NCBI GenBank assembly: GCA_964017235.1
Contig: OZ024931.1
Location: 141,114,033 to 141,178,032, forward strand
DNA: 64,000 nucleotides
Reading direction: 5' to 3'
From: Sabellastarte sp. h YS-2021
Taxonomy: Eukaryota > Annelida > Polychaeta > Sabellida > Sabellidae
In this document: one piece after another, positions 1 to 64,000 of the stretch
Layout: each line of letters begins with the position of its first letter
Position numbering within the stretch: position 1 is the first letter of the stretch
The notes under the pieces: generated by a model
The model's database searches: none
What the model was told of the DNA's origin: nothing
The model's input: the letters and a program-made list of their open reading frames with translations, nothing else
Made by a program: the position numbers and the translations under genes

Positions 1-170
1 AGGGGACCACATCGGGTAGCATCAACTGTTGGTCTAACTGGTCAAGATCATTATGCAGCTCGTTACATACTTCTACAGCTATAGATGGGGATCTCTTTCA
101 TTTGCAACACAGCTATAGCTGCTGCATCTGGATAGGGGACCTCATTGGGAAAGCAATATGTAGAACACAG
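1..170. other. Unassigned left edge
   Basis: No gene or recognisable domain is visible in this short stretch before the LINE fragment. Two similar short phrases (aggggacc followed by acatcggg or tcattggg) occur about 130 bases apart, which suggests repeat-derived DNA. Confidence 0.4.
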
Positions 171-748
171 AGCTTGACTACTGTAACTCTTTGCTTTATG
201 GGGTAAGCAAGTGCAATATAGCTAAACTACAGAGAGTCCAGAATGCTCTCTGCCGCATCATTTTCAGACTTGACAAAACGAGTCATATTACACCCTTTTT
301 GAAAAAACTCCACCGGCTTTCAATTCAACATTGTATCCTCTTTAAGTATAACCTTCTAGTATTCAAGGCTATCAATCTTTCACAGCCCCCGTATCTATCC
401 GCTTTAATAAAATCCAGCAGTCTCACTCGCGGCAAGAGGCTGTCTCCTCAAACCGCCCTAAAAAGCACATAGGCAGGCGTGGCTTTGCAGTAGCCACACC
501 AGCTGAATGGAACAAGCTGCCACAAACTGTCAGATCCCATCAAACAATAGATGGTTTCAAAAGCCAGCTAAAGACTCATTTGTTCAGGCTGGCATACCCC
601 CCACCTTAGTTATACCCTGGCGGGCGCCTTTTGGATGTTGACCCATGTCTGTCCCTGGACTGTTCCTTCTTGGACTTAAGCGCATTAGAGGATTTGTATC
701 AATTTTGCGCTCTATAAATCCTACTATTATTATTATGATTATTACTAT
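171..748 (+). mobile_element. CR1/L2-like LINE, 3' fragment
   Basis: This is the C-terminal end of a non-LTR reverse transcriptase followed by its 3' UTR. The reading begins with the typical LDYCNSLLYG segment, then KLQRVQNA and SHITPFLKKLHRL, the thumb-end motifs of CR1/L2/Rex-type elements. The frame breaks near 470; the C-terminus (PAEWNKLP, then FKSQLKTHLF) continues in another frame. The 3' end carries GCGCTCTATAAAT and an ATT-rich tail (about 721-747), the usual ending of this group. The copy is 5'-truncated and dead. On its right it abuts a Gypsy integrase fragment, so it probably inserted into that element. Confidence 0.85.
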
Positions 749-1320
749 CATGGGCCAGTTCAAGTATATCTTGCGCAGACTTTCTGGAACTACTAGCTTG
801 TAGATTTCAGGTTCAAATGGATCATCAGAGACGTGTCTGTAGAACAAAACTCCATCCTTCAGTATGAACTTTTCTTTGTTCAGCCAATACGCTTTGGTTT
901 CAGCACTGGGCAGCATCAAGAAATACTTAGTTGGTTCCGCTTCAGTCCTGAGAAACTCAAGTAGAAGTTCTAGCTTTGCATCGACTCTTTGAACTGAGAC
1001 AACTTTTTCAACTGTGTTTCTGGCAGGTAACCAATGCACCAGCTGCAACATCTGTGTGGCAACAGTAGGAGTCCTACATGATAAGGTAACCACATCATCC
1101 ACTTCTTTGTCAACCCTTAACCATTGACCACACTTGAGGATCTTTAGGTCAGTTCTGGCTTGGTAACAGTCACATGGTTCTAGTAGCTCTGGAATTCTGG
1201 ATACAGCATTGGCAAGGTACAGGCCAATCTAAAATCTTTTGGATACTCTCAGGATTTTGTTTGATGCCTTGTGCACTCACTGTCTTTCCAAGGAACTTAA
1301 CTTCCTTTTGAATTTTTTTC
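749..1320 (-). mobile_element. Gypsy-type LTR retrotransposon remnant (second element), RT and integrase pieces
   Basis: Two pol pieces of one Gypsy-like element are read on the minus strand. The segment at about 1205-1310 encodes the end of an RT fingers/palm region (EVKFLGKTVSAQG then NPESIQKILDWP). The segment at 749-1102 encodes the linker before the integrase (LNKEKFILKDGVLFYR, then VVPESLRKIYL). Everything that should lie between them (the rest of RT and RNase H) is missing, so the copy is internally deleted. Its left end is cut by the LINE tail and its right end joins the integrase of the next Gypsy element near 1320. It is a different lineage from that neighbour because the RT and integrase linkers do not match. 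Confidence 0.7.
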
Positions 1321-3362
1321 ACTGGCTTTCCTGATGCAGGCTTCGGTACCTACATGACTGCTGTGAAGTTTCTTCAGCATGTCTGCTCTCAGAGAGACAG
1401 GAACAATCATACACAAACCTTTGCACAAGATTCCATCTTGTATGGTGATTTCCTCACGAAAATTCCAGTATTCTTGTATCATTGCTGGAGTTTGTTCTTT
1501 GCTATCAGACCATTCCTTCATGACAGTGGCTTTCAAAAGCTGGAGAGCTGGATCATTTTCTGTGGATTTCTGTTTAACTGTTTCATGAAACACTAGTGTA
1601 TTCTGTATTACTAATGTTATCTAGTCCAAAACACATCAAATGATTTAGACTCTGCATCTGGGACTGAATTGGTTGGTATTGCATGACTCGGTAAATCGGC
1701 GATGGATTGAGTTGAACCTTTTATGTGTTTTACTTTCAGATTGTATCGTAATTGCAAGAACATTCTTTGAAGGCGAATAGGAGCAGCAAGTAGAGATTTC
1801 TTGAAGATTGCTTCTAGCAGCTTGTGATCAGTCTCTACTGTGACATCATCTCTGCCAAGAATATACGTGCTGAATTTCTTGGCAGCAAAGCAAATTGCCA
1901 GCATTTCTTTTTCTATAACTGCATATCTTTGTTGTGCAGGTGACAACGTGGTTGATTCAAAAGCAATTGGTTTTCCATCTTGTAGAATGGTGCATCCAAG
2001 ACACTTTTCAGAACTGTCACACTGTATCGTAACAGGCTTATTTGCATCAGAGTATGTCAACACCGATTCCATCGTCACAAGCTGTTTTGCTTTGATAAAT
2101 GCCTGTTCTTGCCGCAATTCCCAACAGAATTGATTGTTCTTCTCACATAGGCATCTCAGTGGTTGACACACTTCAGACAAATGAGGAAGGAATTTTGCAT
2201 CGACAAGGTAGTTGATGAAACCTAAAAACCGTTGGGTTTCTTTGACATTGGTTGGCCTTGGCATGTTGACAATGGCTGCTACTTTGCTTGGATCTGGCTT
2301 GACTCCATCTGCTGTTAGTTAATGTCCAATATATGGCACTTCGGTCTTACATAGCTGGACTTTCTTCCTGTTGAGCTTAAGATTCTTCTGGCGGCATCTG
2401 TCTAGCAGCTTAGTCAAGTTCTGATTATGATTTTGTATTGCCTCTTGCATTGTGTCTCCATAACCACACACTAGCAAGTCTTCTGCGACTATTGCAAGAC
2501 CTGGGACTCCTTGCAGTACTTCAGTTTGGCGGTGTTGGTATTCTTCACTTGCTCTTTTTGATTCCAAAAGGCATCCTGAGCCAGTGATACCTCTGAAATG
2601 GCATCCAGAAAGTAGTCAAGTAACTGCTTTCTTTGTCTAGTCGGCACTGGTTGTATCCATCTGCTGCATCTAAGACGGAGAATACCTTCGCATTGTATAG
2701 CTTTGGAAGGATTTCTTCTATTGTAGCCATCAGATAATGAGACCTCTTGAGTGCTTTGTTTAAGTCAGACGGTGACAGGCATATGCGTAATTTTGCGCCT
2801 TTCTTTACCACAACCATGGATGAGATCCAATCGATTGGTTCTGTCACAGGTGCTATGATGCCTCGCTTTTCCATTTCATCTAGCTTTGCTTGGACTTCTT
2901 TTTTCAGTGCTACAGGCATTTTTCTTGGAGTATGCTGGACTGGAGCTACTTCAGGATTTGTTTACAGATGCACATAACCTGGAAGTGTACCGAGTCCGTG
3001 AAAGACATCACTGTATTTATCCAAGATTCCTTCAGCTGAATTGTAGTGATATTATTGATGGATTCTGGCATGTTCACTGATATCAACTGCATTATCTGGC
3101 AGGCATTTGCAGATAGGAGTGGTTTTCTCGCTACTTTTGTGGGGACCACTTCAAACCTTAGCTTGTATGGTTTGCCATTGTGTACTGTATGTAATGTACA
3201 CACTCCTAGTGGACGCATGTACGATCCATCATACAGGTTTAAGCAGGTCTGGGTTTCTCTTATAACTGCATTTCTGCTGATCTTGTTCAGGTAATCTATC
3301 GCTATAACATTGCATGTGGTGCCTGTATCCAAGAGACGGAACCCCTCTTTTGTCCTTCTCAC
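1297..3362 (-). pseudogene. Gypsy-type pol (protease, RT, RNase H, integrase N-terminus), broken
   Basis: Minus-strand pol of a Ty3/Gypsy-type element. Domains in transcription order: aspartic protease (3362-2946, active site LLDTGTT), reverse transcriptase (2919-2319, with SVLDAADGYNQ and RMPFGI), RNase H (2264-1617, with ETDHKLLEAI) and the zinc-binding integrase N-terminus (1593-1297, LHSSHVGTEACIRKA). The frame shifts between 2567 and 2545, a TAA stop lies at 2319, and integrase is cut off near 1320 where another Gypsy remnant starts. The RT active-site box reads VAED where most relatives have an A-D-D form, so a catalytic aspartate position carries glutamate. The gag of the same element is probably at 5184-6100, split off by the inserted element at 3412-5233. 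Confidence 0.85.
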
Positions 3363-3411
3363 CGGATAGTGCTAGCTGGACACTTAGTTGTTTCTTTGTC
3401 ATCTTCACATT

Positions 3412-5233
3412 ATTGTATCCACCGGATGCTATCCGGTGGATACTATGGATTTGACTTCGTTACGCCTACGCCGCCGCCGCCACAGTGTGTAGAGAGATTT
3501 CACCGTTACCGCTCTAACGAAAAAAATATTATAGCTAGCCTTCTCAAATTTGCAGGATATATTCATAGCCATAAAATCTTGCCTGGGAATATTTTTGGCC
3601 TCATTTTGAAAAAACAAGATGGCCACCACAGGCGTTTTTCGACTTTAAACAAGGACTTTTGGTGGCCCTCTAGAGCAAAGGGTATTATAAGTAGAGATCT
3701 CAAATTCGCAGGATATGTTCCTCATTATAAACTCTTGACTGGGAACATTTCTTGCCTCATTTTGAAAAACAAGATGGCCGTCACAGGCATTTCTTTGCAG
3801 TCATGAAAAGTGCTTATATCTCCCTTATTATTGGTCCTAGAGGTTTGGGATGGTAAACCAACCTATAGGAAATCATGGGCTGGGAATCTTTTGGTGTGGT
3901 CAGATTTGACCTTGGACCCCTCCTTCAAGGTCAAACGAGGATAGCCAAACTTAAAAGTGCTTATAACTCGCTTATTATTGGTCCTAGAGGTTTGGGATGG
4001 TAAACCAACCTATTGGAAATCATGGGCCGGGAATCTTTTGGTGTGGTCGGATTTGACCTTGGACCCCTCCTTCAAGGTCAAACGAGGATAGCCAAACATA
4101 AAAGTGCTTATAACTCGCTTATTATTGGTCCTACAGGTTTGGGATGGTAAACCAACCTACAGGAAATCATGGGCCGGTAATCTTTTGATGTGGTCGGATT
4201 TGACCTTGGACCCCTCCTTCAAGGTCAAACGAGCATAGCCAAACTTAAAAGTGCTTATAACTCGCTTATTATTGGTCGTAGAGGTTTAGGATGGTGAACC
4301 AACCTATAGGAAATCATGGGCCGGGAATCTTTTGGTGTGGTGGGATTTGACCTTGGACCCCTCCTTCAAGGTCAAACGAGCATAGCCAAACTTAAAAGTG
4401 CTTATAACTCGCTTATTATTTGTCGTAGAGGTTTAGGATGGTAAACCAACCTATAGAAAATCATGGGCTGGTAATCTTTTGGTGTGGTTGGATTTGACCT
4501 TGGACCCCTCCTTCAAGGTCAAACGAGCATAGCCAAACTTAAAAGTGCTTATAACTCGCTTATTATTTGTCGTAGAGGTTTAGGATGGTAAACCAACCTA
4601 TAGGAAATCATGGGCCGGGAGTCTTTTGGTGTGGTCGGATTTGACCCTGGACCCCTCCTTCAAGGTCAAATGGGGATAGCCAAACTTAAAAGTGCTTATA
4701 ACCTGCTTATTATTGGTCCTAGAGGTTTGGGATGGTAAACCAACATATAGGAAATCATGGACTGGGAATCTATTGCTGTGGTCGAATTTGACCTTGGACC
4801 CCTCCTTCAAGGTAAAACGAGGATAGTACACAAAATCATGTGCTGGGAATGTATTGCTGTGGTCGGATTTGACCTTGGACCCTCCATCAAGGTCAAACAA
4901 GGATAGCCAAACTGAAAAGTGCTTACAACTCGCTTATTATTGGTCCTAGAGCTTTGGAATGGTAAACCAAAATCTAGGAAATCATGGGCTGGGAATCTTT
5001 TGGTGTGATCGGATTTGACCTTTGGCCCCTCTTTCAAGTTCAAATGAGGATTGCCAAAATTAGTGTTTATATTTTGCTTATTCGTATTCCTAGAGGTTTG
5101 CAGTGTCACACCAACCTATAGGAAATCATGGGCTAAGAATCTTTTGATATGGTCAGATTTCACCTTGGGCTTCTCCTTCAAGGTTAAGCGATGTTAGAAT
5201 GGCTTTGGTGAGTTTTCTTCTGGTGGATACAAT
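3412..5233. mobile_element. Hairpin-ended non-autonomous element with 147-bp satellite array, copy 1
   Basis: The ends are perfect 12-bp inverted repeats: ATTGTATCCACC at 3412-3423 and GGTGGATACAAT at 5222-5233. The left end also folds on itself: GTATCCACCGGAT (3415-3427) pairs with ATCCGGTGGATAC (3431-3443) across a 3-base loop. A GCC-rich stretch follows (about 3467-3483), then a two-copy repeat of about 160 bp containing a phrase with aacaagatggcc, then the 147-bp array. No protein is encoded; short open frames here are shadows. It sits between the gag and protease of a minus-strand Gypsy element. Architecture (terminal and subterminal inverted repeats, internal satellite) recalls Helentron-derived or pearl-type molluscan elements; that assignment is inference. 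Related copies lie at 54126 and 62403. Confidence 0.75.
3813..5190. repeat. 147-bp tandem satellite array
   Basis: Unit starts, anchored on the cttataactcgc phrase, fall at 3813, 3960, 4107, 4254, 4401, 4548 and 4695, giving six consecutive spacings of exactly 147 bp. They are followed by a shortened unit (next anchor 4922) and a diverged one (5066). Each unit carries TGACCTTGG and, about 10 bases further on, TTCAAGGTCA: an inverted pair of extended nuclear-receptor-type half-sites. The units stay similar to each other, so the array is young or homogenised. 147 bp is the length of nucleosome core DNA. Confidence 0.9.
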
Positions 5234-6100
5234 TTGCATCGGTTCTCCGATGCGATAGGTCTAGTTTAATGTGTGTTCTATCATGAATACTGTCACTGTG
5301 ACCTGACTCATTTTCACAGAAATTTGTAGGTTGCTTTCTACTTGTCCTAGACTGACACACACTAGCAAAATGATAAAGTTTATTACACTTGGAACATCTC
5401 TTTCCATAAGCACTACAGAACTTACTACCTCTTTTATGTGACTTTCCACAGTACTTACAGTCTCTGTACTCCGTTTTGTCAGCATGCTTCTGGTGCTTTG
5501 CTTTTGCTCGCTGGGAGGTTTTCACAAACTGATCACCTGGCACTGACTTTTCAATTTGCTTCAGCTGCATTTGTGAAAGTTCACTTACTCTTCATATGTT
5601 GATTGCTGCATCCAGGGTTAATTCCTTTTCTCTAAATATTCTGGCACGAGCTGAGTTGTCATTCGTTCCCAAGACTAATCTATCGCGAATAAAATCGTCA
5701 AGTAAGGCTTCAAACTTACAGGAGTTTGCAAGATGTCTTAGTCTTGTGACATACTGGTCAACTGTCTCATTGGTACCTTGGTTTGTGGTTCCAAACACAT
5801 ATCTTTCATAAACAACATTTGTTTTGGGAGTGAAGTATTTTTCTAAGACTCCAACAACAGAATCTGGATGCTTTTTCTCATCTTCTGACATGCTCAAAGT
5901 TTGTAATATTTTCAAGCATTCCTTACCCATAATGGATCTTAATGTTGCTATCCTGATAGTTTAATCCTTGTCTTTCAACTCAGTTGCTACTTCATAATCA
6001 ACCCACTGTTGCTTAAAGAACTGCCAATTGCTAGGCAAATCACCTTTAGTATCCATAAGAGCTGGAACTGGTAGACCAGATGTAGCCATCTTGTATTTAA
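5184..6100 (-). pseudogene. Gypsy-type gag (capsid and two zinc knuckles), broken
   Basis: Minus-strand gag. A capsid-like segment (5930-5592) contains VGVLEKYFTPKTNVVYERY and ETVDQYVTRLRHLA, typical of Gypsy gag. A nucleocapsid segment (5570-5184) has two zinc-knuckle-like clusters, starting at CKYCGKSHKRGSKFC and CSKCNKLYHFASVC. A stop and frame change near 5590 separate the two. The N-terminal part probably extends upstream towards 6100, where a start-like region follows the putative primer-binding site. The pol partner at 1297-3362 is displaced by the inverted-repeat element at 3412-5233. Confidence 0.75.
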
Positions 6101-6220
6101 GAATGATCAGTTTAAATGTGTGCTCAAAATCAAATGTTACTGACTTTTCTTTATTTGAAACTAGTAACAGTATCTTTATTATTTGTGTTATCCAATTTTA
6201 ACATGCACTGTATTATGAGT

Positions 6221-6235
6221 TTACTTCTGACACCA
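6221..6235 (-). other. Putative primer-binding site of Gypsy element
   Basis: The minus strand reads TGGTGTCAGAAGTAA immediately next to the inferred LTR end. Phrases of this type are common as tRNA primer-binding sites just inside the 5' LTR of Gypsy elements. The position, between a TG...CA-bounded segment and the gag, fits. The tRNA partner was not checked. Confidence 0.5.
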
Positions 6236-6414
6236 TGTTTGTGTATGTGAATATGGATTAAAACACAAAGCTTTTTAGAATTAAAGTATATTAATAAACA
6301 CATGCTGTATGCTTGACACACACACAAAGACTTTTTTTTTTGCTTTTGTTAGAGCACATGCACAGGTCATCACAGTGCATAACAAATATACCAGTACAGG
6401 ATATGGTAACCACA
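6236..6414 (-). repeat. Putative short 5' LTR of Gypsy element
   Basis: This 179-bp segment starts TGTTTGTG and ends AACCACA on the + strand, so on the minus strand it has the TG...CA ends of an LTR. It lies directly upstream of a primer-binding-site-like sequence and then gag. No matching 3' LTR is visible at the far end of the element, where pol is truncated, so the call rests on position and end dinucleotides only. Confidence 0.4.
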
Positions 6415-7640
6415 AACTGCTATTTCTTGAATTAACTACATCTAAAATCCATTCCAAGCAGTAATACAATGTTTGATGTCCGATAGACTGAATAAAGATT
6501 TGATAGTACTAGCATTTAGTCGTCTATAGTCTATTGCATAGGGAATTGTGTCATCTTTCTTTCTGATAAATACAGGAGGTGAAGCCCAATCTGAATTGGA
6601 CTCTTGTATTACGCCTGCGTCTAACAGTTTTTCAATGCAAGCTTCTTCCTGGTCCTTGAATTGCAAAAGAATTTGCTGTTTGATTGGTTTTGCATCTGTG
6701 GTGTTAATTTCATAATCACATTGTTCAAACCAGCCAATATCTAAGTCATGTTTGGCAAAAACATCTTCATACTCTGTTAAGACAGACTGAAACACATTTT
6801 TCTTATTTTCTGACAGATTGTGTTGAGACTTGTCATACAGAATTTGCAAGTGACTAGGTACTCCAGATTTATCTGAATCAGTTCGTATGGATATTTGCAT
6901 TGTTTTGGATTGATCTTTGCACATTTTTGATCAATTGAATTCACTTCTGGCATAACACAGAATTTATTTTGATTTGCTGATGCAAATGTTAGTACATTGT
7001 CACACAAAATAGTATCAACTTCAATAGCACTACCAATCATGATTTGGTTGCAGATTTATTCCAACATCTGTATCTTTAATAATTTGCACTACTGGCTTAC
7101 CAGAATTGAAAGTGCGACTTGGTATCAAAGTGGGGTTGTAAAGCCATTTCCTTGTTCAGACTGTAAGATTACTTCCACATTTTGTACTCTTCTTGGTGGA
7201 ATATGTAATTTTTGACTAAGACTTACTTTACTCATGCAGCTCTTCTTGTTGGCATCATTACTCATTTTAGAAAATGGAATAAAGCAGTCCAACACTATTA
7301 AACAACACTCACCCAAATCAATGATCACTTCATATTTCAGTAAGACGTCATGTCCCAATAACATGTTATCTGTTATTTTTGCTACATACATATCCTAAAA
7401 AAAGTTACTGAACTGATCATAATTATTATATCTGTGTTTAACTCAGCTAACATATAGTGTCTCCAGCAGATTTAATCCTAACTGTCTCTCTAGAGGTCAA
7501 GTTTTTATCAAGCAAATTGGAAGATACATCTGTATTGACTAATGTTATTTGTGCAGCTGTATTTATAATTTCTTCAATGACATCAGTTAACAAAACCTTA
7601 GCAATAACAAAATTATTTACATTTTTACAAGAAAGTTGAA
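6415..7640 (-). pseudogene. Gypsy-type protease and RT remnant (third element)
   Basis: Minus-strand fragments of another Gypsy element. The protease C-terminal part (about 7391-7125) contains DNMLLGHDVLLKYEVIIDLG. RT begins at 6924 and includes FKDQEEACIEKLLDAGVIQ, SDWASPPVFIRKKDD and AIDYRRLNAST, the start of a Gypsy RT. It stops near 6440, before the catalytic motif. The break coincides with the inferred LTR of the neighbouring Gypsy element, which fits that element having inserted into this RT in the same orientation. Protease-like residues continue to about 7640 with stops. Confidence 0.75.
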
Positions 7641-9731
7641 GCTCTTTTCATTGTTTGTCAGTTTGCGGGTAAGAATCTATTGCTGATTGGGAGATGTCCC
7701 AAACCCCGGACTTCCCCTTCTCCCATTTATTTTGGCACTGGAAAATGAGATAATTCTTTGGGTCACTTTTAGTGGGTAGTGATACTGAAACTCATTATCG
7801 CTACTCCTGTCTCTCCAATTCTTGTCCAAATCTGCTGGCAATACAGATCTATTTCGTTTTTGGAATCTCGGAGGAATAATTTTTGATACTTGAATGATTT
7901 CAATTACTATGTCCGTTTGATGATGACGTATTGAACTTAGTTCGTCTATTCTAGGGAGAATTATTTGGTGAACCATGAAACCTGTTTCTCCTTGAAAGGG
8001 AGAATGTGGCCAAGTTCACCACAGTTGAAACATTTTATATTACTGAGGGACATTCGAGGACAATATCCACTATAGTGACTGAAACCACTACAATTATAGC
8101 CTTGGTCATCTGTGATCAGGTGAAATCACACACATTCAACTGTTTACCTTCCCTACTGCCTGGGGAACTGATGGGTGTACCGTGTCAAAAGTCTCATCCA
8201 AGTCTGCTAATGTTTGTGTCAGGATCATTTTGCCTATCTGTTACTCTAGACAGTCTCCCTGGAATCAATGTTTTGTTGCTCAAAGCTAACTTCATTTTGT
8301 CAATTGTATCTTAAAGAGAAGTTGGCCTAAGTAGGGAAATCAGATAAGCTTTGTTTCTGTCACTACAACCCTTAAGAAATTGACCCACAACAAACCCCCT
8401 TTATGGGTAGAATCATGGGATAAACAAAATCTACTACTTTCAGAAGTCTGTCAGCAAATGTCTCAAGATCATTTGTCGGTTCTTGTTTCAGGTTTTGCAG
8501 TATGGACCTAGCTATGCCTGGTTACATAGGTTTGTCAAATTTTGAAGCAAACTTTGGTTTGAGTTCTGCATAGTTTTGTTTAGTCAGTTCAGGAATTTCC
8601 AATGCAATGCCCTTCGCTTTACCAGATTGGGCTAATAGAAACCTTCCCACCTGACCTTCTTCCGGCAACCAATATGTTGTACATCACAATTTAAACTGAT
8701 GGATAAAACCTTTCAAATCCAAAGTTGGTGTTTTTGGCAATGTTGTTATTAACAAATCTGTTCATGCCCAGCATACTTGCCATATCACCTAAGCCTTGAG
8801 TTATTGATTCACCTATCAAATTCATATTGTCAATTGACCTCACAACTTTTGTGTTTCTACTTGTTTTGATAAGCCATGAAATACCTTTACGATTTTTGTC
8901 AACCGGAACTTCCAATTGTGGAGGCGCCCTTGATAAGTTAACAGTTTGTGTCATACTAGGTGCAGGGCTTGGCCTGATACTTTGGTATTCTGTAGTATTA
9001 AGATCTAGAAATCAAGAATCTGGTTAAACAGTCTCAATACCTTTGAAGTATTTGGGCCTTACGTCAACTCCACTTCCTAAATATAGTCATTTCTTATCAT
9101 GACAATTACTTACTTGAGTGCCAGCCTCTTTGGAAAGTGACTTTTTCAGCTCTTTGCTGCTTTGAACGAGGCCCTCAGTAACATTTTGAAATTGTTTTAC
9201 AAGTGTTTTTTCAGTATCTTCTACTGATTTGATATTAATATCACTTTTTGAATCAATTTTTTTCAGCTACTTGACAATTGTCTTCTCTGATCTGAACATG
9301 GTTTAATTTGACCTCATACACACCTTTGCAGACAGCCTCTTGGACTCTATGCACTTTCTTAGTCAAAGTATCAGATAAACAATGACGGCTACGACTGAGA
9401 CCTTTAATGTCAGCTTCTGTTTCAACAACAACAGAAATGACTTACCAGCCCATGAGCAGAAAACCATTTTGTCTGTGTATTTCTTCATTTCTGTTTGTCA
9501 TTGCACTAATTGTGTTTGCAAAGTTTCAAAACAAGTTTTGATAGTCTGTACTTTTACATATTCTATTCTATTCTCTTTCTTTTCCTCAAAATGCCTTTCG
9601 ATTAACTCAATCTTTCTTAAATGTTCTTCCCCTTGTCTTGCAAGTCTGGGCATAACCCTATCAAATTTGATAATTGATTCCTCAATTTTTTGTTTATCAG
9701 CTTGGTGATGTATTGCAGACAAAAATACCAC
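7641..9731 (-). pseudogene. Gypsy-type gag-like remnant upstream of the third element's pol
   Basis: Several broken minus-strand frames (7976-7677, 8954-8691, 9731-9498) lie in the place where gag of the third Gypsy element belongs. The 9731-9498 frame is rich in E, K and R with heptad-like spacing, suggesting a coiled coil. The 8954-8691 frame is low in cysteine and resembles a gag matrix/capsid segment. No zinc knuckle is clear. I infer gag from position and composition, not from a diagnostic motif. Confidence 0.4.
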
Positions 9732-9905
9732 AGTATTTCAACGCAATGGATTTATTAACAGAAGAACTGTTATAAAATGTGCACACACAAGAACTGGCTA
9801 GGGAAACTACATGATCCGTTTATAATGAAAGTGACACAAAGTGGTTCACTGAAAAAATACATTTTCATAGCCGTAGATATACACCGTGTTTCCTCCCTTC
9901 TAGGT

Positions 9906-10284
9906 TTAAACAAGGAGAGAGCATACAACTAAATTATTGAAATAGTAGGAATACTGAAGAATTTTGATGTTTGAATGAAACTTTAAGAAGGTGTGTTGGA
10001 AGGTTCTATTCATAATTTCCCAAGAATGGGTCCAACGTAATCTTTGAATTTTGTTTGATGGCTGTGACAAAATGAAGTGGAGCTTATGGAGGATAAATTT
10101 TGGAGGTTGTTTTGCAGATACTGCATTCATTCACAACAGATTCAATGTCAGTGTCTAAGTGAGGTCGCCTAAAGAAACTACATGCCAGAACCTTCATGTT
10201 AACTATGAACTGTTTTCCTCCTTGCAGATTTTCATGAAGATCTTCGATATGTTGAATTGGATACGGCTCTGTGTTGATAATCAA
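9906..10284 (-). pseudogene. Gypsy integrase zinc-binding fragment (fourth element)
   Basis: The minus strand encodes an integrase N-terminal HHCC-type segment: IEDLHENLQGG, then RRPHLDTDIESVVNECSICKTTSK with a C-x2-C pair. The frame breaks near 10085 and residues such as PPKAPLHF and ITLDPFLG follow in another frame. No catalytic core is seen. Because it lies upstream of gag-like sequence on the same strand, it must belong to a separate Gypsy copy. Confidence 0.65.
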
Positions 10285-10825
10285 GTTTTTAGTTTTTAAT
10301 CAAGTTTATGGTTTTTAATAGAGTTTATGGTTTTTTTGAAAATCCCTACCAATTCTTTCTTACCTTAGAATACTCACTTTTCACAACACGTACTATAGGA
10401 GCAGCTATTTCATAGTGATGTGTCTTTTTGCTCCTTTCTTGATTTTCAAGGCGAATTGTACATTCGATTTTCAAGAACACCTAGCAAGTTTACCCCTAAA
10501 TCCGAATCTCATGGTGACATTGGGGTCATGAAGTTTATTTTCTTCTGTTTTGTGGATTTTTAAGTAAACATTACCTAAAGTGCTACACCCCATTCATGTA
10601 GTTTACAAGCCTTTGCCATTATACACATCCATTATACACTTAACTTTACTGTTTTTTTAGTTTTATTAATTTTTTATTTTTATTATTGTTATTTATGTAT
10701 ACATTTTTCTTGGTTGATAATTATTACACCATCAGTGTTTCTCTTACCAACTTTCCAGTATCCATAAATGATTGTTTCTGTTATTTGGTGTACACCACGT
10801 GCATTGACCAGGAGTATGTCAGCTT
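10285..10825. other. AT-rich stretch without a gene
   Basis: The region is rich in A and T with short runs such as repeats of agtttatggttttt near 10290-10330. I see no ORF with a recognisable motif and no repeat boundary. It ends at the target-site duplication of the LINE nest. Confidence 0.5.
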
Positions 10826-10840
10826 TCTAAGCCACTGTGT
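10826..10840. repeat. Left target-site duplication of outer LINE
   Basis: TCTAAGCCACTGTGT directly precedes the 5' end of the outer LINE copy and recurs exactly at 22453-22467 after its 3' tail. The first three bases could also be read as part of the tail repeat on the right side, so the duplication is 12-15 bp. Confidence 0.9.
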
Positions 10841-10920
10841 CCCCCTGTGGGTCCGGGGATGTAGAATAGGCCCAACGTATCCTCCTGCGTGTCGTAAGAG
10901 GCGACTAATTGGGGGCAGCC
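10841..10920 (+). promoter_or_regulatory. Conserved structured 5' end of LINE (outer copy)
   Basis: The first 80 bases can fold as a nested multi-branch structure. CCCCC (10841-10845) faces GGGGG (10911-10915). GGGTCC faces GGCCC, and GTCG faces CGAC around a TAAGAGG loop. The same 80 bases occur without change at 11453-11532. The strand order does not fit the HDV double pseudoknot. A role in RNA promoter activity or packaging is inference. Confidence 0.45.
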
Positions 10921-11437
10921 TGTTTGCCGTGGGTTGCGATCCGTGTCAGTGGAAGAGAGGGTCCTGGCTGTTGAGCCAATACTTTGTTGCGGCATTGAGG
11001 AGGCAATACACAGCTTTGGCCTCAATTTCACTTAGTCGGAAGGTTAAGATGGCCTGGCTTAATCAATCGGCTGGTAGTGCCAAGCCCTAATACTCCAAAT
11101 TAGTGATGGCTTGTTGTTTGTAATGGTTTATACTGTTGTACTTGATTGTTGTATTCTGATGGTGTTTGGTCTGTGCTTTGGTTTGGAGTATCTAGAAGGC
11201 GGCTGCTTAACAGGTCAATCAAGGTTCACTTTTTATGTGTTCTTTGAGTATATTGCTAATGTATCTCTGATATCAGTGTGCAGGGCTCAGCTCCACACTA
11301 TTATGATATCCCCTTATTGGGCTCGAAGGGTGGGTGGAGAGCATTGGCAACGAAAAATCTTTACTACATTATGGCAACTCAACACTCTCTACTGATTGAT
11401 AGGAAAAGATCTAGACCTGATATTACGACTACGGACT

Positions 11438-11451
11438 TTGATTCTGCTCAG
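11438..11451. repeat. Left target-site duplication of inner LINE
   Basis: TTGATTCTGCTCAG, inside ORF1 of the outer LINE, is repeated exactly at 17295-17308 just after the inner copy's TATC tail. It marks the nested insertion point. Confidence 0.92.
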
Positions 11452-11452
11452 G

Positions 11453-11532
11453 CCCCCTGTGGGTCCGGGGATGTAGAATAGGCCCAACGTATCCTCCTGC
11501 GTGTCGTAAGAGGCGACTAATTGGGGGCAGCC
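11453..11532 (+). promoter_or_regulatory. Conserved structured 5' end of LINE (inner copy)
   Basis: Same 80-base sequence as at the outer copy's 5' end, starting ccccctgtgggtccgggg. It stays identical while sequence further downstream in the 5' UTR differs, which argues for constraint or recent common origin. Confidence 0.45.
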
Positions 11533-11980
11533 TGTTTGCCGTGGGTTGCGATCCGTGTCAGTGGAAGAGAGGGTCCTGGCTGTTGAGCCAATTCTTTGTT
11601 GCGGCATTGAGGAGGCAATACACAGCTTTGGCCTCAATTTCACTTAGTCGGAAGGTTAAGATGGCCTGGCTTAATCAATCGGCTGGTAGTGCCAAGCCCT
11701 AGTGCTCCAAATTAGTGATGGCTTGTTGTTTCTAATGGTTTATACTGTTGTACTTGATTGTTGTATTCTGCTGGTGTTTGCTTTGTGCTTTTGTTTGGAG
11801 TATCTAGAAGGCGGCTGCTTAACAGGTCAATCAAGGTTCACTTTTGTGGTCTTTGAGTATATTGTTAATGTATCTCTGATATCAGTGTGCAGGGCTCAGC
11901 TCCACACTATTATGATATCCCCTTGTTGGGCTCGAAGGGTGGGTGGAGAGCATTGGCAATGAAATAATAACTACAACATT

Positions 11981-13213
11981 ATGGCTACTCAAAACCCTCT
12001 ACTGATGGATAGAAAAAGGACAAGAACTACGCTTGATATGACTACGAACTTGGATTCTCCTCAGATTTGTTCATGGCCAAGATTTCTATTAGTGAAAGGA
12101 ACAGATGATGAAAGACCCTTGTGTAGACTGTCCCCTTTTGCTGTAAATAAAGCCATTGTTGCAATACTAGGATCTGATCCCTTCAATATAAAAAAACTAA
12201 GAAATGGAAATATTTTAGTTGAAGTGGATAAAGAAGCACAAAGTAACAAACTGATGAAAACTACGAAACTGAATCTGACAATGGACAATGCCATCCCCAT
12301 TGAAGTGCAACCACACTATAGTCTCAATACCAAGAAAGGGGTCATTAGATGCCCAGACATTAAAGAATGCACTGATGAGGAAATACTAGAGGGCCTGAAA
12401 GATGAAGGTGTCATCAAGCTGGACAGGATAACTGTATTCCGAGATGGTAATAGGAAACAAACAGGAACTTTTATATTGACATTTCAAAGCCAAACCTTAC
12501 CAAAATATATCAGGGTGGGTTATTACAGGGTGGCTGTGTCACAGTTTATTCCTAATCCTGTCAGATGTTATAAATGTCAGAAATTTGGCCACACAAAATT
12601 CAACTGCAGGAAAAATGAAGTATGCAATAAATGTGGGCAAGAGGATCACACTGACTCTCAGGAATGTAAAAACGAAGCAAAATGTGTCAACTGCCAGGGA
12701 AATCATGCATCAAATGACAAATCATGTCCAAAATGGAAAGAAGAAAAGGATATTCAAAGGATAAAGGCAGAAAGAGGAATTTCATACACAGAAGCCAAGA
12801 AACAAATTGACATATTTAATTCAGTTAAAACAACGTATGCCCAAGCGGCTGCAGCAACCAAACCTGTGGTGAAAACTGCAAATGTAGAAACACAAACAGA
12901 AATGACATGGCCAGAAGGTACAAAACAACCAAAAAAGTATGCAGTTGAAAAACAGACAAGTAAAGTGACTAAAACTAGTTCATCAAGTCAGACAAGTGCA
13001 TCTCAAAATGACCCCATCAAATTGAAAATAAGTCAAAGCAAAGTATATTTGACCAAACAGCATAAGGGATCTAATGACCCTATTAAACAACACAATAAAT
13101 ATGATGTTTTAAGTGATAGTGACAGTGACATGAGTGTCGAAGAATCCCCAATCACAAGTTCACAAGGGCGGAGTGGTAATAAAAGTCTAAATAATGGAAC
13201 CAAACAAAAATAA
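11981..13213 (+). CDS. LINE ORF1 protein (gag-like, three CCHC knuckles), inner copy
   Basis: A 410-residue nucleic-acid-binding ORF1 protein that would coat LINE RNA into a ribonucleoprotein particle. An RNA-recognition-like segment with KLDRITVFRDGNRKQTGTFI and YYRVAVSQFIPNP occupies roughly residues 130-190. Three consecutive zinc knuckles follow: CYKCQKFGHTKFNC, CNKCGQEDHTDSQEC and CVNCQGNHASNDKSC (about 195-250). The C-terminal third is lysine-, serine- and threonine-rich and looks disordered, ending in an acidic serine cluster (SDSDSDMSVEESP). The frame is uninterrupted. The start at 11981 matches the ATG of the outer copy (11371). Its last 20 bases overlap the start of ORF2 in a different frame. 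Confidence 0.92.
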   Translation: MATQNPLLMDRKRTRTTLDMTTNLDSPQICSWPRFLLVKGTDDERPLCRLSPFAVNKAIVAILGSDPFNIKKLRNGNILVEVDKEAQSNKLMKTTKLNLTMDNAIPIEVQPHYSLNTKKGVIRCPDIKECTDEEILEGLKDEGVIKLDRITVFRDGNRKQTGTFILTFQSQTLPKYIRVGYYRVAVSQFIPNPVRCYKCQKFGHTKFNCRKNEVCNKCGQEDHTDSQECKNEAKCVNCQGNHASNDKSCPKWKEEKDIQRIKAERGISYTEAKKQIDIFNSVKTTYAQAAAATKPVVKTANVETQTEMTWPEGTKQPKKYAVEKQTSKVTKTSSSSQTSASQNDPIKLKISQSKVYLTKQHKGSNDPIKQHNKYDVLSDSDSDMSVEESPITSSQGRSGNKSLNNGTKQK

Positions 13214-16200
13214 AAGTATAATACAGTGGAACTGTCGTGGCTTTAGGCCAAATTTTGAAGAAATTAAAAATTTAATTTCCAATTTTAGACCCTACATTTT
13301 AGCATTGCAGGAAACTCATTTTAAAGAAACAGATAATGTAAATATTAGAGGATTTGATCATTATTTTAAAACTTGTATGTCTGAAGTAGATGGGAGAGCC
13401 ACTGGTGGCTGCTCTATTTTTGTTAAGAAAGGTATACCCCATGAGGTACTTGAGTTAGATACAGAACTGCAGGCAGTTGCTGTAAAAGTATCTCTACATA
13501 AAACTATAACTGTATGTAATGTATATATTCCACCACGTTTTAATGTTGCACAAACTGATCTTGAAAATCTAGTCAACCAATTACCTGCACCTTATTTATT
13601 TATTGGTGATTTTAATGCACATAGTGATTTGTGGGGTTGTTCCTCGTCTAATAGTTTAGGCTATAAGGTGGAACATCTTCTTGAATCCTCTGATATTTGT
13701 TTGCTTAATGATAAGTCATCTACCTATTTTCATCCTGCATCTGGTTCATTCACCTCAATAGATTTGTCTTTATGTTCTGCTTCTGTTTTTCTTGATTTTA
13801 CATGGCAGGTCCATTCTGATCAGTGTGGTAGTGACCATTTTCCTATTTTAATTGATATAGTTAAGAGTATGCCTAAGGACAATGTTCCACGTTGGAATCT
13901 TAAAAAGGCTGATTGGCCAAAATTCAAACTTCAGTGTTCTCTGGATATTAATAGACATAATTTTACTGACTCTACAGAAAAATTTCCTGCATTTTTAAAT
14001 AAGTTAAATGACATAGCAACAAAATGTGTGCCAAAGTCAACTGGACAGTCCACTGGTAGCTACAAACCATGGTTCAACAGTGAATGCAAAAAAGCTGTTA
14101 AGGCTCGTCAAAATGCAATGGATAAATGCCGTATAAATCCTACATCGGATAACATAAATGAATATAAAACCTGTCGAGCTAATGCTCGTAAAATAATTAA
14201 AGAAAATAAAAGGAAATCGTGGCATGAATATGTATCAAAACTAAATGTAAAGACACCAGCAAAGAAGGTATGGGAAATGATTAGGAAAATAAGTGGCAAA
14301 CAAAGTAACACCACAATACACCATCTGGAAAATAATGATGGGACAAAAATAACAGAAAGAGTTGATATAGCAAATAGGTTGGCCGAAGAAATCCGCAAGA
14401 ATTCTAGCAGCAACAATTACCGTACAGAGTTTCAAAAATATAAAGAGAAATCTGAAAAAGAACACTTGGATTTTGACACAGACAACTCTGAAAACTACAA
14501 TGTACCATTTACCATTAGAGAACTATGTGATGCTATGAATAAGTCTCATGACACAGCCACTGGTCCAGATGAGATCCATTATCAGCTGCTAAAACATTTA
14601 CCAAGAGACTCACTTATGGTGTTACTTGATATATTTAATGATATATGGGCTTCAGGTGAAATTCCTGAATGCTGGAAAGAGGCCACTGTAATACCTATTC
14701 CTAAACCAGGCAAAGACCCAAAAAACCCGTCCAATTATCGCCCCATTTCCCTGACGAGCTGTTTATGCAAAACCATGGAAAGAATGATTAATACTAGATT
14801 AGTTTGGTTCCTTGAGAAAAATAATATTTTAACAAAATATCAAAGTGGTTTTAGAAAAGGTCGAACTACAACAGACCAATTAATAAGACTTGAATCTTTT
14901 ATTAGAGATTCCTTTTTAAAAGGCAACCATGTAGTCTCTGTATTTTTTGATTTAGAAAAGGCCTACGATACAGTATGGAAGTATGGCGTTATAAGAGATC
15001 TACATAAAGTAGGCCTAAGGGGACGAATGCCCATGTTTATTCAGAATTTTTTATCAAACAGAGTTTTTAGAGTTCGTTTAGGATCTGTTTATTCAGACAT
15101 ACATGGGCAAGAGATGGGTGTTCCCCAGGGCAGCATCCTCTCTGTTACATTATTTATTTTAAAGATTAACAGTATTGCTGATGTGATTCCAGCTAGCTTT
15201 GAAAAGTCTCTTTTTGTTGATGATTTCTCAATCACTTGTTCTTCTAGAAATATGGCTTCAATAGAAAGGCAACTTCAATTGTGTTTGAATAAAGTAGAGA
15301 AATGGGCTGATGAAAATGGTTTTAGATTTTCTAAAACCAAAACTGTTTGCATGCATTTCTGTAATAAAAGAAAACTTCATCCAGACCCAACATTGACAAT
15401 ATATAATTCACAAATCCCTGTTGTTTCACAAACTAAGTTCCTTGGTGTTGTCTTTGACAGAAAACTTAATTTTAAGGCACATATAGATTATGTTCGCCAG
15501 AAATGTGAAAAAGCTATGAATCTACTGAAAGTAGTTGCCAAAATGGATTGGGGAGCAGATAGAAGTGTTTTAATGAGACTTTATCGTTCATTTGTTCGTT
15601 CCAGATTGGAATATGGTTGTGCTGTTTTTAGTTCTGCTCGTAAGTCTTATCTTAAGAAATTGGAACCCATTCAAAACCAGGGCCTAAGAATATGCCTGGG
15701 AGCCTTCAGGACCTCTCCAATGCAAAGCTTGTATGTAGAGGCAAATGAGCCACCCTTGTATTTAAGGTTTGATAAGTTATGTGTTCAATATGCTTTGAAA
15801 TTGAGAAGTAATCCTGACAATCCAGCTTATGATGTTGTTTTTAACCCCCAGTATTATGATCTGTATGATAAAAAACCATCTGCAATAAGATCTTTTGGGC
15901 ATCGTGTAGAGGAAGATTTGTCTGTTGTCTGTCCTCAGCTGGATTTAATTCAGACTGTGTCATTGCCAGATGACCCACCCTGGACTATACAGAAACCTCA
16001 CATAGACTTGTATCTAACCCATCAAAAGAAACACCTTGGTGATGATTGTCTTTTTCAAAGTCTATTTGCTCAGTTGAAAGGTTGTTATCCTGACCATAGG
16101 GTTATATATACTGATGGATCGAAGGCAGAAAATAGGGTTGCTGCAGCTGCTACATCTAATAACCTCAGTGCCCAGGTCAGGCTTCCTGGCAATGCTAGTA

Positions 16201-16898
16201 TATTCACTGCTGAATTACAGGCTCTTAAAATGGCTTTCAATATTGTGAAAAATTGTGATGGGAATCGTTTTATCATATTCACTGATTCTTTATCTAGTCT
16301 TCAAGCTCTTGATAGCAACAACTGTGATCATCCTTTTATTCAAGATATTTTAAAACTTTTTAATGATTGTTTGTTAGTGAATAAGAAAGTGGTTTTAGCT
16401 TGGGTTCCAAGTCACGTAGGCATAAAGGGCAATGAAAAAGCAGATGAGCTTGCCAAACAGGCCTTGAATTTTAATGTTTTAGACTTGAAAGTCCCCTATA
16501 CAGACTTGAAAGTGAATGTAAATAGTGTTTTTAAACAAAAGTGGCAAGCTCAATGGAATGCATGTCCTGATAACAAACTATTCCAAATAAACCCTACAGT
16601 AGGAGATTTTTATGTTTGGACGGGTTTATCTCGTAGGGAGGAAATAGTAATTACTCGAGCCCGTATAGGACACACCTATTTTACACACAGTTATCTGTTA
16701 AAAGGTGAAGATAAGCCCTGGTGCATTCCCTGTCATTGTCCTGATACAGTCAAGCATATACTATTAGACTGTATCGACCTACGTGATACTAGAATTAAGT
16801 ATTATAGAAACATAAATTCAATGAAAAATTTATTTAATGAAAATATTTTTAAGGTTATAAATTATTTAAAAGAAGTTGGTTTGTTCAAAAAGTTTTAA
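13194..16898 (+). CDS. LINE ORF2 polyprotein (endonuclease, RT, RNase H), inner copy
   Basis: A 1234-residue protein carrying the enzymes for target-primed reverse transcription. The APE-type endonuclease is at about 1-225: QETHF near residue 39, GDFNAH at 138-143 and SDH at 213-215. RT spans about 460-800, with FDLEKAYD at 585-592, MGVPQGS from 641 and active-site box FVDD at 674-677. The thumb motif FLGVVFDRKLNFKAHI follows. RNase H is at about 965-1090: YTDGSK with D974, TAEL with E1007, FTDS with D1031, and H1074/D1084 in the VPSH...EKADELA segment. A C-x2-C...H-x4-C knuckle ends it (1177-1193). All catalytic residues I looked for are present and there is no frame break, so this copy looks coding-competent. 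Confidence 0.95.
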   Translation: MEPNKNKSIIQWNCRGFRPNFEEIKNLISNFRPYILALQETHFKETDNVNIRGFDHYFKTCMSEVDGRATGGCSIFVKKGIPHEVLELDTELQAVAVKVSLHKTITVCNVYIPPRFNVAQTDLENLVNQLPAPYLFIGDFNAHSDLWGCSSSNSLGYKVEHLLESSDICLLNDKSSTYFHPASGSFTSIDLSLCSASVFLDFTWQVHSDQCGSDHFPILIDIVKSMPKDNVPRWNLKKADWPKFKLQCSLDINRHNFTDSTEKFPAFLNKLNDIATKCVPKSTGQSTGSYKPWFNSECKKAVKARQNAMDKCRINPTSDNINEYKTCRANARKIIKENKRKSWHEYVSKLNVKTPAKKVWEMIRKISGKQSNTTIHHLENNDGTKITERVDIANRLAEEIRKNSSSNNYRTEFQKYKEKSEKEHLDFDTDNSENYNVPFTIRELCDAMNKSHDTATGPDEIHYQLLKHLPRDSLMVLLDIFNDIWASGEIPECWKEATVIPIPKPGKDPKNPSNYRPISLTSCLCKTMERMINTRLVWFLEKNNILTKYQSGFRKGRTTTDQLIRLESFIRDSFLKGNHVVSVFFDLEKAYDTVWKYGVIRDLHKVGLRGRMPMFIQNFLSNRVFRVRLGSVYSDIHGQEMGVPQGSILSVTLFILKINSIADVIPASFEKSLFVDDFSITCSSRNMASIERQLQLCLNKVEKWADENGFRFSKTKTVCMHFCNKRKLHPDPTLTIYNSQIPVVSQTKFLGVVFDRKLNFKAHIDYVRQKCEKAMNLLKVVAKMDWGADRSVLMRLYRSFVRSRLEYGCAVFSSARKSYLKKLEPIQNQGLRICLGAFRTSPMQSLYVEANEPPLYLRFDKLCVQYALKLRSNPDNPAYDVVFNPQYYDLYDKKPSAIRSFGHRVEEDLSVVCPQLDLIQTVSLPDDPPWTIQKPHIDLYLTHQKKHLGDDCLFQSLFAQLKGCYPDHRVIYTDGSKAENRVAAAATSNNLSAQVRLPGNASIFTAELQALKMAFNIVKNCDGNRFIIFTDSLSSLQALDSNNCDHPFIQDILKLFNDCLLVNKKVVLAWVPSHVGIKGNEKADELAKQALNFNVLDLKVPYTDLKVNVNSVFKQKWQAQWNACPDNKLFQINPTVGDFYVWTGLSRREEIVITRARIGHTYFTHSYLLKGEDKPWCIPCHCPDTVKHILLDCIDLRDTRIKYYRNINSMKNLFNENIFKVINYLKEVGLFKKF

Positions 16899-17295
16899 TT
16901 AATTTAAATTGTTCTTTGTTTTCATGTTAACTTATTCAGTAAAATCTAGTCTTGCATAATATTGTGATAGTTATATTGTGGTTTTAAGTCGTACTTTTTC
17001 TTGTTATGGTTTTCTAGTCTTTCTTTAAAATTATATTGTAATATTTAAACTCTTTCATTATTTCTATGTTTTATCTTTTTTGTTGTTGTTCTTTTTTACC
17101 TTTGTAGTATACTTATCTTTTGTGTTTTCTAGTCAACTTTTATGCTTTTGTGATTTGTTTTTTTCTCCAATCATTGTGTGTTTGTATATATTTGTTGGTT
17201 GTAAATATTAATTAGTATATTTATTATTTTAATGTAGTGCAGTATGACACATTTGTGTTTTTGCACTGAAATTTTAACTATCTATCTATCTATCT
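16899..17295 (+). other. LINE 3' UTR and TATC tail, inner copy
   Basis: An AT-rich untranslated region of about 380 bases ends in a short TATC repeat (about 17278-17295) in place of poly(A). It is closely related to the outer copy's 3' UTR at 22059-22455. Short tandem-repeat tails are usual for I-type LINEs. Confidence 0.85.
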
Positions 17296-17308
17296 TGATT
17301 CTGCTCAG
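17295..17308. repeat. Right target-site duplication of inner LINE
   Basis: Exact second copy of TTGATTCTGCTCAG. ORF1 of the outer LINE resumes in frame right after it at 17309. Confidence 0.92.
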
Positions 17309-18457
17309 ATTTGCTCATGGCCACGTTTCCTGCTTATTAAAGGTACAAATGATGAAAGACCTTTATACAAACTGTCACCATTTGCTGTTAACAAAGCCAT
17401 TGTTGCTATACTTGGTTCTGATCCATTTAACATAAAGAAGTTAAGGAATGGAAGCATTTTGGTGGAAGTGGACAAGGAAACACAGAGCCAGAAATTACTG
17501 AAAACTACAAAATTGAATCTGACAATGGACAATGCTATCCCAATCGATGTTTCACCACATTACAGTTTAAACACTAAGAAAGGGGTCATTAGATGCCCAG
17601 ACATAAAAGACTGTACTGATGACGAAATATTAGAAGGCCTGAAAACTGAAGGTGTCATCAAACTAGACAGGATTTCGGTATTTAGAGATGGACAGAGAAA
17701 ACCAACAGGCACCTTTATATTGACATTTCAAAGCCAGACCTTACCTAAATACATCAGGGTGGGTTACTATAGGGTGGCTGTGTCACAATTTATCCCAAAT
17801 CCTGTGAGGTGCTACAAGTGTCAAAAGTTTGGTCATACTAAATTCAACTGCAGAAAGAATGAAGTTTGCACTAAATGTGGGCAAGAAGATCACACAGACC
17901 ATCAAGAATGCAAGAATGAAGCAAAATGTGTCAATTGCCAAGGTAAGCATGAATCAAATAATAAAGAATGTCCAAAATGGAAAGAAGAAAAGGAAATTCA
18001 AAGAATCAAGACAGAAAGAGGAATTTCATACATAGAAGCGAAGAAACAGATGGACATATTTAATTCTGTGAAAACAACATATGCCCAGGCAGCTGCAGCA
18101 ACCAAACCTGTGGTGAAAACAGCAACAGTGGAAACACAAACAGAAATGACTTGGCCAGAAGGCACAAAACAACCAAAAAAGTGTGCAGTTGAAAAACAGA
18201 CACCTAAAGTGACTAAAACAAGTTCATCAAGTCAGACAAGTGCATCTCAAAATGACCCTATTAAACTGAAAATAAGTCAAAGCAAAGTATATTTGATGAA
18301 ACAACATAAGGGATCTAATGACCCTATTAAACAATACAACAAATATGATGTTTTGAGTGATAGTGACAGTGAAATGAGTGTCGAAGAATCCCCAATCACA
18401 AGTTCACAAGGGCGGAGTGGTAATAAAAGTGTAAATAATGGAACCAAACAAAAATAA
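17309..18457 (+). pseudogene. LINE ORF1, outer copy, interrupted by nested insertion
   Basis: The first 27 codons are at 11371-11451; the frame continues from 17309 without a stop to 18457. Zinc knuckles CYKCQKFGHTKFNC, CTKCGQEDHTDHQEC and CVNCQGKHESNNKEC are kept. The only disruption is the 5.8-kb inner element plus duplication. An internal ATG-less start is the reason a shorter frame appears to begin at 17459. In its present form the message is broken, so I class it as a disrupted gene. Confidence 0.88.
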
Positions 18458-21400
18458 AAGTATAATACAGTGGAACTGTCGTGGCTTTAGGCCAAATTTT
18501 GAAGAAATTAAAAATTTAATTTCCAATTTTAGACCCTACATTTTAGCATTGCAGGAAACTCATTTTAAAGATTCAGATAATGTAAATATTAGAGGATTTG
18601 ATCATTATTTTAAAACTTGTATGTCTGAAGTAGATGGGAGAGCCACTGGTGGCTGCTCTATTTTTGTTAAGAAAGGTATACCCCATGAGGTACTTGAGTT
18701 AGATACAGAACTGCAGGCAGTTGCTGTAAAAGTATCTCTACATAAAACTATAACTGTATGTAATGTATATATTCCACCACGTTTTAATGTTGCACAAAGT
18801 GATCTTGATAATCTAGTCAACCAGTTACCTGCACCTTTTCTATTTATTGGAGATTTTAATGCACATAGTGATTTATGGGGTTGTTCCTCGTCTAATAGTT
18901 TAGGCTATAAGGTGGAACATCTTCTTGAATCCTCTGATATTTGTTTACTTAATGATAAGTCACCTACCTACTTTCATCCTGCATCAGGTTCATTCACCTC
19001 AATAGATTTGTCTTTATGTTCTGCATCTGTTTTTCTTGATTTTACATGGCAGGTCCATTCTGATCAGTGTGGTAGTGACCATTTTCCTATTTTAATTGAT
19101 ATAGTTAAGAGTATGCCTAAGGACAATGTTCCTCGTTGGAATCTTAAAAAGGCTGATTGGCCAAAATTCAAACTTCAGTGTTCTCTGGATATTAATAGGC
19201 ATAATTTTACTGACATAACAGAAAAGTTTCCTGCATTTTTAGATAAGTTAAAGGACATAGCAACAAAATGTGTGCCAAAGTCAACTGGACAGTCCACTGG
19301 TAGCTACAAACCATGGTTCAACAGTGAATGCAAAAAAGCTGTTAAAGCTCGTCAAAATGCAATGGATAAATGCCGTATAAATCCTACATCAGATAACATA
19401 AATGAATATAAAAACTGTCGAGCCAATGCTCGTAAAATAATTAAAGAAAATAAAAGGAAATCATGGCATGAATATGTATCAAAACTAAATGTAAAGACAC
19501 CAGCAAAGAAGGTATGGGAAATGATAAGGAAAATAAGTGGCAAACAAAGTAACACCACAATACACCATCTGGAAAATAATGATGGGACAAAAATAACAGA
19601 AAGAGTTGATATAGCAAATAGGTTGGCCAAAGAAATCCGCAAGAATTCTAGCAGCAACAATTACCGTACAGAGTTTCAAAAATATAAAGAGAAATCTGAA
19701 AAAGAACACTTGGATTTTGACACAGACAACTCTGAAAACTACAATGTACCATTTACCATTAGAGAACTATGTGATGCTATGAATAAGTCTCATGACACAG
19801 CCACTGGTCCAGATGAGATCCATTATCAGCTGCTAAAACATCTACCAAGAGACTCACTTATGGTGTTACTTGATATATTTAATGATATATGGGCTTCAGG
19901 TGAAATTCCTGAATGCTGGAAAGAGGCCACTGTAATACCTATTTCTAAACCAGGCAAAGACCCAAAAAACCCGTACAATTACCGCCCCATATCTCTGACG
20001 AGCTGTTTATGCAAAACCATGGAAAGAATGATTAATACTAGATTAGTTTGGTTCCTCGAAAAAAATAATATTTTATCAAAATATCAAAGTGGTTTTAGAA
20101 AAGGTCGAACTACAACAGACCAATTAATAAGGCTTGAATCTTTTATTAGAGATTCCTTTTTAAAAGGCAACCATGTAGTCTCTGTATTTTTTGATTTAGA
20201 AAAAGCCTACGACACAGTATGGAAGTATGGTGTAATAAGAGATCTACATAAAGTAGGCCTAAGGGGGCGAATGCCCATGTTTATTCAGAATTTTTTATTA
20301 AACCGAGTTTTTAGAGTTCGTTTAGGATCTATTTATTCAGATATGTGTGAACAAGAAATGGGTGTCCCTCAAGGCAGTATCCTATCTGTTACATTATTTA
20401 TTTTAAAGATCAACAGTATTGCTGATGTGATTCCAACTAGCTTTGAAAAGTCTCTTTTTGTTGATGATTTCTCAATCACTTGTTCTTCTAGAAATATGGC
20501 TTCAATAGAAAGGCAACTTCAGTTATGTTTGAATAAGATAGAAAGATGGGCTGATGAAAATGGTTTTAAATTTTCTAAAACCAAAACTGTTTGCATGCAT
20601 TTCTGTAATAAAAGAAAACTTCATCCAGACCCAACATTGACAATATATAATTCACAAATCCCTGTTGTTTCACAAACTAAGTTCCTTGGTGTTATATTTG
20701 ATTGGGATTGGGGAGCAGATAGGAGTGTTTTATTGAGACTTTATCGTTCATTTGTTCGTTCTAGATTGGAATATGGTTGTGCTGTTTTTAGTTCTGCTCG
20801 AAAGTCATATCTTAAGAAATTGGAACCCATTCAAAACCAGGGCTTAAGAATATGCCTGGGAGCCTTCAGGACTTCTCCAATGCAAAGCTTGTATCTAGAG
20901 GCAAATGAACCACCCTTATATTTAAGGTTTGATAAGTTATGTATTCAGTATGCTTTGAAGTTGAGATGTAATCCTGACAATCCAGCTTACGATGTTGTTT
21001 TTAACCCCCAATTTTATGATCTTTATGACAAGAAACCATCTGCAATTAGATCTTTTGGGCATCGTGTAGAGGAAGATTTGTCTGCTGTCTGTCCTCAGCT
21101 GGATTTAATTCAGACTGTGTCATTGCCAGATGACCCACCCTGGACTATACAGAAACCTCACATAGACTTCTATCTCACCCATCAAAAGAAACATCTTGGT
21201 GATGATTGTCTTTTTCAAAGTCTATTTGCTGAGTTGAAAGGTTGTTATCCTGACCATAGGGCTATATATACTGATGGATCAAAAACAGAAAATAAGGTTG
21301 CTGCAGCTGCTACATGTAATAACCTCAGTGCCCAAGTCAGACTTCCTGGCAATGCTAGTATATTTACAGCTGAATTACAGGCTCTTAAAATGGCTTTTAA

Positions 21401-22058
21401 TATTGTGAAAAATTGTGATGGGGATCTTTTTATCATATTCACTGATTCTTTATCTAGTCTCCAAGCTCTTGATAGCAACAACTGTGATCATCCTTTCATT
21501 CAAGATATTTTAAAACTTTTTAATGATTGTTTGTCAGTGAATAAGAAAGTTGTTTTAGCTTGGGTTCCAAGTCACGTAGGCATAAAGGGCAATGAAAAAG
21601 CAGATGAGCTTGCCAAACAGGCCTTGAATTTTAATGTTTTAGACTTGAAAGTCCCCTATACAGACTTGAAAGTAAATGTAAATAGTGTTTTTAAACAAAA
21701 GTGGCAAGCTCAATGGAATGCGTGTCCTGATAATAAACTATTCCAAATAAACCCTACAGTAGGAGATTTTTATGTTTGGACGGGTTTATCTCGTAGGGAG
21801 GAAATAGTCATAACTCGAGCCCGTATAGGACACACTTATTTCACCCATAGTTATCTGTTGAAAGGTGAAGATATGCCCTGGTGCATTCCATGTCATTGTC
21901 CCGATACAGTCAAGCATATATTATTAGACTGTATTGACCTACGTGACACTAGAATTAAATATTACAGAAATATAAACTCAATGAAAAATTTATTTAATGA
22001 AAATATTTTTAATGTTATCAATTATTTAAAAGAAGTTGCTTTGTTCAAAAAGTTTTAA
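18438..22058 (+). CDS. LINE ORF2 polyprotein, outer copy, with RT thumb deletion
   Basis: A 1206-residue open frame collinear with the inner copy's ORF2. Endonuclease motifs (QETHF, GDFNAH, SDH), RT box FVDD and RNase H residues (YTDGSK, TAEL, FTDS, WVPSH...EKADELA) are all present. Compared with the inner copy, 28 residues net are missing after GVIFD: the FDRKLNFKAHI...VVAKM stretch in the RT thumb (equivalent to about 15459-15545) is replaced by a single W. The junction reads gattgggattgg, a 6-base direct repeat, which suggests slippage or microhomology. The frame is preserved, but the enzyme probably lacks normal RT function. The start overlaps ORF1's end by 20 bases, as in the inner copy. 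Confidence 0.9.
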   Translation: MEPNKNKSIIQWNCRGFRPNFEEIKNLISNFRPYILALQETHFKDSDNVNIRGFDHYFKTCMSEVDGRATGGCSIFVKKGIPHEVLELDTELQAVAVKVSLHKTITVCNVYIPPRFNVAQSDLDNLVNQLPAPFLFIGDFNAHSDLWGCSSSNSLGYKVEHLLESSDICLLNDKSPTYFHPASGSFTSIDLSLCSASVFLDFTWQVHSDQCGSDHFPILIDIVKSMPKDNVPRWNLKKADWPKFKLQCSLDINRHNFTDITEKFPAFLDKLKDIATKCVPKSTGQSTGSYKPWFNSECKKAVKARQNAMDKCRINPTSDNINEYKNCRANARKIIKENKRKSWHEYVSKLNVKTPAKKVWEMIRKISGKQSNTTIHHLENNDGTKITERVDIANRLAKEIRKNSSSNNYRTEFQKYKEKSEKEHLDFDTDNSENYNVPFTIRELCDAMNKSHDTATGPDEIHYQLLKHLPRDSLMVLLDIFNDIWASGEIPECWKEATVIPISKPGKDPKNPYNYRPISLTSCLCKTMERMINTRLVWFLEKNNILSKYQSGFRKGRTTTDQLIRLESFIRDSFLKGNHVVSVFFDLEKAYDTVWKYGVIRDLHKVGLRGRMPMFIQNFLLNRVFRVRLGSIYSDMCEQEMGVPQGSILSVTLFILKINSIADVIPTSFEKSLFVDDFSITCSSRNMASIERQLQLCLNKIERWADENGFKFSKTKTVCMHFCNKRKLHPDPTLTIYNSQIPVVSQTKFLGVIFDWDWGADRSVLLRLYRSFVRSRLEYGCAVFSSARKSYLKKLEPIQNQGLRICLGAFRTSPMQSLYLEANEPPLYLRFDKLCIQYALKLRCNPDNPAYDVVFNPQFYDLYDKKPSAIRSFGHRVEEDLSAVCPQLDLIQTVSLPDDPPWTIQKPHIDFYLTHQKKHLGDDCLFQSLFAELKGCYPDHRAIYTDGSKTENKVAAAATCNNLSAQVRLPGNASIFTAELQALKMAFNIVKNCDGDLFIIFTDSLSSLQALDSNNCDHPFIQDILKLFNDCLSVNKKVVLAWVPSHVGIKGNEKADELAKQALNFNVLDLKVPYTDLKVNVNSVFKQKWQAQWNACPDNKLFQINPTVGDFYVWTGLSRREEIVITRARIGHTYFTHSYLLKGEDMPWCIPCHCPDTVKHILLDCIDLRDTRIKYYRNINSMKNLFNENIFNVINYLKEVALFKKF

Positions 22059-22455
22059 TTAATTTATTTTGTTCTCTGTTCCTCGTGTTAATTTATTCTG
22101 TAAAATCTAGTCTTGTATAATATTGTGATAGTTATATTTTGGTTTTTTATTCATTCTTTTCTTGTTTATGTTTTTCTAGTCTCTCTATAAAATTATTTTG
22201 TAATAGTTAAACTCCATTATTATTTTTATGTTTTATCTTATTTGATGTTCTCTTTTACTTTTGTTTTATACTTATCTTTTTTGTCTTCTAGTCAACTTTA
22301 ATAATCTTGTGATTTGTTTTTTTGCCAATTATTGTGTATTTGTATATATTTGTTTGTTGTAAATATTAATTAGTGTATTTATTATTTTATTTTTTAGTGC
22401 AGTATGACACACTTGTGTTTTTGCACTTAAATTTTAATTATCTATCTATCTATCT
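22059..22455 (+). other. LINE 3' UTR and TATC tail, outer copy
   Basis: AT-rich 3' UTR related to 16899-17295, ending in a TATC repeat at about 22439-22455. The next bases are the outer duplication (22453-22467). Confidence 0.85.
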
Positions 22456-22467
22456 AAGCCACTGTGT
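22453..22467. repeat. Right target-site duplication of outer LINE
   Basis: Exact second copy of TCTAAGCCACTGTGT seen at 10826-10840. It closes the nested LINE unit. Confidence 0.9.
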
Positions 22468-22647
22468 AGTGTGAACCAGTAAATGCCGAGGCTGTGATTA
22501 ATGTTTGGACTTGAACTAAAATAAATATATTTAAATCTTATTTTTATTGATACCAATGATTTTTTAGTTATACTTATTGTTACTCCAATGGTAATCAGAA
22601 TTTTCTTTTTATATATATATCTATATAAATTATATTTTTATTTCTAT
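22468..22647. other. AT-rich spacer between LINEs
   Basis: Flanking DNA to the right of the LINE nest. It has short AT dinucleotide runs near 22610-22625 and no gene. Confidence 0.5.
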
Positions 22648-22704
22648 ATATAAAACATAACATAACATATTTATATAGCGCAATTCTACTTAAGAGAAAA
22701 ACAA

Positions 22705-25640
22705 TCATTGCGCTTTTTCTCCACAATATGCTGTTTTAAAATAATGAGTTTTTAGTTTCTTTTTGAAGATGTCAAATGGAAGTTCAATGTTCCTGATATC
22801 ATCTGGCAGTTCATTCCAATACTTTGGTGCTACAACACTGAAGGCACGGTCACCCATAGAGACAAGTTTTGATCTTTTTTCTTGTAGCATGTATGATTTT
22901 CTTGCCAATCTTGTGGTGCGTTGATGTTGCTGGTAGTTAAGCATTGATGTCAAATATGATGGTGCCTGTCGATTCAAACTCTTATATACTAGTAGATTTA
23001 TTTTAAATTTGATCCGAAACCTAACAGGCAACCAGTGGAGCTGATGCAGGTGAACCGATATAGAATCATGTTTTTTGACATTCAAAACTATCCTGGCAGC
23101 CCAATTTTGTACTTTCTGCAACTTCTGGATAAGATATTGTGGGAGTTCAGCTAGGAGAGAGTTGCAATAGTCCAATCTGGAAGATATGAGTGACTGTACT
23201 ATTGTGTGTGCAGCAGACTTAGTCAGGTAAGGTCTTATTTGAATGATGGACCTAAGGTGACCATAACAGGATCTGCATATGGCATTTACTTGTTGCCTGA
23301 GTGATAGGTCTTGGTCAATGATTACACCAAGGTTTCTGACACTTGTGCTTGGCTTTATGTCAATACCAACCACATTTAATGAATCAATAATGACTTTGGA
23401 GCGCTGTTTTCCAGTGCCAGCAATTAAGAACTCTGTCTTTTCATCATTTAGCTTGAGCCGGTTATTAGACATCCAGTTGCTTATTTCAGATGTACACAAT
23501 TGGAGTTGTTCTGCAGTTTGTTTTTGGTTTTCAAAATTACTTGGGTCGATTGATTTGTAAAGCTGTGTGTCATCAGCATACATGTGGAAAAGTATGTGAA
23601 ACGTTCTGATGATGACACCAAGAGGTAATGTATATTTGCAGTAGAGATCAGGCCCAAGACCTGATCCCTGAGGCACACAGCATTCTAGAACCTTTTTGTG
23701 AGATTCACAGTCATCAACAACTACTGATTGAGTTCTTCCTGTTAAATAAGTTCTAAACCAGTCTAAAGCTTTGTCTTCAATTCGGAACATTTTCTCAAGT
23801 CGGTGCAGCAAAATACAGTGATCAACAGTGTCAAATGCAGCTGATAAATCTAGAAAACCCATAAGTATTACTTTTTGATTATCTGCTTCCAGTAGGTCGT
23901 TCATGATTTTGATCAGAGCAGTCTCAGTGCTGTGGTGGCATCTGTATGCTGACTGTAGATTTTCAGAGAGATTATGACTGTTTGTGTGGTCAAGTAATTG
24001 GATTGAGACTGCTTTTTCAATAATCTTGGACAGAAAAGGCAAGTTAGACACTGGCCTAAAATTTTTGAAAGTAGGATCCGCATCTGTCTTTTTTGGCAGA
24101 GGGGTAACAACTGCGTGTTTGAACCCCTCTGGCATTTCACCTTGTATGAGTGACATGTTTATTACTTTGCTAATACTGGGTAACAGTATTTCAATACAGT
24201 CCTTCAGCAATGGTGTTGGGATTGGATCAAGTCTACATGATTTTGGTGCTGCTGATAAGATTAATTTTCTAATATCTTCATTGCTAAGAGGCTGGAAAGA
24301 AGTCAGTGGTGTTACATCAACAGTTTTGTCATACTCATTGAATTTACTGGTTGATGGAAATTTAGCTCTGATTTTCATGATCTTTTCTTCAAAATAATCA
24401 CTGAATTCATTTGCCAACTGAGTCTTTGATGAGTGTTCAGGATAGATAGTTGGATCATTGTCCTGCTTCAGCTTTTTAATAATTTGAAACAGTTGTTTCT
24501 GATTTGATTTATTTTTTTCGATAATTTCACTATAGTATGCCACTTTTGAACTGTGAAGCACCTTTGAATATGTTTTCCTCAATTCCACCATTACTCTATA
24601 ACTTTCATCCATGTGGTCTTTTCTCCATTTCCTTTCTGCTTGTCGGAATTTTTGCTTAGCTGTACGAATGTTTTCATTGTACCAAGGATTAATGTTCCTA
24701 TTGCCAGTCTTTTTCACTCTTAATGGAGCATGCTTATCTAGAAGCTGAGATAGGCAGCTGTTGTATTGATTCACTAACTCATTCAGCTCAGTTTTTGGTT
24801 TTGTGACAATATCTGAGTTTAGAAGGTCCTGCTTGAATCTGGTTACATCAATCTTATTCAAAGGTCTGTAAGATTTTGGCGACTCTTTATGCTTGTGATT
24901 TGAAGAGTTGAGTTGGAATACAACTGATGCATGGTCAGACAGGTAAGTTGAGATCTTAGGTGTATCATGTATCAAAGACTCAGAGTTTCTTGTTATTATC
25001 AAATCAAGCATATGATTTGCATGTTTGGATGTGGCAACTGATGCATGGTCAGACAGGTAAGTTGAGATCTTAGGTGTATCATGTATCAAAGACTCAGAGT
25101 TTCTTGTTATTATCAAATCAAGCATATGATTTGCATGTTTGGATGTGGCATCAGTGACATGCTGCTTCAAGCCAAATTCATCAAGAAGGTCTTTCATGTT
25201 TTTAACAGAATAACTATCAATGTTTTCCATGTGAAAGTTAAAATCACCCATAATCAAAAGTTTTTCTTTCTGTAGTACCATTTTACTGAGTAATTCTGAG
25301 AATTCTTGAAAGAACTGGCCTGTAGTGATATTTTCTGTATTTGGTGGCCGGTATACAACACAAACTCTTAACTTGGTGTTGCTATTTGTTAAAACACAAG
25401 AGATGTACTCAAAAGAGGTAAATGTTTCTCCTGAATCTAATTTGGGGCCCCATTCTTGCTTGCACAGCAAGGCTACTCCACCACCATACCTACCTTTCCT
25501 GTCAATACATTTCAATATGTATCCAGTGGGCGTTAATTGTTGTTTGACAACACCTGATACAGCAACATTGAATAAGCAGTTAAATGGTGAATAATGGATA
25601 TATTTAGATGCTCTGTGAGTTTTGTGGTTAACTCTTATGG
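22705..25640 (-). pseudogene. CR1/L2-like ORF2: endonuclease (part) and reverse transcriptase
   Basis: An uninterrupted frame of almost 1000 codons. Residues before GYILKCIDRKGRYGGGVAL are not genuine, because the true N-terminus is inverted. Endonuclease motifs include VYRPPNTENI, LLIMGDFNFH and YLSDHASV. A 38-residue block around the SDH motif is duplicated in tandem. RT motifs are complete: FRPVSNLPFLSKIIEKAV, QSAYRCHHSTETAL, FLDLSAAFDTVDH, VPQGSGLGPDLY and active site MYADDTQLY. The C-terminus (LQKVQNWAARIVL, LHWLPVRFRIKFK) is typical of CR1/L2. There is no RNase H. The RT looks intact, but the inversion and the endonuclease duplication leave no normal full-length protein. Confidence 0.9.
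24923..25150 (-). repeat. Perfect 114-bp tandem duplication in LINE endonuclease
   Basis: Unit 1 is 24923-25036 and unit 2 is 25037-25150. Reading base by base I saw no difference between them. The length is 38 codons, so the frame is kept, and the SDH catalytic motif is present twice. Confidence 0.92.
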
Positions 25641-25970
25641 GGTAGTATGGATACCACAACTTGCCAAAAACTGGCCTATACCAGGGGGGAGTTAATGGCA
25701 ATCAGAAATCAATGTGTCGGCCTGAGACTACCACAAGCTGATGTTTCACTCGTTAAGAACTTGACTTTAAACTCAGTGACCCAGACAAGAAGGGGAGTGA
25801 GAGGTGGTTACAGATCATCTAAATCAAAGACCTCTGTGTGTTATTTCAATGCCCAGTCAGTCAGAAATAAACTTTTACACATAAACGATCACTTGTCAGA
25901 TAAAAACTTTAGTATTATAGGGATTGTAGAGACCTGGCTTATGGAAAAGGATCATGAAACAATATCACAA
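25641..25970 (+). mobile_element. CR1/L2-like LINE, inverted 5' segment
   Basis: The plus strand encodes the start of the same endonuclease domain (CYFNAQSVRNKLLHINDHLS, then FSIIGIVETWLMEKD), preceded by an ORF2 leader (GELMAIRNQCVGLRLPQ). It stops just where the minus-strand segment takes up (GYILKC). Orientation is opposite to the main body. Breakpoints are approximate (within about 60 bases). Confidence 0.8.
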
Positions 25971-26290
25971 TCACCATGTACAATTTCATAAGAAAACAAG
26001 AACCTTTAACAACATAGCACAGCATCACAGTTGGTGTCACTTTTAAAAATATTTTAATGTTAAGATGATGCAGTCACATACAGTAAAAATCATGGAGTAA
26101 AGATATTCCTGCTCAATATATAGTTTATTGAGATGTGTACAGAATTTCCCAGCAGACATTAAATACCTGAGCTGACCCTGAGATTTTCCAGATAAAAAGC
26201 TCTATCTTATAGTTATTTTAGTGCACTATCAATGTTATTTAATTCAATCATATTTATGCCACTCTCACAATTGCTTCTGTTATTATCTTG
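25971..26290. other. Intergenic stretch, no gene seen
   Basis: AT-rich sequence without a convincing coding region or repeat boundary, between the LINE and the degraded minus-strand element. Confidence 0.4.
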
Positions 26291-28445
26291 ATCTTGCTTT
26301 TGTTCTCTTTGCTGCATCCCTTCTTATTTGGTGTGGTTTCTTTCCAGCAGTTTCTTTGTTGGTATTGTCAAATTACCATTTGTTGAAATAGCTTTTTGTT
26401 GATTTGTTTTCCTGTTTGATGAAAACTGGTCTCTTCTTTGTGTACACTGGTGTGAAGTCATGTCAGCCCATGTGTGCGGTTTTACAAAATGACTGTATTC
26501 TAATGCTAAAACCAAGTTTCTGGTTCCAGTCATTGCACATTCGATATCCATTGTTTGAATTTTGACAACATCATTCAAACAAAGCAATTAGTTCACGTAA
26601 CTTGTGCAACTTCATAATTTCAGTAGATGAACTACTTGGCATCTTCTTTATCCGTACACACCAATACTTTATTAACAAAAATGTGAGTAAAGAAACAATG
26701 AAATGACATAAGTTGAGCACTTGAGTGCAGCAACATGGACCATTGGAGTCATTGGACCAAAGAAAATTTGGCACTGTGTAGTTTTCAGTCAATTTACTGC
26801 TTTCTTTTTGTATACAGTTGTGGTAACAAACACGTGTCCTTGATTATTTTTTTCAGTAATCCCAAGAAAACTATGTTAGGGTGGTTTTGGAAATTTATTA
26901 ATCAGTCTTTTATCATTTCTTCAGTGTATAGGATGACAAATGGAGATTTATCCTTTAATCCAGATGTTGAACCATTGGGTGATTTCCTGTCATATTCATC
27001 ACTGAATATGGTGAGCTTCATTGTGCCAAATACATCTCGCGTGCTTGCGTTCTGTTGAACAAATATTTTCTGTTATGAGTTTGCTTTTCATCTCTTTATG
27101 ATGGTGTACCCTTCACTTAACACGTCATGGTAGATCTCCTTAGGAGTTTTGTACAACACCTGAGAATCAGCCTTATCCATAGTTACTTTGCTGGATCATA
27201 CGTGATTTGTATTTGAGTGTGAATGTCCATGTGAACTGAGGCCTGGATAGACACCTGAATACTCAACCAGAGCATAATAAAGAATATTTGTATCTTCACT
27301 GATAGAGTGGGGTAGCTTTTCAACCCATGTTATTTGCCTTTTGTAGCTGCCATTTACTTTTAAGGTTGAATTATACCTCCTAAGTACTAAGATATTTCCT
27401 TCAAATGGTTGGGGCTCTAGAGGAATTTTCATTACCTTTCCATTTTCTCTTTTGACCAAACAGTAGAGGCCCTGATGATGTATTAATGCCTTCCACATTG
27501 TACCTTGAATGAGAAAGTAGTACTAATGTGTGCTGGTACTGGCTGATTTCCATGTTCCACAGTCATCTCTAAATTTTGAGATTTCATTTTATATGTCATT
27601 TAATGTTGTGACTGTTATTTATGGTAAAACACACATTTTCCTTGAGACCATTTGGTATGTCCTCTAAGATTACTGTCTCCTTGCATATTAGAGCTGACAC
27701 TGCTTCTTTTGAGCTTAAGAATTTACCCCTGGAAGGTTTCCATTTGTGATCCTGCTGCTGCTTTCTTCATGCACACTAATTTCGTCAGATTCAACATTTT
27801 GGCATTTTTGTGAAGTGGTTTTTTTTTCTACTTTCCGTACCTGTCTTTTCACAACTTTCATCAATTTGTGTCTTTTTCCCCATGTCTGTATACTTGACAG
27901 TACTGGTGTCATTTTGAATTATTTCAGCTGGAAGTTCACATTTGTTTGTAAGATCACCTTCAGTAGTGGTGTCCTGTTAATTGTTGTCACAAACTCCTTT
28001 CTGCTGGTCAGTGTGCAGAAATGATCTGGAATGTAAGTTCTTTCCTGAGGCTTTGTGCAAAGTGGCCACATGATTATGGCTAATGGTAGCTTTGCTTGGT
28101 CAACGCCTTGCCCTGTGGTTTTTCTTGTGGATGACTTAGTGACCGAATTGCCAATACCAAATGGTGGGAAAATGACTGAATAGGTTCACTAACAGTAGCG
28201 CTTTATCCATAAACAGTTTGCATATCTACAGAAGACCCAAGCGTAAACACAAATTGTAACAAATTGGTGTGTCACGTTGTCACTATATGTCATCAGTCAG
28301 ATCTCTATCATAATATTGTTTGTAGCAATTTCAATGGCAGTCAGAAGTCTGAGGTGCTAATGATGACTTTCACTATTGTAAAAGGCCAATGACACGGGTT
28401 ACAGCAATTTCCATCACCCTGAACAGATTTTGTTGTTGCCTCATT
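26291..28445 (-). pseudogene. Degraded mobile-element-like gene with OTU-like segment
   Basis: A chain of broken minus-strand frames. At 28418-28404 the sequence encodes GDGNC, the core of OTU cysteine proteases. After frame changes, a stretch rich in OTU-like spacing follows, including AIIMWPL near 28080-28060. The next frames hold a basic segment (27912-27715) and a segment with DTNILYYALVEYSGVYPG (27498-27196). That last frame hits a TGA at 27196 and then continues in frame with SKVTMDKADSQVLYKTPKEI. The final readable piece (26587-26324) includes VLALEYSHFVKPHTWADM. I recognise this arrangement only loosely from multicopy invertebrate proteins, so the family is uncertain. A hydrophobic stretch in 26792-26571 could be a membrane segment or an accident of decay. 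Confidence 0.45.
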
Positions 28446-28965
28446 TAAACAGTCATACAGTAATGGCTCAGAATAAAACTTGCTACTTCTTCAGTTTGAT
28501 TTCTTTCAGCAATGCATTGGTAAAATTTTGGCAGTTTCACAGAATAAAAATTGAGGAATAGTTGGTTGTATTTTGCAGTTGTTGTTTTTTTTCTCCTTTT
28601 TGTTAATATCATCCACAGCTTCTCCAAAATCACATTCATTGTTAGTAAATTCAAAATTTTGACGAAAGAAATTTATGTTGTCCTTGCCCAAAAGCTTTAT
28701 GCTTTTCTTGCTGGTATTCAAGCAGCTGAAGTAAGTTTAGTTTTCCTGTGTGAAGCAACTGCCAGTCTTATCGTTGCCTTCTTGTTTGCATATCTGAAAC
28801 AAAATTGTAAAAAAGGATGTTTGACATAAAAATGATGTAAAAATGTTATTTTGACAAGTACCATCAAAGTACACTGGTAATAGAGCATAGTTATATTACG
28901 TTTAAAGAACTACTGTTTGTATTTGCAAGTAATGCAACTCTTGCATCCATCACAGCCATTTAATA
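28421..28965 (-). repeat. Duplicated segment, copy 1 (part of the OTU-like gene)
   Basis: About 540 bp closely matching 29766-30290. The minus strand encodes SKKSIKLLGKDNINFF, FEFTNNECDF and CIAERNQTEE. A frameshift within the AC/AAC-rich KKNNN region separates the frames here. This copy continues on its downstream side into the GDGNC segment; copy 2 does not. Confidence 0.75.
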
Positions 28966-29084
28966 TACAGTCTGCTGGATAGTGTCAAAAATGAAATGGC
29001 AACTTGCACTTGATGAGTAAACTGCAACAGGTGCCCGCAGGTCTCTCCCATTGAGAACTTAAAAATATGGTGAGACACATTTTC

Positions 29085-29320
29085 TGTGTCCTTGACCAAA
29101 TGGCTCTCGCCTGCCACCTCTGAGGCCAGGGTTCGGTTCCTGGCATGGCCCCAAGTGGGAAAGCTGGTAGTTGCTTGCCGTTGGTTGGCAGTTCACAGTA
29201 CAGAACCCTGATGAACTGTATGCACTTGTTTCTCTGCCCTTCCAACTGCCCATTGTGATATGACCTGTACAGTGTTGAAAGCGATATAAAACCCCAAATG
29301 AATAAATAAATTGACCAAAC
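29085..29320 (+). mobile_element. tRNA-derived SINE
   Basis: A pol III B-box-like GGTTCGGTTCC lies at 29130-29140 and an A-box-like region about 30-40 bases before it. The 3' part (tgatatgacctg, then gttgaaagcgatataaaac) matches the 3' parts of other SINE pieces in this window (34060-34195 and others), so they form one family. An A-rich end follows near 29305-29320. Confidence 0.75.
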
Positions 29321-29765
29321 AGCAGGTCACATAAACAAATCACCATCACCTTGTTTTCCTCTGTAGTTTATGTTTAGAAACAGTGTTATTTTGGAATTTC
29401 ACATTTTTGTGATAATATTAAATGACTTAACTCCCTGTAATTAACAGCTAATGTTTTTTTGTTGAAACTAATACTTCTATTCTTTGGTATGAGTCTTTTT
29501 CTTAATTGTCATCAGGAAGAAAGAATTGTATCATTACCAGAATTGCCACAATACGATGATTAACAAAAATTTTAGTAGGTTATATGATGTAGTAGCTGCT
29601 GAAGCCCTGGAATCTTATGTCACTTAGCAACATTTAATTTTGGGTAATCACTGTGGTCCCTTAAATCCATCATATTTTGCACTCTGAAACATTTATCATT
29701 ATGATATTACAACCTATTATACTATTAACACTGGAGCATATAGCACATATATTGCACAAAAACAC
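29321..29765. other. Spacer between duplicated segments
   Basis: No gene seen. AT-rich DNA between the SINE and the second duplicated segment. Confidence 0.4.
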
Positions 29766-30290
29766 AGATTTTGTTGTTGCCTCATTTAAAACATTCAGAC
29801 AGTAATGGCTCAGAATAAAACTTGCTGCTTCTTCAGTTTGATTTCTTTCAGCAATGCATTGGTAAAATTTTGGCAGTTTCACAGAATAAACATTGAGGAG
29901 AAGTTGGTTGTATTTTGCAGTTGTTTTTTTTTCCTTTTTGTCGATATCGTCCACAGCTTTCCTGAAGTCACATTCATTGTCAGTAAATTCAAAATTTTGA
30001 TGAAAGAAATTTATGTTGTCCTTGCCCAAAAGCTTTATGCTTTTCTTGCTGGTATTCAAGCAGCTGAAGTAAGTCTAGTTTTCCTGTGTGAAGCAACTGA
30101 CAGTCTTATCATTGCATTCTTGTTTGCATATCTGAAACAAAATTGTGAAAAAAGGATGTTTGACATTAAAATGATATAAAAATATTATTTCAACAAGTAC
30201 CATCAAAGTACACTGGTAATAGAGCATAGTTATATTACGATTAAAGAACTACTGTTTGTATTTGCAAGTAATGCAAACTCTTGCATCCAT
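29766..30290 (-). pseudogene. Duplicated segment, copy 2 (129-residue fragment)
   Basis: Second copy of the 28421-28965 segment, about 1345 bases downstream on the + strand and in the same orientation. The minus-strand frame 30059-29670 is open for 129 codons (SKKSIKLLGKDNINFF, VKLPKFYQCIAERN) and upstream residues include a cysteine pattern (ICKQEC...SCF). It diverges from copy 1 before the GDGNC motif, so the protease-like part is missing. I do not recognise a family for the shared segment itself. Confidence 0.55.
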
Positions 30291-30298
30291 CCCACATG

Positions 30299-30930
30299 TA
30301 TATCCCACATTATTTTAGTGCCGAAAATCTAGATTGGTCATTTATTTCCCATACATAAAGTGGAACATTTGTTCCATAAGCTGTCTAGATATTTAATGAC
30401 TAAGCAATAACTTATGCAAGTTTTTTCCGCATAAGAAAAAACTCTTAAGATAATGAAATAAATGGTGTCACTAGTAATTTTAATGAGGGTATTTTAACAT
30501 AGAGGAACATCAAAAATAGCATATCCGATTTCTGTGACGATAATATATAAAGAAGAATTTAGATTGTTAGTTTAGTGTTGATAACAAATACAGAACCTCA
30601 TCAATTATGGATGCTCTCCCCAGAAGCAGTGATGGCATACTCTTGTGGATGAAGAGACAGCCACATGGTGATATAGTATAGTATGAGAGATTTAAAAGTG
30701 ATATATCTACATTTTGCTGATGCAATTAATGAAAGCTGACACACGTACATGGTAGTACAGAATAGTAATAAACAGGATACAAATGTTGAATAGTATTATT
30801 AACAACTGCAACATATAACACATACGCAGCACAAAAACACTGTACAATCACAGATACAATGTATTTCTCACATTATTTTAGTGCCGAAAATCATTAAGGT
30901 TGGTCATTAATTTCTCATATATAAAGCAGG
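30299..30930. repeat. Pair of ~65-bp direct repeats
   Basis: The stretch around cattattttagtgccgaaaa, with a following ggtcatttatttc-type phrase, occurs at about 30299-30365 and again at 30867-30930. The rest of the region is AT-rich with no gene. I looked here for ECHS1 exon 1 and did not find a convincing one. Confidence 0.6.
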
Positions 30931-31401
30931 GTATACTTAATGTGTCTGGCCAGGTATATATCTCTGAAAAGTCTATGGAGGGAAAGAAAAATATTCCACT
31001 GCCAAGTACAAAAATTGCACTTATGCATTTTTATTTTTGTTGAACTGTTTATACATTGAATTAGATACTCTATATGTGGTTAACTTTTGACACTTTAATT
31101 TTTAACACTTTGGAGTCAACAGGTAAGTGGTATAAATATGCATATAAATGTGACCTTTACCCCAATATTGTGTTGTAATTCTTAGATAATGTGGAAAAGG
31201 TAATATTTTGTGATCACTGAAAACTCGACAAAACAATTTATGAAAGCTACTCCCACAATCTAATGTGGGTATTCAGAGAAGTTGAGGTAACTGTTGACTC
31301 AGCTTGGCTTGATATTGTCAGTACCAAAAAAAGCCAAAGATTAGATGATCATTTTCTGAAAATTTTCATCTCCTTTTTAGCACAATGAATTTTCCTTGCA
31401 G

Positions 31402-31596
31402 GTCAGTACCAATATGTGACTGTTGAAAAAACTGGTGAGAAGAAGAATGTGGGTCTGATTCGACTCAACAGACCCAAGGCCCTGAATGCACTCTGTGACC
31501 CACTGATGCAGGACCTGAGCAGTGCGCTTGTGGAGATGGAGAACGACTCCTCTGTGGGATGTATTGTGTTGACAGGCAGTGACAGGGCTTTTGCTG
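31402..31596 (+). CDS. ECHS1: ECHS1, exon 2
   Basis: Encodes the start of the crotonase fold: [32 protein letters not shown] and [14 protein letters not shown]. The acceptor is ttccttgcag at 31401. The exon ends in phase 1 at 31596, because joining its last G to cg at 34892 restores the A-A-G-A-D-I-K order expected at the oxyanion hole. A second GT lies four bases downstream (31601), making a GTTGGT tandem donor; only the first keeps frame. Confidence 0.95.
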
Positions 31597-32014
31597 GTTG
31601 GTATTGATATTCTCATCATCCCGATATATTGTTTGTTCTGAGTTATCTTCTGATTTTTAGTGTAAATTAAGTGCCATAAAAATTGTTTAGAAATAGAGTA
31701 TCATTATGATCGACAGATAGGACTATATCTTTCTATGAGACATGAGACGACAGTGTCAGTATTCATTGCCATTTTAACTGAAGTACATTTACTACAATAA
31801 GAAAAACATTTTATAGCTGGCAACTTGAATGTAAGCAGATATAATAGTGGGAATACTTAAAATATTACAGACAATAAGTCAGATTTAATTATTTATGTAT
31901 TTCTTGTTCAATGTAATGCTGTGTAGATTTGCATTGGTTATTTTATGACAAATATTAAGAATGGAGGAAACAGAGGGCTTATTCAGTGAGTTATTCAACA
32001 AATAACTGATGCAT

Positions 32015-32240
32015 GCTTGGCAGTGTAGTGGCTATTGGCTAACATACTTATCTCCCACCTCTGAGGTTATGCATGCAATTCTCGGACCAGACCTCAAATG
32101 GAAGAACTAGGACTTCTTTACCAATGCCTGACAGTTTCAAGTGTTGAATCTGGACCACCTAGTATATACTTGTTACCTCTGTATTTAAAAGTACCAGTAC
32201 CTTTCATTATATAACATATGTAATGTTTTGAAAGCAACAT
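32015..32240 (+). mobile_element. Degraded tRNA-derived SINE
   Basis: The order gcagtgtagtggctattggc, then cccacctctgaggttatgc, then a ttgaaagcaacat end parallels the SINE at 29085-29320, with many substitutions. A phrase near 32270-32350 repeats its middle part (tagaatctagaccc), indicating a partial second copy. Confidence 0.6.
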
Positions 32241-32689
32241 TATGCTCATATCAAACACTGAGGGTACATCTGGCAGTTTACAGTGTAGAATCTAGACCCA
32301 ACTAGTATATGCTCGAGTCCTCTGTCCTTAAAAGTACCTCTCATAATTTGACACATATTGATAGCTTGTTCCATGCAATGTTAATAACTTGGATATTAAC
32401 TTTGTAAGAAAAATATCACTTTAATGTTAATTGGACTTCTATAGTGCTTAATCTGCCTGTAATTAAGTGGACACTAAGGTGCAATGGCACAAGGACAACC
32501 AATTTTCAATACTCTGGGAGGGAAAAAATGGTCAAGTGCCTTCAAGGATGACTGGCAGATATTGTAAACAAAGGTGTGTATGTCTTACATAGAGGCTGCT
32601 GGTTCTTTTCACTCTGTCATAATAAACAAGGCCGAAAGGGGTTTTGGTCTACTAGTGTGAGTGCAAAGCCATCAGAGACATGAGTAGTG

Positions 32690-32782
32690 CCCTACAGGGG
32701 TCACCCATCCTAATACTAACATAGCCCATTGCCGCTTAACTTCAGTGAACAGACAGATACTCATCACACTACAGTAGGGCAC
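32690..32782 (-). pseudogene. 5S rRNA-derived sequence
   Basis: On the minus strand the sequence runs AGTTAAGCGGCAATGGGC, then TTAGTATTAGGATGGGTGAC, which parallel the internal A box and C box of 5S rRNA (AAGCTAAGC...GGGC and TTAGTACTTGGATGGG). Several mismatches and a lost terminal stem show it is not a functional 5S gene. It may be a 5S-headed SINE, because a poly(A)-like run lies nearby. Confidence 0.7.
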
Positions 32783-34059
32783 AATTCATGAAAGTCCGGA
32801 GACAAAAGAAAAAAAAAATTACAGAAAAAAAAGAGAAAAATAGTGATCTCGCTAGAGCTCGCACTTAAAAAAAAAACCTGAAACAACACAAGTAACATTT
32901 ACAAAGACTGTCACTAAATAAATTCCTACATTCAAAAATAGTTGATATTACAACATATCATTTTACTACTACCTGAGAAATGATCATTTAGTCAAATAAT
33001 ACAAAACAGATAAGTGTACTGCTAAGTATTAATTCTACAATAAGACAAATCTAATTTACAAGAACATTTACCACATACTGCTTATATGAAATATAACACA
33101 AATAATTTACAATGTAACATTTACCGTATTTAAAATTTAGTGGTTCAAACCCTACACCCAAAACTCTACAGACCACACTCTCCTGAATAAGTCCATCCCC
33201 AGTGCCTACAGCAGTTATTAAATGAAACATTTAACTTCCTGCACAACACTTGTTAATAGCAATACAGCAACACTGTCAATCAGATAATACTACAAGTGAA
33301 ATTAACCCTGCTATCATCCACCATTAAGTATTTAAGCTTTATAACTGAAAATAATTAATTCTCATGAAACACCACTAAACATAATATCACAAACATATTG
33401 CACAGAGTTGACCACCAAAATTACACAAATTCATGTCTACACAACATCTATATTCAAAATATTCAATTGAGACTGAAAAATCATATAAAATATAAACTTA
33501 CCCCAACCAAAAAAAGTAATCCAAATCTCCTCTAACACTTGTTTCCACAAACACCCAAAGCACAAATCCCCCTTAACTCCAAAAACTTGAAAATACCTTT
33601 TTATAAATACTTTGTTCAGTGTTGATTGTAAAATAAAAGTATCACAAAGTACCTGCACATGACATTTATTAAGTGCACAAATAGCCTAGACTGAGTTATT
33701 CTAGTCCCCAAAGTGAAATAACACTATGAATAATCTAAACTTTGCAAGGCTTATAACAAATAATAGGCTTGGTGACAAATGGTGACAGCATTAGAAACAT
33801 TACAAATCCAATAAATTATGTTGCACATGCCTTGGTGTTGAGGTAGGATTTAAGCTTCTTTCTTAGAGAGAATAAAGGGGGATGCAGTATATAGTACTGG
33901 AAAGATGAAACTGCTGTTTTCCATTGAAATAAATTATAAAAAACTTGAAGAATATATTAGTTTTTTACATCTTTTTTGAGAACTTTCACTGACCGTTTAA
34001 ACTTCACTGCCATATTTGTTTATAAGATACAAAGTAGTTTAGAATATTTCTGTAGGAAG

Positions 34060-34350
34060 CTCTCATTGCCATTTGAGCTTCGTGTTGGAAAGTTGGTAGT
34101 TACTTGCCAATGCGACCAACTAGTATGCACTGGTTCCTCCACTTGTAAACTACCCATCACAATATGACCCTGGCTATTGAACGCGACATAAAACAAAAAT
34201 TAAATCTAAATCTCATGCTTGATATTGCAGTATCATTCAATATGGATTTATTTATTTATTTGTTGTTTTACGTCGCGTTCAACAGCCAGGGTCATATTAT
34301 GACGGGTAGTTTACAGGTGGATGAAACCAGTGCATACTGCACTGTAAACC
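34060..34350. repeat. Inverted pair of SINE 3' ends
   Basis: The plus-strand piece (about 34060-34195) ends tgaccctggctattgaacgc then gacataaaac. The minus-strand piece (about 34250-34350) starts gttttacgtcgcgttcaaca then gccagggtca. They are about 60 bases apart and could form a long intronic RNA hairpin upstream of exon 3. Confidence 0.75.
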
Positions 34351-34891
34351 ATCTTTTTATTGAAGCAAGGAAACCATTTGTATCTTGAACATTTAGTAAC
34401 TTTTTACTTTTTACAATTTCCAGCCCTAGTTTCCCCTATTGAAACTCAACAGAAATAATTATGTAGGTTGGGCCTCAATAAGTGAAGAAGTCATACATTT
34501 TTTGTTTAAAAGAATAAGTCTGAGTTTTCTAAGTTCCCATGTTCATTGTATTTTGTTGACTGTGGCTTTCTGGTTTAACATATTATTCCAAAAGTAATGA
34601 ATAGATCGTCATGATTTTTTCTGTAGATACAGCCTGGTCAAGGGAAGATGGGAGTGCATTTCTGGAGAGATTAAAATCATATTCCAGAAACAAAAATTTC
34701 CAGAATTTTTTAAAATTTAGACTTGTTGAGGTCTCCACACTACGAGTGATTTATACTTTATAGTCAGTATAAATTTTATTTTTTGTATTTGAGTGATTAG
34801 CAGTAAAGCAATATTAGTGTTTGATATCATATTCGATATAACATTTCTACTCTTACACTAGATATTTGTGAAGTACTTCCTGTTTTGATAG

Positions 34892-35019
34892 CGGGGGCAG
34901 ACATTAAGGAAATGCAAGATAAGAAATTTCCAGACGTGTACACAGAGAAGTTTCTGTGTGGCTGGGATAGTGTGAAGAACACGAGGAAACCTGTGATTGC
35001 TGCTGTCAATGGTTTTGCA
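34892..35019 (+). CDS. ECHS1: ECHS1, exon 3
   Basis: Encodes GADIKEMQDKKFPDVYTEKF and KPVIAAVNGFA, the oxyanion-hole loop and the helix that follows. The acceptor is gatag at 34891, and the donor is gtaagc at 35020 in phase 0. Confidence 0.95.
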
Positions 35020-35363
35020 GTAAGCCTCTTTTGTAATCATGGTTTGCACAAAATGCAAGTGAAAGTTATACTACTTTTTGCCATAACTTGCCACAAGTTG
35101 ATCTCGGACTCTTTACTAAGTGTTCTCTTGAAAAGGGAATGCTTATTTGGATTCTCCCCTGTTTACTCTATATTATTGTCTTGTTTGAATATTTTCACAA
35201 ATTTTTTCTAGTAGTCATCTATAGAAGTTGGAAAAAGTTTGATAGGTAGTAAGTTATGAACTTGACCTTTGGCCTTTCTGTGTTAAATGTTAGAAAGGAA
35301 TAACTATTTTTCTTGTATTTCCTGGCTCACCAGATTTCCTCAAAGGTGCCTGTTGTGCAAATA

Positions 35364-35528
35364 CAGTAAAAGCTCTATTATCCAACCCTCTTGGGGGAGT
35401 AACCATTATGTTGGATAACAAAAAGGTCAGACAAAAGAAAAGCTAAAATAACAGGTTTAACAGGAGCTGGGAGAGTGGGTTTGAGGTCGGATAATTGAAA
35501 ATTCAGATAATAGAAGTTTTTTGTACTG
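35364..35528. mobile_element. pogo/Tigger-like MITE in intron 3
   Basis: A 165-bp non-coding element with inverted ends: CAGTAAAAGCTCTATTATCC at the left, and a right end that reads CAGTACAAAAAACTTCTATT when reversed. TA dinucleotides precede the left end. End sequences of this type (CAGT...CTCTATTATCC) are typical of Tc1/mariner-pogo MITEs. Confidence 0.75.
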
Positions 35529-35657
35529 GGATTAATAGATATGAAAATTGGATGTATAGTCCTCATGTTAAAGGCTACCTTAAAATGAGCCACATCAGGC
35601 AGGGTGTGCTTTATATACAGGCAGAAGAGACAGTGAGAATGTCTAAGCTCTCCCTAG

Positions 35658-35861
<204 letters not shown>

Positions 35862-36587
35862 TAGCAAAATGTTACACATTTCATCTACAAAAATATTGCA
35901 CACTATTTTTTAAAATTCTATCAAGATATTAACTTTTTGGTTCAGCAAATTCTTTGAAAAGTGCATTACTGTTGATTTGTGGGTACATTATTTATCAATA
36001 TTGTCAATATTTATTGTTTTGGGACAGGGTTGCCTATAGCGAAGTCTAAAGACCTATATCAGTATCGCTATTTCAAGTAAAACTGTGAACTTACATTGTA
36101 AATATTTGAAATAAAGCCAAAATCGGAAAAATCTTACTTTTATCTCGCATTTTTATAGTTGTCAATGCATTTTTTATCGTAACAGCCATGTATTGACAAA
36201 TTTCACTTCCTGTTAGCGGTTGGGTTGAACTATTCGGTAGGCAATATCACCCCCTCCGCGAGTTTCAGAGATTAAGCACATGGATACCTGATACCCCTTG
36301 ATATTGGCCGATATTGAAATAATTTTATGTTCAATATCGATACCTACACAAGCAAAAGATTTATCCACTACTGTTGATATTTATATGCAGTTCATGTATC
36401 ATATATACATTTTGTCTGGGTTGGTCCAAATTAAGCTTGCTCGATTTTTTATTAAATTTTCACTTTCGGGAACAAAATAGTCTTGCTCAGAGCCTACTCT
36501 ATCAATGTAAATTAAGTGCTATAAAAATTGTTTTGAACTAGATCAGTACTAATAGCAGATGTAACAGTACATTTTACTTGCTTTCAG

Positions 36588-36692
36588 GTGCGGGTGGCAC
36601 TCAGAGACTGACTAAAGCTATCGGCAAGTCAAAGACCATGGAGATGGTTCTCACTGGCGACAGGATATCAGCACAGGAAGCAGAGAAAGCGG
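36588..36692 (+). CDS. ECHS1: ECHS1, exon 5
   Basis: Encodes (G)[19 protein letters not shown] then [15 protein letters not shown]. Acceptor ctttcag at 36587, donor gtatgg at 36693, phase 1 on both sides. It is followed by a 7.4-kb intron that contains a tyrosine-recombinase retrotransposon. Confidence 0.96.
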
Positions 36693-37023
36693 GTATGGGA
36701 GAATGTGTATGTAATAGCAGTCAGATTCAGTTGTAGGGGAATGGTGGTCGCTAGTTTGGAAACCAGCCTGTATGTACTAGTTATAACCTGAAAATAGAAT
36801 AATATTAAACATATTAAATGGTGGGGTGATGGGTGAGTTAATTATACAGCCAGACATTTTCCCGCGAAAATGGGGTTCAAAAGTACATAAACTCCCGCCA
36901 TTTCTGCTTTATAAAGGTGTATACTGGCTGGCATCATTAGTTGTGGGGTTGAATGCCGAGGAAAGTCACCTAATTGCTGGACATTGAACTGCCGTAGTTA
37001 ATGCTAAATCTTAAGTTCTACAC

Positions 37024-38064
37024 GTGGCAGAGTCAATTCCCAGCCATTTTGTGACGATGGCTTCAAAAAATAAGAAAAATGCTAGCAAGAAAAATGCAAG
37101 TAAAAGTGTTGAAAATGAAAATGGCAGTTTCAGTATACATGAACAAAATCAAAGTACAGATATGACAGTAAATAAAAAGTTGGATCTTCTGTTGGAAGTT
37201 GTGAAAGGACTTGATACGAAAATTCAAGAACAAGATGTACGAATCCAAAAACAAGAAGAAAGAGTCAGCCTACGTGATGTATCAGCACTACCATCTGCGC
37301 AGAGTTCACCGAAGCAAAGCAAGGATTTACAGCCAGACAAGCTCCCGTCATTCCACGAACTGAAGGGAGACTCGAGAATCCAAGCTGAGGTAGATAAGCG
37401 ACTTCAAGCTTATCAGAACGCATCCAGAGCAGAGTTTTCGGGTAAGTCAAGTACTGTAATCAAATCAGGTCGTTTCAGAGCAGGGGTAGCAAAAATCAAA
37501 AACCCAATTAGTTGGCCACAGGATTACTGTGCAGTAAATGTAGGAAATAAACAACCAACGTATGACGAAATGAGTCTGGAGCAATGGGTTCAGGGCATGA
37601 TTTTTTGTATTTTAGAACAAAATGATGAAAAGAGTAAAGAAAATATGCTCATGTACTTTGCATTACTAATGCAAGATGCTATTGAATTATCAGCAAGTAC
37701 AGCTCGCAGGGCTCACGCAGCTGTACTACAGGAGATGGAGAGAGGGAAACTAACCTGGTTAGAACCAGATTTAGTGGAAAAAGTGAAAGTTAGAAATACA
37801 CAAAGAATTTTTCAAAATCACAAAGTTGCTCCAGGCCCATCCTTTCAAACACAATGTTGTTTACATTTTAATAAAGGTCAGTGTAAATACGACAATGAAC
37901 ATATGGCAAATGGAACCCTGTATCAGCACTACTGTTCCTTCTGTATGAAGGAAACTCAGAAAAAATATGACCATCCATTGACAAAATGTTTAAGGGTGAA
38001 AAATAGTCAAAGTCAGTCAAAAAATGACAATGTGAAAGGAAAGCAAACCGAACAGCGAGTTTAA
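37024..38064 (+). CDS. Ngaro-like gag protein
   Basis: A 346-residue frame. The N-terminus is basic (ASKNKKNASKKNASK). A coiled-coil-like segment with LDLLLEVVKGLDTKIQEQDV and RIQKQEERV is at about residues 50-85. The C-terminal part has CCLHFNKGQC and HYCSFCMKETQKKYDHPLTK followed by C, a cysteine/histidine pattern typical of gag in DIRS/Ngaro elements. The ATG at 37024 is the first in frame, although the one at 37057 is also possible. It is expected to package element RNA. Confidence 0.8.
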   Translation: MAESIPSHFVTMASKNKKNASKKNASKSVENENGSFSIHEQNQSTDMTVNKKLDLLLEVVKGLDTKIQEQDVRIQKQEERVSLRDVSALPSAQSSPKQSKDLQPDKLPSFHELKGDSRIQAEVDKRLQAYQNASRAEFSGKSSTVIKSGRFRAGVAKIKNPISWPQDYCAVNVGNKQPTYDEMSLEQWVQGMIFCILEQNDEKSKENMLMYFALLMQDAIELSASTARRAHAAVLQEMERGKLTWLEPDLVEKVKVRNTQRIFQNHKVAPGPSFQTQCCLHFNKGQCKYDNEHMANGTLYQHYCSFCMKETQKKYDHPLTKCLRVKNSQSQSKNDNVKGKQTEQRV

Positions 38065-38239
38065 AACTGTTTACCAACGGTCTAAAAATTGCTATATTAG
38101 TCTATACAGAAATAATAGAGGATATAGTAGTATAAACGACATAGGTAAAAATATTAATAATAGTAAAAATTCACATTGCAGTGATTTAATTGATATAAAT
38201 GTATATAAATATGATACAGACGAGGCCCGTCTTGGCTCA

Positions 38240-40846
38240 ATGGATATACAACCTTGTGTTACAGCAAATACTTGCTTTCCAAGTTCTATCAACAGCTTTA
38301 TAATACAAGAGGTTGATAGATATGAGAATTATAGTATGAGTGAAAGTATGGTGATATTAAATAATGAGAAAGTTACTGGAAAATACCAGTACACGTTAGG
38401 CAGTAATAATAATCAGTCACAAGAAAAAATAAATAATCATGAGATACAGGCAGAAAAATCTATCAGTGATAATCAGTGATAATCGATACACAGAAAGATT
38501 TGAGATTAATCTGAATGATAACAACATGAAGTTCACATTTGGTCATACTAACACTTCCTTAAATTGTACTACTGTACACTTCGTACAAAAGTGCCAGGTG
38601 AGTACTAGAAAGAACACCATACGTGGTCTAGATCGTGCATCATGGGAAACTAATATGAGATCTAATGGTGAACTAATAGATAGAGATGATAATATAAAGT
38701 ATATATACGAATTTATCACAGATAATACAGAAAATGACAGTTCCATATTACTAAAGGTTACTAATATTACTTCATCATGCAGTGCTTGGTATACAAAGCA
38801 GGCTGATAATGAAAGTAAAACCAATAGTGACAGTAGTGATAGTTATTGGAACTTAAATGACATGAATAACATATTACAGGCATACTGTGACCTTGGCATT
38901 CGGCCTCACAACTATAATAATCATGATTTTAGCATAAGTTGTACTTATATAGATACTATAGATAATAGTGATACATTTAATCGTGGTTTTAGTCAAGTAC
39001 ATAGTATACAAACATGTATATCCAGTAACCATAACATGGAGTATAATAATATTAATAATAGTGATGTAACAAGAGATAAACATTCAGCCTTGGTTTCCTC
39101 TGGCTTGGAAGTTATAACCAGGGAGTATGGGTTCTTGCCTGACTGCGTTCCCAAATTCGAGATACGGCCAATAGCTGCGGAAATGACACTGAGTAATGAC
39201 GTTGAGTGGTTAAACCGAATGCATGCAGCAGTGAAAAAATATAATTGTTCAAATTACAAAGGTGCAAGAATACCAGTAACCTCAGGTTTAAATATTCCTA
39301 TGTGGAGATATATATTAAAGGATTATGATTTGCCTATTATAGGTGACTATTTACAGTTTGGTTTTCCAATTGATATTGATTCCAAGAATTTTCAATATAA
39401 CACCCACATAGTTAATCATAAATCAGCATTGCAAAGGAAATATGGCGTTTGCAAATATTTTGCCACAGAGGTTAACAAAAAAGCTATGTTAGGTCCATTT
39501 GAGGAAAAACCTTTTGAAAAAATCCATTATTCCCCATTAATGGCTAGGGACAAACCTGATGGAGGGGTCCGAGTTATTGTGGACTTGTCCTGGCCATTAT
39601 TTAGTAGTGTAAATAGTGGGATACCTGATAATATGTTTGTATGCCATTTAGTTTAAAATATCCCACTATAGATATGGTGATAGAAAAAATACAAGACATT
39701 GGTCCTGATGCCCTCTTATATAAGGTGGATCTGGAACGTGCCTTTAGAAATTTAAGGATTGATCCTCTAGCATACCCTTTGTGCTGTTTACAGTGGAATG
39801 ACGTCACATACGTTGACGTCAGCGTAGCTTTTGGCCTAAAGATCGGGGCGGCGGCTTGTCAAATGTGTACGGACGTAATTACGTTCAAATTACGCCAACA
39901 AGGTGCTTGGGTAATAAATTACTTGGACGATTACATTGGGGTTGGAAATAAGCATAAAGCTAACTCTCAATTTCAGTCTTTGTTGAATATCCTACAGCAA
40001 GTAGGTTTGCCAGTCAATCAACAGAAGGTAGAACCTCCTAGTTCAGTTATTGTATGTTTGGGCATTCAAATTAATGCCAAAACAGGAGTAATTTCTATAC
40101 CTGACAAAAAATTACAAGAAATTCAAGAAATATGTAAAGTATGGGCTAGTAAAAAATTTGCTACAAAAAGACAATTGCAACAATTAGTGGGCAAGCTATT
40201 GTATATACATAGGTGTATACGCCCGGCCCGTTTATTTGTTAATCGAATTCTCACCACATTACGAAATGCACCTGCCATGGGCAATTTCAGATTACCGGGT
40301 CTAATTTATAAAGACATCGCTTGGTTTAACAAATTTTTACAAAAATTCAATGGAGTAGTAAAAATTCATACAAAAAATACACCCCATTATAATGTGTTTG
40401 TGGATGCACCCTTACAGCAGGTTGGGGGAATTTGGAACAAGAAAGTATACTCATGCAATATTCCTGATAGAATAAAAGAATTAGTGTCCATTGCCCAATT
40501 AGAAGCTGCCAATATTATGTTAGCCGGTAGGTTATGGGCTGATCAATGGAAAAACAAAAAAGTAACAATATGGTGTGATAATTTGGCAGTAGTGCATGCA
40601 TTCCAAGCCCAAAAAATTAAAGATCATTGGTTAATGGCATGTTGTTGAACTATGTGGTATATTTCAGCTTCATATAACATAGAATTTAAAATTCAACATA
40701 TTTATGGAGTGGGCAATGTTAATGCAGACATATTATCAAGATGGCACACCTACAAATACAGTAATAAAGTAGAAGTGCAAAATCTAAAAAAATGTAATTG
40801 GTGTGAAGTAAATAACGAAATGTTGTGGCCAGACTTTGAAATTTAA
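38240..40846 (+). pseudogene. Ngaro-like RT-RNase H polyprotein, broken by three small lesions
   Basis: N-terminal part in 38240-38479, continued at 38439-39656, RT core in 39641-40648 and the RNase H end in 40652-40846. RT motifs: MARDKPDGGVRVIVDLSWP, YKVDLERAFRNLRIDP, AFGLKIGAAACQ and the active site NYLDDYIG. RNase H ends with SYNIEFKIQHIYGVGNVNAD. Lesions: a 10-base tandem duplication at 38462-38481; a one-base-type frame change between about 39600 and 39650; and a TGA at 40646 that fits decay of a CGA codon. Each is simple, so the copy is fairly young. The N-terminal region is unusually rich in N, S and D and has no recognised domain. Confidence 0.85.
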
Positions 40847-40862
40847 AACCTGATAACAGTAC

Positions 40863-41903
40863 TTGACAAGTAATACCTCCTTTCGAGGGTATATTACCTT
40901 CAATACCTGCCGCGTTCATTTTGTATTCGTAGGTAACCCGAAGCTGAAGAAGTTACAAGAGCAAGCCAACGACAGAATGCGCACAGCTATGCGACCAAGG
41001 ACAGGTGCATCATACCTAGCTGCCTTCAGACAGTTCATAGCATTTTTGGTGGTAATGGGACTGGACATTCCATATCGAGAATCAGTAATTATAGTATATT
41101 TAGAGTTTCTGATTCAGCAAGGGTTACGAAGTTGTACCATTCGAAACCACATTTCTGTAATTAGACATTATTTTTCTGTGTTTAATTGGCCAACAGTGGC
41201 CTTATGTGGAAGAAAGGTGGCCTTACTCATAAAATCAGTAGAAGTTAATGCAAGAATGTCAATCAGAGTTAAAGGAATTATTACAGTTAAATTACTGGAA
41301 AAATTGATTACACAAACTTTGAAATATGAGAATGGATATGTTTTTGCTGCTTTATTTCTCACAGCCTTCTTTGGCTTTTTCAGATTGTCCACTTTATTGC
41401 CAAATAAAGTTTCAGAGTTTGACAAAACTAGATTTCCAATCCAGAATGATGTGATTTGGGGAACTCCTGGAGTACATATAATTATCACATGTTCCAAAAC
41501 TATGCAGGCGTCAAATCAGGCAAAAGTAGTCCAATTGCCAGCCCTAATGGGCAAGCAAATTTGTCCTGTCCAAGCGCTTCACAAGTTATTGGCCCAATCT
41601 CCAACACATAAAAATTTGCCCCTGTTTCAAATACATACAAAACGAGGTTGGTTTCCATTAGTGGCTCCTAAAGCGCGTTCTTTTCTGCGATTGGTAATTA
41701 TATCCCTTGGTCTTAATCCTTCTAGTTATACTTTCCACGCATTCAGACGTAGTGGTGCATCATTGGCATTTGATAGCAATGTGGAATTGTCAAAAATAAA
41801 GCAGCATGGCAACTGGAAATCAGAGGCAATTTGGACCTATCTAAACTCCACTCCTACAGCCGCTAGCATAATTCCATCCACCTTCAAACAACTTCTAACA
41901 TAA
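40863..41903 (+). CDS. Ngaro-like tyrosine recombinase
   Basis: An intact frame of 346 codons that replaces the usual DDE integrase. The N-terminal SAM-like region (about 30-120) includes YLAAFRQFIAFLVVMGLDIP. Catalytic residues: Arg174 in LTAFFGFFRLSTL, His292 and Arg295 in FHAFRRSG, His315 in KQHGNW and Tyr326 in IWTYL, i.e. the full R-H-R-H-Y set. It would join a circular DNA intermediate to the target by site-specific recombination. The start codon is not certain, because residues before about 25 are not conserved-looking; the true start may be an internal Met. Confidence 0.88.
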   Translation: MTSNTSFRGYITFNTCRVHFVFVGNPKLKKLQEQANDRMRTAMRPRTGASYLAAFRQFIAFLVVMGLDIPYRESVIIVYLEFLIQQGLRSCTIRNHISVIRHYFSVFNWPTVALCGRKVALLIKSVEVNARMSIRVKGIITVKLLEKLITQTLKYENGYVFAALFLTAFFGFFRLSTLLPNKVSEFDKTRFPIQNDVIWGTPGVHIIITCSKTMQASNQAKVVQLPALMGKQICPVQALHKLLAQSPTHKNLPLFQIHTKRGWFPLVAPKARSFLRLVIISLGLNPSSYTFHAFRRSGASLAFDSNVELSKIKQHGNWKSEAIWTYLNSTPTAASIIPSTFKQLLT

Positions 41904-43769
41904 CTAAACATCGTTTGGGGTTTGGCAGGTAGTAAATTCAACTTCAATTTACTATATTTTAGTTGGTGACATTCAAGTAATGAAGTAAAACAAGTATATT
42001 TTATTTCATGATATTTTATTACCATTTTAATATGTTAAACGCTTTATCACAAGCTAATGCTAGTGTATATATTGTATAAAAGTTTAACAAAAGGTAGTAC
42101 TAGTTCTCTTGGTCTGTAAACTACATGAGCAAACAGAAGTTACAAGTTTGTAAACCCAAAGTAAACACTGAAGTAGGATAACAGTAGTGGGCTATGTAAA
42201 CTAATGGTCTAGACTGATATCTCAAGTTATGGTGCAAACTTTCTGTTAACTCTAAGATACCAAGGTAGCAGTAAACTAACAGGTTCTTAGTTGATGTCAT
42301 AACAAAGCTAACTCAGTTGTTATTAATATATATTAACATGTATAAAGTTAATAAACTCCAAATGATTAAAGTTTATAAAGGATGTTGTTATTCTTGTTTA
42401 TTCCTCCTGTAACTGAAGCAGGAAACACTGTCCATTATCCTTCCGAGTAGAATTCTCTCCAGTAGTATTTAGTGCTGGGACAAGTTGACTGAAACTCGAG
42501 TTGTAACTCGATGGGCGATAATTAGTGGTCACATCGATCTGCGCAAGTGAAACTCAAGTTTTTGAAAACGTAGATATTTTCACCAACTAAAGCTGACACT
42601 TTACCAAAATAATAGATATATCCGGAATTTTCGAAAATATGTCGTATTTTTACTTTATTCTGTCTTAAATTAATGAAGATTTAACTTAAATTATATCGTG
42701 AAAGCCATTTCCAGGTCAAAGTTTTTGATCATGTACGGTTATGTAAAATAACAAACGAAATACGTTATCCCGAAAATTACTCAAGTTTAACTCGAGTTCA
42801 ACGTGCTTCTAACAGGCGATGCTCGATCTCCATTTTAGCTGACGATCCCACCACTAGTAGTATTCTGCCAGATAAAATACTGTAGAGGTTCTCATTGGCG
42901 TCATGTTTAGAGAGTTTGGCCTCTTATCACAGGTGGTCTCCTCTGTGTGGGTTTAACGCCCAAATGGCAATGTCCTGTTATGTCCCTGGCTGTTGAGTGG
43001 GATGTGAAAACTTATTAGCCTCAAACAGGGGTGGGGGGCAAAGGTATTGTAGTAACATTGTTTGTGCGTCTGTCTGTCTGTACACATAACAAACCTTCAC
43101 ATCTGATTGAGGTCATATTTTCACATAAGCTGGGGTTTGCTCATGGCTCAGTCCTCTTTAGAGATGGTCTGAATTGCAGCCACCAGTATTTTGTTCATGG
43201 TTTTATTGACATCAGCTTCATAACTCACATTAGGGAGTCTTGTTTTCACACAGGGTGCAGTCTGTCCTGGGCTACTCAAAGAATATCCAGATTCACATTC
43301 AGACTCCAACAGACTTTTTTATCAATATCTAGTTTTGTCAGTATGTATCCCCATGTTTCAAACAAACCAGCACATTTTTAAGCACTCTATCTCCCTGTAA
43401 CAGCCCTAACTCTAATACACTGTTGTAGTGCTTAATCCCTTTTTAGAATTTTAAGGAGTGTGAAACAGCATCTTTTTGCCAATTTCATATGACCAGTACA
43501 TTTAATTTGTTCCTCATTTGCTTTCATCCAAGTTTGAAGTATGGAAGTAGAAGACATGCTAATATTTTCCAAAGCTTACAGTTGATTTTCGTGTCATTAA
43601 CATGTTGTAATTCCTGTAGTATTTCAGAACTGATGTGGTGTTAGTGTTAGAATCTTTTCATTTTTCTAGGTGGATAGTTGTGTGTAGTAGAGTGAATATA
43701 TATATATATGTAGTCAGCAGGGCTTTAAAGGATATCTCATGTACATGGGCATCTCTATGAAACAGTAAA
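41904..43769 (+). other. ECHS1 intron 5, downstream of the retrotransposon
   Basis: The first 500 bases are probably the retrotransposon's 3' repeat region. A SINE-like piece follows at about 42885-43030 (gtccctggctgttgag, then gggatgtgaaaac). Around 43030-43400 there is a non-coding stretch with tgtctgtctgtac. A short AT microsatellite lies near 43700. No exon was found. Confidence 0.5.
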
Positions 43770-44115
43770 TCCAGCAAGCTTCCCAGTGAAATTGATTTAC
43801 ACCTCATTAATAATATGTATTGTTTCAGAGCTGTTAAAAATAATGTAAAAACCTATGTTTGACCTTTAACCTTTCAGAACTGCTGGATAAAGTGTTTCCA
43901 GTGAAACTGATAAAATATCATTCATGTCAGTTGTCATTTCAGGACTGATGAAAGGCACTTAAATACCCCCTAAGTTTGACCTTTAACCTTTCAGTGTTGT
44001 GAGTAAAGTGTTCCTATTGTAATTCATTGCATATCATGTATTCTGTTGAAGGAGTTATAAAAACCTTTAAGTTTGACCTTTAACCTTTCAGGGCTGGTGA
44101 GTAAAGTGTTCCCAG
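43770..44115 (+). repeat. Decayed tandem copies of the ECHS1 exon 6 splice acceptor
   Basis: The block tttgacctttaacctttcag plus the first 20-25 bases of exon 6 occurs three times, with acceptor AGs ending at 43877, 43994 and 44091 (spacings 117 and 97). Sequence before each block is also alike (a cattNatNatgta-type stretch then a tttcag/gttgaag phrase), and a fourth, poorer unit starts near 43770. Only the last acceptor leads to the correct frame and full exon. Confidence 0.85.
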
Positions 44116-44211
44116 TCGATCAGGTGGTGGATGAAGCCGTCAAAACTGCAGAAAAGATTGCAGGGCTTTCACAGGTTGCTGTCGCCATGTGCAAACAAGC
44201 TGTCAATATGT
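44092..44211 (+). CDS. ECHS1: ECHS1, exon 6
   Basis: Encodes (G)[20 protein letters not shown] then [19 protein letters not shown]. The acceptor is the last of three near-identical copies (44091). The donor gtaagt starts at 44212, phase 1. Confidence 0.95.
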
Positions 44212-44341
44212 GTAAGTAAAAAAATTGAAGTTTAGAAAAACGTGTGTTTTTTCTATTTTCATTCATTATTAACTAGAGTAGACTCTGTAAGTACAGAATC
44301 AATTTCATGTCAAGTTGTACAGTAAGGAGGGGTATCTTTTT

Positions 44342-45625
44342 CTGTCAGCTGATTTGTCAGTCAACTAACATTTCTAAATCACTCTGCGGTGTACATGTAT
44401 GTGTTCGCGTCCACATGAACAACTTCTCCAAAAGTACAAGGCTCAGAGACATGCTGTTTCTTTTCAAAGATACCTTATCTATTGAGGATGAAAAATTGTT
44501 CAAAACATGCAGATCTGTGGGTTCGTCTGTTCCCAAGAACCAGTACAACTGGGGTACCCCCACCTAAAGTATGAAAATTTCAACACTTTATCACACGTTT
44601 CTCATATTCTATTTGAATAATTTTTTTATGTATTAAAATTCATTAAATCATAACTAAATCACTTATAACTTGGAAGTTATTGCATTTAGAGCATTTTGTT
44701 AAAGTATGTTATTCAGCTACTTTTTCAACAACTACAACATGGTTCGTTGGGAGTCCGTCCCAAAAGCTAAGTTAGTAATAGCCACTTTCTTACTGTTCAG
44801 TACCTTCCATTATGAGAAAAATCACTTGTAACTTGAAAACTATTGCATTTAGAGAATTATGTATAAATATATTATTCAGCTACTTTAGGGTCGGCTATAA
44901 CATAAGAAAATTGCACACCTGTAGGTCATTGCATAGCTGAGCAACAACTACTTTCAAGTTCTAACTGTTGAGTAAATCGCTTGTAACTTGAAAACTATTG
45001 CATTTAGAGAATATTCTTTAATATTTTATCCAGCTGGGTCAGCTATAACATAGTAAAATTGCACACCTGTAGCTCATTGTATAGATCAGCTATAGCTTCT
45101 TTCAGGTTTTCACTGTTGAGTAAATCAGTTGTAACTTGAAAACTCTTTGTTTAGAGAATTTTGTTTGAATGTTATTCACCTACTTTTGGTCAGCTCTAAA
45201 AAAGTAAACTTGCTGACCCGAAACTTATTGCGTGGCTGAGCAATAGCTACATTTAGGTTTTCACTGTTGAGGAAATCAGTTGCAACTCGAAAAGTATTAC
45301 ATTTTGAGAATTTTCTTTAAATATGTTATTCAGCCTTTTGGGTCAGCTATGGTATAGTGAAATTGCAGACCTGTAGCTCATTGTATAGCTGAGCAATAGC
45401 TTCTTTCAGGTTCTCACTCTTGAGTAAATTAGTTGTAACTTGAAAACTATTGCATGTACGGTAATGTTTTTCACCTACTGTTTACACCTTAATAGTTAAG
45501 TTTGTACTTTACTTCTGAATACCATTTGTAGTGCATAACTTTTGTGTCCTTTTCTGCATTCACTTCTACTCTGAAACTTAAAACACATAGCTGACACAGA
45601 GGCCGTCCAAGGGCACTGCTTGTTT
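44342..45625. mobile_element. Hairpin-ended element with ~155-bp array, short copy
   Basis: In ECHS1 intron 6. The head starts tgtcagctgatttgtcagtc and shares cactctgcgg and a taccttatctat/gatgaaaaattgttca block with heads at 52142 and 60401. About six units of a 155-bp repeat (gtaacttgaaaactattgca, then gtcagctataacatag) follow. The end has a hairpin-forming ggccgtccaagggc. It lacks the inserted 147-bp-array element seen in the other two copies, so it represents the simpler ancestral form. Confidence 0.7.
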
Positions 45626-46769
45626 ACAACTTTTTGATATATATTAATCCAAAGGCTTATCTAAAGGACTTGAGCATTTACAGTAGTTCTGAATGCCATA
45701 GACTTAAGAAACCCCAAAGTTCTCACTGGATTGAGCTCCCTTCTGCCTATGAACCAATCATTTTATGTTGGAGCAAAATATTTGAATCCGGCTTGATCGT
45801 CAGTTGGCAAAGTGGGCAATTAATTGACCTTGACAATTGGGGCAATTCTCAGTGTTTAAGCAGGAATTACTATATGTACTGACATAAGTGGAATTGGGCG
45901 TAACTACAATCACATCCATGTAATCAGTGTCTTCATAATCTCACAAAGCCATTTTACAGAGTTGTGTCCTGCACGCACTTCTTCAGACGAACCATCAACC
46001 AAATGTATAAATGTCATTCTTTTGACCTTTTAAATTTGTGGCAGTGTAATTCTATGTAAATCAGACATTCAGTGTATGTATAAAATATGGTTAATGCCAG
46101 ACCAATACCTACCAGTGACTTGAGCCTGTTGATGTTTGAAAAACAACTATGACGACTCTGAAAACTGATCTGAAAAGACTCCAGAAATATATATTCTCTA
46201 TTTTAGGCAAAACTTTTCATGAATAGTGTATGGCATGGCCAAACATGATCAAATCTGTACATTTTCAGGTCAAAAAGCTTCAGATTACAAGTTTCTGTTA
46301 TTTTTGGTTTATTTGTAAGTCAAACAGGCAGGGTGTGAACCCTCTGTAGTCGCACATGCTTTGTGACACTGAAATAACATCAGTTCTTTTGTTGTGATGC
46401 TTTTGTCATGTGAAAATAACTTAAGTATTCAGCATAGTTCAGCGGTTTACATATCTCAGCTCAACATTACTCCACAGGTAAGTCTTGCCATTACTGCTGT
46501 GACCCACGGGTTGGAAACTAGCTTTCACTTAAACATATATTACCACAAAATAGCATTGAATGTACCTTATGCTTTTAGGAAACAAGTATGATGTTGCAAT
46601 ATCTTGGAGTTTTCACAATCATATCAAGATACCATCACAGTTAAACACTAATAATGTTCTGGTGTTGTGAAATATACAAGTGTAACTACAAAATGTTTTA
46701 TATTTAATATTTTTCTGCTTTCCAGCTTTGGTACTTTATACTCAGTTTTTCCATAAATCCGGATCATTT
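45626..46769 (+). other. ECHS1 intron 6, non-coding interval
   Basis: No exon or repeat boundary seen. The short open frames here have no recognisable motif. Confidence 0.5.
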
Positions 46770-47385
46770 TTACCCCACAGCCCTTAAAGGCTGTCGGGGT
46801 ATTGTTTTCACCCATGGTGTCCGGATGGGCGGGCGGCGGGAAAAAGTTTGTCCGGGCTGTATCTCAGAAACCGTAAGGTGTAGGAAGTTCATACTTGGTA
46901 GGGACATTGGTTGGGGGGTGTAGGTGTGCAGCGTCATGGTCTGACCTTGATTTGACCTTTGACCTTGCCGTAGTGACCTTGACCTATAAAATCTTGTCCG
47001 GGCTATATCTCTCTCGGAAACCGTAAGGTGTAGGAAGTTGATACTTAGTAGGGGTATTGGTTAGGGAATGTAGGTGTGCAATGTCATGGTCTGACCTTGA
47101 TTTCACCTTTGACCTTGCCGTAGTGACCTTGACCTATAAAATCTTGTCCGGGCAATATTTCGGAAACCGTAAGGTGTAGGAAGTTGATACTTAGTAGGGA
47201 TATTGGTTAGGGGGTGTAGGTGTGCAACGTCATGGTCTGACCTTGATTTCACCTTTGACCTTGTCGTAGTGACCTTGACCTATAAAATCTTGTCCGGGCT
47301 ATATCTCGGAAACTGTAAGGTGTAGGAAGTTGATACTTGGTAGGGACATTGGTTAGGGGGTGTAAGTGTGCAACGTTATAGTTAA
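46770..47385. mobile_element. Hairpin-headed element with 146-bp array in ECHS1 intron 6
   Basis: The head reads taccccacagccctt, then aaaggctgtcggggta, an inverted pair. A G/C-rich stretch follows (gggcgggcggcggg), then four tandem units anchored on ccgtaaggtgtaggaagtt at 46871, 47021, 47167 and 47311 (spacings 150, 146, 146; the first contains an extra ctct). Each unit holds several TGACCTT or TTGACCT motifs. The right end is truncated. Confidence 0.75.
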
Positions 47386-47987
47386 GTCATATTAGAATTT
47401 ATTAAGAATTTTACTTTCATAACCTCCCATTGTAAGAGATAGAATTTCATCAAGTGAGCCACAGATTTTGCTTCAACACCACACATAAGCATTCGTTAAA
47501 TGTATTACCACTTCTGTATACATGGTAATATTCAAAACATCTAAACCATAATTCGGCCATGCAGATGTAGATAAAGAGTGTTGAATTTTAGTTTACTGAT
47601 TAATGCTGTCATCTTGTTATTGAATTATCTTGTTTTAATACTTCATCTTTACATGCATTATCTTTCTTTTAAACATTATTTTCTCCATTTAAACATTGTT
47701 TGGACCTTTATATAACTGACAGTGCTCTGAAAGTATCCTGAACTTTGTACTGATACACTACTTCTATATCTCATGGTGTTAAAAATATTTCCTGAGGCTG
47801 TTGGGTACGGGCATCTCTGATGCTATTTTTGTGTAACTACATAACCTACCAGAGTCTTAATTATACTGATATATTATAAACAGTAGGAAAAAAAGAACTT
47901 TTAAGACAGTGTAAATGCTTTCATAAAATCAGGTTGTACTGTATAAAATCAATTGAAACATTACCTGTTTTTTTTATCTTTTTACAG

Positions 47988-48055
47988 CCTTTGAGTTGTC
48001 CTTAAATCAAGGGTTGGACTATGAAAAGACCATATTTCACCAGACCTTTGCCACC
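47988..48055 (+). CDS. ECHS1: ECHS1, exon 7
   Basis: Encodes (S)FELSLNQGLDYEKTIFHQTF then AT. Acceptor tttttacag at 47987 with a long pyrimidine tract, donor gtaagt at 48056, phase 0. Confidence 0.95.
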
Positions 48056-48664
48056 GTAAGTTCTCCCTAGTCATACTGTCAGTAGAAATGCTGTAACAGT
48101 AAGGAAAATACCATGATTTTTGTTGAAGCGGAAATGATCTGTCAGATTTTGGAGCAAGATAGGAAGATGAAGAGACTGGTTATTCAGTATAAATGCTAAA
48201 CAACATAAACTAACTTGAAGCAAGTTTGTCACAATAAAATACTGACTAGAAATCTGTGTTGACACATTTACCAGTTAATATCACAATACTAGTCATACAT
48301 AAACAAATAATAAAGAAAAAAAGTAAACTTTCTCAAACATTGGAAAGCAGTGACATTTGTTTTTACTTACTAAAAAACTTCAAAAGATCTGCCTTAAAGC
48401 TGCATATTTTCTTATGAAAAAAAGGAATAATATAATATCCATCAGTAAAATATATATATTCTTTCAAATTTTTAGTGCTTTTACTGTTGATATCAACCAC
48501 CATACTTACAAAACGTGATTTATTTACAACCGGATTGTAGGAAACTTTACTGGATCAAAATCTATTTCCTCCTAGCCTTGTATTATGCCATTGTTACCAA
48601 CAAACCAATTCGGTACAACAACTGACTTGTTTCAAGACTAATATCAAGTGTTTTATTTGTACAG

Positions 48665-48730
48665 GAGGACAGAAAAGAAGGTATGACTGCCTTTGTTGAG
48701 AAACGACCTGCTGATTTCAAGAATAAGTGA
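48665..48730 (+). CDS. ECHS1: ECHS1, exon 8 (C-terminus)
   Basis: Encodes EDRKEGMTAFVEKRPADFKN then K and the TGA stop at 48728-48730. The FVEKR...FK ending is the normal C-terminus of the enzyme. Acceptor tttgtacag at 48664. Confidence 0.96.
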   Translation, partial: EDRKEGMTAFVEKRPADFKNK

Positions 48731-48935
48731 AACAGGAGACAACTGAAGATTGTATTTTGTGTGACCAGTTGTGAACAAAGGAGATACAAAAATTAAAACA
48801 AAAATAATAATAATGCACACGCTACCTGTCTGATGCATGACTGTGTGAGAAAATCAGTTCAAACATTTGCTACGGCTCTATGTAAGGCCTTAAAGTGCAA
48901 TAACTGAATAAATGGAACATTAAGAAAACATCTGA
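48731..48935 (+). other. ECHS1: ECHS1 3' UTR
   Basis: Untranslated region after the stop. An AATAAA polyadenylation signal lies at 48907-48912, about 180 bases past the stop, so the transcript probably ends near 48925-48940. Confidence 0.7.
48907..48912 (+). terminator. Polyadenylation signal AATAAA
   Basis: Canonical hexamer downstream of the ECHS1 stop codon, on the coding strand. Confidence 0.7.
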
Positions 48936-49360
48936 TTTTTAATATGCTATAGAAATCCATGATGCCATGAAAAGGCTTGGTTGAAGTGACGGCTTTAGCA
49001 GAGAAGCTGGTAAGAGTGAATGAAAAAGAGAAAATCTTTACTTGGGTAATATATAGCACATCAGTGAGGTAGGATTTGGTAATTTGGTCTGAACATTTTT
49101 AGTCTGTTGGCTCAGAGATTACATATTTATTTCCCTTGAACTGGAGTCATTCAAAGCAAACTCTTTCTTAGGATTCATGGTTCAACCAAGCAGACTGATT
49201 GTCTTTGGACACATAAACCACCCCGAGCTAGGAAATGTGGATCAAACACAGCATTATGTGTGATCAGTTATAAAAATTGTAAAAATTGACAAAGGATTGA
49301 TTTTTGTGGGTTGATGGTTGTGGTTGGGAGCATTCCGTAATTAATTGCCTAAGCATAAGT
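48936..49360. other. Intergenic DNA after ECHS1
   Basis: No gene seen. The ECHS1 transcript end is inferred just before this stretch. Confidence 0.4.
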
Positions 49361-49570
49361 AGGTATTTATTACCTCTGCCAAGCAGGTATTATTTTTGTG
49401 ACCGTGTGGCTGTTTGTTCATTTCAAGAGTCATCCCTATCCCATTAAATTTTGAGACTGATCTGGAGCACTGTCAGGATACCAAGAAAAAAAAATCAAGA
49501 TTTTAACATTTTAAATGTTATTACCTGCCTGGGTGGAGATCTGTGCCCGTCGAGTGATCTTGTTATACTC
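49361..49570. mobile_element. MITE-like interspersed repeat
   Basis: It starts tattacctctgccaagcagg and ends with ggagatctgtgcccgtcgag then tgatct. This pairing of a cctctgccaagcagg head with a gagatctg...cgagtg tail is a pattern I know from widespread short non-autonomous elements of metazoan genomes. No coding capacity. Confidence 0.55.
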
Positions 49571-49733
49571 TTAACCAATATTTTGAAAGTTAAAAAATTT
49601 AAAACATGAAACACGAGTTATTTTCAAGTTAATAAACATTATTTTTACCACATCATAAGTGAAAAAACGATATTTTTCCTAAAACTTTTTAATGTTTTTA
49701 AATGATTAAGTATCTGTTACTACAAACCTAATT

Positions 49734-50995
49734 ATATCCCCAGACGAAAGTCGGGGATATATTATTTTCAGCTCCATTGCGCCGCCGCTGCCGCTGTACG
49801 TTTTGACTTGTGTGCGCGATGACTCAAAAGCACTTTTATGGATTTCATTCAAACTTGGCACACACATGTATTTGGGTCAGAAGAGGAACCCTATTTTAAG
49901 GTGACCTTAAACTCCCAATAATAAAGAACTTATGGCCACCTTAAGGTCAGAAATTTGACATTTCGGCACTTAATGCCCTCTAGGTCACAAACTATGTGGC
50001 TTATCTACCTCAAATTTTACCTGAGAATACCTTACTATATTCTCCTTATATATACCAAAAATCAAGACTTTATGTTAAAGTTAACATTGTTTTTGAGGCA
50101 CCTGAAGACCATACTTAGACATTTTTTTCGACGTTTTTCCTATATTTTCCCCTATAACTTAAAAGTGATAAGTCTGACAAGTCTGTAAGTGTAGTTGATA
50201 TAACTCTTACATGTACTCTAAACCTGTGAAAAATTTAGTCACTGTAACTTTAATTTTAAGGTCATCTTAAAGTCTCTAAAATGCCGAAGAGAGACCAAAT
50301 TTATAGATTTTTTGCCACTTTGAAGCCCTATAGCAGTCAAACGATGGAACTTACACAGCTGAAATCTCATCTGGGAATACATGATTATGTTCTGTTTACA
50401 TGTGAGAAAAATCAAGGCTTTAAATAGATGTTTAACCTGTGGATAAGGACCATAAACACCCACCCGAGTGACCTGTTTAAGACATTTTCCACATTTTTCG
50501 TAATGTAACCTGGAAATGGTAAGTCTGACAAGTCTGTAACTCTGGTAGATATAACTGCTACATGTAATGTTTTTCTGTCAAAAATTTAAGTCTGTAACTT
50601 TAATTTAAGGTCATCTTAAGGTCTCTAAAATGCCCACGGACACCCAATTTATTGACTTTTTACCACTTTTAAGCCCTATAACTGACATAATATGTGCCCA
50701 ATACAGTTGAAATCTCATCTGGGAATATAATATGTTCATTTTTTGCATGTGCCAAAAACCAAGGCTTATAAGTAGACATTTAACATGTATGTGAGGCCCA
50801 TGAATAATCCACTCAGAGCGCTTTGTTTTTAAATTGACCCCCAAAAATGAAAAAAAAAAATGGTTTGACCAAAAAAAAACAAAAAAAATTGAAAATAGTT
50901 TATAATACATGTACTTGTGAATCACACAAAATGGATTCTATAAAAAAATACCGAGTGAATGCTAGTGGTGTGAGAGATGGCCTGTCTGGGGATAT
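49734..50995. mobile_element. Hairpin-ended non-autonomous element, ATATCCCC type
   Basis: Perfect 12-bp terminal inverted repeats: ATATCCCCAGAC (49734-49745) and GTCTGGGGATAT (50984-50995). The left end also forms a hairpin with ATATCCCC and GAC pairing with GTC and GGGGATAT around a GAAA loop, one A bulged. A G/C-rich stretch (gcgccgccgctgccgct) follows. Internally a block with taaggtcatcttaa...gtctctaaaatgcc occurs twice (about 50245 and 50600). No protein. It has the same design as the 3412-5233 element but unrelated sequence. Confidence 0.75.
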
Positions 50996-51764
50996 GTTGG
51001 CGTCGAGTCGGCGCTATCTAGTTTAATAACGTTTTCAACAAAAAGTTTTAAAATATTGTTGTATAGTGTAGTGACTAGCCAGTGAAGTACAACTCTTCAT
51101 GTATAATTAGGACATACAATGGCCACCAGAGGCAATTTTATAAAATGTGACTACCGATGCAATGCTAAGTACCACAAGGCTTGCTTCAAATGTCTCAAAA
51201 ATGTTCCTGTTGTGTTTTTGTGAGGATGCCCTAAGGCCTGCAGGCCTTTTTCTCAACTTTTTAGCTAACATTATTATATATCTCCTCTATAAACCTGCAA
51301 AAGGTGACCCAGAAAAAGCAAACTTTGCTGTTTTTTGGGCAGTATCTAGAATGGAATAGAAATAAACAACTGAACAAAGTGGAATTTTTAAGGTAGATTG
51401 AGACAGCCATGAAGTATTGCAATGCAGTATTTTGACCATGAAGGCCTTTGTTCATCAGATTAACTTGTGATGCCAACTTCACAGTCTCCAAAATGCCATG
51501 TATCTGCCTAAGGTCTGCAAAATGTCATGTATTTCCCTAATTCCATGTTGTTGGACTGTTGAATTAACCTATATAAAGTCATAAGCTGTGAAACGTTTTT
51601 TTTGTCGGGTCAAATTTATACCTAGACACATTCTTGAAGGTCAAATGGGATGATCTTACCAGCCTTAAAAATCCAATGTTGATCTGAAGGGTTCAGAATG
51701 TGATATGCAAAATATGGTCAAAAATATCATCATACCTAGGCCTTTTCACTTGAATGAGTTCTTG

Positions 51765-51905
51765 TAGGTTCATAGTGGCTTAGTGGTTAGTAAGTTTGGC
51801 ATTTTATCGCAGGCTGACATTTGTGTCGTTTCAACCCAAACAAGTTGCAATGCCGAGGACATGTTGGAATATGACCCTGGTTGTTAAAATCCCTTTTACC
51901 TTTAA
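51765..51905 (+). mobile_element. tRNA-derived SINE
   Basis: A good A box (TGGCTTAGTGG, 51776-51786) and a weak B box (gtgtcgtttcaaccc) are followed by the family's 3' phrase (ggaatatgaccctggttgtt). Between 50996 and this SINE no gene was seen. Confidence 0.75.
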
Positions 51906-54125
51906 GCTGATGATTAATATTACCAAATGCTTACATTTTTAGCATAAAAAGACTAATCTATTGCGTTAATACATCCTATTCAATATACAATTGTTAATCA
52001 GGTTAGCGCATACCGGCCTGTCAAACGACAGAAAAAGCCATCCTGTGTTTCCACCGGCCGGGCCTGCGTAGTACTGTGCATTCGCCAGGTGGCACATCCT
52101 ACTTCCTTCCTGTCTGAACAGCTTGACGTTGTAGCATGTTTTTATGTCAGCTGACTTATCAGTCAGCTGACATTATGTCATCACTCTGCGGCGTGGGTGT
52201 ACGCGTCCGCGTGAACAACTTCTTCTCCGAAACTACAAGGCCTAGAGACGTGCTGTTTTTTTTAAAAGATACCTTATCTATCGAGGATGAAAAATTGTTC
52301 AAGGCATGCAAATCTGTCTGTTCGTCTGTTTGCTAGAGACATTACAAGGGGGGTACCCCTACCAAAAGTGTGAAAATTTCAACACTTTATCACAATTTTC
52401 TCAGTGACTATTGCAGGGATTTCTCTCATATCTTGCATATATGTACTAGGTCAGAGGTAGATTCTCTTGTGTGAGTATGAGACCTGGATCTGTCTTATTT
52501 TTTTTTTAATAAATTTTTTTAATAATTTTTAATGCATTAAAATTCATGAAATCATGCACTAAATCACTTGTAACTTGAAAAGTGTTGCATTTAGAGCATT
52601 TTGTTAAAATATGTTATTCAGCTACTTTTTTCATAGCTACAACATGGTGAGTAACTTGGGTGTCTGTCTCAATAGCTAAGTGAGTAATAGCTACTTTTGG
52701 GCTTTTCAGTAACTTCCATCATGAGTAAAATCACTTGTAACTTGAAAACTATTGCATTTAGAGAATTTTGTATAAATATGTTATTCAGCTACTTTTGGGT
52801 CAGCTATAACATAGTAAAATTTCAGACCTGTAGCTCATGGCATAGCTGAGTAATAGCTACTTTTAGGTTATCACTGTTGAGTAAATGACTTATAACTTGA
52901 AAACTATTGCATTTAGAGTATTTTGTTTAAATATGTTATTCACCTATTTTGGGGTCAGCTATAACATAGTGAAATTTCAGACCTGTGGCTCATTGCATAG
53001 CTGAGTATTAGCTACTTTGAAGTTCTCACTGTTGAGTTAATCAGTTGTAATTGGAAAACTATTGCATTTACAGAAATTTGTGTAAATATGTTATTCAGCT
53101 ACTTTTGGGTCAGCTATAACATAGTGAAATTACAGACCTGTAGCTCATGGCACAACTGAGCAATAGCTATTTTCAGGTAGTGACTGTTGAGTAAATCAGC
53201 TGTAACTTGAAAAATATTGCATTTGGAGTATTTTGTTAAAATATATTGTTCACCTACTTTTGGGTCAGCTATAACATAGTGCAATTACAGACCTATAGCT
53301 CATGGCATAGCTGAGCAATAGCTATTTTCAGGTTCTCACTATTGAGTAAATCAGTTGTAACTTGAAAACTATTGCATTTACAGTAATTTGCTTAAATATG
53401 TTGTTCACCTACTTTTGGGTCAGCTATAACATAGTAAAAATTCAAACATGTAGCTCATTGCATAGCTGAGAAATAGCTACTTTGAGGTTATCACTTTGAG
53501 TAAATCAGTTGTAACTTGAAAACTATTACATTTAGAGCATTTTGTTTAAATATGTTCTTCACATAAGTTTTGGTCAGCTATAACATAGTGAAATTGCAGA
53601 CCTGTAGCTCCTGACACAACTGAGCAATAGCTATTTTCAGGTAGTGACTGTTGAGTAAATCAGCTGTAACTTGAAAAATATTGCATTTGGAGTATTTTGT
53701 TAAAATATGTTGTTCACCTACTTTTGGGTCAGCTATAACATAGTGAAATTACAGACCTATAGCTCATGGCATAGCTGAGCAATAGCTATTTTCAGGTTCT
53801 CACTATTGAGTAAATCAGTTGTAACTTGAAAACCATGGCATTTACAGTAATTTGCTTAAATATGTTGTTCACCTACTTTTGGGTCAGCTATAACATAGTA
53901 AAAATTCAGACATGTAGCTCATTGCATAGCTGAGTAATAGCTACTTTGAGGTTATCACTGTTGAGTAAATCAGTTGTAACTTGAACTATTACATTTAGAG
54001 TATTTTGTTTAAATATATTATTCACATAATTTTTGGTCAGCTATAACATAGTGAAATTGCAGACCTCTATGTCATGGCATAGCTGAGAAATAGTTACTTT
54101 CAGGTTCTCACTGTTGAGTAAATCA

Positions 54126-55432
54126 TTGTATCCACTGGATAGCCGCAGTGTGTAGATAGATTTCACCATTACCGCTCTAACAAAAATAATATTATAGCTA
54201 GCCTTCTCTAGGCCTCATTTTGAAAAACAAGATGGCCGCCAGGGACGTTTATTCGACGTTAAACAAGGACTTTTGTTGGCCCCCTAGAGCAAAGGGTATT
54301 ATAGGTAGAGATCTCAAATTCACAGGATATGTTGCTCATTATAAAATCTTGACCGGGAATATTTTTGGCCTCATTTTGAAAAACAAGATGGCTGCCACAG
54401 GTGTTTCTTTGTCAGTCATGAAAAGTGTTTATATCTCCCTTATTATTGGTGCTAGAGGTTTGGGATGGTAAACCAACCTGTAGGAAATCATGGGCTGCGA
54501 ATCTTTTGGTGTGGTCACATTTGACCTTTGACCCCTCCTTCAAGGTCAAACAGGGATAGCCAAACTTAAAAGTGCTTATAACTCGCTTATTATTGGTCCT
54601 AGAGGTATGGGATGGTAAACAGACATATAGGAAATCATGGGCTGAGAATCTGTTGGTGTGGTCGGATTTGACCTTGGACCCTGTCTTCAAGGTCATTTGA
54701 GGATAGCCAAACTTAAAATTGCTTATAACTCATTGATTAATGGTCCTAGAAGTTTGGGATGGTAAACCAACCTATAGGAAATCATTGGCTGGGAATCTAT
54801 TGGTGTAGTCAGATTGACCTTTGAACCCCTCCTTCAAGGTCAAACGAAGATGGCCAAACTTAAAGTGCTTATAACTCGCGTATTATTGGCCTTAGAGGTT
54901 TGGGGTGGTAAACCATCCTATAGGAAACAATGGGCTGGGATTCTTTTGGTGTGGTCAGATTTGACCTTGGACCCCTCCTTCAAAGTCTATTGAGGATAGC
55001 CAAACTTAAAATTGCTTATAACTCGCTTATTATTGATTCTACAGGTTTGGGCTCGTACAGGAAATCATGGGCTGGGAGTCTTTTGGTGTTGTTAGATTTG
55101 GCCTTGGACCCCTCCTTCAAGGTCAAACAAGGATAGCAAAGCTTAAAAATGCTGATAACTCACTTATTATTGGTCCTAGAGGTTTGGGATAATAAACCAT
55201 CCTATAGAAAATCATGGGCTGGGAATCTTTTGATGTGGTCAGATTTGACCTTTGGACCCCTCCTTCAAGGTCAAATGAGGACAGCCAAACTTAAAAGTGC
55301 TTATTACTCGCTTATTATTGGTCCTAGAAGTTTGGGATGGTAAACCAACCTATAGGAAATCATGGGCTGGGAATGTTTTTGGGTGGTTGGATTTGACCTT
55401 GGACCTGTTCTTCAAGGTCGACCGAGGATATT
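54126..55432. repeat. 147-bp-array element inside composite, copy 2
   Basis: Starts attgtatccactggata like the element at 3412, but without its self-complementary hairpin partner. Unit anchors at 54428, 54575, 54722, 54868, 55015, 55152 and 55300 give spacings of 147, 147, 146, 147, 137 and 148. The right terminal inverted repeat is missing; array sequence passes directly into the tail of the host element (gaggatattgcatttgcag). Confidence 0.8.
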
Positions 55433-55680
55433 GCATTTGCAGTATTTCTTTAAATATGTTTTAACCTACTTTTTACACTCAAACAGTTACCTTGTTACTT
55501 TCCTTCATAATACCATTTGCAGGGAACAACTTTTTTGTCCTTTTCTTCTGTCCGCTTCGGAATTTCTTTCAAACATGCTGTTCAATTACCATTTACTGTA
55601 TTTCTGTACAGCACTTTCCCTGATAATTATGCTTTCCTCTCATCACCTTCACAAATCAAAAACACTCATTCAGCTGACAC

Positions 55681-55700
55681 AGTGCCCGTTCACGGGCACT
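55681..55700. other. Terminal hairpin of composite element
   Basis: AGTGCCCG, loop TTCA, CGGGCACT: a perfect 8-bp stem near the element's end. Weaker versions lie at the ends of the other two copies (about 45600 and 63262). A hairpin near the 3' end is a feature of Helitron-type elements, but the CTRR ending is not seen here. Confidence 0.7.
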
Positions 55701-55780
55701 CTCCTCTTGTTTGTTTGAGAATTTCACACGTTTGATTATTTCTGTTGTTTCAGTGGATGTTTGAGGATATATAGCACAAA

Positions 55781-57958
55781 ATGTCTTCACCTGGCCAGAA
55801 GCGACGAAGATGTGGCCATGTTATGGCCAGCTTTGATTGTCATTCTTTTTGTGCAAGATGCCACGATAAGGGGAAGGCAAGGACCCCATGCTTTGAGAAT
55901 CCAGACACTACAGAATGTAAATTCAGCAATACTTTGACCCCTGAACATATCCAGCTAGCCACCCCATCTTAGACTTAAAATGGAGAAATGTGAGGCCAAG
56001 AAACTTGATGTTTCCGCTACCCCTATTAAAGACGGCTGATATCTGGTAGATCCATCCACTGTATCTGTAATGGGGCAGTTAGTGATCAGGGTACTGTACA
56101 GTCCTCTTCTACTGTTGTTCCTCCAGAAAAGAAACTAAAAGACAAGGCAACTACTTCTAAAGCAAAGTCAGGCACTGACAAGTCCATGATAATCTGTTGA
56201 GAGCAAGTCAGCCAAAGACATTGCAAAATTGCAGAGCAGGACCAGAAGTGGTCAGACAGATTTAATCACTTAGAAGCCCCCCTCATGGCCAAAACTTTTG
56301 AACCGACCTTCTTTTCCTCAGTCAAGGTAACTCCTGGCCATTCACCTCCAGCTTGTACGGTGAAAGACTCTGAACCTTTCTTCAGACTGACCCAGCCATC
56401 TATTGTGCCATCTACAGAGTTTCCTGGAACTTACTACTCTGCTGTAAAGTATCAGTTGACCAGTAAAACTCAGACACACCGACCAGGATCTTCAGAGCGC
56501 ACTGGTACCGACTTCTCTGCTGCAAAGCATCAGTCCACCAGCCAGCTCAAGTCAAGCCATCCTCAGACCGACCAACCCCAACCTTCAGATCTTTAGAGCG
56601 CACTCCTACCGACTCCTCTGCTGCACAGCATCAGTCCAGCAGTAAGCTCTAGTCCAGTCGACCTCACACCGACCGACCCAAGTCTTCAGATCTAACTGAC
56701 ACCGACTCATCTGTTTCACACCGGTCAAAGATAGACAGTATCTCCAGCTTGGGTTCTGAGGCCGGTAGTGAAGTCTCCGACTGACCCCCTGTAGACCAGT
56801 TTGTTGAGCAAGGAGAGTTGTTGGAAGATCAGGATATGGCTGTTAGTGAACATGACCAGTCAATCTCTGAGGAGCAAACATACGGAGAGACAATGAGAGG
56901 TATTCATTCATTTATGGATTGGTCGAATATCCGAGACATGGACAGTTCAAATAATGCTTCTGATGACAATCATTTTGCCGGTCCCTGGGAAAGTGTTGGT
57001 TCAGATACCAAAGGAAGACTGGTTATGATGCCCTTTCCGGAGGTCAGAGGCCAGTGGCCCGATGAAAGACCAGTTGCAGAGACCAGTCAAGTCACAGTCC
57101 AAGTGGTACGGGCTGTTTCCTGACCGCAAAGTTGACCGTCTGCTGTCTCAACCTGGAATACAGATGCTTCCAACCTGAATAGCTGTTACAGCAGGATTGT
57201 CAGACAGACTGCCCTCTCTCTTCTATACCACCTGCATCATGTCACTTTTCTCGGGAAACACTGTGAAGATGGAGAAGTCAGCAAGGGAGGTCACTGTTAT
57301 TTGCAACCAGGCGGCTAGCTTCAATAGGTGCCTTTTAAAGGTACAACAAGGGATGTAAGCTCACCTGAAGACTTTAAGATCAGAAAATAAAGGAAAGGGC
57401 TCTACCAAGGCTTCCACTGCAACAGACGAGCTGCAATACCCCATGGATTTCAATGCTGGCACCACCCAAACTGCAGCCAAAACGATGGAACACTTCTCCA
57501 TTGGTAGTCTTATACTGGCCCACAGGAATGCATACCTGAGCCATTTGAAAACTGTCACTGAATCAGACACTGTGGCAGTTTTAAGGACAGCCCCACTACA
57601 CATTTCAACATTTTTCCCAGACACTGTAATTCAGCGGGCAGAAGAGGAGATTGCAAGGAAAACAAGGGACAAGCTAATTCTTCATGGGGTAAGGGTCGAT
57701 ACCACCCATATGAACGCACTGACAAGAGGTCGGATAACAGGTTGGGCAACAAATCAGATAAACCAACATGGAAGAACATTGGCCAAGGACAGTATAAGAA
57801 AAGCAAGGGCAGGTCTTCCAACTATTCATCCCGACCAGCCAAGGGTCAGCAGTCATATAAATGACAATTACTGTGTTAAGGTTTTACAGACAGGACTGCT
57901 GGCTGGGAGCAAGTTACCGACACCAGGAAAGACAATCGTCTGTTGTTTACACTGGTGA
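55781..57958 (+). pseudogene. DIRS-type gag-like region, broken
   Basis: The first frame (55781-55972) has a cysteine-rich start (CGHVMASFDCHSFCARCHDK) of the kind found at the N-terminus of DIRS gag. Later frames (56285-56596, 56818-57123, 57443-57958) are serine/threonine/proline-rich and then helical, containing HRNAYLSHLKTV and QRAEEEIARKTRDKLILHGV. Several stops and shifts separate them. Confidence 0.6.
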
Positions 57959-58199
57959 CACATATAAACTGGTTTGTTGTAAATCCTGTACTTACTGCAC
58001 CCGGGCTTTCACAAAAGCAAGATGCAAATCCCTGTGTGTCAGATTGTTATCAAGAAAGCGAATTAAAATATGTGAAAGATGTTTTCTGTGTCGCTTAATT
58101 GTCTTTCATCAAATCTGTAACAAATGTCCCAACTGTTGCCTCAAATCTGCCTGTAGGAGCAAGATTTTAAAACCTTTTCGCTAACTGGATCTTTGGCTG

Positions 58200-59055
58200 G
58201 ATCTGAGTGCCGATCTAAAAGGTAGTTCAAATCCTCAAAGAGGGCTATAACCTCCCCTTTTGGATCCAGCCCAAAAGGACAAGGTCACTGATCATCATAA
58301 GCTGCTATGTCAATCTTCACAGAAACCTCTACCTGCTAGAGTTCATTACATCAGCTTATCAACAAAATGCAGTAGAGCTGGTCCAAAATCGAAAATCTCT
58401 GGGGTTTTCTTGGTTCCAAAACCAAGCACTAGTAAGAGTATACTAGGAACTAGGCTGGCTGGTGAATTTAGAAAAGTCAGAGTTGGTTCCCAAAAAACAA
58501 GTTGTTGACTTCGTAGGTTACCATTTCAACCTCAGATGTGGCCGGGTCTGACCGACACTGGACCGGGGGCAGACACTGCACAAAAAATACAGGAACTAAT
58601 CTCCCGACCTGCTTGTCCAGTCTGGCAGTTCATGTCCTGAGTAGGTCTACTAACAGCCACAGAGAAGCAAGTTCACCTTGGCTAACTACACATGAGGCCC
58701 ATACAGTGGCATATCAAAAACAACTGGAGGGTACTGGAATCTCTATAGAAAGACATCCCTATCCCGAAGCCCTTACACCCCCATCTGAAATGGTAGCTGG
58801 AGGAAAGCAATGTGCTTCTAGGTCACCCATTACACCCAATAAAACATGCTCTGAAAATCTTTAGAGACACATCAAAAGAAGGGTGGGGCGCTCACTTAAA
58901 CAACCACACTGCAAGAAAAACGAGAGCTGAAAGTGGTCTTTTTGACCTCAAGAGAGTTCCAAGATAGCTCAGACATGATCGTTTTTTTATCAAATGACAA
59001 CACCACAGTGGTGTCATTCATGAACAAGGAAGGAGGCATGAGGTCGGGCTCACCA
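58200..59055 (+). pseudogene. DIRS-type RT and RNase H remnant, internally deleted
   Basis: Readable pieces include SGVFLVPKPS (RT start), then, after a jump, VNLEKSELVPKKQVVDFVGY, so most of the RT core with its catalytic box is deleted at about 58435. RNase H pieces follow in several frames, including SKEGWGAHLN and FLSNDNTTVVSFMNKEGGMR (to about 59043). Confidence 0.75.
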
Positions 59056-59648
59056 TGTGCCCTGCTGTGGAGGATACTGACCTGGTGTACAAGGAAAGAA
59101 GTGACTCTCAAAGCCTGACACATTCCAGGCCAGCTGAATGTGGTAGCAGACAAGCTATCCAGGCTAGGCCAGACCATCCACAGTGGTCTCTCCTTCCAGA
59201 GGTTTTCCAAGCAATATGCAGCAGGTGGCACCGACCTCAGATAAATCTATTTGCCAACAGGCTTGACAAGTTGCCTCAGTTTGTGTCACTAGTACCGGAT
59301 TGCCTGGCCTGGGTAGTGGATGCACTCAGCCTGCCATGGGAGTATCTAGATGCTTACGCCTTCCCAGCAGTAGCCATTTTGGGCAAAATGTTGCAGAATT
59401 TGCAGGACCACTCCAGCCACAGAATAATTTTTATCGCCCAAGGGTGGCCAAACATGCCTTGGTTCAAAGATCTAGTGGCCATGTCAAGCCAGGTCCCCCT
59501 GAGCCTGCCGAACCTGCCTAATCTTCTAATTCACCCCTTCAGTCAGACTCCTCACAGGAATCTGCCCAACCTAAATCTGCATGCTTGGCTTCTAAAACCT
59601 CAGCGATCAAGGAACAGGGCTTCTCTGAGGCAGTGGCAGAAAGAATAG
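59055..59648 (+). pseudogene. DIRS-type methyltransferase-like domain
   Basis: An open frame of 197 codons. It contains QINLFANRLDKLPQFVSLVP, DCLAWVVDALSLPWEYLDAY, AFPAVAILGKM and IIFIAQGWPNMPWFKDLV. This block follows RNase H in DIRS elements and is usually described as a Dam-like methyltransferase domain. Its long openness despite decay around it may be chance. Function in this copy is unlikely. Confidence 0.8.
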
Positions 59649-59705
59649 AGACTCCTCAATGAAGATCAACCAGGTCAGTGTATGTGACAAAGTGGACCAT
59701 TTTTA

Positions 59706-60400
59706 GTCGAATCTTTGATTCGAGTTAGTTGCGGCCACGATTTTAAATTGGCTGTTTAAGACCTTAAATATCAAATTCTGCATAATATTTCTTCATATAT
59801 CTGTACATTAAGGTGTATATTATACACTCTGCCATTTTGAAGATTTTTAATGCCTTTATTAAGTTATATTTTATGAAGTAAAAAGCATGTCTGGCACTAC
59901 GTCTGGCTTTCTATAAGGTCCCGTATGTCCTAGAACCTATTGTATTTCCATTGTGATTTTCTACTCGAACGAGTCTTTTTTAACGGTTTCGTCTGCTGGT
60001 TTCTAGAGGTGAAACCCCAATTAATTTATTTGTCTGCAGGGTTTATCATGCAGTCACTGTTAATGTAAAATTGCTGTCTGTGCATCTACGTGTACTCAAT
60101 TATTTGTCAAACAAATAAACCGCAAAGAAAGTAATGAATGAAGTGACGTCACGGTAGTACTATACATTTTTCGTTTAACCAATCAAAATCGAGGAAACCT
60201 CTGGCAGAGACAATGAAAATATTCAAACTCGGTAGTTTTACATTCAACCACTCGAAGGCGCTTTTGCATGTCCTGGAAGTTATCAGGTGATTTCATTTTT
60301 CTGTCAGTCCGTTTCTTATTTTGGAGGAAGTTGTCTTCCAAATTGTTTTACAGTATATTTACAAAATAAAGAAGTTCGCTAATCTTATTTCCTTGTCAGT
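59706..60400. other. Unassigned stretch between DIRS remnant and composite repeat
   Basis: It begins at a small perfect hairpin (TCGAATC, TTT, GATTCGA; 59707-59723) that may be the end of another short element. A related ctactcgaacgagtc occurs near 59965. No coding region seen. Confidence 0.45.
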
Positions 60401-63290
60401 CAGCTGACATTATGTCGTCACTCTGCGGCGTGTATGTACGCATCTGCGTACGCCTCCGCGTGAACAGCTTCTTCTCCAAAACCACAAGGCTTAGAGACAT
60501 GCTGTTTCTTTGAAAAGATACCTAATCTATCGAGGATGAAAAATTGTTCAAGGCATGAAAATCTGTCTGTTCATCTGTTTGCTAGAGACATTACAAGGGA
60601 GGTACCCCCACCAAAAGTGTGAAAAATTCAACACTTTATCATAATTTTCTCAGTGACTATTTGAAGAATTTCTCTCATATCTTGTATATATGTACTAGGC
60701 CAGAGGTAGATTCTCTTGTGTGAGTATGAGACCTGGATCTGTCTTATTGTTTTTTTAATAAATTTTTTTAATATTTTTAATGCATTAAAATTCATGAAAT
60801 CATGCACTAAATCACTTATAACTTGAAAAGTGTTGCATTTAGAGCATTTTGTTAAAATATGTTGTTCAGCTACTTTTTCCATAGCTACAACATGGTGAGT
60901 AACTTGGGTGTCTGTCTCAATAGCTAAGTGAGTAATAGCTACTTTGGGGCTTTTCAGCTCATGCCATAGCTGAGTAATAGCTACTTTTAGGTTATCACTG
61001 TTGAGTAAATCACTTATAACTTGAAAATTATTGCATTTAGAGTGCTTAGTTTCAATATGTTATTCACCTATTTTGGGGTCAACTGTAACTTAGTGAGTTC
61101 CAGACCTGTGGCTCATTGCATAGCTGAGTAATAGCTACTTTGAAGTTCTCACTGTTGAGTAAATCAGTTGTAATTGGAAAACTATTGCATTTAGAGAATT
61201 TTGTATAAATATGTTATTCAGCTACTTTTGGGTCAGCTATAACATAGTGACATTAGAGACCTGTAGCTCATGGCACAACTGAGCAATAGCTATTTTCAGG
61301 TACTGACTGTTGAGAAATCAGTTGTAACTTGAAAAATATTGCATTTGGAGTATTTTGTTAAAATATGTTGTTCACCTACTTTTGGGTCAGCTATGACATA
61401 GTGAAATTGCAGACCTATAGCTCATCGCATAGATGAGCAATAGCTATTTTCATGTTCTCACTATTGAGTAAATCAGTTGTAACTTGAAAACTATTGCATT
61501 TAGAGAATTTTGTATAAATATGTTGTTCACCTACTTTGGGGTCAGCTATAACATAGTAAAATTTCAGACCTGTAGCTCAGTGCATAGCTGAGTAATAGCT
61601 ACTTTTAGGTTATCACTGTTGAGTAAATCACTTATAACTTGAAACTTATTGCATTTTGAGTATTTTGTTTCAATGTGTTATTCACCTATTTTGGGGTCAG
61701 CTATAACTTAGTGAAGTTCCAGACCAGTGGCTCATTGCATAGCTGAGTAATAGCTACTTTGAAGTTCTCACTGTTGAGTAAATCAGTTGTAATTGGAAAA
61801 CTATTGCATTTACAGAAATTTGTGTAAATATATTATTCAGCTACTTTTGGGTCAGCTATAACATTGTGAAATTAGAGACCTGTAGCTCATGGCACAACTG
61901 AGCAATAGCAATTTTCAGGTACTGACTGTTGAGTAAATCAGTTGTAACTTGAAAAATATTGCATTTGGAATATTTTGTTAAAATATGTTGTTCACCAAAT
62001 TTCGGGTCAGCTATGACATAGTGAAATTACAGACCTATAGCTCATGGCATAGCTGAGCAATAGCTATTTTCAGGTTCTCACTATTGAGTAAATCAGTTGT
62101 AACTTGAAAACTATTGCATTTGCAGTGTTTTGCTTAAATATGTTGTTCGCTTACTTTTGGGTCAGCTATAACAGTAAAAATTCAGACGTAGCTCATTGCA
62201 TAGCTGAGTAATAGCTACTTTGAAGTTATCACTGTTGAGTAAGTCAGTTATAACTTGAAAAATATTGCATTTAGAGTATTTTGTTTAAATATATTATTCA
62301 CATAATTTTTGGTCAGCTATAACATAATGAAATTGCAGACCTGTACGTCATGGCATAGCTGAGCAATAGCTACTTTCAGGTTCTCACTGTTGAGTAAATC
62401 ATTGTATCCACTGGATAGCTGCAGTGTGTAGAGAGATTTCACCATTACTACTCTAGCGAAAAAAATATTCTAGCTAGCCTTCTCAAGTTTGCAGGATATA
62501 TTAGTAACCATAAAATGTTGCCTGGGAATATTTTTGGCCTCATTTTGAAAAACAAGATGGCTGCCAGGGACGTTTATTCGACTTTAAACAAGGACTTTTG
62601 TTGGCCCTCTAGAGCAAAGGGTATTATGGGTAGATATCTCAAATTCGCAGGATATGTTCCTCATTATAAAATCTTGACTGGGAATGTTTTTGGCCTCATT
62701 TTGAAAAACAAGATGGCCACCAAGGGCATTTCTTTGTCAGTCATGAAAAGTGCTTATATCTCCCTTATTATTGGTCCTAGAGGTTTGGGGTGGTAAACCA
62801 TCCTATAGGAAATCATGGACTGGGAATCATTTGGTGTGGTCAGATTTGACCTTTGGACCCCTCCTTCAAGGTCAAATGAGGACAGCCAAACTTAAAAGCT
62901 TGTAACTCACTTACTTTGGTCCTAGAGGTTTGGGATGGTAAACCAGATTATAGGAATTCATGGCCTGGGAATGTTTTTGTGTGGTTGGATTTGACCTTGG
63001 ACCCCTTCTTCAAGGTTGAACGAGGATATTGCATTTGCAGTATTTCTTTAAATATGTTTTAACCTACTTTTTACACTTAAACAGTTACCTTGTTACTTTC
63101 CTTTATAATACCATTTGCAGGACAAATGTCAGCTTTGGAATTTCTTTCGAACATGTTGTTCAGTTACCATTTACTGTACTGTACAGCACTTTCCCTGATA
63201 ATTATGCTTTCCTCTCATTATCACCTTCACAAATCAAAAACACTCAGTCAGCTGACACAGTGCCCACACACAGGCAGTCTACTCTTGTTT
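60401..63290. mobile_element. Composite satellite element, copy 2
   Basis: Same order as at 52142-55712: gtcagctgac head with cactctgcgg, 155-bp array (about 60790-62402), ATTGTATCC insertion at 62403, tail from gcatttgcagtatttcttta, and end with a weaker hairpin near 63262. Flanking sequences differ from the first copy, so this is a separate insertion, not a local segmental duplication. Confidence 0.8.
62403..63027. repeat. 147-bp-array element inside composite, copy 3 (short)
   Basis: Starts attgtatccactggatagct. It contains the two-copy header block (with aacaagatggc) and only about two array units before joining the host element's tail. Both junctions equal those of copy 2. Confidence 0.75.
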
Positions 63291-64000
63291 TACACTGTTA
63301 GTATAAAAAGACTAAACTCATGTTTATTATCAATGATAACTGAACGGTTATAAAATTTTTTCCTCGGCATGTCCTGTTTCTGGTAAAATGTGTCTAAAGC
63401 CTAGATTCAATGATATAAATCATATTCCATGTGACAAAGTATGATGTGTTATAAAAGTACTGTTTATAAAAATGAATAGAAAAACACTAATTTCACTTTA
63501 TACACTGATTGATGGGTGTAAGCCTCTTGATCTGTCCAATTTTGGAGTAACATATCAAAATGTTGCTATTTTACATTTTTGAAGCTGATTGATTGTGGTT
63601 AAATTGATTGGTGTTACCACATTACAAGTAGTCTTTTGGATATTCTGACATTGTTCAAGCTTTTGTAAATTACATGAAAGAACACTTAACAAAAGTAATG
63701 ATGAATGCAGTTTAAACAATTTAGGGTTATATATCTTAAGTCTTCATTTTCTGGAAATGACTGAAAGAGCAATGGTTTGTGTTTATTCCTATCCCATTGT
63801 TATTAAGAAATCCCCTGACATTGCTCTTTGTGGAACAAGACATTTATTATGAATGTTGGATATCAATCTTGATAGTTTGAAATAAAAGGAAAGTTTTAGA
63901 AGAATTTGAATTATGAATGGTGGTAAATCAATATTTGCAAGTATGTTGTTTTTTATGTCAAGCAAAATATAGGGGAGTAAATAAAGGCAGCTGGCAAACC
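63291..64000. other. Right edge, no gene seen
   Basis: AT-rich sequence without recognisable domain, repeat boundary or RNA gene. Confidence 0.5.

Follow-up and report, generated by a model that had tools for sequence, protein, structure and literature searches.

At positions 10826–22467 of the window, i.e., the whole 64,000-nt stretch of DNA analysed here, one LINE lies inside another. This arrangement almost certainly goes back to two successive target-primed reverse transcription insertions of one young two-ORF LINE family, the inner copy having landed in ORF1 of the outer one. A copy of the lineage termed class A below would have inserted first, at TCTAAGCCACTGTGT, followed later by a complete copy of a sister lineage, which would have entered in the same direction at TTGATTCTGCTCAG, after codon 27 of the outer ORF1. 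The outer copy would also have lost 84 nt in frame, either before or after nesting, and the family's own enzymes presumably did the inserting. As such, the kind of event is known—an ordinary two-ORF element and target-primed reverse transcription; the family, in the copies read, looks unusually clumped, self-interrupting, and built of swapped parts.

The nest documents two recent insertions cleanly and in order and lends itself well to use as a PCR marker; annotation pipelines could misread its double 5′ UTR as a tandem promoter. The family may offer a natural setting in which to ask whether LINEs are able to prefer their own surroundings, and how active LINE lineages swap 5′ UTR, ORF1, reverse transcriptase, and 3′ recognition modules. 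The mosaic relationship of the lineages, the private 84-nt deletion, and the recurrence of self-nesting are additions to the preliminary description of this DNA.

Architecture of the Nested LINE Pair

The components of the nest are compiled in Table 1. Two same-direction copies with a repeated 5′ UTR, as described beforehand, were found at 10841 and 11453, and a perfect duplication encloses everything (15 of 15 positions identical, 10826–10840 versus 22453–22467; TCTAAGCCACTGTGT). The 14 bases at the break in the outer ORF1 (TTGATTCTGCTCAG) had been said to recur downstream of the inner copy, and they do so without a mismatch (14/14, 11438–11451 versus 17295–17308). By a crude estimate, which assumes equal bases and 75 combinations of offset and length, the chance of each perfect duplication is about 3e-7 or less.

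Table 1. Features of the nested LINE pair (positions in the window)
Feature	Position	Strand	Remark
Outer LINE, split copy	10841–11451 + 17309–22452	+	
Left outer target-site duplication	10826–10840	+	TCTAAGCCACTGTGT; last T possibly the element's own
Outer LINE 5′ UTR	10841–11370	+	ORF1 start at element position 531 in 38/39 relatives
Outer ORF1, first 27 codons	11371–11451	+	residues as in P0126, by eye
Left inner target-site duplication	11438–11451	+	TTGATTCTGCTCAG; exact junction unique in genome
Inner LINE, complete	11452–17294	+	
Inner ORF1, 410 aa, putative CCHC zinc knuckles	11981–13213	+	zf-CCHC E 0.0084, short of the Pfam threshold
Inner ORF2, 1234 aa: endonuclease, reverse transcriptase, RNase H	13194–16898	+	
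Inner 3′-terminal hairpin	17236–17267	+	
Inner (ATCT)n tail	17279–17294	+	
Right inner target-site duplication	17295–17308	+	exact junction unique in genome
Outer ORF1 remainder, 382 codons, open	17309–18457	+	
Outer ORF2, 1206 aa	18438–22058	+	in-frame 84-nt deletion at 20704/20705
Outer 3′ UTR	22059–22452	+	hairpin 22396–22427 and (ATCT)n tail
Right outer target-site duplication	22453–22467	+	

The outer ORF1 resumes in frame behind the inner copy, in agreement with the preliminary description: from its ATG at 11371, the stretch to 11451 comprises exactly 27 codons, codon 28 starts at 17309, and the frame translated from 17309 alone is open for 382 aa, to 18457. The two reading frames of the inner copy overlap by 20 nt. 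Its end had been correctly placed at 17294; its start, given as 11453, was moved to 11452, because a T precedes the CCCCC start in 39 of 39 other copies, where the inner copy has a G. In consequence, the first base of the outer element may lie one position earlier, within what is counted as the duplication.

For comparison, a search with the outer 5′ region returned 41 rows (the best 40 of 1234 candidates scored), two of which are the window's own copies; the other 39 copies were fetched. The inner target site is uninterrupted in all 39 fetched outer-lineage copies (38 exact, one—L029—with a single substitution), while the left and the right inner junction each have one exact match in the 1.79-Gb genome, both of them in the window. 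Target-site duplications of 11–18 bp (mode 14) are present in 40 of 41 copies, i.e., the fetched ones plus inner and outer copy, L020 being the one without; in this count, the search was limited to the expected 3′ region and the outer row was set from the known coordinates, and unconfined it yields longer self-matches for L029, L042, and L045. A length of 14 bp occurs in 20 copies, 15 bp in nine, and 13 bp in seven, with 11, 12, 16, and 18 bp in one copy each; hence, 36 of 40 duplications measure 13–15 bp, and the 14 and 15 bp of the pair are the family mode. A short-repeat 3′ tail, either (ATCT)n or (ACTTA)n, marks the insertion end of the copies.

Alternative Explanations for the Arrangement

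The preliminary description had claimed that the inner copy landed in ORF1 of the outer one and that the first 5′ UTR is not a tandem promoter of the next copy. Nesting is borne out by the nested duplications, a tail for each copy, the unique junctions, and the uninterrupted relatives. The contrary reading, to which we give practically no credence, is that of a tandem array or tandem-promoter family feature, with the 5′ UTR doubled in every copy or copies following one another head to tail, like the LINE arrays of telomeres. Two same-direction 5′ UTRs 612 bp apart do occur in the window, and stretches of 5′ UTR lie close together at three further loci on C5, C6, and C18, as judged from search matches. 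However, the data speak against a family-wide order of 5′ UTR, ORF1, and 5′ UTR: the exact left junction is single and common to no other locus, the ORF1 start runs through the nest site in every fetched copy, the duplications are nested, and the breakpoints at the C5, C6, and C18 loci differ. Unequal recombination or segmental duplication between neighbouring copies might also place two elements in tandem, the more so as copies of the family cluster, 16 of the 20 pairs within 100 kb have the same direction, and L020 is possibly such a rearrangement. Yet this process would not leave 14 perfectly duplicated bp directly flanking the inner 5′ end and tail within an otherwise continuous ORF1, nor a second perfect pair around everything, and we hold it to be extremely improbable as the origin of the nest. 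Perfect duplications at both levels likewise make an artificial join in the assembly very unlikely.

A further alternative leaves the nesting itself untouched and concerns the likeness of the two 5′ UTRs, which could be due to gene conversion after nesting instead of an older exchange. Over their first 290 bp the two agree at 98.6%, and their ORF1 sequences are much less alike, which would be in keeping with conversion, but 16 copies elsewhere equal the 5′ score of the outer copy and three come within 4 bits of that of the inner one; neither was thus overwritten here, and only a slim chance is left to conversion within the nest. Two successive insertions remain our preferred reading.

Coding Capacity, Affiliation, and Age

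Above the respective cut-offs, ORF2 contains the domains Exo_endo_phos, Exo_endo_phos_2, RVT_1, and RNase_H, and among proteins of solved structure it is closest in sequence to LINE-1 ORF2 proteins. For ORF1, zf-CCHC matches two stretches with an E value of about 0.008 and 16.6 bits as against a cut-off of 20.8, and three CCHC-like motifs are discernible by eye. Most likely, the family has an I-superfamily architecture and is Nimb-like: LINEs of the Nimb/Nimbus (BgI) type, to which it is likened by architecture, combine an ORF1 with CCHC-like knuckles, putative in the present family, and an ORF2 that, as here, comprises EEP endonuclease, reverse transcriptase, and RNase H. One study (PMC10294476) names Nimb and Ingi as the only I-superfamily clades in molluscs, bar a single unknown clade found in an octopus genome, and Nimbus and Ingi in gastropods are treated in another (PMC11203168). 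No known RNA family or ribozyme was detected at gathering score in the window or, up to an E value of 1, in 10800–12000, where the 5′ UTRs reside, and the 5′-terminal fold is no better than that of shuffled sequences (z 0.50 and 0.74).

Both ORFs are full-length (ORF1, 408–409 aa; ORF2, 1234–1237 aa) in 24 of the 39 fetched copies. Two of the copies, L028 and L031, exceed the rest by about 0.4 kb in end-to-end length, which suggests internal insertions. Among the best 40 of 1234 candidates scored, 16 other copies equal the score of the outer 5′ region itself, and among the best 40 of 1232 scored with the inner 5′ region, three others are within 4 bits of its own score; the element is young and probably still mobile. 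Compared with 11 class-A copies, the outer copy has 0 private substitutions at 611 sites and 8 at 5144 sites and is, thus, very young; the class-A comparison copies have 3 to 15 private substitutions each. Also private is its in-frame deletion in ORF2, just past the reverse transcriptase domain, since the inner copy and all 39 fetched copies retain the 84 nt. Both insertions can be regarded as recent on the evidence of their sequences, and given the youth of both copies, the pair would be expected to differ between individuals. The interrupted outer copy is presumably dead.

Mosaic Lineages within the Family

The preliminary description had called for an alignment of the two copies, which, carried out piece by piece and unjoined, identifies them as relatives with windows ranging from 79% to 100% identity. 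In 100-column windows, identity is 95–100% up to 11340, drops to 79% across the start of ORF1, and recovers to 93% at its end; ORF2 is mostly 93–99% identical (lowest 150-column window, 90%), and the 3′ end 86–92%. Purifying selection was considered as the cause of this uneven divergence and rejected because fourfold sites are uneven as well: those differing between inner and outer copy amount to 16/33, 11/28, 10/34, and 2/24 in successive ORF1 windows as against 1/52, 3/55, 3/44, 4/53, 4/52, 0/2, 5/54, 5/51, and 7/44 in ORF2 windows.

By eye, the 39 fetched copies were grouped into 11 of class A (outer-like throughout), 19 of class B, and six of class C, with three (L021, L025, and L042) standing apart; a site was taken as diagnostic if one letter occurs in at least 90% of each class. 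All 285 sites that are diagnostic between classes A and B lie at or beyond position 1724; ORF2 starts at 1741. The outer copy is of the A type at 283 of 284 diagnostic sites. A single clean switch is seen in L025, whose 22 diagnostic sites up to 2766 are all A and whose 263 from 2896 onward are all B. Class-C copies follow B to about 4926–4962 and then A, the last B site being 4926 in L048, 4956 in L047, and 4962 in L015; in L036, L039, and L044, one A site (4956) precedes the last B site (4962), and stray B sites occur at the extreme end of L015 (one) and L048 (two). Given the variable switch sites, class C may comprise more than one event. L047 contains an extra A stretch of eight sites (3825–3972), which needs two switches, and L021 is of the B type with a mixed stretch at 4623–4962. 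One to three stray sites are found in 11 of the 30 class-A and class-B copies, and L042 and the inner copy conform to no simple mosaic pattern.

Because each of the six class-C copies has its own duplication, they are separate insertions, whose source was probably one or more recombinant masters. Taken from its sequences, the family is young and modular, with a shared 5′ UTR and ORF2, a diverged ORF1, and swapped 3′ ends. Template switching between co-packaged RNAs in reverse transcription would best explain the mosaic, with gene conversion as another possible source, above all for the double switch of L047. In the mosaic L1 families of the mouse, lineages likewise arise by block exchange, including at the junction of ORF2 and 3′ UTR, and PMC3600994 discusses three mechanisms for it. 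Unlike in mouse L1, lineages that show no diagnostic site in their first 1723 bp here bear different 3′ UTRs and tails with one common hairpin.

3′ Ends and the Terminal Hairpin

Class-A copies end in (ATCT)n, class-B copies in (ACTTA)n. Of 16 anchorable class-B copies, 15 lack any BLAST hit to the outer 3′ UTR, and the hit of the remaining one, L020, falls in its flank; in a forced alignment, the class-B copies and L042 are 64–66% like L011 over the final full window, where nothing but 3′ UTR is compared.

A two-part hairpin precedes the tail in 41 of 41 copies and occurs in four sequence variants, with compensatory changes at two pairs (columns 1–32, AU/GC; columns 6–27, AU/UA). On the four variant rows, which are in effect two lineages, pairing holds in 100% of the cells—a value equalled by 14 of 500 shuffles—and sliding the partners drops it to 27–50%. 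For the number of pairs changed on both sides (two), 345 of 500 shuffles do equally well, and for the number of pair types 406 do, so that covariation, with few rows, lends the hairpin modest support. The inner 3′ end folds better than shuffled sequences (z −2.86; equalled by 1 of 200); for the outer one the difference is less clear (z −1.07; 29 of 200).

By analogy, the hairpin likely serves recognition by the element's reverse transcriptase. The type case of a stringent LINE with a 3′ stem-loop recognised by the reverse transcriptase is UnaL2. LINEs of the stringent type, such as UnaL2 and zebrafish LINEs, likewise end in a 3′-terminal hairpin followed by short tail repeats; they belong to another LINE group than the present family. 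Recognition of 3′ tail RNA by a LINE protein is the subject of PMC4176376.

Self-Nesting and Clustering of Family Copies

Comparison of 400 bp of upstream and about 530 bp of downstream flank from each of the 39 copies against three family copies yielded five clear self-nests, one probable, and one complex case, the window's pair coming in addition. In the clear nests, both flanks lie in one relative with agreeing coordinates and a duplication; L024 and L025 are in opposite, L026, L042, and L045 in the same direction. The interrupted relatives range from 99–100% (L024) to about 88–91% identity (L026), with the right flank of L045 about 68% like L011, and the targets are scattered along the element. 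L036 probably sits in an older 3′ end, about 40 bp beside the insertion being unaligned. The complex case is L020 (G000:C4:44345857-44352657), a complete class-B copy lacking a detectable duplication, where an A-type 3′ piece ends at 5720 on the left and an A-type piece starts at 4762 on the right. A rearrangement, an exceptionally long duplication, or truncation of a neighbour may underlie it, and it shows that not every neighbouring arrangement in the family is a simple nest.

In the inner-lineage search (43 rows; best 40 of 1232 candidates scored), the matches place a 5′ UTR against a piece of another in the same direction at C5:132639669 and C6:119762815 (a 44-bp piece), and at C18:86653353 a 5′ UTR starts 1.13 kb after another, again in the same direction. 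As their breakpoints differ from one another and from those in the window, separate insertions are suggested for these loci, not a family feature. If the 1232 candidates, a lower bound, were all 5′ ends, 0.016 insertions into the first 612 bp would be expected among 39 copies. The probability of five or more nests among 39 depends on the share of the genome taken up by the family, being 4e-5 at 1%, 0.001 at 2%, 0.04 at 5%, and 0.35 at 10%. Plant LTR retrotransposon families are described in PMC6911290 as nesting in one another; mutual nesting is common to both systems, but those are LTR elements with another integration chemistry. Among the matches listed in our literature searches, no paper dealt with self-nesting or clustering of the present LINE family, from which we do not claim absence from the literature.

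The copies are clumped along the genome as well, with the reservation that scoring picked out the copies most similar to two queries and did not sample the family at random. A neighbour within 100 kb is found for 28 of 78 copies (both searches, the window's two left out), compared with 0.63 on average and at most 6 in 1000 uniform placements, for which the length of C18 was assumed. Of pairs, 18 fall within 50 kb where uniform placement predicts 0.17, 20 within 100 kb (0.34 predicted), and 25 within 1 Mb (3.4 predicted), and the 39 fetched copies alone provide five pairs within 50 kb versus 0.041 expected, two of them involving L020. Segmental duplication as the cause is unsupported for the pairs L011/L012, L034/L035, and L018/L045, whose fetched flanks are unlike and whose duplications and lineages differ; the probability of three or more such pairs is about 1e-5, the three having been chosen after seeing the data. 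It is possible that falsely duplicated haplotypes in the assembly inflate the clustering among copies from the inner-lineage search.

Uneven tolerance of insertions, i.e., gene-poor and repeat-rich islands, accounts for the clustering as well as targeting does, and self-nesting together with clustering may reflect targeting, tolerance, or sampling. That the family inserts preferentially in islands of its own copies of about 50 kb, a sizeable share of new copies landing inside relatives, is a tentative proposal which we consider rather unlikely. If true, lineages would meet in such islands, which could sustain the block-swapping by which new recombinant masters with interchangeable 3′ ends keep arising.

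Two local observations concern the surroundings of copies. At G000:C3:44199346-44217764, three inner-lineage 5′ ends occur in the same direction in 18 kb, two of them 6086 bp apart, possibly as a local array. In L011, L013, L027, L029, and L032, the upstream and downstream flanks are 90–99% alike beyond the duplication, and these copies seem to lie inside tandem arrays.

Other Repeats in the Window

No further pieces of the nested LINE family were found in the 64,000-nt window beyond the pair. The window also contains several tandem arrays and three other stretches with domains of the reverse transcriptase type. A different LINE at 22705–25701 (−), with endonuclease and reverse transcriptase and with no RNase H match, ends 238 bp downstream of the nest, and its reading frame includes a perfect 114-bp tandem duplication (24921–25150). 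The other two stretches are a reading frame with a reverse transcriptase domain at 39641–40648 (+) and one with an RNase H-like domain of reverse transcriptases at 1617–2264 (−). Tandem arrays with periods of about 145–155 bp and at least three consensus units extend over 3806–5184, 44819–45455, 46848–47376, 52722–55430, and 60956–63016.
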